From an uncultured Oscillospiraceae bacterium (GTDB taxonomy: Bacteria; Bacillota; Clostridia; Oscillospirales; Oscillospiraceae), in the NCBI GenBank assembly GCA_947624065.1, contig CANQIO010000014.1, forward strand, positions 1 to 35,666: a DNA stretch of 35,666 nt, given 5' to 3'. Made by a program: the position numbers and the translations under genes. Shown here piece by piece: positions 1-35,666 of this stretch (its first letter is position 1; each line of letters begins with the position of its first letter). The notes under the pieces were generated by a model. That model was not told the DNA's origin. It saw only the letters and a program-made list of their open reading frames with translations, and did no database searches.

Positions 1-63
1 TCCGTGCCGGGCATTTTTTAAACGATTCAGACAAGGAACCAGAGTTGTCAGCCAAGGCAGTGT

Positions 64-285
64 TTATGATTTATCACCCTCGCCGCCCTCTCGCTTTCTT
101 GAGAATCCATCTATCAATACATATCGGTAATATAATCCTGCAGACGTCTTTCTAAGCGCTTTTTCGATACAATGATCTAATCGATCCGCACCGTGCATGA
201 GCGGATTATAGGCTGATTTGAATAAATATCTTGAAATAACGCCCGCCGGAACATAGAACAGCTGATAAAACGAATTTTCCATCAT
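64..285 (-). CDS. Small unrecognised ORF, possibly a gene remnant
   Basis: A 73-codon reading frame that I do not recognise. The product has aromatic and basic residues (FYQLFYVPAG near the start, YYRYVLIDGF near the end) and a charged Gly/Lys tail, with no signal peptide or clear membrane segment. The frame stays open upstream of the ATG as far as a stop at 355-357, adding about 23 plausible residues with no ATG, GTG or TTG, and the ATG has no convincing ribosome binding site. Base composition is clearly lower in GC than in the rest of the window. This fits the 3' remnant of a decayed or transferred gene, but a genuine small gene or a chance ORF cannot be excluded. Confidence 0.25.
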   Translation of the reverse strand: MMENSFYQLFYVPAGVISRYLFKSAYNPLMHGADRLDHCIEKALRKTSAGLYYRYVLIDGFSRKREGGEGDKS

Positions 286-426
286 AAAATCCGTAAACCT
301 ATTTGAAAGGATCTGGTCGAATTTACGATTTCGTTCGATAGGAATGATATCCGATCAGACGGCGGCTTTGTGATCAAGTGGCATTCCCGAGAAACGCCCC
401 GCCATCTCCAGGCCCTTGATTGGGGC

Positions 427-461
427 CCCCACGGGAGCCCAGCGTAGCGGGTCCCGCGGGG
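427..461 (-). repeat. GC-rich hairpin, 10-bp stem with a G-U pair on the minus strand
   Basis: The arms at 427-436 and 452-461 pair over 10 bp. The one imperfect position is an A-C mismatch on the plus strand but a G-U pair if transcribed from the minus strand, and the arms are extended inward by a CCC/GGG pairing. This suggests an RNA structure made in the divIC direction. It lies just beyond the larger hairpin at 470-530. It may be part of a composite terminator or of a dispersed palindromic repeat. Confidence 0.45.
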
Positions 462-469
462 AGAAGGAG

Positions 470-530
470 AAAGACCTCTGACCGATGGAGGAGCCCCGCT
501 CGCGGGGATCTGACATCTTCAGAGGTCTTT
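470..530 (-). terminator. Putative terminator after divIC
   Basis: A perfect 11-bp inverted repeat (AAAGACCTCTG at 470-480, CAGAGGTCTTT at 520-530) encloses a second small hairpin (CCCCG-CTCG-CGGGG). It starts only 5 bp after the divIC stop codon. On the minus strand the stem ends in TCTTTCTCC, a weak T-tract. The 39-base loop with an inner stem is larger than in a simple intrinsic terminator, so a structured repeat element is an alternative. Confidence 0.5.
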
Positions 531-535
531 CGACG

Positions 536-814
536 TTATTGTCCGCTGTCGTAGAAGATCTTCTCGTCCGGCAGGACCAGGCCCAGCTTATCCCGGGCGA
601 TGTCCTCGATGGTCTTGTCGTCGTAGCGGTTGTCGATGGCGTATTGCAGGGCGGCGTTTTCCTCCTGGATCTGCTCCACCTGATGGCGCAGCTCCGACTC
701 CATCTCCGTGGCCGCCGCCACTTTTGTCCGCATATTCATCAGGGCGATAACGGCGTAGGCGATCAGTCCCATCACCACGATCATTGTCAGCCAGCTTGCC
801 CGGCGCAGTTTCAC
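536..814 (-). CDS. divIC: DivIC/FtsB-type septum formation initiator
   Basis: Bitopic cell-division protein of the DivIC/FtsB family, which joins FtsL and DivIB/FtsQ in the divisome and helps control septal wall synthesis. The 92-residue product has a short basic N-terminus (MKLRR), one membrane segment at about residues 8-26, then an extracytoplasmic coiled coil (about 35-62, rich in Glu, Gln and Leu). The C-terminal stretch with IEDIARDKLGLV is characteristic of the family. The start is GTG at 812-814, supported by AAAGGAG nine bases upstream. The gene follows yabP and yabQ as in Bacillus subtilis. Its coding sequence lies entirely inside the 3' part of the open yabQ frame, which is unusual. 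Confidence 0.9.
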   Translation of the reverse strand: MKLRRASWLTMIVVMGLIAYAVIALMNMRTKVAAATEMESELRHQVEQIQEENAALQYAIDNRYDDKTIEDIARDKLGLVLPDEKIFYDSGQ

Positions 815-1274
815 GGCTTCTCGCTCCTTTCCGTTCCCGGCGGGTTTGTTTCCAATGTGTAACCATTATTGTAAACCATTTCCGGCCATTTGAAAAGAGT
901 TTTTTTGCCTGCGTGCGCAAAAAAACCGCCGCTTTCCGCACAGGGGCCGTCAAAATCGCCGCCATGCGGGCCGCATGGCCCCACAGCCGTCCCCACAGAG
1001 GCCGGGTCACCGGGCTCATGGCTCCCAGCCACAGGGCCAGCCCTCCCGCGCCGAACAGGGCCATATAGAGTCTGGGGCGGCCTTCACGGGCCGCCAGTCC
1101 CCCCACGAACAGCACTGCCACGGCCGCCAACGCGAACATGCCGTCCGCCGCCCAGGCGGGCAGGCGGGTTCTGTCCCGGGCCCCGCCCAGCAGGTCAAAG
1201 AGGAAACCCAGCCCAGCCCCCAGCAGGACGGACCATCCCGCCTGGAGCAACTGGTCCATCACCGGCAGCTCCAT
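588..1274 (-). CDS. yabQ: YabQ-type spore cortex biosynthesis membrane protein (frame runs into divIC)
   Basis: YabQ-family sporulation protein, a small membrane protein needed for cortex formation in Bacillus subtilis. The ATG follows the yabP stop directly (TAAATG). Residues 1-110 contain about four hydrophobic segments, with a GAGLGFLFDLLGG motif near residues 19-31 typical of YabQ. They are followed by a basic stretch (KAAVFLRTQAKKLF) and a tail rich in Arg and Lys. Up to about residue 153 the sequence looks like a normal YabQ. The remaining 75 residues are read out of frame across divIC and are rich in Gly, Arg and Asp. Either the protein really has a long overlapping tail or a stop/frame has been lost by indel or sequencing error. 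A parallel frame ends at 811-813, giving a GTGA overlap with divIC, which would fit a frameshift. Confidence 0.75.
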   Translation of the reverse strand: MELPVMDQLLQAGWSVLLGAGLGFLFDLLGGARDRTRLPAWAADGMFALAAVAVLFVGGLAAREGRPRLYMALFGAGGLALWLGAMSPVTRPLWGRLWGHAARMAAILTAPVRKAAVFLRTQAKKLFSNGRKWFTIMVTHWKQTRRERKGARSRETAPGKLADNDRGDGTDRLRRYRPDEYADKSGGGHGDGVGAAPSGGADPGGKRRPAIRHRQPLRRQDHRGHRPG

Positions 1275-1559
1275 TTACCGGAACAGCCGGGCCAAAAAGC
1301 CCGTCCGGGGACCGGTCTCGGCATAGTCCAGGCTGCTCACCTGGCCGGAGATGTGCAGCTCCCCGCTGGCCTTCTCCAGCTTATCCACCTTCAGGCTCTC
1401 GCCCCGCACATACAGCACCCCGCGGGCGGTGCGCACGGCCACCTCCCCCTCGTCGAAGCTCTCCACCTCTTCCACGCCGGTCATCCACAGCTCCCGGCAG
1501 TCCTCCATGGTCAGCTTGTGGGGCGGCAGGCTCCTGCCATTGTTTTCCTCATAGCCCAT
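1275..1559 (-). CDS. yabP: YabP-family sporulation protein
   Basis: YabP is a small soluble protein made in the mother cell and required for normal spore cortex formation. The product is 94 residues from the ATG at 1557-1559. That start has GGGAGGG seven bases upstream, so it is preferred over the ATG at 1574, which lies inside the ribosome-binding region. The sequence shows the family pattern of a beta-rich YabP/YqfC domain: HKLTMEDCREL, GVEEVESFDEGEV, then RGVLYVRGESLKVDKLE and a SGELHISGQV strand near the end. It is followed without a gap by yabQ and then divIC, the B. subtilis order. The usual upstream S4-domain gene (yabO) is not adjacent; metG is there instead. A SigE-like promoter precedes it. 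Confidence 0.92.
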   Translation of the reverse strand: MGYEENNGRSLPPHKLTMEDCRELWMTGVEEVESFDEGEVAVRTARGVLYVRGESLKVDKLEKASGELHISGQVSSLDYAETGPRTGFLARLFR

Positions 1560-1587
1560 AAAGAACCCTCCCATACTCTTTGCTACA

Positions 1588-1616
1588 AGAATATGGGAGG
1601 GTCGGTCACATTATGC
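1588..1616 (-). promoter_or_regulatory. SigE-like sporulation promoter upstream of yabP
   Basis: On the minus strand a GCATAAT element (1610-1616) and a CATATTCT element (1588-1595) are separated by 14 bases. This resembles mother-cell SigE promoters (-35 near ATA, -10 CATACA-type) and lies about 30 bases before the yabP start. Known biology: yabP and yabQ are SigE-dependent in B. subtilis. The match is by eye and is not perfect in the -10 element. Confidence 0.55.
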
Positions 1617-1654
1617 CAGCCTCGCGGAGCGCGCGCCCGCGGGCCGCGCCGATG

Positions 1655-3634
1655 TCAGCACATCTTCGCGCCGGCGGGGATGGCGTCGTCCACCATGAGA
1701 AGGTTCAGCTTCTCCTCCCCGTGCTCCTTGTGCACGGCGGAGATGAGCATGCCGTTGGAGGCCAGGCCCATCATCTTCCGGGGCGGCAGGTTCACGATGG
1801 CCACCAAAGTCTTGCCGACGAGCTGCTCCGGCTCATACCACTTGGCGATGCCGGAGAGGATCTGCCGGTCGGTGCCGGTGCCGTCGTCCAGGGTGAAGCA
1901 CAAAAGCTTGTCGCTCTTTTTCACATGGGTGCAGGCCTTCACCTTCACCGCCCGGAAATCGCTCTTGCAGAAGGTCTCGAAATCCACATACTCCGCCGCC
2001 TGGGGCTCCAGCTCCATGGCGGGCAGCGCCGCCTTTTTCGCCGCCTCCGCCGCGGCGTCCAACTCTTTGATGGCCTCGTCCATGTCGATGCGGGGGAACA
2101 GGTTCTCGCCCTTCTGGGGGGCGGCGGTGTCGGCCAGGGAGCCCCAGACAGCCGCGCTGTCCCAGGTCCGGATGGCCTCGGGCGCGCCGATCTGGGCGAA
2201 GAGCTTGCCCATGCTGTCCGGCATGAAGGGCGTCAGCAGCACGCCGCAGATGCGGGTGGTCTCCAAAAGGTTATAGAGCACGTGGGCCAGCCGGGCGCCG
2301 TTGGCGGCCATATCCTTGGCCAGGGCCCAGGGGGCGGTCTCGTCGATATACTTGTTGGCCCGCTGGATGACCTTGAAGACCTCCTCCAGGGCGTTCTGGA
2401 ACTGGAAGCGCTCCATCTGGGCCTCATAGCGGTCCCGGAGAGAGGATGCCCGCTCCTTCAGCTCGATATCGGCGGCGATGGGCTCCGCCCAGGTCCCGCA
2501 GCCGGCGGGCAGCGCGCCGCCGAAGTATTTGCCCACCATGGCGGTGGTGCGGGATACCAGGTTGCCCAGGTCGTTGGCCAGGTCGGTATTGATGGTCTGG
2601 ATCAGCAGTTCGTTGGTGAAGTTGCCGTCGGAGCCGAAGGGGAAGGTGCGCAGCATGAAGAACCGCAGCGCGTCCACGCCGAATCTCTCCGCCAGGATAT
2701 AGGGGTCCACCACGTTGCCCCGGCTCTTGCTCATCTTCTCCCCGCCGAAGTTCAGCCAGCCGTGGCCGTAGACCTTCTTGGGCAGGGGCAGGCCCATGCT
2801 CATGAGCATGGCCGGCCAGATGATGGAGTGGAAGCGGACGATCTCCTTGCCCACGAAGTGCACGTCGGCGGGCCAGAACTTGTCCAGATCGTGGTGGGCG
2901 TCGTTCTCCAGGCCCAGAGCGGTCATGTAGTTGAACAGCGCGTCCACCCACACATAGACCACATGGCCGGGATCGAAGTCCACGGGGATGCCCCAGGTGA
3001 AGCTGGTGCGGGAGACGCACAGATCCTCCAGACCGGGCTTGATGAAGTTGTTGACCATCTCGTTGACACGGCTGCGGGGCTCCAGGAAATCGGTGTTCTC
3101 CAGGAGGTCCTGCACCCGGCCGGCATATTTGCTCAGGCGGAAGAAATAGGCTTCCTCCTCCGCGTCCACCACGTCCCGGCCGCAGTCGGGGCACTTGCCG
3201 TCCTTGAGCTGGCTCTCGGTCCAGAAGCTCTCGCAGGGCTTGCAGTACTTGCCCTTATAGGTCCCCTTATAGATGTCGCCGTTGTCGTGCATCTTCTTAA
3301 AGACGCGCTGGATGGCGGTCACATGGTAATCGTCGGTGGTGCGGATGAATCGGTCATAGGAGATGTTCATCAGCTTCCACAGGTCCTTGACGCCCCGGGG
3401 CCCCTCCACGATGTTGTCCACGAACTGCTTGGGGGTGACGCCGGCCTCCTTGGCCTTGTCCTCGATCTTCATGCCGTGCTCGTCCGTGCCGGTGAGGAAC
3501 ATCACGTCATAGCCGCAAAGGCGCTTATACCGGGCCATGGCGTCGGTGGCCACGGTGCAGTAGGCATGGCCGATGTGCAGCCGGTCGGACGGATAATAGA
3601 TGGGCGTAGTGATGTAAAATTTCCCGTTACTCAA
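1655..3634 (-). CDS. metG: Methionyl-tRNA synthetase
   Basis: Class I aminoacyl-tRNA synthetase that charges tRNA-Met in the cytoplasm. In the 659-residue product the HIGH signature is at residues 20-23 (RLHIGHAYC) and KMSKS at 300-304 (GGEKMSKSRGN). A zinc knuckle has cysteines at 131, 134, 148 and 151 (CKPC and CPDC). The anticodon-binding helical domain follows. The last hundred residues form an EMAP/Trbp111-type tRNA-binding domain (about 555-659, with DFRAVKVKACTHVKKSDKLL), as in B. subtilis-type MetG. The start is TTG at 3632-3634 with GGAGG nine bases upstream. An ATG further in would remove part of the Rossmann strand before HIGH. The gene is 27 bp downstream of the VanW gene on the same strand and probably cotranscribed. 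Confidence 0.97.
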   Translation of the reverse strand: MSNGKFYITTPIYYPSDRLHIGHAYCTVATDAMARYKRLCGYDVMFLTGTDEHGMKIEDKAKEAGVTPKQFVDNIVEGPRGVKDLWKLMNISYDRFIRTTDDYHVTAIQRVFKKMHDNGDIYKGTYKGKYCKPCESFWTESQLKDGKCPDCGRDVVDAEEEAYFFRLSKYAGRVQDLLENTDFLEPRSRVNEMVNNFIKPGLEDLCVSRTSFTWGIPVDFDPGHVVYVWVDALFNYMTALGLENDAHHDLDKFWPADVHFVGKEIVRFHSIIWPAMLMSMGLPLPKKVYGHGWLNFGGEKMSKSRGNVVDPYILAERFGVDALRFFMLRTFPFGSDGNFTNELLIQTINTDLANDLGNLVSRTTAMVGKYFGGALPAGCGTWAEPIAADIELKERASSLRDRYEAQMERFQFQNALEEVFKVIQRANKYIDETAPWALAKDMAANGARLAHVLYNLLETTRICGVLLTPFMPDSMGKLFAQIGAPEAIRTWDSAAVWGSLADTAAPQKGENLFPRIDMDEAIKELDAAAEAAKKAALPAMELEPQAAEYVDFETFCKSDFRAVKVKACTHVKKSDKLLCFTLDDGTGTDRQILSGIAKWYEPEQLVGKTLVAIVNLPPRKMMGLASNGMLISAVHKEHGEEKLNLLMVDDAIPAGAKMC

Positions 3635-3661
3635 AGTCGGTATCCTCCGTTCATCGAATGG

Positions 3662-5947
3662 TCAGTATGATCCGCCGTCCCCTTCCGGCGCGGCGGGGGC
3701 ATCGGGTACAGTCTCGGCGGGCGGGGCCTCCGGCGCGGGCACCTCGGCGGGCGGCTGCTCCGGCTGGGGCTCAACGGGCGTCTCCGTCTGGACCGGCGGG
3801 GGCTCTGGCGTAATGGGCGCGGTCGGCTCCGGCGTGGTCACCTCGACCGGCGGCTGCTCAGCGGGCGGCTGCTCGACCGGCGGCGCGGGAGGTTCGGTGG
3901 GTGCGGCCGTAGGCGCCGCGGTGGCGGTGACGGCCTCCGCCTTGTGGTAGCGGCTGGAGGCCTCCTTCACGGAGCTGATCAGGGCGCCGTTCTTGTCATA
4001 CACGTTCCGATAGGTCTGGGCGTAATAGAACTGGGAGTCCTCCCAGGTGTCGGAGGTGATCTTCACATAGCTGCCGTCCGTGTCGGTGCCCAGGATGCGC
4101 ACGGTCAGATAGCCGTTGGAGACCCACGCCTCGAGCTTGATGGGGAAGTCCCGGTTGTTGCGGAAGGTGAAGTCCGGGCCGCCCCAGCTGACGGTGGCGT
4201 CCATGCCCAGAGGCAGGTAGTTGACGGTGAAATAGTGGTCGTAGCGCACCAGGATCTCCAGGTTGGCGTACAGCGTGCAGTAGTACAGCGTGGAGCTGCC
4301 CTGGCAGATGCCGCCGCCGATGGCGGTGGTATGCTGGCCGTTCTCATAGGCGCCGGCGGACTGATAGCCCTTGGCGGTGGTCCGCTCGCCCAGGCATGTA
4401 TTGTAGTCGAACTTCTCCCCCGGCTGGATGACCGTGCCGTTCATGGCCTTGGCGGCCAGGGTTATGTTGTTGATGCGGGCGTAGCTGGACCCGGCCAGGG
4501 TAGTGCTCTTCTCGGCCAGCACGTCGGAGAACAGCTCGCCGCTGAGCTGGTCGGCGGTGATCTCCGGCTCCTCCCGGATCAGGGGGATGGTGACGGTCTC
4601 GCCCTCTGCCGTCTGCTCCCAGAGACGCCTGGCCTCGTCCATGTCAAAACGGAGGCCCTGGACGGCCTGGGTGACGCCGCCGGTGACCGGATCGTAGGCC
4701 GCGTTCACCGGCTCCACGTACACCTCGTCATACAGCTGCCGCAGCAGCGCCCCGATGTCCACCGAACCGGTCTGGCCCGGCTGCGTCTGGGAGGAAAGGT
4801 CCGGCACCTCGTAGCTGATGGGATCGTACTTCTCCTGTTCGAATGCCTCCAGGATCACGGCGCACACATCCGCCGCGTCCACCCGGGTCAGGCCGCTGTT
4901 TTTCACGATGGTGATCGCGTCCTCGCCGACGTTCACCTCCGTGGTGCCCAGGCTCTCGTTGACCCGCTGGACCACAGGCGCCACCAGCTCATTGAGGAAT
5001 TGGGTATCCGGCTCGCTGGTCTGGTCCATTTCCGCCTTCAGGTCCACCGGCTGCTTCTGGCAGGCGCGGTAGGTCTGCCAGTTGGAAAGCATGCTGCCGC
5101 CGCGGCCATAGCTGTAGGCCAGCTGGGCAAAGCCCGTGCCGTCCAGGGGCTTCAGCCCCAGGTCCTGGGCCGTGACGGTGACCGCGTCTCCCGTAGGAAA
5201 GTTTACCGTCACTGAGGCGTTTTCATACCGGTCGGCGGGATCGCCCAGGGCCTGGGCGGCCTCCTCCACCGTCATGCCCCCCACGGTCACGCCGTTGACG
5301 GACACGTTGGGATAGATGGTGGTCAGCTTGGCCACTCTGCCCGCCAGGGAGACGCACACCGCCAGAGACGCCACCAGCACCATCAGCGCCGCCGCCACAG
5401 GGATCAGCCAGCGCAGGATGCTGCCGCGGCGGCGGGGCGGCTCTTCCCACCGCGCGTCCCACTGGGGCGGCGCGGGCGGCTCCCGGCGCGGGGGCTGGGG
5501 GGAATACTGGGGCTGCGCCGGCCGGCGGATCTCCCGGGGCTGCTCCCGCTCCTGTTCAAAGGCCGGTCCCGGCCGCCGGGCGGTGCTCTGGGGATGGGGG
5601 ATGTCGTCGGGCAGGATCGCCGTGGTCTGGGGCCGCACGGGCGGCTCCTCCGGCGCGGGGATCTCCGCCGCCCGGGCAAAGGCGGGCTCCGCGAACGGGG
5701 CCTCCGCCGGCTCTGGCTCCTTTTCCGGCTCCGGTCCCTTGGCCGCCTCCAGTGTCTCCGCTCCTGTTTCCGGCGCCGAGGCCCCGGCCGCCGGGGTACT
5801 CTCCCCGCTCACGGCCGCCGCGGACGGCCGCTTCGCCTCCGCGGCAGGGGCGGCCACATCTGCCGCGCCCTCTTCCGCCAGCACGTTCATGGCCTGGCTC
5901 TCTTTCTCCAGCCAGTCCTCGAAATCCAGATCGTTCAGAGTCGTCAT
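3662..5947 (-). CDS. VanW-domain membrane-anchored wall-associated protein
   Basis: Membrane-anchored extracytoplasmic protein of the VanW/YoaR type, whose exact reaction is not established. The 761-residue product starts with a cytoplasmic region of about 175 residues rich in Ala, Pro and Glu. A basic patch (PPRRRG) and one membrane segment at about 178-202 come next. Then come two repeats of a peptidoglycan-binding-4-type domain (NVSVNGVTVGGMTVEEA near 214-230), and a VanW domain (about 490-620) with GEKFDYNTCLGERT, the glycine-rich GGGICQGSSTLY and RYDHYFTVNYLP. The last 80 residues are a Pro/Thr/Glu tail that may span or bind the wall. The start has GGAGG upstream. It is 23 bp after hemW. 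VanW was named from vancomycin-resistance clusters, but no resistance genes are present, so a housekeeping wall role is more likely. Confidence 0.9.
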   Translation of the reverse strand: MTTLNDLDFEDWLEKESQAMNVLAEEGAADVAAPAAEAKRPSAAAVSGESTPAAGASAPETGAETLEAAKGPEPEKEPEPAEAPFAEPAFARAAEIPAPEEPPVRPQTTAILPDDIPHPQSTARRPGPAFEQEREQPREIRRPAQPQYSPQPPRREPPAPPQWDARWEEPPRRRGSILRWLIPVAAALMVLVASLAVCVSLAGRVAKLTTIYPNVSVNGVTVGGMTVEEAAQALGDPADRYENASVTVNFPTGDAVTVTAQDLGLKPLDGTGFAQLAYSYGRGGSMLSNWQTYRACQKQPVDLKAEMDQTSEPDTQFLNELVAPVVQRVNESLGTTEVNVGEDAITIVKNSGLTRVDAADVCAVILEAFEQEKYDPISYEVPDLSSQTQPGQTGSVDIGALLRQLYDEVYVEPVNAAYDPVTGGVTQAVQGLRFDMDEARRLWEQTAEGETVTIPLIREEPEITADQLSGELFSDVLAEKSTTLAGSSYARINNITLAAKAMNGTVIQPGEKFDYNTCLGERTTAKGYQSAGAYENGQHTTAIGGGICQGSSTLYYCTLYANLEILVRYDHYFTVNYLPLGMDATVSWGGPDFTFRNNRDFPIKLEAWVSNGYLTVRILGTDTDGSYVKITSDTWEDSQFYYAQTYRNVYDKNGALISSVKEASSRYHKAEAVTATAAPTAAPTEPPAPPVEQPPAEQPPVEVTTPEPTAPITPEPPPVQTETPVEPQPEQPPAEVPAPEAPPAETVPDAPAAPEGDGGSY

Positions 5948-5970
5948 CGCTTTCTTGACCTCCTCTCAGA

Positions 5971-7203
5971 TCAGATGCGCAGTTCTCCCGCGCCAGTGAG
6001 CTCTCCCACGCCCACGTCCATGTTTTCCTCGATCCAGGGGTTGCCGCTGATGCGGTATTCCGCCTGGGCCTCCCAGAGGGAGCTGATGAGGATATTGCTG
6101 AGCAAAAACCCCTGGGGCGTGAAGCACCATCGGCCGTCGAACTTTTTCGTCCAGCCGTCTTTCTCATATTCCTGCAGCAGCGCCTCGATGGGGGCGAAGT
6201 CGCTGCGGTATACCCTGTGATATTCCTCCGCGGAGATGCCCCGGCTGCGGCGCATGCCCAGCATCAGGTACTCCGAGGCCCGGTCCAGCTCGTCCAGCTG
6301 CTCATACTCGTCCAGGATGTCGCCCCCCTGGACGACGCCCCGGATGTAGGCGTCCAGATCCCGCACGAAGCTGTAGCGGGTGTTGCCGATGCAGGAGTGG
6401 GCGCCGGGGCCGAAGCCCAGATAGTCGTCCATGTCCCAGTATTTCATATTGTGCCGGGACGCCTTGCCCCGGCGGGCGAAGTTGGACACCTCGTACTGCT
6501 GGTAGCCATAGTGGGTCAGGGTCTCCACGGTGTAGAGGTACATGTCCGCCTGGTCGTCGTCGGAGGGGACGACGGGGCTGTCCTTATAGGAGGCGTACAT
6601 GGGCGTGCCCTCCTCCAGCTTCAGCCCGTAGCAGCTCAGGTGGTCCGGCTCCAGATCCAGCACCTTGGCCAGGGTCTCGGCCCAATCGCCCTTGGTCTGG
6701 TTGGGCAGGCCGTAGATCAGGTCGATGCTCAGATTGTCGAACCCGGCCCCCCGGATGAGCTTCACCGCCTTTTTCGCCTGGGTGAAGTTGTGGCGCCGGC
6801 CGATGATCTTCAAAAGATCGTCGCTGGCCGACTGGACTCCCAGGGAGATGCGGTTGACGCCCTCCTTCCGCAGCAGGTGCAGATCACGGCTCTTGACGCT
6901 GTCCGGGTTGCACTCCACGGTGACCTCGGCGCTTTTGAGCACCTTTGCGGACCGCTTGAGGGCGTTGAACAGCTCTGTCAGCCGCTTGGCCCCGTAATAG
7001 CTGGGGGTGCCGCCGCCAAAATAGACCGTGTCGATATAATAGGGGGCCATGGTGTTCTCGGCCTCCTTGATGTGCCGCAGCAGGGCGTCCTGATACTTGC
7101 CCATGCTCTTGTCGCAGTGGGCCAGGGAATAGAAATCGCAGTAGCCGCACTTGGAGGCGCAGAAAGGTATGTGGATATATACTCCCAGGTGCTTATCTTC
7201 CAT
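5971..7203 (-). CDS. hemW: HemW-type radical SAM heme chaperone
   Basis: Radical SAM protein of the HemW group, which resembles oxygen-independent coproporphyrinogen oxidase HemN but acts as a heme-handling chaperone in characterised members. The 4Fe-4S binding motif CX3CX2C is at residues 15-22 (PFCASKCGYCDF). It lacks the extra CGC-type cysteine that marks true HemN. A GGGTPS motif follows for SAM binding, then ECNPDS and GVQSASDD, typical of the radical SAM barrel. The HemW C-terminal domain completes the 410 residues, near the usual length. It begins 7 bp after the AAA ATPase stop with only a weak ribosome binding site, so translation is probably coupled. No heme biosynthesis genes are nearby. 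Confidence 0.93.
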   Translation of the reverse strand: MEDKHLGVYIHIPFCASKCGYCDFYSLAHCDKSMGKYQDALLRHIKEAENTMAPYYIDTVYFGGGTPSYYGAKRLTELFNALKRSAKVLKSAEVTVECNPDSVKSRDLHLLRKEGVNRISLGVQSASDDLLKIIGRRHNFTQAKKAVKLIRGAGFDNLSIDLIYGLPNQTKGDWAETLAKVLDLEPDHLSCYGLKLEEGTPMYASYKDSPVVPSDDDQADMYLYTVETLTHYGYQQYEVSNFARRGKASRHNMKYWDMDDYLGFGPGAHSCIGNTRYSFVRDLDAYIRGVVQGGDILDEYEQLDELDRASEYLMLGMRRSRGISAEEYHRVYRSDFAPIEALLQEYEKDGWTKKFDGRWCFTPQGFLLSNILISSLWEAQAEYRISGNPWIEENMDVGVGELTGAGELRI

Positions 7204-7209
7204 AGACGT

Positions 7210-8667
7210 TCATTCCAAACTCTCTGTTTCCGTCTGCGCCTGCTCCGGCAAAAAATCCGCCTTCGTGAGCCGGATCAGGTCCTCCTTGGTGGGGGCCTCC
7301 ATGGCAGCCAGCCGGTCGGCCTGGCGGACCACCATGTCCTCGAACTGGTTGCGCACGTCCCGGCCGTTGCCGAAGTTCTCGTCCCGCCCCTCATACAGGG
7401 CGTCAAAAAACTCCTTGGAATAGGCCTCCGCTTCCTCGTCCAGCTCATAGCCGTTCTTGCGGCACTGGCCGTGGAAGATGGCGTTGAGCTCGTCGCCGTT
7501 ATAGTCGCTGAAGAAAATATACTTGTTGAACCGGCTCTCCAGGCCCGGATTGGAACTGAGGAACTTCTCCATGGGCCCGGTGTAGCCCGCCACGATCACC
7601 ACCAGGTCCTCCCGGTGGTCCTCCATGGCCTTCAGGACCGTCTCGATGGCCTCCCGGCCGAAGTCGTTTTCCCCGCCGCTGGCCAGGGAATAGGCCTCGT
7701 CGATGAACAGCACGCCCCCCAGCGCGGAGGCGATCACCTCCTGGGTCTTGATGGCCGTCTGGCCCACATAGCCCGCCACCAGGCCGGACCGGTCCACCTC
7801 CACGAGCTGGCCCTTGCTGAGGGCCCCGATGGCGGCGTACAGCCCGCCGAGCAGCCGGGCCACGGTGGTCTTGCCGGTGCCGGGGTTGCCCATGAACACC
7901 ATGTGCAGGCTCATGGGCGGCACGGGCAGGCCGTTTTCCTTGCGCAGCTGACGGACCTTCACCAGGTTCATCATGCTCTTGACGTCCTTTTTCACCGCCT
8001 CCAGGCCCACCAAGCCGTCCAACTCCGCCATCAGCGCGTCCAGATCCGGCTTTTCCGGCGCCGCCTCTTCGGCCGCGCCGGTCTGTGCCTGGCCCTGGGC
8101 GGGGCCGTTGGACGCCGCCGCCTGGGGCGGGTTCTTCTCCAGGAAGGAGGGCTGGGCGCTGGTGACGAAGTCCGCCGCCCGCAGACCGGGCTTTCCCTTT
8201 TTCACCCCCGCGCCGTCGCACAGGGCCGAGAGCTTGTCCGCGCACTCGGTGATATACTCCGCCTCGGCATAGGTCACGTCGTCGTCCACCGCCGCCAGGC
8301 ACAGCAGAATATTGGTCAGCATCCGGATGAACACCCGGGAGCAGTCGGTGCCCTGCCGGGCGTCCTGCTCCGTCAGGGACCAGAAAAACAGCGGCGGCAG
8401 GAACTCCCCGCTCCGGCCCACCTCGCCGGTCAGCGCCCACAGAAGCCACGCCGGCTTGGGCCGGCCCTTGGAATACAGGGCGTTCATGGCCTCGGCGTGC
8501 TCCTCCGTGAGGCAGGCGCTGCGGGCGAAAAGCTGCAGCGCGCAGCTGGCGCAGAACTCGTCCATCTGCGCCGCCAGGCCCCGGCCCGCCGTGCGGTAAA
8601 AGGCTTCCGTATTGGCGATATAGGTCTTATGCAGCTCCTCCGGCGAGCGCTTCCACTGGGTGGGCAT
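7210..8667 (-). CDS. CbbX/SpoVK-type AAA ATPase with N-terminal TerB-like region
   Basis: AAA+ ATPase of the CbbX/SpoVK family (hexameric remodelling ATPases; SpoVK acts in spore maturation in B. subtilis). From the ATG at 8665-8667, supported by GGGAGG upstream, the product has 485 residues. The first 150 form a helical region that looks TerB-like (LLCLAAVDDDVTYAEAEYI). A low-complexity Ala/Gln/Pro linker occupies about 180-208. The AAA core has Walker A GNPGTGKTT at 260-268, the pore-type motif GYVGQTA at 299-305, Walker B VLFIDEAYSL at 319-328, and an arginine-finger region (GLESRFNKYIFF). The longer ATG at 8697 would add ten residues but lies before the ribosome site. It is the first gene of a probable operon with hemW. 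A spore role is inferred from the family. Confidence 0.88.
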   Translation of the reverse strand: MPTQWKRSPEELHKTYIANTEAFYRTAGRGLAAQMDEFCASCALQLFARSACLTEEHAEAMNALYSKGRPKPAWLLWALTGEVGRSGEFLPPLFFWSLTEQDARQGTDCSRVFIRMLTNILLCLAAVDDDVTYAEAEYITECADKLSALCDGAGVKKGKPGLRAADFVTSAQPSFLEKNPPQAAASNGPAQGQAQTGAAEEAAPEKPDLDALMAELDGLVGLEAVKKDVKSMMNLVKVRQLRKENGLPVPPMSLHMVFMGNPGTGKTTVARLLGGLYAAIGALSKGQLVEVDRSGLVAGYVGQTAIKTQEVIASALGGVLFIDEAYSLASGGENDFGREAIETVLKAMEDHREDLVVIVAGYTGPMEKFLSSNPGLESRFNKYIFFSDYNGDELNAIFHGQCRKNGYELDEEAEAYSKEFFDALYEGRDENFGNGRDVRNQFEDMVVRQADRLAAMEAPTKEDLIRLTKADFLPEQAQTETESLE

Positions 8668-8717
8668 AGGCCGCCTCCCTTTCCGTGCCCCGGGCACAAT
8701 ACGACATCTTATGAGAT

Positions 8718-8745
8718 ATTATATTACAAAAATTACAAAAAACAA
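8718..8745 (-). promoter_or_regulatory. Sigma-A-like promoter for the AAA ATPase/hemW run
   Basis: On the minus strand TTGTTT (8740-8745) and a perfect TATAAT (8718-8723) are separated by 16 bases. They sit in an AT-rich island about 50 bases upstream of the AAA ATPase start. This is the only good promoter candidate before the genes running down to metG. Confidence 0.6.
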
Positions 8746-8811
8746 GAGGAATCGTAACCTTTTATAAAAAATATGCGCAAAGCCGCGGCCGTCCGCAGGC
8801 AGCAGACACCG

Positions 8812-8841
8812 TTGACGGCGTATTGAGGGCTGTGCTATGAT
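8812..8841 (+). promoter_or_regulatory. Sigma-A promoter of the secreted-protein gene at 8875
   Basis: TTGACG (8812-8817) and TATGAT (8836-8841) are 18 bases apart. The -10 box lies 33 bases before the ATG, and AAAGGACGG forms the ribosome binding site. Confidence 0.7.
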
Positions 8842-8874
8842 GTGATCGGATCTTATAAAGGACGGTGACGCTCT

Positions 8875-10632
8875 ATGTTCCTCCGCAGAAAACAGGTCAC
8901 GGCGGCGCTCCTGGCGGCGCTGATGCTCCTCGCCATGGCCCTGACGGCCGGCTCGGCGCGGGTCTCCCTGTCCGCCGGCGACGAGGTGGGATACGAGACC
9001 TACACCAACGAAATGACCCGTTTCTCCCTCTCCTATCCCGCCGGCAGCCAGATATCGGAGCCCTATGACAATCTGGTCGTGTTCGCCGTCTCCGACGACT
9101 TCCGGGTGACGGCGGAATATGCCTACTACACCGTGGGCACAGAGCGGTTCGTCTATTCCGCCGCGGACTTTACCGCGATGATCGCCGATGACGCCCAGGT
9201 CCTGGCGGACTGGGTGGGCGTCGACGCCGCGTCCGTCGACGCCATCGTGCGGGACGAGGCGTTTTTCCGGGTGGACTACACCACCCAGATCGGCGGCGGG
9301 GACTGGTCCGGCCGCCTTTACATCTTCGACGGCCTGGGCGAGTTCGGCTGCTACGTGCTGCAGGGCATCATCCGGGACGGTGCCGACAGCGCCTGCTGGG
9401 ATCAGCTGTCCCAGATCGCCGCCTCCTTCCAGGTGCTGGAGCCCTACGAGGCGGAGGACATGACCATCTATGAGATCGCCGACTGGGACATGGAGGTCAT
9501 GCTCCAAAACGGGAACGTGGGCGACATCCGATTTGAGAACAGCGGCGGCATGAAGGCTTTGACCCTCGTCCCCGCCGGGTGCTCCGAGTCCGACGCCGGG
9601 CTGGTCATGGACCAGCTCATCTATGACAGCTCTTACTCCATGGAGCAGATCATGAACGAGTCGGCGGACTTCATCCTCTCCAAACCGGACGCCCAGATGC
9701 TCTCCGCGCCCAGCACCGAGGCCACCCCCATCGGCCGCTACACCTCCGGCATGTATATGGCCTCCTACACCGAAAACGGCGGCACCGTCATCGCTCTGCG
9801 GGTCTTTATCCCCCACGGGGACGACTGGTGGAGCATCAGTGCCCGGAGCACGGAGGACGCGCTGGAGCCCGTGATGGCGGCGGTCAGCGACATGCTGTTC
9901 TCCCTGCGTTTCGGCGGGGAGCCCGTCGTCGGCTCGGCCGAGTCCATGTCCGCGGCCGGCGGGGCAGCGGACATCAACAAGAGCCTGCCCCAGATCCTGG
10001 ATTGGATCGAGAGCCAGGACAACTTCTATGGCGGCCAGTACACCAGCCCCATCGGCTGCGTCAGCGACGTGAACGGCGACGGTAACTATGAGTTTTTGGC
10101 CCTGTATGAGACCTGTGAGGCCCCCGGCTTCTACAACGTGGCGTACGAGGTCTGGACCATCCGCCCGGAGGGCGCCGGCCAGCTGGACCAGGGCGTGCTG
10201 TTCATGGAGGTGGGCGGCAACGACGGCTTCGTCGGCATCGCCGAGAAGGACGGCGTCTATTATCTGGAAAAGAGCTCCTCCGGCTGGGACGGCGACGTAG
10301 GGACGGACGTCCGCCAGCTCATCCCCCTGAGCGGGGACGAGACCGCGCTGCTCTATGACCAGGCCATGGAGTATTCCTACATCACCCAGCTCATCGAATC
10401 GGACGGCGGCATGGGCACCACCACGACGCTGTACGTGGGCGGCGAGCCGGCCCCGGACAGCGAACTGGACCGGTATTCCGCCAGCATGAAGCCGGTGCTG
10501 CAGGCCGGCCTGATGGGCGACAGCGCCCGGTCGGAGCTGACCGGTTATTCCCGCGACCTGTACGGTCTGGGCGAGGCCATCAGCTTCGACGAGCTGCGCC
10601 AGCACGACTTCAACGCCGATTTCGGCCTCTGA
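8875..10632 (+). CDS. Secreted protein of unknown function with an EF-hand-like loop
   Basis: I do not recognise a named family. The 585-residue product begins with a classical signal peptide (MFLRRKQ, then a hydrophobic core to about residue 24). A cleavage site is plausible near AGSAR, and there is no lipobox cysteine. Residues about 35-190 and 205-350 look like two successive PsbP-like or beta-rich domains (TRFSLSYPAGSQI; SGGMKALTLVPAGC), each ending in a SFQVLE or LFSLRF strand. The C-terminal half contains DVNGDGNYE at 398-406, a Ca-binding or FG-GAP-like loop often found in extracellular proteins. The ATG has AAAGGACGG upstream and its own promoter. It stands alone and converges on another secreted protein with a similar loop. 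A role in the envelope or a stress response is only a guess. Confidence 0.85.
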   Translation: MFLRRKQVTAALLAALMLLAMALTAGSARVSLSAGDEVGYETYTNEMTRFSLSYPAGSQISEPYDNLVVFAVSDDFRVTAEYAYYTVGTERFVYSAADFTAMIADDAQVLADWVGVDAASVDAIVRDEAFFRVDYTTQIGGGDWSGRLYIFDGLGEFGCYVLQGIIRDGADSACWDQLSQIAASFQVLEPYEAEDMTIYEIADWDMEVMLQNGNVGDIRFENSGGMKALTLVPAGCSESDAGLVMDQLIYDSSYSMEQIMNESADFILSKPDAQMLSAPSTEATPIGRYTSGMYMASYTENGGTVIALRVFIPHGDDWWSISARSTEDALEPVMAAVSDMLFSLRFGGEPVVGSAESMSAAGGAADINKSLPQILDWIESQDNFYGGQYTSPIGCVSDVNGDGNYEFLALYETCEAPGFYNVAYEVWTIRPEGAGQLDQGVLFMEVGGNDGFVGIAEKDGVYYLEKSSSGWDGDVGTDVRQLIPLSGDETALLYDQAMEYSYITQLIESDGGMGTTTTLYVGGEPAPDSELDRYSASMKPVLQAGLMGDSARSELTGYSRDLYGLGEAISFDELRQHDFNADFGL

Positions 10633-10641
10633 CAGCCAGAC

Positions 10642-10677
10642 AAAGCAAAGACCCGGCGGCCGCCGGGTCTTTGCTTT
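10642..10677. terminator. Bidirectional terminator, perfect 36-bp palindrome
   Basis: The two 18-bp arms (10642-10659 and 10660-10677) are exact reverse complements. Their GC-rich core (ACCCGGCGG) is flanked by AAAGCAAAG and CTTTGCTTT, so an RNA from either strand forms a stem followed by Us. It separates two convergent genes by serving both. Confidence 0.92.
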
Positions 10678-10686
10678 TGCGCACTA

Positions 10687-11565
10687 TCACTCCGCCTGGC
10701 TCACCAAAGTGGTCATCTCCGTGATGGGCATATAGGCGGCCGCCGCCGCCTCGGCCATGGCCACGAACCCGTCATAGGGTACGGAATAGGTGTCCAGATC
10801 GTTCCACAGGAACACGCCCTGGGCCTCATAGCCCACGTCCGCGGCCTCCATCAGCCGGTCGGCCGCGGCCTCATAGGCTTCCCGGTCGGCGCTCTCGCCG
10901 CCCACGGTGTAATTCTCCGCCTCCACCAGGCCCGTCTCCGCGTCGTTCTCCAGATACCGGCTGCACACCGCCCGGGGCGACAGCACCCCGCCGTCGCTGT
11001 CAAAGCGGATGAACTCGTCCCAGGCCGTCTCGGCGGTGCCGTTGGCGCTGTCCACCCAGAAGCACCAGCCGTCCCCGGTCCGGCTCAGCCGGAAGGACTG
11101 GAAGAAGCTGGCGCAGATGCCCACGGGATGGAGGTATTCACCTCCAAAAGCGCCCGCGGCGCTGTCCAGAGCGCTTGCCACACAGTACACCTGGCCGTCC
11201 ACCAGGTCGAACAGATGGGCCCCCAGCGTGGCGGACGCCCCCTGGTCGAACACCACCAGCTCCGGCGTGCCGTCCAGGTCCAGGTCGATGAAGCCCAGAC
11301 CGCTGACGCCCTCCGGCCACAGGGCCGCGAAGATGTCGTAGTTCTCGTCCAGAAACGCCAGGTACGCCTCCCGCCAGCCCTCTTCCTCCGCCGGAAGGAT
11401 CAGGGTCTCCGGCACCGGGGCAGCGGGCGGCGCCTCCGGCGCTTCGGTCACATCCGGCGCCGGCGGGCTCTCGCTCCCCGACGCCAGTGCCGGGACGGCA
11501 GCCCCCGCAAACAAAAAGACGCAGGCCATCAGCGCCGTCAAAATGCAGCTGTGCAGACGACTCAT
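10687..11565 (-). CDS. Secreted protein of unknown function with DxDxDG loop
   Basis: Unrecognised 292-residue exported protein. The N-terminus is a signal peptide (MSRLHSC, then a hydrophobic core, with cleavage probably after VPALA near residue 28). A Pro/Ala/Glu linker occupies about 30-55. The mature domain opens with an acidic helix (WREAYLAFLDENYD) and a DLDLDGTPELVVF segment, a Ca-binding or FG-GAP-like loop. Similar domains occur widely in secreted Clostridia proteins of unknown role. The C-terminus is Ala-rich and helical. It has a promoter of its own at 11608-11637 and shares a terminator with the secreted protein at 8875. The similar loop motif suggests that the two neighbours may work in the same compartment, but no function can be assigned. 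Confidence 0.82.
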   Translation of the reverse strand: MSRLHSCILTALMACVFLFAGAAVPALASGSESPPAPDVTEAPEAPPAAPVPETLILPAEEEGWREAYLAFLDENYDIFAALWPEGVSGLGFIDLDLDGTPELVVFDQGASATLGAHLFDLVDGQVYCVASALDSAAGAFGGEYLHPVGICASFFQSFRLSRTGDGWCFWVDSANGTAETAWDEFIRFDSDGGVLSPRAVCSRYLENDAETGLVEAENYTVGGESADREAYEAAADRLMEAADVGYEAQGVFLWNDLDTYSVPYDGFVAMAEAAAAAYMPITEMTTLVSQAE

Positions 11566-11607
11566 GGCCCACCTCGATACTTCGTATTATGTAAATCTAC
11601 AACTGTC

Positions 11608-11637
11608 ATTATAGCTGAGGCACGGCGCAAAAGTAAA
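11608..11637 (-). promoter_or_regulatory. Promoter of the secreted-protein gene at 10687
   Basis: On the minus strand TTTACT (11632-11637) and a perfect TATAAT (11608-11613) are 18 bases apart, about 45 bases upstream of the ATG at 11565. The promoter is divergent from the htpG promoter. Confidence 0.6.
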
Positions 11638-11644
11638 GGGATGC

Positions 11645-11674
11645 GGGCAAACTGTAATAACTTGTAATTTGCCC
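11645..11674. repeat. Inverted repeat between divergent promoters
   Basis: GGGCAAA (11645-11651) and TTTGCCC (11668-11674) form perfect 7-bp arms around a 16-base AT-rich centre that is itself partly symmetric (TGTAATAACTTGTAA). It lies between the promoters of htpG and the secreted-protein gene, so it could be a regulator site. Nothing else supports this. Confidence 0.35.
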
Positions 11675-11684
11675 TGGGAGAGGC

Positions 11685-11713
11685 TTGACATACGGCGGAA
11701 AACGTGGTAAATT
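11685..11713 (+). promoter_or_regulatory. Sigma-A promoter of htpG
   Basis: TTGACA (11685-11690) and TAAATT (11708-11713) are separated by 17 bases. The -10 box overlaps the first two bases of the CIRCE operator, so a bound repressor would block RNA polymerase. Confidence 0.85.
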
Positions 11714-11738
11714 AGCACTCGTACGAAAAGAGTGCTAA
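11712..11738 (+). promoter_or_regulatory. CIRCE operator (HrcA binding site)
   Basis: A perfect TTAGCACTC-N9-GAGTGCTAA element. CIRCE is bound by the HrcA repressor, which is released when GroEL is busy during heat stress. It usually controls groESL and dnaK operons. Here it sits 25 bases before htpG, with the ribosome site GGAAAGGAAG between them. Confidence 0.97.
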
Positions 11739-11763
11739 TCGCCTGGAAAGGAAGCGTATCGAT

Positions 11764-13671
11764 ATGGCGAAAAAACAGTTCAAGGCCGAGTCCAAGCGGC
11801 TGCTCGACCTGATGATCAACTCCATCTACACCCACAAGGAGATCTTTCTGCGGGAGATCATCTCCAACGCCTCCGACGCCATCGACAAGCTGTGCTACCG
11901 GTCCCTGACGGACGAGAGCGTGGGCATGGCCCGGGAGGACTTTTGCATCCGCCTGGATGTGGACAAGGATGCGCGGACGCTGACCGTGCGGGACAACGGC
12001 ATCGGCATGACGAAGGAGGAGCTGGACAGCAATCTGGGCGTCATCGCCTCCAGCGGCACCCGGCTGTTCCGGGACAGCCTCTCCGAGGACGAGGCGGCGG
12101 CGGACGTGGACGTGATCGGCCAGTTCGGCGTGGGCTTTTATTCCGCCTTCATGGTCTCCGACAAGGTGACCGTGATCACGAAGGCCTTCGGCGAGGAACA
12201 GGCCTGGAAATGGGAATCCGCCGGCGCGGACGGCTACACCATCACCCCCTGCGAGAAGCCGGGCGTGGGCACGGACGTGATCATGCACCTCAAGGCCGAC
12301 TCCGACCAGGAGGACTACAGCGCCTATCTAGAGAGCTGGAAGCTGAAGGACCTGGTGAAGAAATACTCCGACTATGTCCGTTGGCCCATCCACATGACCG
12401 TGGAGCGCCGGGAGTGGGACGAAAAGGGCGGCGAGGACGGCAAGGGCGCCTATAGCACCATCAGCGAGGACCAGGTGGTCAACACCATGGTGCCCATCTG
12501 GCAGCGGCCCAAGAGCGAGGTCAGCGACGACGACTGCAAGGCCTATTATAAGGAGCACTTCCACGACAGCACCGATCCCGTGGGCGTGATCCGGGTCAAC
12601 GCCGAGGGCCTGACCAGCTATAAGGCCATGTTGTTCATCCCCGCCCAGGCGCCCTATGACTACTACACCCGGGACTATCAGCCGGGCCTGCAGCTCTATT
12701 CCTCCGGCGTGATGATCATGGACAAGTGCGCGGACCTGGTGCCGGAGCACTTCCGGTTCGTCCGTGGCGTGGTGGACTCCCCCGACCTGAGTCTGAACAT
12801 CTCCCGGGAGCTGCTGCAGCACGACCGGCAGCTGAAGGTCATCGCGGGCAACCTGGAGAAGAAGATCCAGAGCGAGCTGACCCGCCTGATGGCCGAGGAC
12901 CGGGAGCACTACCTGACGTTCTATAACGCCTTCGCGCCCCAGCTGAAATACGGCGTGGTGGGCGATTACGGCATGCACAAGGACCAGCTGAAGGACCTGC
13001 TGCTGTTCTACAGCACAAATCAGGACAAGCTCATCAGCCTCAAGGAATACGTGGCTGCCATGCCCGAGAGCCAGAAGAAGATCTACTATGCCTGCGCCGA
13101 GACCACCAAGCGGGCCTCCGCCCTGCCCCAGGCCGAGACGGTGAAGGCCGCGGGCTGCGACATGCTGTGCCTGACGGACAGCGTAGACGAGTTCGTGATG
13201 CAGATGCTGGGCAAATACGAGGAGAAGGACTTCTGCAACGTCACCAACGACGACCTGGGCCTGGAGAGCGAGGACGAGAAAAAGCAGGCCGAGGAAAAGG
13301 CCGAGCAGTCCAAGGAGCTGCTGGACTTCGTGAAGGAGAGCCTGGGCGGCGCGGTGGAATCGGTGCGCATCAGCCATAAGCTCAAAAGCCAGCCGGTGTT
13401 TCTGACCACCGACGGCGAGGTGACCCTGGAGATGGAGAAGTACTTCCAGAGCCTGCCCGGCGTGCCCGAGGCCGAGCGCATCAAGGCCAAGCGGGTCCTG
13501 GAGCTGAACGGCGCCCATCCCGCCTTCGCCGCCCTGCAAAAAGCATACGAAGAGGACAAGCCCCGGGCCGCGCGCCTTTCCATGGTGCTGCTGGCCCAGG
13601 CCCAGCTGATCGCGGGCCTGCCGCTGGACGACCCCGCGGCCTACACCGAGCTGGTGTGCGGCCTGTTCTGA
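11764..13671 (+). CDS. htpG: Molecular chaperone HtpG (Hsp90)
   Basis: Cytoplasmic Hsp90 chaperone, an ATP-driven dimer that remodels client proteins during stress. The 635-residue product is of normal bacterial length. The N-terminal GHKL ATPase domain shows EIISNASDAIDKL, DNGIGMTKEEL and GQFGVGFYSAF. The middle domain contains the conserved NISRELLQHDRQLK with the catalytic-loop arginine, and a C-terminal dimerisation domain follows. The ATG has GGAAAGGAAG upstream. The gene is monocistronic, with its own promoter, CIRCE operator and terminator. Control by HrcA is therefore expected, unlike B. subtilis, where htpG lacks CIRCE and is regulated separately. Confidence 0.97.
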   Translation: MAKKQFKAESKRLLDLMINSIYTHKEIFLREIISNASDAIDKLCYRSLTDESVGMAREDFCIRLDVDKDARTLTVRDNGIGMTKEELDSNLGVIASSGTRLFRDSLSEDEAAADVDVIGQFGVGFYSAFMVSDKVTVITKAFGEEQAWKWESAGADGYTITPCEKPGVGTDVIMHLKADSDQEDYSAYLESWKLKDLVKKYSDYVRWPIHMTVERREWDEKGGEDGKGAYSTISEDQVVNTMVPIWQRPKSEVSDDDCKAYYKEHFHDSTDPVGVIRVNAEGLTSYKAMLFIPAQAPYDYYTRDYQPGLQLYSSGVMIMDKCADLVPEHFRFVRGVVDSPDLSLNISRELLQHDRQLKVIAGNLEKKIQSELTRLMAEDREHYLTFYNAFAPQLKYGVVGDYGMHKDQLKDLLLFYSTNQDKLISLKEYVAAMPESQKKIYYACAETTKRASALPQAETVKAAGCDMLCLTDSVDEFVMQMLGKYEEKDFCNVTNDDLGLESEDEKKQAEEKAEQSKELLDFVKESLGGAVESVRISHKLKSQPVFLTTDGEVTLEMEKYFQSLPGVPEAERIKAKRVLELNGAHPAFAALQKAYEEDKPRAARLSMVLLAQAQLIAGLPLDDPAAYTELVCGLF

Positions 13672-13690
13672 TCCATAGCGAAGCAGCAGC

Positions 13691-13722
13691 GCCCTCCGGC
13701 AATAGCCGGAGGGCGTCTCTTT
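13691..13722 (+). terminator. Intrinsic terminator of htpG
   Basis: A perfect 10-bp stem (GCCCTCCGGC at 13691-13700, GCCGGAGGGC at 13705-13714) with loop AATA is followed by GTCTCTTTT. It also marks the 3' end of the opposing dehydrogenase run, though that strand lacks a T-tract. Confidence 0.9.
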
Positions 13723-13738
13723 TGGCTTGGGTCCGCGC

Positions 13739-14962
13739 TCACACGGTGATCAGATAGGGGTGCTCCAGCAGATACTGCAGATCCCGGAACACATTGCCCA
13801 CCGCCTGACCGTCCACCACCTGGTGGTCGAAGGTCATATACATGTGCATCATGTCCCGCGGCGCCAGGGTCCCGTCCGGCATATACCGGGGCTTTCTCAC
13901 CGTCCGGCCGAAGCCGAAGATCGTCACCTCCGGCGCGTTCAGGATGGGGGTGGAGATGTCGATCGGGAACATGCCCACATTGGACACCGTGACGGTGCCG
14001 CAGCCCTGTTCGCCGGCCTGCAGGCGCTTTTCCCTGGCGCGGGCGCTCAGATCCTTGGCCGCCATGCTCAGCTGGGTCAGGGACAGGGTGTCGGCGTTTT
14101 TGATCACCGGGACCATCAGCCCGCCCTCCGTGGCCACGGCCAGCGACAGCTGCACATGGGCGTGGGAATAGAAGGTCTTTCCGTCAAAGGTGCCGTTGAG
14201 CAGCGGATATTTCTTCATCACCTTGCACACCGCGGCGCAGAGCAGGTCGTTCACCGTTATCCGGCAGCCCAGATATTCCTGGCTCTCCACCAGCTCCTGC
14301 CGCAGGGCCAGCAGGTCTGTCACATCCACCTCGCACACCGCCGAGCACTGGGCGGTCTGCTGGAGGCTTTGGAACATGTTCCTGGCGATGGTCTTGCGCA
14401 CGCCCGTCCAGGGGATGGCGGTGACCTCGTCCGCCGCGGGGACGGCGGCCTCCGCCGGCGCGGGCGCGGTGCTGCGCGCGTCCAGGTACGCGGTCACGTC
14501 CTTGGCGGTGATGCGCCGCCCATCGGGGCCGCCGCTGGCCGTCACCTCCGCCAGATCGATCCCCGCCTGGCGGGCCATCTTCCGGGCCAGGCCCGTGGCA
14601 CGAAAGTGCCGTCCGCCGATGCGGCCGGGCGTCTCCGGCACAGAGGCAGACACAGGCGCGGGCGCCTCCGCCGCCTGGGCCGCCGGAGCGGCAGGCGCGC
14701 CGCTCACCAGCTGGTCGTATTCCTCTTTCGTGTCGGTGACCACGGCGATGGGCGCGCCCACGGCCACCGTGTCGCCCACAGCGGCCAGGATGTGCAGATA
14801 TCCCCCGTGGACGGTCTCGTATTCGATGGTGTTCTTCTCGTTTTCGTATTCCATGATGGCCTGGCCTTTTTGGACCAGGTCCCCCTCGGCGGCCAGCCAC
14901 TGGCCGATGGTGCCCTCGATCATGGTCAGGCCGGCCTTGGGCATAACGATCTCAGTACGCAT
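13739..14962 (-). CDS. Dihydrolipoamide acyltransferase (E2), second complex
   Basis: E2 core of a 2-oxo-acid/acetoin-dehydrogenase-type complex. It moves the acyl group from the TPP enzyme to CoA on a lipoyl arm. The 407-residue product has a lipoyl domain (1-76) with the acceptor lysine at 43 in the motif ENEKNT, unlike the usual TDK context seen in the first E2 and the E3 here. A short Ala/Pro linker is followed by an E3/E1-binding domain (about 125-160, ATGLARKMARQAGID). The catalytic domain ends in DHQVVDG with the active histidine at 380 and Asp at 384. The ATG has GGAGA upstream. It is the last gene of the run, 20 bp after E1 beta. No E3 follows, so it probably shares the lipoyl-E3 at 18131. 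Confidence 0.9.
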   Translation of the reverse strand: MRTEIVMPKAGLTMIEGTIGQWLAAEGDLVQKGQAIMEYENEKNTIEYETVHGGYLHILAAVGDTVAVGAPIAVVTDTKEEYDQLVSGAPAAPAAQAAEAPAPVSASVPETPGRIGGRHFRATGLARKMARQAGIDLAEVTASGGPDGRRITAKDVTAYLDARSTAPAPAEAAVPAADEVTAIPWTGVRKTIARNMFQSLQQTAQCSAVCEVDVTDLLALRQELVESQEYLGCRITVNDLLCAAVCKVMKKYPLLNGTFDGKTFYSHAHVQLSLAVATEGGLMVPVIKNADTLSLTQLSMAAKDLSARAREKRLQAGEQGCGTVTVSNVGMFPIDISTPILNAPEVTIFGFGRTVRKPRYMPDGTLAPRDMMHMYMTFDHQVVDGQAVGNVFRDLQYLLEHPYLITV

Positions 14963-14982
14963 GGGTCCGTCTCCTTTCCCGC

Positions 14983-15963
14983 TCAGAGCGCGGCGCGGAC
15001 AGCCGCGCAGATGCGCTCCACGGAGGGGACGGCGGTCTTTTCCATGGGGATGTTGTAGGGCATGGGCACGTCCAGCGCCGCCACCCGCAGGATGGGGCCG
15101 TCCAACTCGTCATACTGCTCCTCCTGGAACCGGGCGGCCAGCTCCGCGCCCACGCCGGAGGTCTTGTTGCCCTCCTCCACGATGGCGGCGCGGTGGGTCT
15201 TGGCCAGAGACGCGTAGATGGTCTCCGTATCCAGCGGGGCGAGGGTGCGCGGGTCGATGACCTCCAGCTCGATGCCCTCCCGGGAGAGGATCTCCGCCGC
15301 CTCCAGCGCACGGGGCACCATCAGGCCGATGGCCACCACGGTCATGTCCCGGCCAGAGCGCTTCACGTCCGCCTTGCCGATGGGGATGGTGTAGTCGCTC
15401 TCGTAGAGCGCGTCGTCGATCTCCTGCTTGACCTGGTAAAGCTGCTTGGGCTCGCAGAACAGCACCGGGTTATCGGAACGGATGGCGCTCTTTAAAAGTC
15501 CCTTGGCGTCATAGGCGCAGCTGGGGGTGATGATCGTCAGGCCGGGCGCGTGCATAAACAGGCTCTCCGTCACGTTGGAGTGCTCCGCGCCGGCGCCGTT
15601 GGCGCAGCCCTCGGCGCAGCGGATGACCAGGGGCAGCTTGTACTCCGGGCCGTGCATATACCGCCACTTGCTGACCACGTGGAATATCTCCGTAAAGGCG
15701 ACCATGGTGAAGTCCGCGTACATCAGCTCCACGCAGGGGCGCAGGCCCGTCATGGCCGCGCCGGCGGCGGTGGCCACGATGGCGGTCTCCGCGATGGGGG
15801 TGTTGCGCACCCGCTTGGGGCCGAATTCCTCCAGCATCCCACGGGTGATGCCGAAGATGTTGCCGAACTGGGCCACATCCTCGCCGTAGATCAGCACCTT
15901 TTCATCCCGGCGCATCTCCTCCTTGAGGGCGTCGCCGATGGCCTTGGCATAGGTAACTTTCAT
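14983..15963 (-). CDS. TPP-dependent dehydrogenase E1 beta subunit, second complex
   Basis: Beta subunit of a heterotetrameric TPP-dependent E1 of the acetoin/2-oxo-acid dehydrogenase family. With E1 alpha it decarboxylates or cleaves the substrate and passes the acyl group to lipoyl-E2. The 326-residue product has the expected pattern: VLIYGEDVAQFGNIFGITRGM, RVRNTPIAETAIVATAAGAAM, AGAEHSNVTESLFMHAPGLTI, and the C-terminal transketolase domain (DMTVVAIGLMVPRALEAAE, EVIDPRTLAPLD). The TPP-facing glutamate is expected in the VRNTPIAE segment. The ATG follows AAGGAGG. It lies 19 bp after E1 alpha and 20 bp before E2. Substrate specificity cannot be read from the sequence. Confidence 0.92.
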   Translation of the reverse strand: MKVTYAKAIGDALKEEMRRDEKVLIYGEDVAQFGNIFGITRGMLEEFGPKRVRNTPIAETAIVATAAGAAMTGLRPCVELMYADFTMVAFTEIFHVVSKWRYMHGPEYKLPLVIRCAEGCANGAGAEHSNVTESLFMHAPGLTIITPSCAYDAKGLLKSAIRSDNPVLFCEPKQLYQVKQEIDDALYESDYTIPIGKADVKRSGRDMTVVAIGLMVPRALEAAEILSREGIELEVIDPRTLAPLDTETIYASLAKTHRAAIVEEGNKTSGVGAELAARFQEEQYDELDGPILRVAALDVPMPYNIPMEKTAVPSVERICAAVRAAL

Positions 15964-15982
15964 GGTCTTGCCTCCTTCCCGC

Positions 15983-16948
15983 TCACGCGTACAGCCCGTC
16001 GAAGATCTCCTCCGCCGTCATGGCGGGGGCAGCCTCCGCATGGGCGATGGCGGTCTCCATCTGTTCGTCGAACCCGGCGCGCATGGCGGCCAGCTCCGCT
16101 TCCGTGACCACGCCCTCCTTCAGGAGCATCGCCTCCAGGTTTTTCACGCAGTCATGGTTCTCTACCCATTCCTTGGTGACCTCGGCGTCCCGATAGGCGC
16201 ACTGGTCGCCCTCAAAGTGGCCGCGCCAGCGGTAGTCTTTGCACTCCAGCACCGCCGGGCCGTTTCCGGCGCGCACATAGTCGCTCATCTTCTTCGCCGC
16301 CCGGTATACGTCCAGCACATCGGTGCCGTCGGCCACCTCTGAGGGCATGCCGTAGCCCGCGGCCCGGTCCGCCAGCGCGTTGGGCACGGGGATGGTGCTG
16401 CTGGCGGGGGTGGAGATGGCGAAGCCGTTGTTCTCGCAGATGAACAGCACCGGCAGCTTCCAGGCCGCCGCCAGGTTCATGGCCTCGTACACGGGCCCCC
16501 GGCTGGAGGTGCCGTCGCCCATGAACATATAGGAGACGTTGGGCCGCTGCTCATAGTCGATGGTCAGCGCCGCGCCCACGGCCACGCCGGTATCGCAGCC
16601 CAGGGTGCCGGACATGCCCAGCACGCCCGTGCGCAGCTCGCCGATGTGCAGACTGCCGCCCCGGCCGCCGGAGTTGCCGGTCTTTTTGGCCAGCAGCTCG
16701 CCGAAGAACATGTCCAGATCCGTGCCCAGCATCCAGGGCATGGAGATGGGCCGGTGGGTCAGCTTGAAGTAATCCCCCGGCTGGCGGGTGGACAGCACGC
16801 CCACATAGGTGGCCTCCTGGCCCACGCCGCTGTGCACATGGCCGGGGACACGCCCCTGGGCGTACAGGTCGCAGAGCTTCTCCTCCAGCAGGCGGGTCTC
16901 CAGCAGGTCCTTGTGGATCTGCCTCAAAAATCGCGCTTCATATTGCAT
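15983..16948 (-). CDS. TPP-dependent dehydrogenase E1 alpha subunit, second complex (atypical active-site loop)
   Basis: Alpha subunit of the second TPP-dependent E1. The 321-residue product carries the TPP motif beginning MGDGTSSRG (about 164) and ending ICENNGFAIS, plus the Gly-rich GGRGGSLHIG segment. Where the first paralogue and typical AcoA/PDH subunits have THRGHGH, this one reads THRPISMPWML. That loop faces the substrate and phosphorylation-loop region in related E1 enzymes, so a changed substrate or mechanism is plausible. The ATG follows AAGGAG. The gene is 32 bp after the threonine-dehydrogenase-like gene and 19 bp before E1 beta. Confidence 0.9.
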   Translation of the reverse strand: MQYEARFLRQIHKDLLETRLLEEKLCDLYAQGRVPGHVHSGVGQEATYVGVLSTRQPGDYFKLTHRPISMPWMLGTDLDMFFGELLAKKTGNSGGRGGSLHIGELRTGVLGMSGTLGCDTGVAVGAALTIDYEQRPNVSYMFMGDGTSSRGPVYEAMNLAAAWKLPVLFICENNGFAISTPASSTIPVPNALADRAAGYGMPSEVADGTDVLDVYRAAKKMSDYVRAGNGPAVLECKDYRWRGHFEGDQCAYRDAEVTKEWVENHDCVKNLEAMLLKEGVVTEAELAAMRAGFDEQMETAIAHAEAAPAMTAEEIFDGLYA

Positions 16949-16980
16949 GATTGGCTCCTTCCAATATCGTTCCCGTGTGG

Positions 16981-18027
16981 TCAGGGCACCAGGATCATCT
17001 TGCCCGGCGCGCCGGACCGGATGGCCCCGATGGCCTTGTCGAAGTCCTCCAGGGGGTATACGCCCCCGATCACCGGCTCCAGGGAGAGGCCGGGGTCCCG
17101 CAGGATATCCATGCAGTCGTCCCAGGTCTCGAACATCCGCCGGCCGGAGATGCCCGTATAGGTGATCTCCCGATAGATGATGTCCTCGGTCAGGTCGATG
17201 GGGATCTCCCCATTGGGCAGGCCCACGGACACCAGGATGCCGCCCTTGCGCAGGCTCCGCAGACCGGAGACGATGGCCCGGCCGCTGCCGCTGATGTCGA
17301 TGGCGGCGTCCGCGCCGTGGCCCTCCGTGGCCGCCAGCACGGCCTTGATGACATCCTCCCTGCCGCTGTTGACGGTGATGTCCGCGCCCATGGTCCTGGC
17401 CAGGGCCAGCTTCTCGTCGAAGAGGTCGCAGGCGACGATCTTCGCCGCCCCGTGGACCCGGCAGGCGCCGATGGCCATCAGCCCGATGGGGCCGCAGCCG
17501 CTGACCAGGACGGTCTTGCCCTTCACGTCGGCCCGCTCCACCCCGTGCACGCCCGCGCCCATGGCCTCCAGCATGGCGCCCATCTCATAGCTGACGCCCT
17601 CCGCCAGGGGCACCGCGCAGCCGGCCGGCACCGGGGCGTACTCGGCGAAAGCCCCCGGCTCGGTGACGCCGAACAGCTTCATGTTCTCGCAGATGTGGGG
17701 ATTGCCCGTCCGGCAGGAAAAGCAATGCCCGCAGGGGATGTGGGTCTCCACGCTGATGCGGTCGCCCACCTTCAGGTCCGTGACGGCGGCGCCCACTCGC
17801 ACGATCTCGCCGGCCGTTTCATGGCCGAACACGATGGGCAGGTTCTTCATCCGGTTGGCCGCCCACTCGTTCCAGGCGAGGATGTGCATATCCGTGCCGC
17901 ACACGGCGGTGGCGTGCACCTTCATGAGCACCTCGTCGTCCTTTATCTCCGGGATGGGCAGGTCGGTGCGGTATTCATACCCGGGGCCGGCGCTCATCTT
18001 GCATATGCCGCGCATGGCAGCCTGCAT
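16981..18027 (-). CDS. tdh: Zinc-dependent L-threonine 3-dehydrogenase-type enzyme
   Basis: Medium-chain zinc alcohol dehydrogenase most similar to L-threonine 3-dehydrogenase, which oxidises the 3-hydroxyl of threonine with NAD. The 348-residue product has catalytic-zinc residues C43, H69 and E70 (AVCGTDMHI, GHETAG) and structural-zinc cysteines 99, 102, 105 and 113. A Rossmann motif follows (VLVSGCGPIGLMAIG). The TDH-like patterns CGTDMHILAWNEW and GRRMFETWDD point to this subfamily rather than to a simple alcohol dehydrogenase. No 2-amino-3-ketobutyrate CoA ligase (kbl) is in the window, so another hydroxy acid or a 2,3-diol is an open alternative. The ATG follows GGAGAG. It leads the second dehydrogenase set and follows a terminator-like hairpin. 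Confidence 0.8.
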   Translation of the reverse strand: MQAAMRGICKMSAGPGYEYRTDLPIPEIKDDEVLMKVHATAVCGTDMHILAWNEWAANRMKNLPIVFGHETAGEIVRVGAAVTDLKVGDRISVETHIPCGHCFSCRTGNPHICENMKLFGVTEPGAFAEYAPVPAGCAVPLAEGVSYEMGAMLEAMGAGVHGVERADVKGKTVLVSGCGPIGLMAIGACRVHGAAKIVACDLFDEKLALARTMGADITVNSGREDVIKAVLAATEGHGADAAIDISGSGRAIVSGLRSLRKGGILVSVGLPNGEIPIDLTEDIIYREITYTGISGRRMFETWDDCMDILRDPGLSLEPVIGGVYPLEDFDKAIGAIRSGAPGKMILVP

Positions 18028-18085
18028 GGTATCGCTCTCCTCTCTATGCTCTCAGCCTTTCGGCCGGAATGCTCCGAATTTAGAA

Positions 18086-18119
18086 GAAGGGCCCGAAGGT
18101 TTCGCGCTTCGGGCCCTTC
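18086..18119 (-). terminator. Terminator-like hairpin between E3 and tdh
   Basis: A perfect 13-bp stem (18086-18098 with 18107-18119, core GGGCCC) with an 8-base loop lies just after the E3 stop. On the minus strand it is followed by TTCTAAATT, a weak T-tract. It may end most transcripts of the first set or set the ratio of the two sets. I found no convincing promoter between it and tdh. Confidence 0.7.
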
Positions 18120-18130
18120 CGAACGGATGT

Positions 18131-19897
18131 TTACTTATTGGGGGTGTGGATGGCGCGCTTTTCCGCGTGCAGCGCCGCCTCCCGCAGCGTCTCGGTGACG
18201 GTGGGGTGGCTGTGGATGGTGGCGATGATCTCGTCCAGGGTCATCTCCTCGCCGATGGCCAGCGCGCCCTCGGCGATCAGGTCCGTGGCTCTGGGCCCGA
18301 TGATGTGCATGCCCAGGATCTCGCCGTACTCCTTGCCGGCGATGATCTTCACCAGGCCCTCGCCGCCGTTGATGATCAGGGCTTTGCCGTTGGCGCTCAT
18401 GGGGAACTTGCCGACCTTATAGTCCAGGCCCTTGGCCTTGCACTGTTCCTCGGTCAGACCCACGGACGCCGCCTCCGGCTCGATGTACACGCAGGTGGGG
18501 TTGGTCTTTTCATCGTAGAGCGCGTCGATGCCCATGATGTTCTCGGCCGCCACCTCGCCCATGGCGGAGGCGGTGTGGGCCAGTTGGGCGTGGCCCAGCA
18601 CGCAGTCGCCGATGGCGTACACGCCCGGCACGCTGGTCTGCATCCGATCGTTGACCACGATGCGGCCCCGGTCGTTCTCGAGCTTGCCGGCCTCCAGGTC
18701 CAGGCTGGCGGTATTGGCCCGGCGGCCGATGGCCACCAGCACCTTCTCCGCCTCGAAGGAGACAATCTCGCCGGCCTTATTCTTGCAGACCACCTTGGCG
18801 CCCACGGGGGAGGGCTCCACGGACTGCACCGGGCACTCCAGATTGAACTCCATGCCCATCTTCTTCATGTGCTGCACGCCGATCTTGGTCAGGTCGCCGT
18901 CCAGCATGGGCAGCATGTGGTCCAGCGCCTCCACCACCGTGATCTTGGTGCCGAAGGCCGCGTAGGCGCAGGCCAGCTCCAGGCCGATGACGCCGCCGCC
19001 GATGACCACCATGCTCTTGGGCAGCTTCTCCAGGCTCAGGGCCCCGGTGGAGTCGATGCAGTTGGGGTTCTCCTTCAGGCCGGGGATGGGAGGCGTGGCG
19101 TTGACGGAGCCCGTGGCCACGATGATGCCGTCGGCGGTCATGGTCTCGGAAGAGCCGTCCGCCTTTTTGACAGACAGCTTGCCGGGGCCCACGAACTTGG
19201 CCTCGCCGTCCACGACCTTGACCTTGTTCATTTTCAGCAGGCCGGCCACGCCGCCGGTGAGCTTCTTGGAGATGTCGTTCTTATGCTTGATGATCTGGGG
19301 GAAGTTGATGCTGACGCCGGATACCTCGACACCGATCTCCTTTCCCTGGTTTTTGATGTCCTCCACCAGCTCCGCGCTGTGCAGCAGGCACTTGGTGGGG
19401 ATGCAGCCGATGTTCAGGCAGGTGCCGCCCAGGTGCTCGCGCTCGATGAGGGTCACCTTCGCGCCCAGCTGCGCCGCCCGGATGGCGGCCACATAGCCGC
19501 CGGGGCCGCCGCCCACCACGATGACGCTCGCGTCGCCGGCGGGCTTTGCCGGGGCGGGAGGCACGGGGGCTGCCGCCTTGGGGGCGAGGGCAGGAGCGGG
19601 CGCCGGGGCCTTGGGAGCAGGCGCGGCGGCGGGGGCGGCCGGGCCGCCCGCCTTCTCGCCGGGCTGGCCGATGTAGGCCAGCAGGCCCTTCACGGGCACG
19701 TCCTCGTCCTCGTGGGCCACGATCTTCAAGAGCACGCCGTCATGCTCGCTATTGAGCTCGTTGGTCAGCTTGTCGGTGGTGATCTCCACCAGCGGCTCGC
19801 CCGCCTTCACGGCGTCGCCCTCCTTTTTCAGCCACTTGGAGACGGTGCCCTCCTCCATGGTCAAACCCAGCTGGGGCATCAGTACTTCGAAAGCCAT
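18131..19897 (-). CDS. lpdA: Dihydrolipoamide dehydrogenase (E3) with N-terminal lipoyl domain
   Basis: E3 flavoprotein that reoxidises dihydrolipoyl arms and reduces NAD. The 588 residues are longer than a plain E3 (about 460-475) because of an N-terminal lipoyl domain (1-80, acceptor lysine 43 in TTDKLTNE) and an Ala/Pro linker to about 122. The FAD motif (VIVVGGGPGGYVAAI) begins near 125. The redox disulfide is C160 and C165 (GGTCLNIGCIPTK), and the C-terminal base pair is H564/E569 (HSHPTVTE). This layout is known from AcoL-type E3 enzymes of acetoin dehydrogenase systems in Clostridia and related bacteria. The lipoyl domain is nearly identical in style to that of the adjacent E2. The ATG follows GGGAGG, 16 bp after E2. 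It is the only E3 in the window. Confidence 0.95.
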   Translation of the reverse strand: MAFEVLMPQLGLTMEEGTVSKWLKKEGDAVKAGEPLVEITTDKLTNELNSEHDGVLLKIVAHEDEDVPVKGLLAYIGQPGEKAGGPAAPAAAPAPKAPAPAPALAPKAAAPVPPAPAKPAGDASVIVVGGGPGGYVAAIRAAQLGAKVTLIEREHLGGTCLNIGCIPTKCLLHSAELVEDIKNQGKEIGVEVSGVSINFPQIIKHKNDISKKLTGGVAGLLKMNKVKVVDGEAKFVGPGKLSVKKADGSSETMTADGIIVATGSVNATPPIPGLKENPNCIDSTGALSLEKLPKSMVVIGGGVIGLELACAYAAFGTKITVVEALDHMLPMLDGDLTKIGVQHMKKMGMEFNLECPVQSVEPSPVGAKVVCKNKAGEIVSFEAEKVLVAIGRRANTASLDLEAGKLENDRGRIVVNDRMQTSVPGVYAIGDCVLGHAQLAHTASAMGEVAAENIMGIDALYDEKTNPTCVYIEPEAASVGLTEEQCKAKGLDYKVGKFPMSANGKALIINGGEGLVKIIAGKEYGEILGMHIIGPRATDLIAEGALAIGEEMTLDEIIATIHSHPTVTETLREAALHAEKRAIHTPNK

Positions 19898-19913
19898 TTG
19901 CCGTGTCCTCCCG

Positions 19914-21158
19914 TTACAGTACGATGCTCATGGGGCTCTGGAGCAGATCCCGCAGAGCCATCTGGAACTTGGCGACGACCGCGCCGTCCAGCAGCCGGTG
20001 GTCCAGCGTCACGCTCAGGCGCATGACCTTGCGCACGGTGACCGCGCCGGCGTCGTCCAGGGCCAGCTCGTCCTGGATCGCGCACACGCCCAGGATGGCC
20101 GCGTCGGGCTGGTTGATGATGGGGGTAAAGGTCTCGATGCCGAACATGCCCAGGTTGGACACGGTGAAGGTAGAGCCCTTGTACTCCTCCGGCAGCAGCT
20201 TGTTGGTCTTGGCCCGCTCGGCCAGGTCCTTGGCCGCCGCGCTCAGCGCGTCCAGGCCCAGCTTATCCGCGTCCCGGATGACCGGCACGATGAGCCCGGC
20301 GTCCAGCGCCACGGCCACGCCCAGGTTGACGTGGGCCCGCTGGATGATCTGGTCGCCGTCGAAGGCCACCAGCATCTCGGGATGCTGGCTCAGGCACTTG
20401 GCCGTGGCCTTGAGCACCAGGTCGTTGACGGAATACTTCTTGCCGGTGGTCTCCAGCAGCATCTTGCGGAACTTCATCAGTTCGGTGACGTCCACCTTGA
20501 TGTTCTGGGTCACGGGCGGGATCTCGGTGTGGGACTGGAGCATCCGCTCGGCCACCACCTTGCGCATGCCGGTCAGCTTCACCACGGTGTCGCCCTCCAT
20601 CAGCTCCAGACGGCCGGCGGGCGCCTTGGGCGGCACGGGCGGCTTGGGGCCGGGTGCGGGAGCGGGAGCCGGGGCAGCGGGGGCTGCGGCGGCGGCCAGG
20701 ATGTCCTTGAGCACGATGCGGCCGGAGGGGCCGGTGCCGGCGATGCCGGTATAGTCCACGCCCATCTTGGCCGCGGTCTTGCGGGCCAGGGGGCTGATGC
20801 GGATGCGCTTGCCACCCACAGCGGCAGGCGCCGGTGCAGGCGCAGCGGCAGCCGCAGGAGCGGCGGGGGCCGCCTCGGCAGCGGGGGCGGGAACAGCGGG
20901 GGCGTCGCCCACGGCCTCGCCGGGCTGGCCGATGTAAGCCAGCAGGCCCTTGACGGGGATGTCCTCCCCCTCCTGGGCCACGATCTTCAAAAGCACGCCC
21001 TCAAACTCGCTCTCGATCTCGTTTGTGAGCTTGTCGGTGGTGATCTCGGCGATGGGGTCGCCCACCTTCACGGCGTCGCCCTCATGCTTGAGCCAGGCGG
21101 AGACGGTGCCCTCCTCCATGGTCAGGCCCAGCTGGGGCATCAATACTTCATGTGCCAT
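19914..21158 (-). CDS. Dihydrolipoamide acyltransferase (E2), first complex
   Basis: E2 core of the first acetoin/2-oxo-acid-dehydrogenase-type complex, making acyl-CoA. The 414-residue product has a lipoyl domain with the acceptor lysine at 43 (TTDKLTNE), and its first 20 residues closely match those of the neighbouring E3 lipoyl domain. An Ala/Pro linker leads to the E3/E1-binding domain (about 116-155, RISPLARKTAAKMGVDYTG). The catalytic domain ends in DHRLLDG, with H387 and D391. The ATG follows GGGAGGG. It lies 15 bp after E1 beta and 16 bp before E3. The family resembles AcoC, but acetoin specificity is not proved. Confidence 0.93.
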   Translation of the reverse strand: MAHEVLMPQLGLTMEEGTVSAWLKHEGDAVKVGDPIAEITTDKLTNEIESEFEGVLLKIVAQEGEDIPVKGLLAYIGQPGEAVGDAPAVPAPAAEAAPAAPAAAAAPAPAPAAVGGKRIRISPLARKTAAKMGVDYTGIAGTGPSGRIVLKDILAAAAAPAAPAPAPAPGPKPPVPPKAPAGRLELMEGDTVVKLTGMRKVVAERMLQSHTEIPPVTQNIKVDVTELMKFRKMLLETTGKKYSVNDLVLKATAKCLSQHPEMLVAFDGDQIIQRAHVNLGVAVALDAGLIVPVIRDADKLGLDALSAAAKDLAERAKTNKLLPEEYKGSTFTVSNLGMFGIETFTPIINQPDAAILGVCAIQDELALDDAGAVTVRKVMRLSVTLDHRLLDGAVVAKFQMALRDLLQSPMSIVL

Positions 21159-21173
21159 GTGTCAGACCCTCCC

Positions 21174-22154
21174 TTACTTGTTCAGGACGTGCTTGACGGC
21201 CTTGGCAATGGTCTCGGGGTGGGGGAAGTTCTCGTCCTCCAGCACGGGGCTGAAGGGGGAGACGATGTTCAGCCCGCACAGACGCTCCACAGGGGCGTCC
21301 AGCTCGTCGAACAGCTCCTCGGCGATCTGGGCGGAGAGCTCGCCGGCGTAGCTGCCGCGCTTGACCTCCTCGGACACGATCAGCACATTGTGGGTCTTGC
21401 TGACGGACGCGGCGATGGCCTCCCAATCCAGGGGCACCAGGCTCCGCAGATCCAGCACCTCCACGTCGATGCCCTCGGCGGCCAGGTTTTCGGCGGCCTC
21501 CATGGCGAAGTTCACCTGGCGGCTCCAGGTGATGAGGGTGAGGTCCTTGCCCTCGCGCTTGACCTTGGCCTTGCCCAGGGGGATCAGGTACTCCTCCTCG
21601 GGGATCTCTTCCTTCTTGGCGTACAGCAGCTTGTTCTCCAGGCTGACGACAGGGTCGTCGTCCCGGATGGCGCTCTTGATCAGGCCCTTGGCGTCCTCAG
21701 CGCAGCTGGGGGCTATCACTTTCAGGCCGGGGAAGTGGCAGAACAGCGCTTCCAGGGACTGGGAGTGGTGGCCGGCGTTGCGGCGGCCGGCGCCCATGGG
21801 GCAGCGCAGCACCATGGGAACGGTGGCCTGACCGCCGGTCATGTAACGGGTCTTGGCGGCCTGGTTGAAGATGGGGTCAGCGGCCACGGTGATGAAGTCG
21901 TTGTACATCAGCTCCACCACGGGACGCAGCCCGCGCATAGCCGCACCCACGGCCATGCCGCAGAAGCCCTCCTCGGAGATGGGGGTATCGATGACGCGGT
22001 TGGGGCCGAACTCATCCAGAAAGCCGGTGGTAACGCCGAACACGTTGCCCATCACGGCCATGTCCTCACCGATGATGAAGACGTTCTCGTCGCGAACCAT
22101 TTCCTCATGCAGGCCCTCGCGCAGAGCCTTGCTGAAGGTGATCTTCTTGCTCAT
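21174..22154 (-). CDS. TPP-dependent dehydrogenase E1 beta subunit, first complex
   Basis: Beta subunit of the first TPP-dependent E1 (AcoB/PdhB-like). From the ATG at 22152-22154 the product is 326 residues, the same length as its paralogue at 14983. That start overlaps the E1 alpha stop as ATGA and has GGAGAG just before it, so it is preferred over the ATG at 22166. Conserved features are FIIGEDMAVMGNVFGVT, NRVIDTPISEEGFCGMAVG, GRRNAGHHSQSLEALFCHFPG and VLDLRSLVPLDWEAI. The HHSQS loop is close to acetoin- and pyruvate-type beta subunits. It works with E1 alpha at 22151 and feeds E2 at 19914. Confidence 0.95.
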   Translation of the reverse strand: MSKKITFSKALREGLHEEMVRDENVFIIGEDMAVMGNVFGVTTGFLDEFGPNRVIDTPISEEGFCGMAVGAAMRGLRPVVELMYNDFITVAADPIFNQAAKTRYMTGGQATVPMVLRCPMGAGRRNAGHHSQSLEALFCHFPGLKVIAPSCAEDAKGLIKSAIRDDDPVVSLENKLLYAKKEEIPEEEYLIPLGKAKVKREGKDLTLITWSRQVNFAMEAAENLAAEGIDVEVLDLRSLVPLDWEAIAASVSKTHNVLIVSEEVKRGSYAGELSAQIAEELFDELDAPVERLCGLNIVSPFSPVLEDENFPHPETIAKAVKHVLNK

Positions 22155-23161
22155 CTCTCCACACACCTTTCATTATCCATGGCGTACACATCGGTCGTGA
22201 CCTCGGCCAGATCGGGATAGGGGGACTCGTCGGCGAACTTGACGGCGGCGTCCATCTCGGCCTTGGCCTCGTCCTTGATCTTCTGCAGCTCTTCCTCGGT
22301 GGCGCCGGCGGCCAGCAGCTTCTTGCCCAGCTTCTCGATGGGGTCGTTTGCCAGCGCCTTCTCCATGTACTCGGCGGGACGGTACACCGCCGGGTCGCCG
22401 CAGTAATGGCCCTGATAGCGGTAGACCTTCGCCTCCAGCACGTAGGGGCCCTTGCCGGAACGGGCGTGGTCCATGGCCTTGCACATAGCCTCGTACACCG
22501 CCAGCACGTCGGTGCCGTCCACCACGGCATAATCCACGCCATAGGCGGCCGCGCGGGTGGCCAGGTCGGGGGTGTTGGTGACGCGGTGGATCTCGGTGGA
22601 GACGCCGTAGCAATTGTTCTCGATGAACCACACCAGCGGCAGCTTCCAGGTGGCGGCCATGTTCAGGTTCTCATGGAAGGTGCCCTCGTTGGTGGAGCCG
22701 TCGCCGAAGCAGCCCACGGTGACGGAATTGTCGCCCTTGATCTTGGAGGCCAGCGCGGAGCCGGCGGAGATGCCCTGGCCGGCGCCCACGATGCCGTTGG
22801 CGCCCAGGTGGTTGGCCTTGGACATGTCGGTGATGTGCATGGAGCCGCCCTTGCCCTGGCAGTAGCCGGTCTTTTTGCCGAACAGCTCCGCCATGGCCAT
22901 GTTGGGGTCCATGCCCCGGGCGATGGCGTGGCCGTGGCCCCGGTGGGTGGAGGTGAAGAAGTCCTGGGGCTGGATGGCGGCGAAAGCGCCCGCCGCCGCG
23001 GCCTCCTGGCCGATGCTCAGGTGGATGTTGCCCGCCAGCATGCCCTTGGTGAAGCACTCCGCCGCGTGCTCCTCGAACTCCCGGACGCGGCACATCGTGC
23101 GATAGAACCCGAGCAGCTGCTCTTTGGAATACTTTTCAGTGGTCTTTTTCTTCGTAGCCAA
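22151..23161 (-). CDS. TPP-dependent dehydrogenase E1 alpha subunit, first complex
   Basis: Alpha subunit of the first TPP-dependent E1 (AcoA/PdhA-like), which binds TPP and starts the cleavage. The 336-residue product has all canonical elements: THRGHGHAIARG (about 85-96), GKGGSMHI, the TPP motif GDGSTNEGTFHENLN to ENNCYGVST, and YRYQGHYCGDP. The start is TTG at 23159-23161 with a modest AAAGGCG upstream. The next in-frame ATG would lie within the conserved helix (MCRVREFEEH), so TTG is favoured. It follows the PPC-domain gene by 47 bp and overlaps E1 beta by 4 bp. Confidence 0.94.
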   Translation of the reverse strand: MATKKKTTEKYSKEQLLGFYRTMCRVREFEEHAAECFTKGMLAGNIHLSIGQEAAAAGAFAAIQPQDFFTSTHRGHGHAIARGMDPNMAMAELFGKKTGYCQGKGGSMHITDMSKANHLGANGIVGAGQGISAGSALASKIKGDNSVTVGCFGDGSTNEGTFHENLNMAATWKLPLVWFIENNCYGVSTEIHRVTNTPDLATRAAAYGVDYAVVDGTDVLAVYEAMCKAMDHARSGKGPYVLEAKVYRYQGHYCGDPAVYRPAEYMEKALANDPIEKLGKKLLAAGATEEELQKIKDEAKAEMDAAVKFADESPYPDLAEVTTDVYAMDNERCVER

Positions 23162-23208
23162 AGTCTATCACGCCTTTCTAAAATATTGATGCGATCTATT
23201 TTGTGGCC

Positions 23209-23685
23209 TCACTCCTGCCGGGGAGCAAAGAGGGGGACCTCCAATTCGTTGTCAAATTTGCGGCCCATTACCAGGCCGGCCAGCTCCGCGATCACCACAT
23301 CCACGGTGAGCAGCACCTTCGTGCCCTCCACCAGATGGCCGCCGTGGGCGTTGCCGTGGCGGTCGCTGAGGCTGATATGTACGTGCAGGTTGGTGTTTCC
23401 CTCGTCGTCGTGGCAGATGATGCCGGCGGCGCTGGTCAGTTCGATGGGGCCGGTCAGGTGCAGCACCTCGCCGTAGCCATAGCCGGCCTTCTTCTCCGGC
23501 AGCTCCACGGGGTTGCAGAACTTCACCCCGTCCAGGCTCCCGATGGCGCTGAGAATGACGCCGTTGTTGATGCCGTAGCGCCGGCAGGCCTCCTCCAGGC
23601 CCAGGAGAACGTCCGTCCCCGGACGGAGCCGGATGGCGACCACACGCTTGAGGGTGCCCTCCGCGGTTTCCATAATATCGCTCAT
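23209..23685 (-). CDS. PPC (DUF296) domain protein
   Basis: Protein of the PPC/DUF296 family, found alone in bacteria and with AT-hooks in plants; the bacterial function is not settled. From the ATG at 23683-23685 (AAGGAGAGG upstream) the product has 158 residues, rather than 175 from the earlier ATG. It shows the domain pattern RLRPGTDVLLGLEEACRRYG, SAIGSLDGV, and a HVHISLSDRHGN...GGHLVEGT metal-binding motif in which histidines cluster. There is no DNA-binding hook. It sits between the TRAP transporter and E1 alpha on the same strand, so a role as regulator, sensor or small-molecule binder for this pathway is plausible, but this is only context. Confidence 0.88.
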   Translation of the reverse strand: MSDIMETAEGTLKRVVAIRLRPGTDVLLGLEEACRRYGINNGVILSAIGSLDGVKFCNPVELPEKKAGYGYGEVLHLTGPIELTSAAGIICHDDEGNTNLHVHISLSDRHGNAHGGHLVEGTKVLLTVDVVIAELAGLVMGRKFDNELEVPLFAPRQE

Positions 23686-23736
23686 AATACCTCTCCTTAT
23701 CTGATTTCGGCATTTCTGCCGGCATTTTGGGCGCAA

Positions 23737-23780
23737 AAGAGAACACGTGGCGACATTTCTGCCGCCACGTGCTTTCTCTT
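23737..23780 (-). terminator. Hairpin after dctP
   Basis: CACGTGGCG (23744-23752) pairs with CGCCACGTG (23763-23771), and the outer AAGAGA/TCTCTT arms add six pairs across an internal loop. On the minus strand it is followed by CTTTT-rich sequence. It probably reduces read-through from the TRAP genes into the PPC/dehydrogenase genes, giving more transporter than enzyme transcript. Confidence 0.65.
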
Positions 23781-23851
23781 CAACGCAACCGAAAGTTGGT
23801 ATCAGGGAAGTTTAACTCGTGATTGCGGCTATTGGATTGAAACGGTAAGGA

Positions 23852-24868
23852 TTACTCCGCGGCCTCTTCCACGGGGGCGGTGAAGGCGTCGATCAGATCC
23901 TGGCCGATGATGTCGGCGAACTCCTCATAGCAGGGAGCGGCGACTTCACGGAACTCCTCGGCGGCCTCTTCGGTCAGCTCGGTGACCTCAACGCCAGCCT
24001 CTTCCCACTTGGCCAGCACTTCCTGGTCGCCCTCACGCTCCAGGACACGCTGATTCTGGGCAGCCTTCAGGCCGCACTCGTCAACGATCTGCTGCAGCTC
24101 GGGGGACAGGGAGTTGTACAGGTCCAGGTTCATGGTGAAGAAGATGCAGTCATAAACGCCGGTCCAGTAGGTGACGTACTTCTGCACTTCCTGGATGGAG
24201 GCGCCGTCAGCGGTGGGCAGGGGGTTCTCCTGGCCGTCGTAGGTGCCGGTCTGCAGGCCGGTGTAGACCTCGGACCAGTTGGCGTTGGCATAGTTGGCGC
24301 CCCACAGCTCATACTCGCGGTTCAGCAGGTCGGAGCCGGCGACACGGATCTTCAGGCCAGCCATATCGTCAACGCAGGTGATGGGACGGACGCTGTTGGT
24401 GACATGCCGGAAGCCGTTCTCGGCGATGCCCAGCAGATGCAGGCCCATGCTCTCCACGATCTCGCCCACGGCCTTGCCGGCCTCGCCGTCCAGCTTGGCA
24501 TCGACATCCTCGAAGGAGCTGAACAGGAAGGGCAGGGAGACGACGTTCAGGCGCTGATCAAAGCTGGAGTAAATGATGTTGGAGTGGGCGGACAGGTCGA
24601 TGGTGCCGTCCATAACGCCCTGGATGCCTTCGGTCTGGTTGCCGGCGGTCAGCTGGTCGGCAGCGTAGACGGTGACGGTGACGGCGCCGCCGGTGGCGTC
24701 GCTGACCATCTGGCCGAAATCGTTGCCCATCTGGGCCCAGCAGGTGTTCTCGGTGGCGGAGCAGGTGTAGGACCAGTTCATCTCCTCGAACTCGCCGTCG
24801 GCGAACGCGGGGGCGCTCAGGCTCAGGACCATGACCAGGGCCAGAGCAAGGGTGAGAAGCTTCTTCAT
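23852..24868 (-). CDS. TRAP transporter solute-binding protein (DctP family)
   Basis: Extracytoplasmic solute receptor of a tripartite (TRAP) transporter, which captures a ligand and hands it to the membrane subunits. The 338-residue product starts with a signal peptide (MKKLLTLALALVMVLSLSAP, cleavage after FADG or ALA-like FA near 23). It keeps the DctP arginine in GLKIRVAGSDLL (about residues 172-180), which in the family binds a carboxylate of the ligand. Hence the imported compound probably has a carboxylate. The mature sequence is Glu-rich at the C-terminus. The ATG follows AAGGAGG. It comes last in the Q-M-P order, 80 bp after dctM, and leads into the PPC and dehydrogenase genes. Confidence 0.93.
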   Translation of the reverse strand: MKKLLTLALALVMVLSLSAPAFADGEFEEMNWSYTCSATENTCWAQMGNDFGQMVSDATGGAVTVTVYAADQLTAGNQTEGIQGVMDGTIDLSAHSNIIYSSFDQRLNVVSLPFLFSSFEDVDAKLDGEAGKAVGEIVESMGLHLLGIAENGFRHVTNSVRPITCVDDMAGLKIRVAGSDLLNREYELWGANYANANWSEVYTGLQTGTYDGQENPLPTADGASIQEVQKYVTYWTGVYDCIFFTMNLDLYNSLSPELQQIVDECGLKAAQNQRVLEREGDQEVLAKWEEAGVEVTELTEEAAEEFREVAAPCYEEFADIIGQDLIDAFTAPVEEAAE

Positions 24869-24948
24869 GGGTAATGTTTCCTCCTTAAAAAATTGTTTGC
24901 GTTTCTTATCTGAAACCGCTCGCGCGGCGACAGAACAGGTTTACAGGC

Positions 24949-26268
24949 TTACTTGAACAGCAGCACCGTGGAGAAGAAGGGCACGTAGGTGACGATGAGC
25001 AGCGTGACGACGCAGGCCACGATCATGGGCCAGACCGCCTTGGAGATGCTCATGATGTTCACCTTTGTCTTGTCCCTGATGTCCTGGAGCTTTTCCGACA
25101 GGCCGATGGCCACGAACAGGTTCACGCCCACGGGCGGGGTCACCTGACCGATGGCCAGGTTCACGGTGGAGAGCACGCCGAAGTGGATGGGGTTGATGCC
25201 CAGCTGGGTGGCCACGGGGTACATGATGGGGATGAAGATGTACATGGCGGAGTTGGCGTCCACGAAGCAGCCGGCGATCAGGAAGATGACGTTGACCACG
25301 ATCAGGAAGATGTACTTGTTGCCGGAGATGTTCAGCAGCAGGGACTGGGCCGCCTTGGAGATGCCGAACACGGTGCAGCTGTAGGAGAACAGGGTGGCCG
25401 CGCCGATGATCAGCATGATGCTGGCGGTGCTCTTGCCGGAGTCCACCAGGATGGCGTACAGGTCCTTGAGCTTGACCTCCCGGTAGATGACGATGCCCAC
25501 GAACAGGCCGTAGATCACGGACACGGCCGCGGCCTCGGTCGGGGTGAAGAAGCCGCCGTAGATGCCGCCCAGGATGATGACGGGCATCAGGAAGCCCCAG
25601 AAGGCGGTGCGGAAGCTCTTCCACCGCTCGCCCCAGGAGGCCTTCTCCCGGGACGCGGGCAGACCCTTGCGCCGGACCTCGATCATGATGATGACCACCA
25701 GGGCCAGGCCCATCATGATGCCGGGGAGGATGCCGCCCATGAACATGTCGCCCACGGACACGCCGGTGATGGAGGCGTAGACCACGAACGCGATGGACGG
25801 CGGTATGACGATAGCGATGGACGACGCCGTGGCCATCATGGCCGAGGAGAAGGGGGCGGAGAAGCCGCCGCGGTTGATCATGGCGGGGATCAGGATGATG
25901 CCCAGGGCCGCCACGGTGGCCGGGCCGGAGCCGGAGATGGCGCCGAAGAAGCAGGCCACCACCACGCACACGATGGCGATGCCGCCCCGCCGGTGGCCGA
26001 TGCAGTCGTCGATGAACTGGACCAGCCGCGTGGAGATGCCCGCCTTGGCCATGATGTTGCCGCTCAGTACGAAGAAGGGGATGGCCAGCAGCAGGAACTT
26101 GGCCATGCCGTTATAGAAGTTGGAGGAGATGATGCTCATGACCTGGGGCACGCCGAACTTGCCAGAATAGAAGATGGCGGAGATGGCGGACACGCCCAGG
26201 CTGACGCCGATGGGGACGTTCAGGAACAGCAGGATGAAGAAGGTGCCGAACAGGATAAAGTTGATCAT
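24949..26268 (-). CDS. TRAP transporter large permease (DctM family)
   Basis: Large membrane subunit of the TRAP transporter, which moves the ligand using an ion (often sodium) gradient. The 439-residue product is made of about 12 hydrophobic segments with the DctM signature patterns: GVSLGVSAISAIFYSG near the start, FLLLAIPFFVLSGNIM, ACFFGAISGSGPATVAALG and APFSSAMMATASS. The last helices contain GQVTPPVGVNLFVAIGL. It overlaps dctQ by 4 bp (ATGA-type). Length and topology are normal. Together with dctQ and dctP it forms a complete transporter. Confidence 0.95.
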   Translation of the reverse strand: MINFILFGTFFILLFLNVPIGVSLGVSAISAIFYSGKFGVPQVMSIISSNFYNGMAKFLLLAIPFFVLSGNIMAKAGISTRLVQFIDDCIGHRRGGIAIVCVVVACFFGAISGSGPATVAALGIILIPAMINRGGFSAPFSSAMMATASSIAIVIPPSIAFVVYASITGVSVGDMFMGGILPGIMMGLALVVIIMIEVRRKGLPASREKASWGERWKSFRTAFWGFLMPVIILGGIYGGFFTPTEAAAVSVIYGLFVGIVIYREVKLKDLYAILVDSGKSTASIMLIIGAATLFSYSCTVFGISKAAQSLLLNISGNKYIFLIVVNVIFLIAGCFVDANSAMYIFIPIMYPVATQLGINPIHFGVLSTVNLAIGQVTPPVGVNLFVAIGLSEKLQDIRDKTKVNIMSISKAVWPMIVACVVTLLIVTYVPFFSTVLLFK

Positions 26269-26774
26269 TTGTCCTGGCCTCCTTCCTCAAGCTCAGGCTT
26301 CGCAGCCAAAAAATCGATACAGTACTCCACCGTATGCAGCAGCAGCAGCACCGCGCCGATGGGCAGGAAGATCTGGAACACCCACTCCGGCCAGCGCAGC
26401 GAAGAGGTGAGCTTGCCGTTGTTCATGACGGTGATGACCTTGTCATAACCGGCCTTGAGGATGAATGCCCAGAAAACGCAGTCGGCCACCGTGCAGATGA
26501 TGACCAGCACCTTCTGGCCCTTCCTCTTGAGGCGGTCGAATACCAGCGAGAGGGTGATGAGGCCGCCCTCGCGGACACACAGGGCGCAGCCGAGCATGAT
26601 CAGCAGCACGAACAGGTTGATGACCAGCTCCTCCGTCCAGGCGAACTGACTGGTGGTCAGCTTACGTACTACGACGTTGACGAAGGTGATCACGGTGACG
26701 AACACCAGAACGAGGCTCATGACGATCTTCTCGATCTCGGCGATCACATCCATGATCTTTTTGTAGACTTTCAT
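26265..26774 (-). CDS. TRAP transporter small permease (DctQ family)
   Basis: Small four-helix membrane subunit of the TRAP transporter. The 169-residue product has membrane segments near 18-38, 50-70, 92-110 and 128-150. It has the family sequence VRKLTTSQFAWTEELVINLFV around the first periplasmic loop. The start at 26772-26774 is preceded by AAGGGATTG, and a six-codon upstream ORF (from the ATG at 26792) overlaps it as ATGA. It is the first gene of the 13-kb minus-strand run, so the promoter should lie between 26775 and 26900. No clear sigma-A match was found there on this strand. Confidence 0.92.
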   Translation of the reverse strand: MKVYKKIMDVIAEIEKIVMSLVLVFVTVITFVNVVVRKLTTSQFAWTEELVINLFVLLIMLGCALCVREGGLITLSLVFDRLKRKGQKVLVIICTVADCVFWAFILKAGYDKVITVMNNGKLTSSLRWPEWVFQIFLPIGAVLLLLHTVEYCIDFLAAKPELEEGGQDK

Positions 26775-26802
26775 GCGATCAATCCCTTCATGTAGACTAT
26801 CT

Positions 26803-26828
26803 CCACAGAGCCGCTGCTCTGAATGTGG
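26803..26828. promoter_or_regulatory. Dyad between dctQ and the divergent hydrolase gene
   Basis: CAGAGC-CGCT-GCTCTG (26806-26821) is a perfect inverted repeat with outer CCACA/TGTGG arms (26803-26807 and 26824-26828). It lies between the plus-strand promoter and the dctQ start, a suitable place for an operator or leader hairpin. No regulator is known for it. Confidence 0.4.
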
Positions 26829-26834
26829 ACGTGC

Positions 26835-26862
26835 TTGCGTTTTCCCGCGGATGTGCTATAAT
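26835..26862 (+). promoter_or_regulatory. Sigma-A promoter of the metallo-beta-lactamase-fold gene
   Basis: TTGCGT (26835-26840) and a perfect TATAAT (26857-26862) with 16 bases between them, 35 bases before the ATG. GGAGG is close to the start. Confidence 0.75.
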
Positions 26863-26897
26863 GACCGGCAACATCGACTTAGCAAGGAGGCCGCGCC

Positions 26898-27611
26898 ATG
26901 GCTCGCTGTGAGCTCACCCTCGTCGCCAACGCCGGGCTTCTGATCCGCCTGGGCCCCTCTGTCATCCTGGCCGACGCGCTTCATGACAGACAGGTGGAGA
27001 GCTGGTCCACCGTTACCGAGGACCGCTGGCGGACGCTGCAGACGCTTCTTCCCGCGGCGGGCCCGGATCTCATCCTGTTCACCCACTGCCACCCGGACCA
27101 CTTCTCCCCCAGGCTCACCGCCCGGGCCATGGAGCGCTGGCCGGGGGCCAAGCTCGTTCTGCCGGAGCAGCGGCTGGCCGGTCAGCGGCTGGTGGACGCC
27201 CAGCGGGAGACGGTGTCTCTGCCGGGGAGCACAGTCCATCTGGCGCGGCTGCCCCACGAGGGGGCGGCGTTCGCTAAGGTGCGCCACTATGGCTGCGTGC
27301 TGGAGCACGGGGACTTTCGTCTGCTTCTGACGGGGGACTGCGCGCTGTGCGCCGAGGCCCTGGCGGCCTTCGCCGGCGACTGCGGGCCCATCGACGCCGC
27401 CATCGCGCCCTTTCCCTGGCTCACCCTCCGCCGGGGACGGGAGTTCCTTCAGGAACGCGTCCGGCCGGGGCGGCTCGTCATCTGCCATCTGCCCTTCGCC
27501 GGAGAGGATATGTACGGCTACCGGACGGCGGCGCAAAAGGCCGCGCCCTTGTGGCAGGCCTCCCCGCTCACGCTCCTGACCGAGCCCTTCCAGCGGATCA
27601 CCATCGACTGA
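26898..27611 (+). CDS. Metallo-beta-lactamase-fold hydrolase
   Basis: Small cytoplasmic metal-dependent hydrolase of the metallo-beta-lactamase superfamily (UlaG-like or other L-ascorbate-lactonase-like members are the nearest kind). The 237-residue product has the metal motif THCHPDH at residues 62-68, with H63, H65, D67 and H68. A later DGC/GDC aspartate (LLLTGDCALC) and a C-terminal histidine (VICHLPFAGEDMYGY) complete the site. The start has AAGGAGG. It is a single-gene unit with promoter and terminator, divergent from the TRAP run. A hydrolase for a lactone or thioester in the same pathway is possible, but the location alone is weak evidence. Confidence 0.85.
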   Translation: MARCELTLVANAGLLIRLGPSVILADALHDRQVESWSTVTEDRWRTLQTLLPAAGPDLILFTHCHPDHFSPRLTARAMERWPGAKLVLPEQRLAGQRLVDAQRETVSLPGSTVHLARLPHEGAAFAKVRHYGCVLEHGDFRLLLTGDCALCAEALAAFAGDCGPIDAAIAPFPWLTLRRGREFLQERVRPGRLVICHLPFAGEDMYGYRTAAQKAAPLWQASPLTLLTEPFQRITID

Positions 27612-27613
27612 CG

Positions 27614-27637
27614 GGACGCGCTTCGGCGCGTCCTTTT
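27614..27637 (+). terminator. Intrinsic terminator of the hydrolase gene
   Basis: GGACGCGC-TTCG-GCGCGTCC followed by TTTT, a perfect 8-bp stem with a stable UUCG tetraloop, 2 bases after the stop codon. Confidence 0.92.
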
Positions 27638-27655
27638 GCCGTTCCAAAATCTCTT

Positions 27656-27699
27656 TATGGGATAACTCCTATCCCATACAAAAGCGGGTACCCGCTTTT
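27656..27699 (-). terminator. Tandem hairpins after lplA
   Basis: A 20-bp perfect palindrome at 27680-27699 (AAAAGCGG arms around GTAC) comes first in the lplA direction and ends in a CTTTT tract. A second hairpin, TATGGGATA-ACTCC-TATCCCATA (27656-27678), follows. The first is a good intrinsic terminator; the role of the second is unclear. Confidence 0.8.
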
Positions 27700-27713
27700 C
27701 CTGTCGATTTCAA

Positions 27714-28709
27714 TCAACCTTCGCCCGAGGCGAAGAGAGTGTCCATCACCTGGTCCGCCCGGATGGCGCCGAAAAGCTCGCCCACGGGGAACCGCTCCAG
27801 AACGGCCCCCACGTCCTCCCGCCGGAAGGGACATCCCCTCAGCGCCTGGCACAGGCCGTCCAGCGGCGACACGGCCAGAAAATCGCCGTAAAAGACGATG
27901 TCCGTGATGCGCCCCTGCTCCACGTTGACCCGGGTCTCCAGGGTCCCGCCCTCGAACCGGCGGCGGTCTTTTCTCGTATACTTGGGCGAGCGGCCGTAAT
28001 TCCAGGCCCAGGTGTCGTATTTCTCCGCTTTCAGCGCCTGCACCGCGGCCAGCTCTTCCTCCGTCAGGGAGGTCTCCGTAAGGCCGCCGGCGGCCAGCGA
28101 GGTCTTGAGGTAGGCCCAAAATCCCGGCAGGGTCATGTCCTCCTGCAGGAAGGCGCGGATGTTCCCCACCCGGCTGCGGACGGACTTGGTGCTCTTGGAG
28201 GAAAACTTCTCCGGGTCCGCCCGGAGCGCCCCCGCTACCATGGCCGGGTCCGCGTCGAACAGCAGACATCCGTGGTAGAGGATCCGTCCGCCCACCAGCC
28301 GCTGGGCCGTGCCGGACACCTTTCGTCCCCGGACCAGGATGTCGTTCCGGCCGGAGGCCTCCGCCTCCAGTCCCAAGCCCCGCAGCGCCTCCACCACCGG
28401 GCGGGTGAACCGCTCCAGCGTGAGGGTGCCGGCATCGCCGGCATCGGTGATGAAGGAGTAATTCAGGTTTCCCAGGTCGTGGTAGACCGCCCCGCCGCCG
28501 GTCATCCGGCGGACCACGTCGATGCCGTGGGCGTCCACGAAGTCCCGGTCGATCTCCTCCTCGGTGTTCTGGTTCTGGCCGATCACGACGGTGCTGCGGT
28601 TCTGCCACAGCATCAAATAGTCGCCCTCCCGCCGGCGCTCCAGAACGACCTCTTCAAAGGCCAGGTTATAGTGGGGATCCAGACTGTGGGTCTCGAGATA
28701 ATAGGTCAT
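27714..28709 (-). CDS. lplA: Lipoate-protein ligase A
   Basis: Attaches free lipoate to lipoyl domains through lipoyl-AMP, so it can activate the E2 and lipoyl-E3 proteins of the dehydrogenase run. From the ATG at 28707-28709 (GGAGAGG upstream) the product is 331 residues. The longer start at 28787 lies inside the operator and is rejected. Motifs include RRMTGGGAVYHDLGNLNYS, the lipoate-AMP pocket, then GTAQRLVGGRILYHGCLLFD. The lysine of STKSVRSRVGN is expected to bind the adenylate. A C-terminal accessory domain follows. The gene stands alone. A FadR-type dyad directly after its promoter suggests repression by the neighbouring GntR protein. No lipoate synthase (lipA/lipB) is seen, so scavenging is likely. 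Confidence 0.93.
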   Translation of the reverse strand: MTYYLETHSLDPHYNLAFEEVVLERRREGDYLMLWQNRSTVVIGQNQNTEEEIDRDFVDAHGIDVVRRMTGGGAVYHDLGNLNYSFITDAGDAGTLTLERFTRPVVEALRGLGLEAEASGRNDILVRGRKVSGTAQRLVGGRILYHGCLLFDADPAMVAGALRADPEKFSSKSTKSVRSRVGNIRAFLQEDMTLPGFWAYLKTSLAAGGLTETSLTEEELAAVQALKAEKYDTWAWNYGRSPKYTRKDRRRFEGGTLETRVNVEQGRITDIVFYGDFLAVSPLDGLCQALRGCPFRREDVGAVLERFPVGELFGAIRADQVMDTLFASGEG

Positions 28710-28742
28710 AGCGCCTCTCCGTAAGGGCCGCGGACCACGCGG

Positions 28743-28773
28743 TTTGGTCCGTTGGTCATACCAACCGACCAAA
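28743..28773. promoter_or_regulatory. 31-bp FadR/GntR-type dyad operator upstream of lplA
   Basis: TTTGGTC-C-GTTGGT-CAT-ACCAAC-C-GACCAAA is symmetric about position 28758 with a single mismatched pair per arm (28750/28766). Its core TTGGTCATACCAA fits the TGGT-N3-ACCA consensus of FadR-subfamily GntR regulators. It starts 4 bp after the lplA -10 box. Confidence 0.8.
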
Positions 28774-28777
28774 TTAA

Positions 28778-28806
28778 AAACTATCACACGCGCGGCGGAG
28801 TGTCAA
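28778..28806 (-). promoter_or_regulatory. Sigma-A promoter of lplA
   Basis: On the minus strand TTGACA (28801-28806) and TAGTTT (28778-28783) are 17 bases apart. The dyad operator covers the expected transcription start. Confidence 0.75.
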
Positions 28807-28887
28807 GCGGGAACAAAAAGGGCCGGTCCAGAAATTCACCGGCAAAATTTGCGCAGTTTGCACAAAATAATAGCACAACAGGCAAAA

Positions 28888-29577
28888 TCAGTCCAGATCC
28901 GGGTATTCCTGGGAGAATTTCCGGACGATCTGGAGGTGGTTTTCCATCTCCTGCCGGGCCCGCTCCGGGTCCCGATCCTTCACGGCGTTATAGATCAGCA
29001 CGTGGGACTCATAGGCGACGCGGGGATAATCCGGCCGCTCGAAAAAGCGGTCCCGGATGCCGGCGATCATGCTGTTGACCAGGTGGATGGCGGCGGCCAG
29101 GAGCGCGTTGTGGCTGGCGACGGCCAGCGCCTCATGGAAGCCCACGTCGGTCATGGGGTCCTCGGGGTGGGCCTTCATCCGCCGCAGGCAGTTGGCCAGC
29201 GCGGCCAGGTCCTCTTTCGTGGCGCGCTGGGAGGCCAGCTCCGCGATGGCGCACTCGTTGATGCGCCGAAATTCCAAAAACTCCTCCTGGATGTCATCCC
29301 GGTTGGAGACCCGCACGAAGGAGATAGAGTTGCGGATGAAATCCGCGTCCCGGATGACCGCCTTCCGGTTGCCCCGGGACTCGATGGCACCCAAAAACTC
29401 CAATACCGCCAGGCACTCCCGCAAAGAGCCCCTGCCGATGCCCAGTTTTTCCGCCAGGTCCCGCTCAGAGGGCAGCTCGTCTCCCACCTGGATGGTGCCC
29501 CGCTCCAGGGCGGAGATCAGCGACTGCATCACCAGCTCCGGGACCTTGGGCGATGTCTGAATCCGTTCCAGCGTCAT
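28888..29577 (-). CDS. FadR-type GntR transcriptional regulator
   Basis: DNA-binding repressor or activator of the GntR family, FadR/FCD subgroup, whose effectors are usually carboxylates or sugar acids. From the ATG at 29575-29577 (AAGGAGGGG upstream) the product is 229 residues. The winged helix occupies about 8-70 (GDELPSERDLAEKLGIGRGSLREC, AIESRGNRKAV). The FCD domain follows with metal/ligand residues in DVGFHEALAVASHN, YESHVLIYNAVKDRD and MENHLQIV. Its own promoter carries a TGGT-N3-ACCA site, and the lplA promoter has a larger version, so it probably controls itself and lplA. Control of the dehydrogenase run is likely from the functional link, but I found no such site upstream of dctQ. 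Confidence 0.92.
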   Translation of the reverse strand: MTLERIQTSPKVPELVMQSLISALERGTIQVGDELPSERDLAEKLGIGRGSLRECLAVLEFLGAIESRGNRKAVIRDADFIRNSISFVRVSNRDDIQEEFLEFRRINECAIAELASQRATKEDLAALANCLRRMKAHPEDPMTDVGFHEALAVASHNALLAAAIHLVNSMIAGIRDRFFERPDYPRVAYESHVLIYNAVKDRDPERARQEMENHLQIVRKFSQEYPDLD

Positions 29578-29591
29578 AAAGCCCCTCCTTC

Positions 29592-29603
29592 TTGGTATTA
29601 CCA
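29592..29603. promoter_or_regulatory. GntR autoregulatory operator
   Basis: TTGGTATTACCA contains TGGT-N3-ACCA and touches the -10 box of the GntR gene. It has the same position relative to the promoter as the lplA dyad. Confidence 0.75.
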
Positions 29604-29631
29604 CCATACCATCGTACCGTGGCAATGTCAA
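29603..29631 (-). promoter_or_regulatory. Sigma-A promoter of the GntR gene
   Basis: On the minus strand TTGACA (29626-29631) and TATGGT (29603-29608) are 17 bases apart, with the operator immediately downstream and the ATG at 29577. Confidence 0.8.
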
Positions 29632-29699
29632 GCGGGAGGGGCTCAGCCTGTGGGATGAAAATCAAACCCGGTTTTTGTGGAAACTGACAGAAGTTTTTC

Positions 29700-30419
29700 T
29701 TATTTCAACCGCGGACGCCGGAGGGTCCCATAGACGAAGGGCGCCGCCAGCGCCAGCACGATGACCGCCGCCGCGGCGAGATCGGAGGTGCCGGTGTACA
29801 TGGTCCAGCCCAACACCGCCAGCCCGGCGGCCAGCCACGTCCATCCGGCAAAGCGGTGGACCGCCTGCCAGCTGTCGCCCCGCTGGGTGAAAGCAAAGCG
29901 CAGGGCCAGCCGGGAGTCCTTGGGGCAGTCCCACATATGGGCGCCCAGCATCAGCAGCGCCAGCGCCAGCACGCAGGGCGTGACGAACAGCGCCGAGTAA
30001 GGCAGGTCCGCCGCCTGGAACATCATGCCCCCGCAAAAGAGCACGCTCAGCACCGGAAAGCCCCACCGGCCCACCAGCCGCACCGGCGTCTTGGGCATGG
30101 TCATGCGCTTTTGGTTGATCCAAAGCTGGGCATGGCAGATCCCGTTCAGCACGCACATCAGCCCCGGCAGCCCAAACACCACCATGTACCGGGGCAGGGA
30201 GTCGTCCCGTCCGTCGGACAGGATCAGCCCCGTGGGCACGACGGCCGGCATCTGACCCCACAGCCGCAGGCCCAGCACAGCGGGCAGAGCGCAGGCGACA
30301 GTGGTGACCACAGCCAGAAGGAGCGCCTTGTCACGGGTGACATGCTTTCCGAACAGGCGCGCGGCCTCCATCTCCGCCTGGCGGTCCATGGCCTGCTGCT
30401 TTTTTACCTTGCTGCTCAT
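29700..30419 (-). CDS. SdpI-family (DUF1648-like) membrane protein
   Basis: Integral membrane protein of the SdpI/DUF1648 type. In B. subtilis SdpI gives immunity to the SdpC toxin and signals to its own operon; most relatives are uncharacterised. The 239-residue product has a charged N-terminus (MSSKVKKQQAMDRQ), then about six hydrophobic segments. It has SLPRYMVVFGLPGLMCVLNG after the first helix, and the family-like WQAVHRFAGWTWLAAGLAVLG near residues 183-203. The ATG at 30417-30419 follows GGGAGG, which can be masked by a leader hairpin. No toxin-like gene is adjacent, so the immunity role is unproved. Confidence 0.78.
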   Translation of the reverse strand: MSSKVKKQQAMDRQAEMEAARLFGKHVTRDKALLLAVVTTVACALPAVLGLRLWGQMPAVVPTGLILSDGRDDSLPRYMVVFGLPGLMCVLNGICHAQLWINQKRMTMPKTPVRLVGRWGFPVLSVLFCGGMMFQAADLPYSALFVTPCVLALALLMLGAHMWDCPKDSRLALRFAFTQRGDSWQAVHRFAGWTWLAAGLAVLGWTMYTGTSDLAAAAVIVLALAAPFVYGTLRRPRLK

Positions 30420-30426
30420 AAGCCTG

Positions 30427-30460
30427 CCTCCCGGGAACGCCCGGAGGCGTCTCTCCGGGC
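30427..30460 (-). promoter_or_regulatory. Leader with two alternative hairpins, one hiding the ribosome site
   Basis: In the mRNA of the SdpI-type gene, GCCCGGAG/CTCCGGGC (30439-30446 with 30453-30460) can form one hairpin. The 3' half of the same stem region (30440-30447) can instead pair with 30427-30435, which contains the GGGAGG ribosome site, closing a CGTT loop with one bulged G. The two pairings exclude each other, as in translational switches. There is no known riboswitch aptamer. The prediction is by eye. Confidence 0.45.
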
Positions 30461-30505
30461 ATTGGAAAATATGCGGCGCGGCTGTGGCGCCCGCCGCGTG
30501 TACAT

Positions 30506-30535
30506 ATTAAATCACAGCGGCTCCGGCCGTGTCAA
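30506..30535 (-). promoter_or_regulatory. Promoter of the SdpI-type gene
   Basis: On the minus strand TTGACA (30530-30535) and TTTAAT (30506-30511) are 18 bases apart, leaving about 80 bases of leader before the ATG. Confidence 0.55.
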
Positions 30536-30580
30536 GTGGGGCGCCCGGTGGCCCCGCGGACACGCCCGGCGCCAAAGGGT

Positions 30581-31681
30581 TCAGAGAAAGTCCCGCTCGA
30601 TGATGTCGGCGATCTTTTTGCTGGCGGTCCCGCTGCCATAGGGGTTGCGGGCCCGGCTCATCCGCTCGTACCGGTCTTTGTCCTCCAGCAGCCGCCGGCA
30701 GGCGCGGTAGATGACCTCCTCATCCGTCCCCACCAGCTGGAGCGTTCCCGCCTCCAGGCCCTCCGGCCGTTCCGTGGTATCCCGCATCACCAGCACCGGC
30801 TTTCCCATCGCCGGCGCCTCCTCCTGCACGCCGCCGCTGTCCGTGAGGATGAAATAGGCGTGGTTCATCAGGTTGTGGAAGTCGAAGGCGTCCAGCGGCT
30901 CGATCAGCCGGATGCGGCCGCTCCCCCCCAGCTGCTCATACGCCGCCTGCCGGACGGCCGGATTGGGATGCATGGGGTATACCACCTTCACGTCCGGGAA
31001 ATCGTCCGCCATCCGCCGGATGGCCCGGAACATGCGGCGCATGGGCTCGCCCAGATTCTCCCGCCGGTGGGCCGTCACGACGATCAGACGGCTGCCCCTC
31101 GCCCACTCCGTGAGCTCGCTCCTGTAATCCTCCCGCACCGTCGTCTGCAGCGCGTCGATCACGGTGTTGCCCGTCACATAGATGCTCTCGGGGTCTCTCC
31201 CCTCCAGCCGCAGGTTGTACCGGGCCAGCTGCGTAGGCGCGAAGTGGTACTTCGCCGCCAAACTGATGGCCTGGCGGTTATACTCTTCCGGGAAGGGGGT
31301 GTGGATGTCGTGGGTCCGCAGTCCCGCCTCCACATGGGCCACGGGGATCTGCTCGTACAGGCAGGCCAGAGACGCGGCGAAAGCGGTGGTGGTGTCGCCG
31401 TGGACAAAGACAAGGTCCGGTCCGTATTCCTCCAGGACCCCTTTCATGCCGTTTAGGACGCGCGAGGTGATATCGAACAGGGTCTGATCCTCCTGCATGA
31501 CCTTCAGGTCGTAATCGGGCGTCACCCCGAAAAGCGCCAGCACCTGGTCGAGCATCTCCCGGTGCTGCCCCGTCACGCATACCCGGACCTCCATCCTCCC
31601 CCGCCGGCGGAACTCCCTGACCAGCGGGCACATCTTGACTGCCTCCGGCCGGGTGCCGAATACGACCAACAGCTTTACCAT
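30581..31681 (-). CDS. wecB: UDP-N-acetylglucosamine 2-epimerase
   Basis: Non-hydrolysing epimerase interconverting UDP-GlcNAc and UDP-ManNAc, used for teichoic acid linkage units or capsule sugars. From the ATG at 31679-31681 (GGAGGG upstream) the product is 366 residues, the usual length. Motifs include VVFGTRPEAVKMCPLV at the start, FVHGDTTT, AHVEAGLRT, PFPEEYNRQ, VTAHRRENLGEP and LTDSGGVQEEAPAMGKPVLV. It is a single gene with its own promoter. In Gram-positive bacteria the name mnaA is also used. Confidence 0.96.
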   Translation of the reverse strand: MVKLLVVFGTRPEAVKMCPLVREFRRRGRMEVRVCVTGQHREMLDQVLALFGVTPDYDLKVMQEDQTLFDITSRVLNGMKGVLEEYGPDLVFVHGDTTTAFAASLACLYEQIPVAHVEAGLRTHDIHTPFPEEYNRQAISLAAKYHFAPTQLARYNLRLEGRDPESIYVTGNTVIDALQTTVREDYRSELTEWARGSRLIVVTAHRRENLGEPMRRMFRAIRRMADDFPDVKVVYPMHPNPAVRQAAYEQLGGSGRIRLIEPLDAFDFHNLMNHAYFILTDSGGVQEEAPAMGKPVLVMRDTTERPEGLEAGTLQLVGTDEEVIYRACRRLLEDKDRYERMSRARNPYGSGTASKKIADIIERDFL

Positions 31682-31771
31682 ATCCTCCGCCCTCCGCAAA
31701 TGGCGATAAATCCGAAGCGGTCCCCTGCCTGCCCGCGCAGAAGAGCCTCATATGATCCCACGGATTTATTA

Positions 31772-31800
31772 ATTGTAGCACAGGCACCGGCGGTTTGCAA
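31772..31800 (-). promoter_or_regulatory. Sigma-A promoter of the epimerase gene
   Basis: On the minus strand TTGCAA (31795-31800) and TACAAT (31772-31777) are 17 bases apart. A leader of about 85 bases follows. Confidence 0.75.
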
Positions 31801-31853
31801 ACCTCTCCGCCGGCAGGCCGCGATCCGAATGCCCCGTATTCATGGCCGGGGCA

Positions 31854-31882
31854 TTGAAAGCCACTTCCGCTTCCGGTATAAT
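31854..31882 (+). promoter_or_regulatory. Sigma-A promoter of the radical SAM gene
   Basis: TTGAAA (31854-31859), a 17-base spacer and a perfect TATAAT (31877-31882) precede the ATG by 40 bases. Confidence 0.8.
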
Positions 31883-31922
31883 AAGAAGAAAAAGGGCCGG
31901 CGGGGCCCCAGGGAGGACGGCC

Positions 31923-32795
31923 ATGACAAGGGAAGAGCTCTATCGGTCCATCTACAGCCATGACACGATCTACATCCCCCCTCATGAGGAGGGCAGCGCG
32001 GCGCTGGAGGTATCGCTGGGATGCAGCTGGCATCGGTGCGCCTTCTGCGACTTTGCCAGGGACGATTTCCGCCTCATCCCCCTGGACGAGGTGGAGCGGA
32101 AGCTGCGCGTGCTGGCCATGCTCCAGCCGGAGCAGACGCGGCTGTTCCTCCTGGGGGAGAACCCCTTCGTGATGGAGCCGGATCGGCTTCTGGAGATCAT
32201 CGCCATGGGCAGACACTATCTGCCCCGGACAGAGCGCGTGGCCATGTACGCCCGGGTGGACGACGTCCTGCGCCGGACGGACGGGGAGCTGGCCGCCCTG
32301 CGCCGGGCGGGGCTGGCAGCGCTGCACATCGGCGTGGAGAGCGGCTGCGACAGTATCCTGCTGCAAATGGACAAGGGCATCACCGCCGCCCAGACCGTGG
32401 AGGCGCTGAACCGGCTGAGCGGCGTCGGCATCGACTATTACCTCACCGTCATCCCCGGCCTGGGAGGGCGGGAGCACTCCCGGATGCACGCCATTGAGAC
32501 GGCCAGGATGCTCAACCGCACCCGGCCCAAGGACATCTGGTGCCTGAAGCTGCACCTGTATGAGGACACGCCCCTTTGGCGGGAGGCCAGGGCCGGCCGC
32601 TTCACCATGATGGAGCCGGCGGAGATCCTGCGGGAGGAGAGGCTGATGCTCCAGGAGCTCACCGTGACGGACTGCCTCTTCGAGGACACGACCGTGCTGG
32701 ACCGCTATACCATCCGGGGGATACTGCCGGAGCAAAAGCCGCAGCTTCTCAGCGCCATCGATTATCTGCTGCTGACCGAGTCCCACGGCGGCTGA
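31923..32795 (+). CDS. Radical SAM protein of unknown substrate
   Basis: Radical SAM enzyme whose substrate I cannot assign. From the ATG at 31923 (GGGAGG upstream) the product is 290 residues; the longer frame from 31842 would start before the promoter -10 box. The cluster motif reads GCSWHRCAFCDF, a CX4CX2C spacing seen in one Clostridia subfamily (GCSHNKCTFC-type) rather than the classic CX3CX2C. Barrel motifs follow: LFLLGENPFV, GLAALHIGVESGCDSIL and YYLTVIPGLGG. There is no extra Fe-S or B12 domain. It is monocistronic, between the epimerase and the double-cubane cluster activator, which gives no clear functional link. Confidence 0.85.
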   Translation: MTREELYRSIYSHDTIYIPPHEEGSAALEVSLGCSWHRCAFCDFARDDFRLIPLDEVERKLRVLAMLQPEQTRLFLLGENPFVMEPDRLLEIIAMGRHYLPRTERVAMYARVDDVLRRTDGELAALRRAGLAALHIGVESGCDSILLQMDKGITAAQTVEALNRLSGVGIDYYLTVIPGLGGREHSRMHAIETARMLNRTRPKDIWCLKLHLYEDTPLWREARAGRFTMMEPAEILREERLMLQELTVTDCLFEDTTVLDRYTIRGILPEQKPQLLSAIDYLLLTESHGG

Positions 32796-32854
32796 GCGCG
32801 GTGGGCCGTTGATAGAAAAAGCAAAAGCAGGCCGGGATCTATCGGCCCCTTCGA

Positions 32855-32884
32855 TTGGACAGGGCGTCCCCGGCGGATTATAAT
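32855..32884 (+). promoter_or_regulatory. Sigma-A promoter of the cluster-activator gene
   Basis: TTGGAC (32855-32860), an 18-base spacer and TATAAT (32879-32884), 40 bases before the ATG at 32925. Confidence 0.7.
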
Positions 32885-32924
32885 AAAATATTGGGAACAC
32901 AAACGACGGAAGTGAGGCGGCCTT

Positions 32925-33692
32925 ATGACCTACATCGGCATCGACATCGGCTCCACCTGCTCCAAGACGGCGGTCCTGAACGGCGCCGGGGAGGTGGAGG
33001 GCCTCTTTGTGCTGCCCACGGGCTGGAGCAGCCTGCAGGCGCTGGAGGACATCCGCCGGGAGCTGGCCCGCCGGGGCATCGATCCGGACGGGTCGGAATG
33101 CGTCTCCACCGGCTATGGGCGCAAGGCGGTGCACTTTGCCGTCCGGCAGGTGACGGAGATCAGCTGTCACGCCAAGGGCGCGGCGGCGCTGTTCTCCCAT
33201 GGGGCGATCAACGTCATCGATGTGGGCGGCCAGGACACCAAGGTCATCAGCTGCCGGGACGGCCGGGTGGAGGAGTTCTATATGAACGACAAGTGCTCCG
33301 CCGGCACAGGCAAGTTCGTGGAGATCATGGCCAACCGCCTGAACGTGCCCATCGGGCAGCTGGACGAGCTGGCCAGGGCACGGACCGAGCAGATCGAGAT
33401 CAGCTCTCTCTGCACCGTGTTCGCCGAGACGGAGATCGTGGCCCTGGCGGGGCAGGGCGTGGCCCGGGAGAACATCGCCTGGGGCGTGCTCAACTCCGTG
33501 GCGAAGAAGGTGGCCCAGGAGTACGCCAAGCTGCGGGACGCCGACCGGCCGGTCTATCTGACCGGCGGGCTGTGCCAGTGCGGGTATTTTTTGGAGCTGG
33601 TGGGCCAGCGGCTGGGCCAGCCGATAAGCTCCGTACCGGAGGCGCGCTATGCCGGCGCGCTGGGCGCCGCCCTGCTGGCGGCGGGAAGATAA
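32925..33692 (+). CDS. ATP-dependent activator of a double-cubane cluster protein / 2-hydroxyacyl-CoA dehydratase (YjiL/HgdC-like)
   Basis: ASKHA-fold ATPase carrying one 4Fe-4S cluster at the dimer interface. It uses ATP to push a low-potential electron into a partner Fe-S enzyme (HgdC and the DCCP reductase are characterised examples). The 255-residue product has phosphate motif 1 GIDIGSTCSKTAVL near the start and INVIDVGGQDTKVI for phosphate 2. The cluster ligands are expected at NDKCSAGTGKF and ISSLCTVFAETEI, and the adenosine motif VYLTGGLCQCGYF and GALGAALLAAG complete the family. The ATG follows GGAAGTGAGG. It converges with the likely partner at 33737. Confidence 0.93.
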   Translation: MTYIGIDIGSTCSKTAVLNGAGEVEGLFVLPTGWSSLQALEDIRRELARRGIDPDGSECVSTGYGRKAVHFAVRQVTEISCHAKGAAALFSHGAINVIDVGGQDTKVISCRDGRVEEFYMNDKCSAGTGKFVEIMANRLNVPIGQLDELARARTEQIEISSLCTVFAETEIVALAGQGVARENIAWGVLNSVAKKVAQEYAKLRDADRPVYLTGGLCQCGYFLELVGQRLGQPISSVPEARYAGALGAALLAAGR

Positions 33693-33729
33693 AAAAAGAA
33701 GGACCTACACTCGCAGGTCCTTCTTTTTT
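33692..33729. terminator. Bidirectional terminator between activator and cluster protein
   Basis: A perfect 15-bp stem (33692-33706 with 33715-33729) around ACACTCGC has A-tracts and T-tracts on both sides, so it works in both directions for the convergent pair. Confidence 0.95.
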
Positions 33730-33736
33730 CGATGGA

Positions 33737-34888
33737 TCACAGCATCTCCAAAAACGCGGCGATGCGGGTGTTCAGCTGGCCCACATCGATCTGGGAGTAA
33801 TCCGTCTCCACGTTGATATAGGGCAGGTGCTTCCGGTCGCTGACGAAGCGGTGGATGGCCAGGGACTCCACATTATAAGTATGGCAGGCCTGCAGGGTCA
33901 TCTCCAGCACCCCGTCCACCCGGAACTCGTCGATGAGCCGGCCCAGCAGCTCCAGCCGGTTGGGGTTGGGCGTCATCACCGAGCAGCCGATGGCCAGATA
34001 CCGGCGGGCGATGGCGTCGTAGATGTCCGGCGCGTCCTCGTCGATCATCTGATCGTGGGCTTTGGCGCCGGTGCAGTTCTCATAGGCCACTACCACGCCG
34101 CCGTTGTCCTCCACCGCCCGGATGACCTTCTCCGTGGCGCCGCCGATGGGGCAGCCGGTGATGAGGATGCGGGGCCGCTTTTCCAGCATCTTCCCCTGGG
34201 CATATTCCCCCTCGATCTTGGCCGTCAGCGCATCCACCTCCGGGGGGATGGCGGACTTGTCGAATTTGAAGCTGCTGCCGTAGAGCACCTTGAACAGGTC
34301 GTACCCCGTGATGGGAGCCGGGTCATGGCGCATCACGTCATACAGCCCCTTCAGCGACCGGCGCACCCGGTTGTTGAGCTTCACAGCCTCCCGCACGGCC
34401 TCGTCGGTGATGGTCACGCCGAATTTCTGCTCCAGATACGCCTTGAGGCGCAGGATCTCGCCCTTCCACAGCTTCAGCGCCGCCTCGCTCTGAGAGTTCG
34501 GCAGCTCCATGACGAACACGTCCTTGAACTGGGACATGTACTCGTACATCTTTTTCTTTCCGTCGCAGGTGGTCTCGCCCACCACCACGTCCGAAAAGTA
34601 GAAATACGGGCACTTGTCTGTCTTGGCGAAGCCGTAGCTGGATTTGATGAGCGGGCACAGGTTCTTGGGCAGGTCCTTCTCCGCCTCCAGGATGGTCTCG
34701 TCCGAGGTGGAGCACAGGCTCACCGTGGCGGCTCCCATGGCCATGGCGATCTCCTGGGGAAAATAGGTACAGTAGGAGCCCACCACGGGCACGCCCCTGT
34801 CCTTTAGCTCCTTCACGGCCAGGAAGGAATTCTTCCGCTGCTCGGCAAAGTCCTCAAAGACCTCCGGCAGGTCCTTTACGATCTCCAT
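33737..34888 (-). CDS. Double-cubane cluster protein (YjiM-like, HgdB/BcrC superfamily)
   Basis: Member of the 2-hydroxyacyl-CoA dehydratase superfamily, closest by pattern to the double-cubane cluster proteins (YjiM of E. coli; the Carboxydothermus enzyme carries an 8Fe-9S cluster and reduces small molecules in an ATP-dependent way). The 383-residue product keeps many cysteines in the expected places: GSYCTYFPQE, VSLCSTSDET, NLCPLIKSSYGF, DKCPYFYFSD, GETTCDGKKK, ITGCPIGG, YENCTGAK, IGCSVM and LQACHTYNVES. The IKSSYGFAKTDKCPYF stretch is a hallmark of the subgroup. The ATG follows AAAGGAG. There is no second dehydratase subunit or CoA transferase nearby, which argues against a classical hydroxyacyl-CoA dehydratase. 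The natural substrate is unknown. Confidence 0.9.
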   Translation of the reverse strand: MEIVKDLPEVFEDFAEQRKNSFLAVKELKDRGVPVVGSYCTYFPQEIAMAMGAATVSLCSTSDETILEAEKDLPKNLCPLIKSSYGFAKTDKCPYFYFSDVVVGETTCDGKKKMYEYMSQFKDVFVMELPNSQSEAALKLWKGEILRLKAYLEQKFGVTITDEAVREAVKLNNRVRRSLKGLYDVMRHDPAPITGYDLFKVLYGSSFKFDKSAIPPEVDALTAKIEGEYAQGKMLEKRPRILITGCPIGGATEKVIRAVEDNGGVVVAYENCTGAKAHDQMIDEDAPDIYDAIARRYLAIGCSVMTPNPNRLELLGRLIDEFRVDGVLEMTLQACHTYNVESLAIHRFVSDRKHLPYINVETDYSQIDVGQLNTRIAAFLEML

Positions 34889-34912
34889 TTTGTCTCTCCT
34901 TTCCGGACGCCG

Positions 34913-34944
34913 GCAAAGAGACAGGCGGATGCCTGCCTCTTTGC
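34913..34944 (-). terminator. Terminator-like hairpin after the substrate-binding protein gene
   Basis: Arms at 34913-34926 and 34931-34944 pair over 14 bp around a 4-base loop. The single mismatch becomes a G-U pair on the minus strand, so the RNA is probably made in that direction. The T-tract is within the stem (CTCTTTGC), so efficiency is uncertain. Confidence 0.65.
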
Positions 34945-34964
34945 GCGATCAATAGATATGTTTC

Positions 34965-35666
34965 TTACAGGACCGGGGTCCAGGCCAGCGCCATGACCTC
35001 GTCCACGTCGTCCATCTTATCGATCAGGCCCAGGCGGATGTACTTCTCCACGACCTTATGCAGGCTCTCGCCGGTGAACTCCTGATCCAGACCGAACTGC
35101 AGGGCGTTGAACACCTTCACGTTCATCTCATAGTTGTCGCCCAGCAGCTCCAGCTCCATCAGCTTCTTCGCGGCGTCCTCGATATTGTTGCGCATCCAGC
35201 TGTGGGCCTTCTGCACGGCCTGGACGATCTTCTTGGAGATGGTGGGGTTCTCCTGCACGAAGGTGCGGTTCATGGCGATGATGCAGCAGTTATCGCCGGC
35301 GAAATCCTCGTCCAGCAGGGAGCGGATGCACTTGAGCTTGCCCTCCTGCACCATCTTATAGGCGAAGGTGTCGCTGAGCAGGGCGGCGGAGATCTCGCCG
35401 CGCTCCATGGCCGCCACGCAGGCGTCGGTGGACACCGGGGTCAGCTCCACGTCGTTGCGGGGGTCGATGCCGTCGGCGTCCAGCAGCAGAGCGGTGATGT
35501 TATAGTCGGACGCGCCGATGCCGTTGGGCACGGAGATGGCGGTGCCTTTCAGGTCCTCAGTGGTGTTGTAGTCGCTGTCGGCCAGCACATAGATGGACTT
35601 GCAGCCGATGTGGGCGCCGCCCACGAAGGTCAGGTCCACGCCGTTGGTGATGGGCACCAGCATGGT
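34965..35666 (-). CDS. ABC transporter substrate-binding protein, SsuA/NMT1-like (5' end outside window)
   Basis: Substrate-binding component of a nitrate/sulfonate/taurine-type or thiamine-precursor-type ABC transporter. The visible 233 residues lack the N-terminal signal peptide because the frame continues past the window edge. They contain the typical NMT1/SsuA patterns: YVLADSDYNTTEDLKGTAIS, GASDYNITALL, DACVAAMERGEISAALLSD, and the helical C-terminal lobe (NRTFVQENPTISKKIVQAV). Ligand identity cannot be read off. Permease and ATPase genes should lie beyond the window. Confidence 0.85.
   Translation of the reverse strand, partial: TMLVPITNGVDLTFVGGAHIGCKSIYVLADSDYNTTEDLKGTAISVPNGIGASDYNITALLLDADGIDPRNDVELTPVSTDACVAAMERGEISAALLSDTFAYKMVQEGKLKCIRSLLDEDFAGDNCCIIAMNRTFVQENPTISKKIVQAVQKAHSWMRNNIEDAAKKLMELELLGDNYEMNVKVFNALQFGLDQEFTGESLHKVVEKYIRLGLIDKMDDVDEVMALAWTPVL

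What the first reader, a model, noticed from the sequence alone, without database searches (positions are those of the whole stretch)
13739..26774. A 13-kb catabolic island: TRAP importer, PPC protein, threonine-dehydrogenase-type enzyme and two acetoin-dehydrogenase-type complexes
Twelve minus-strand genes run without interruption: dctQ, dctM, dctP, PPC/DUF296, E1 alpha, E1 beta, E2, lipoyl-E3, TDH-like, then a second E1 alpha, E1 beta and E2. Known acetoin dehydrogenase operons have one set and no TRAP transporter or TDH. The DctP arginine (GLKIRVAG) implies a carboxylate ligand; TDH enzymes oxidise a 3-hydroxyl of an acid; AcoABC-type complexes cleave a keto-hydroxy compound to an acyl-CoA plus an aldehyde. 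A hypothesis is import of a hydroxylated acid, oxidation to a 3-oxo or acyloin-type acid, and TPP/lipoate cleavage to acyl-CoA. The substrate is unknown. This is my main candidate for an undescribed system.
Basis: partly seen in the sequence, partly recalled or inferred. Interest (0 to 1): 0.78.

Follow-up and report, generated by a model that had tools for sequence, protein, structure and literature searches.

The report
Gut-bacterial island for eating small acids
A rare but conserved gene island in gut bacteria appears to import a small hydroxy- or oxo-acid and cut it into acetyl-CoA-type units with two unusual relatives of the acetoin/pyruvate dehydrogenase machines; what it eats is not known.

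Summary
In detail: twelve minus-strand genes (DctQ, DctM, DctP, PPC, E1a/E1b/E2, lipoyl-E3, TDH-like, a second E1a/E1b/E2) lie at 13739-26774. All twelve recur in the same order in three other loci, one of them the isolate Oscillibacter sp. 1-3, and rearranged in Eubacterium pyruvativorans i6. It is rare (E1a of complex 2 in 5 of 35 genus and 5 of 400 family genomes, own included). Neither complex is a plain acetoin dehydrogenase: each E1a is its own clade, and complex 2 has E1b EHSN in 33 of 33 loci. DctP's best-scoring solved relative is 4p8b, whose ligand I recall as (S)-2-acetolactate. Best reading: import of a small 2-hydroxy-3-oxo or 2,3-dihydroxy acid, optional oxidation by the TDH-like enzyme, acyloin-type cleavage by complex 2 to acetyl-CoA plus a 2-oxo acid, and complex 1 acting on a second oxo substrate. 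No substrate is shown. New variant of a known kind.

The parts
29700..30419 (-). SdpI-like membrane protein, upstream neighbour
   Evidence: Pfam SdpI match just under cut-off (27.6 of 28.2 bits); beside the FCD regulator in L047, L048, L111, L112 too
29593..29603 (.). TGGTATTACCA operator-like site next to a promoter-like -10 (29631-29603) before the regulator gene
   Evidence: 0.34 sites expected per window in shuffles
28888..29577 (-). GntR/FCD-family regulator
   Evidence: Pfam GntR + FCD; 68-69% identical next to lplA in L111 and L112
28753..28763 (.). TGGTATGACCA (minus strand) operator-like site 44 bp upstream of lplA
   Evidence: a site lies in the gap after the regulator gene in 7 of 7 loci with an orthologue of this regulator, and in 0 of 5 loci with another FCD gene
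27714..28709 (-). lipoate-protein ligase LplA
   Evidence: Pfam LplA-B_cat + Lip_prot_lig_C; no lipA over cut-off in 6 of 6 genomes
26898..27611 (+). MBL-fold hydrolase, opposite strand; probable member
   Evidence: Pfam Lactamase_B_2 just under cut-off (26.2 of 27 bits); 51-53% identical and likewise inverted between lplA and dctQ in L111 and L112; only 28% identical to the MBL that stands beside PPC in L074
26265..26774 (-). DctQ, TRAP small permease
24949..26268 (-). DctM, TRAP large permease
23852..24868 (-). DctP, TRAP solute-binding protein; best-scoring PDB match 4p8b by sequence and by Foldseek E-value
23742..23773 (-). hairpin with T-rich tail between DctP and PPC (possible attenuator)
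   Evidence: consensus scan only
23209..23685 (-). PPC/PCC-domain protein with invariant HxH...H
   Evidence: H101, H103, H117 invariant in 14 of 14
22151..23161 (-). complex 1 E1 alpha
21174..22154 (-). complex 1 E1 beta
19914..21158 (-). complex 1 E2 (lipoyl, E3-binding, acyltransferase)
18131..19897 (-). E3 with N-terminal lipoyl domain; the only E3 in the island
16981..18027 (-). TDH-like zinc dehydrogenase
15983..16948 (-). complex 2 E1 alpha, loop GHFEGDQ
14983..15963 (-). complex 2 E1 beta, motif EHSN
13739..14962 (-). complex 2 E2

Best explanation
An inducible catabolic island for a small (about C4-C5) hydroxy/oxo carboxylic acid. Steps: (1) an FCD regulator acting at TGGT-N3-ACCA sites controls lplA and its own gene (inferred from site positions). 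(2) DctPQM imports the acid (family shown, ligand inferred). (3) Where the acid is reduced, the TDH-like enzyme oxidises its 3-hydroxyl, giving a 2-hydroxy-3-oxo acid of the acetolactate type (inferred); in genomes without TDH the oxo acid is taken up as such. (4) Complex 2 (E1a2/E1b2/E2_2 with the shared E3) adds TPP to the 3-oxo group, splits C2-C3 and passes the acyl group to lipoate and CoA, giving acetyl-CoA plus a 2-oxo acid and NADH (inferred). (5) Complex 1, with PPC and perhaps MBL as helpers of unknown chemistry, converts a second oxo substrate, plausibly the released 2-oxo acid, to another acyl-CoA (inferred). LplA charges the lipoyl domains with scavenged lipoate (supported by gene content).
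For: Gene order conserved in L046, L070 and L071, and both complexes + TRAP + TDH + PPC + MBL together in E. pyruvativorans. Importers near complex 2: DctM in 15 of 33 loci, an ABC binding protein in 5 of 33, against about 4% by chance for DctM. Swapped dehydrogenases: TDH, HIBDH-type or SDR in 18 of 33. DctP: 4p8b is rank 1 by sequence and by Foldseek E-value and shares 13 of 14 post-hoc positions with the window DctP, against 5 of 14 for 4p47 at similar overall identity. PMC5812351 (passages) lists 2-acetolactate among TRAP ligands found by Vetting 2015. E1a2 loop GHFEGD is shared with 4 of 4 acetoin-context E1a and not with 7 of 7 E1a beside PTS or oxidoreductase genes (GHS[KR]SD) or human PDH (GHSMSD). 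PMC12247030 (passages): an acetoin-dehydrogenase E1 uses methylacetoin, a tertiary-alcohol acyloin, as donor and transfers only acetyl or propionyl units. Pyruvate:ferredoxin oxidoreductase is over cut-off in 6 of 6 genomes, so a plain pyruvate dehydrogenase is not needed. The island holds the only two E2 genes found in the window's draft genome, no lipA passes the cut-off in 6 of 6, catalytic motifs are intact. Operator-like sites lie after the regulator gene in 7 of 7 loci with this regulator (two of them near-identical).
Against: No substrate, expression or activity data. The 4p8b ligand is recalled; the tool's title was cut before it. By TM-score 4p47 (0.86/0.90) and the isethionate protein 8t9t (0.85/0.93) fit the DctP model better than 4p8b (0.79/0.84). 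The 14 positions were picked after seeing 4p8b. DctP relatives with these residues sit in alphaproteobacteria beside acyl-CoA synthetase, thiolase and SDR genes, which suits a 3-hydroxy acid handled as a CoA ester. Both E1b pass the NCBIfam cut-off of a PDH E1-beta subfamily (390 and 352 against 321 bits). The loop argument is seed-biased for complex 2 (searched with HFEGDQC), and three loci of the other kinds (L105, L107, L109) carry an E2 that is named acetoin dehydrogenase E2 too. No TGGT-N3-ACCA site precedes dctQ in the window. Complex 1 alone, with another TRAP and an HIBDH-type gene, forms a system in Vescimonas, so the two complexes need not be sequential. PPC and MBL have no role in the scheme.
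Confidence: 0.36

Rival explanations
1. Both complexes are 2-oxo-acid dehydrogenases (for example for branched-chain or C4 2-oxo acids) that make acyl-CoA and NADH, and the TRAP imports 2-oxo or 2-hydroxy acids; TDH is an accessory hydroxyacid dehydrogenase.
For: Both E1b pass a PDH E1-beta subfamily cut-off, and complex 1 E1a scores 359 bits with the PDH E1a model TIGR03182, under its cut-off of 394. Complex 1 keeps E1b HHSQ/QHSQ. E. pyruvativorans carries both complexes and Oscillibacter valericigenes complex 2; their names speak of pyruvate and valerate.
Against: Neither E1a passes the PDH cut-off; complex 2 lost HSQ and GHGH; PFOR is present in 6 of 6 genomes; dehydrogenases of three families that act on hydroxyls are swapped in.
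Confidence: 0.28
2. A threonine or aminoketone pathway: TDH makes 2-amino-3-oxobutyrate from L-threonine and complex 2 cleaves it to acetyl-CoA and glyoxylate imine, replacing KBL.
For: TDH active-site segments, zinc ligands and the GISGR..ETW region resemble 2d8a; KBL is not found over cut-off in 6 of 6 genomes, some of them incomplete drafts.
Against: The TDH score is under the equivalog cut-offs (353 against 458 and 350 against 380 bits); the TRAP would import an amino acid, unusual for DctP; complex 2 also occurs without an adjacent TDH (L043, L047, L048); no TPP cleavage of an aminoketone acid is known to me.
Confidence: 0.1
3. Classical 2,3-butanediol/acetoin catabolism with the TDH-like gene as butanediol dehydrogenase.
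For: Complex 2 shares the GHFEGD loop with acetoin-context E1a; zinc butanediol dehydrogenases are in the same superfamily (recalled).
Against: Acetoin and butanediol are uncharged and need no carboxylate-type TRAP (inference); nearest solved relatives are threonine dehydrogenases; no AcoX gene or alpha/beta-hydrolase E2 is seen in the island; the E1a clades are apart from two acetoin-context AcoAs. Clostridial AcoAs were not in the tree.
Confidence: 0.1
4. A chance or assembly-made neighbourhood: two unrelated operons joined in a draft genome.
For: The window is a whole contig of a draft genome, and the near relative G026 has two internal deletions.
Against: Same order in L046, L070 and L071, the last from an isolate on a 1.3-Mb contig.
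Confidence: 0.02

Closest known systems
Acetoin dehydrogenase operons (acoABCL, with acoX/acoR)
   Same: E1a/E1b/E2/E3 set; E3 with lipoyl domain and neighbouring lplA recall clostridial aco operons (recalled); complex 2 E1a loop GHFEGD as in 4 of 4 acetoin-context loci
   Different: two complexes, one E3, TRAP importer, TDH-like enzyme, PPC, FCD regulator; both E1a outside the two AcoAs in the tree; complex 2 E1b EHSN in place of QHSQ
L-threonine 3-dehydrogenase (TIGR00692; 2d8a)
   Same: zinc-ligand residues and active-site segments; best solved relatives
   Different: below the equivalog cut-offs, no KBL over cut-off in 6 of 6 genomes, dispensable or swapped
TRAP binding protein 4p8b, Ralstonia eutropha H16_A1328 (ligand recalled as (S)-2-acetolactate)
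   Same: top match by sequence and Foldseek E-value, 13 of 14 chosen residues
   Different: about 32% identity; other solved proteins have higher TM-scores; ligand of the window protein untested
Vescimonas fastidiosa pMM35_01 locus (TRAP, HIBDH-type, MBL, PPC, E1a, E1b, E2, E3, LplA)
   Same: orthologous complex 1, PPC, E3 and LplA (68-83% identity), FCD regulator (52%) with the same operator-like site
   Different: one complex, other DctP (28%), other dehydrogenase; annotated generically

Membership tests
Acetoin dehydrogenase complex | E1a, E1b, E2 and E3 encoded together | tested here: met
Acetoin dehydrogenase complex | E1a inside the AcoA clade | tested here: not met
   separate 100/100 clades for complex 1 and complex 2; only two AcoA references, no clostridial one, and long branches
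Acetoin dehydrogenase complex | AcoA-like loop GHFEGD | tested here: inconclusive
   complex 2 has it, complex 1 has GHYCGD; seed bias for complex 2
Acetoin dehydrogenase complex | activity on acetoin | not testable with these tools
   needs enzyme assay
Pyruvate dehydrogenase complex | E1a over the PDH equivalog cut-off | tested here: not met
   359 and 264 bits against 393.85 for TIGR03182
Pyruvate dehydrogenase complex | E1b over the PDH E1-beta subfamily cut-off | tested here: met
   390 and 352 bits against 321 for NF006667; both under the equivalog NF008854 cut-off of 454
Pyruvate dehydrogenase complex | activity on pyruvate | not testable with these tools
   needs enzyme assay
L-threonine 3-dehydrogenase | equivalog score | tested here: not met
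   353.1 of 458.35 and 350.3 of 380 bits
L-threonine 3-dehydrogenase | catalytic and structural zinc ligands | tested here: met
   C43, H69, E70, C99, C102, C105, C113 invariant in 14 of 14; ligand roles recalled
L-threonine 3-dehydrogenase | KBL partner in the genome | tested here: not met
   0 of 6 genomes over cut-off, weak matches in 2
DctP-family TRAP transporter | DctP, DctQ and DctM together, ligand arginine | tested here: met
Acetolactate-type TRAP binding protein (4p8b) | residues shared with 4p8b | tested here: inconclusive
   13 of 14 positions, chosen after the fact, pocket location not checked; ligand recalled
FCD/PdhR-type regulon | TGGT-N3-ACCA sites by regulator and target genes | tested here: met
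   after the regulator gene in 7 of 7 loci with this regulator, 0 of 5 with other FCD genes, 2 of 27 remaining loci have a stray site; consensus recalled; binding not tested

The most novel reading that the evidence does not exclude
Complex 2 is a lipoate-coupled oxidative reversal of acetohydroxyacid synthase: it cleaves imported or TDH-made 2-acetolactate-type acids (2-hydroxy-3-oxo acids) into acetyl-CoA and a 2-oxo acid, which complex 1 turns into a second acyl-CoA, so one imported C5 acid gives two acyl-CoA and NADH in strict anaerobes. I know of no described member of such an enzyme class; the paper searches showed none by title and abstract.
Probability: 0.17. Interest if true: 0.75.

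Novelty: new variant of a known kind. Interest (0 to 1): 0.55.

Why it matters
If the reading holds, gut Oscillospiraceae and Eubacterium pyruvativorans share an undescribed route from an unidentified acid to acyl-CoA, using a new E1 subfamily with its own motif. It would add a substrate class to the 2-oxo-acid/acetoin dehydrogenase family, explain why anaerobes that own PFOR and lack a recognisable lipoate synthase carry these complexes and a lipoate ligase, and give markers (E1b EHSN, the PPC gene) for finding the trait in metagenomes.

Tried and rejected
Acetoin or butanediol as the plain answer: rejected as best reading because of the TRAP importer, separate E1a clades and E1b motif. Threonine catabolism through KBL: rejected, no KBL over cut-off in 6 of 6 genomes. 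Plain pyruvate dehydrogenase: disfavoured, PFOR in 6 of 6. TDH as an obligatory step: rejected (L043). Chance neighbourhood: rejected. Rfam found nothing at its gathering scores in the window. A first DctP model from 10 sequences was poor (pLDDT 49); conclusions use the second, from 16 (88.6). Two of my motif counts were faulty: one search read the wrong GH in the reference E1a proteins, and its E1a1 count returned none for 6 sequences because of a wrong expression; the loop readings used are. In one search one reference (Sphingobium L106) gave no loop, and Roseateles (GHARMD), Shinella and Rubrobacter (EHSEGL) and Natrinema (GHYEGD) fit neither group. What I call acetoin-context rests on AcoX-like or butanediol-dehydrogenase neighbours (L100, L101, L103) or similarity to L100 (L104), not on the E2 name, which also occurs in L105, L107 and L109. 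In one search the ORF picker dropped E1a2 of L071, which one search shows present (80%). Dropped before counts: L073 (28% identity) from the 33-locus neighbour and motif counts; E1 fragments under 250 aa. Papers: searches found none; two found no paper on this system by listing; others gave listings, from which PMC5812351 and PMC12247030 were seen as passages; no paper was read whole.
Full report
Where it is. The window is one whole contig (C14, 35,666 bases) of a draft genome of 1.92 Mb in 81 contigs, 75% complete. Its near relatives are Oscillospiraceae drafts named Lapin (rabbit, by name). That G026 is CANQOA010000001.1 rests on contig length 173,794 and place.

Observation. The twelve genes are there, on the minus strand, with gaps from -4 to 166 bp. 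Catalytic motifs are intact: GDG in both E1a, lipoyl lysines in both E2 and in E3, HxxxDG in both E2, GGTCxxxxC in E3, and the zinc ligands of the TDH-like enzyme. The two complexes are distant paralogues: E1a 38%, E1b 49%, E2 35% identical. There is one E3, and its lipoyl domain is 83% identical to that of complex 1's E2.

The unit is larger. In Oscillibacter sp. 1-3 (L111 with L071) and in the L070 genome (L112), the order is SdpI-like, FCD regulator, LplA, MBL hydrolase on the other strand, DctQ, DctM, DctP, PPC, complex 1, E3, TDH, complex 2. The window has the same order from 30,419 down to 13,739. In Eubacterium pyruvativorans i6 (L113 with L067) the order is MBL, PPC, complex 1, E3, DctQ, DctM, DctP, a gene without a Pfam match, TDH, complex 2, a second E3. 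In the human isolate Vescimonas fastidiosa a compact form has an FCD gene, another DctPQM, an HIBDH-type gene, MBL, PPC, complex 1, E3 and LplA. So PPC, with an MBL of the Vescimonas type, often goes with complex 1, but PPC also stands beside complex 2 alone in several loci (L051, L053, L056, L057). The window's MBL is only 28% identical to the Vescimonas one, so its role is less sure.

Regulation. TGGT-N3-ACCA, which I recall as the box of PdhR/FadR-type FCD regulators, occurs twice in the window (0.34 expected): just upstream of the regulator gene and 44 bp upstream of lplA. I looked at 39 loci (window, L040-L074, L111-L113; some from the same genome). In 7 of 7 with an orthologue of the window regulator (52% identity or more: window, L040, L047, L048, L074, L111, L112; L040 is nearly the window itself) a site lies in the gap between the regulator and the next gene; 0 of 5 with another FCD gene (L052, L056, L058, L066, L068) have a site; 2 of the 27 others have a stray one (L043, L059). 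L047 and L074 have a second site, by MBL and by the regulator gene. In 14 loci a first-order model expects 3.0 sites and 10 are seen, so position more than number is the evidence. There is none before dctQ in the window.

Distribution. The complex-2 E1a is found in 5 of 35 genomes of the genus at E <= 1e-30, own genome included, and in 5 of 400 sampled genomes of the family at E <= 1e-90, own included. The PPC profile finds 2 of 394 sampled genomes of the order at E <= 1e-25, own included. A named scan gave 34 loci, 33 of them complex 2, in Oscillospiraceae, Anaerotignum, Eubacterium pyruvativorans, a Lachnospiraceae draft and a few other Clostridia drafts. Of these 33, DctM lies in 15, PPC in 13, TDH in 13, an FCD gene in 8, complex 1 E1a in 6 (over 60% identity), an ABC binding protein in 5, an HIBDH-type gene in 4, an SDR in 4, LplA in 4 and MBL in 4; many loci are cut by contig ends, and some marks may be unrelated genes (the SDR of L043 lies beyond the island).

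Complexes. In a 38-row E1a tree complex 1 (with Vescimonas) and complex 2 are separate 100/100 clades, outside the pair of acetoin-context AcoAs; the tool warns of long branches. Complex 2 has EHSN in E1b where the others aligned have HSQ, HSK, HSD or HAD, in 33 of 33 loci, lacks in E1a the GHGH that follows HR in most others, and has the loop R[WF]RGHFEGDQ in 32 of 32 (seed-biased). The loop GHFEGD recurs in 4 of 4 acetoin-context E1a (L100, L101, L103, L104), while 7 of 7 E1a beside PTS or oxidoreductase genes (L075, L097, L102, L105, L107, L108, L110) have GHS[KR]SD. Against this, E2 genes of L105, L107 and L109 bear the name acetoin dehydrogenase E2 as well, and both window E1b pass a PDH E1-beta subfamily cut-off. 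I take the loop as a lead that complex 2 cleaves acyloins. PFOR is in 6 of 6 genomes, and the island holds the only two E2 genes found in the window's genome.

Importer. DctP's best solved relative is 4p8b by sequence and by Foldseek E-value (model pLDDT 88.6); by TM-score 4p47 and the isethionate protein 8t9t fit better, which may reflect open and closed forms. Fourteen positions that I chose because they looked shared are kept in 10 of 10 close orthologues (window included), 13 of 14 in 4p8b, 13-14 in three alphaproteobacterial proteins, 5-8 in seven others, and 10 and 8 in L049 and L055. I recall that 4p8b holds (S)-2-acetolactate; the tool cut the title. A review confirms only that 2-acetolactate was one of the TRAP ligands found in that study (PMC5812351, passages).

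Dehydrogenase. The TDH-like protein is closest to threonine dehydrogenases but under the equivalog cut-offs. It is missing from L043 and, as a close copy, from its draft genome, and from L047 and L048 beside the same type of DctP; the L047 and L048 genomes have 41% and 39% relatives elsewhere. So the imported acid can probably be used without it.

How it works. Putting these together, import of a 2-hydroxy-3-oxo or 2,3-dihydroxy acid, its oxidation if needed, TPP/lipoate cleavage by complex 2 and further use by complex 1 is the most economical scheme. The use of methylacetoin as donor by an acetoin-dehydrogenase E1 (PMC12247030, passages) shows that tertiary-alcohol acyloins are within reach of this chemistry. 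Everything after gene content is inference.

Limits. No growth or expression data; the ligand clue rests on recall; reference E1a proteins are few; several genomes are incomplete drafts, so absences are weak; paper searches covered open-licence papers only.

Noticed in passing
L040 (G026), junctions at L040:6687 and L040:7269: A near relative has the same locus but lacks window 22171-26661 and 19682-21587, so most of DctQ, DctM, DctP, PPC, E1a1, part of E1b1, E2_1 and the start of E3 are missing; a decayed island or an assembly fault.
   Followed up: partly
L075, L102, L105, L107, L108, L110: In alphaproteobacterial plasmids E1a/E1b/E2 sets stand next to an 'NAD(P)H-dependent oxidoreductase' (named homoserine dehydrogenase in L107), several beside PTS or ABC genes; perhaps acyloin cleavage of a deoxyketose phosphate.
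   Followed up: partly
L059-L064: In Anaerotignum and kin complex 2 has its own E3; five of six loci hold a sigma-54 activator and five of six an ABC binding protein, and none a TRAP.
   Followed up: partly
L031-L033 (G015): One draft carries two complex-2 copies and a third, separate complex near a TRAP and, by eye only, SDR-like and transaldolase-like genes.
   Followed up: no
L049, L052, L055-L064, L032: Many complex-2 E2 proteins are about 520 aa; in L032 the sequence shows two lipoyl-type repeats.
   Followed up: no
window 33737-35663: A 2-hydroxyacyl-CoA-dehydratase-type subunit and an NMT1-like binding protein that runs towards the contig end.
   Followed up: no
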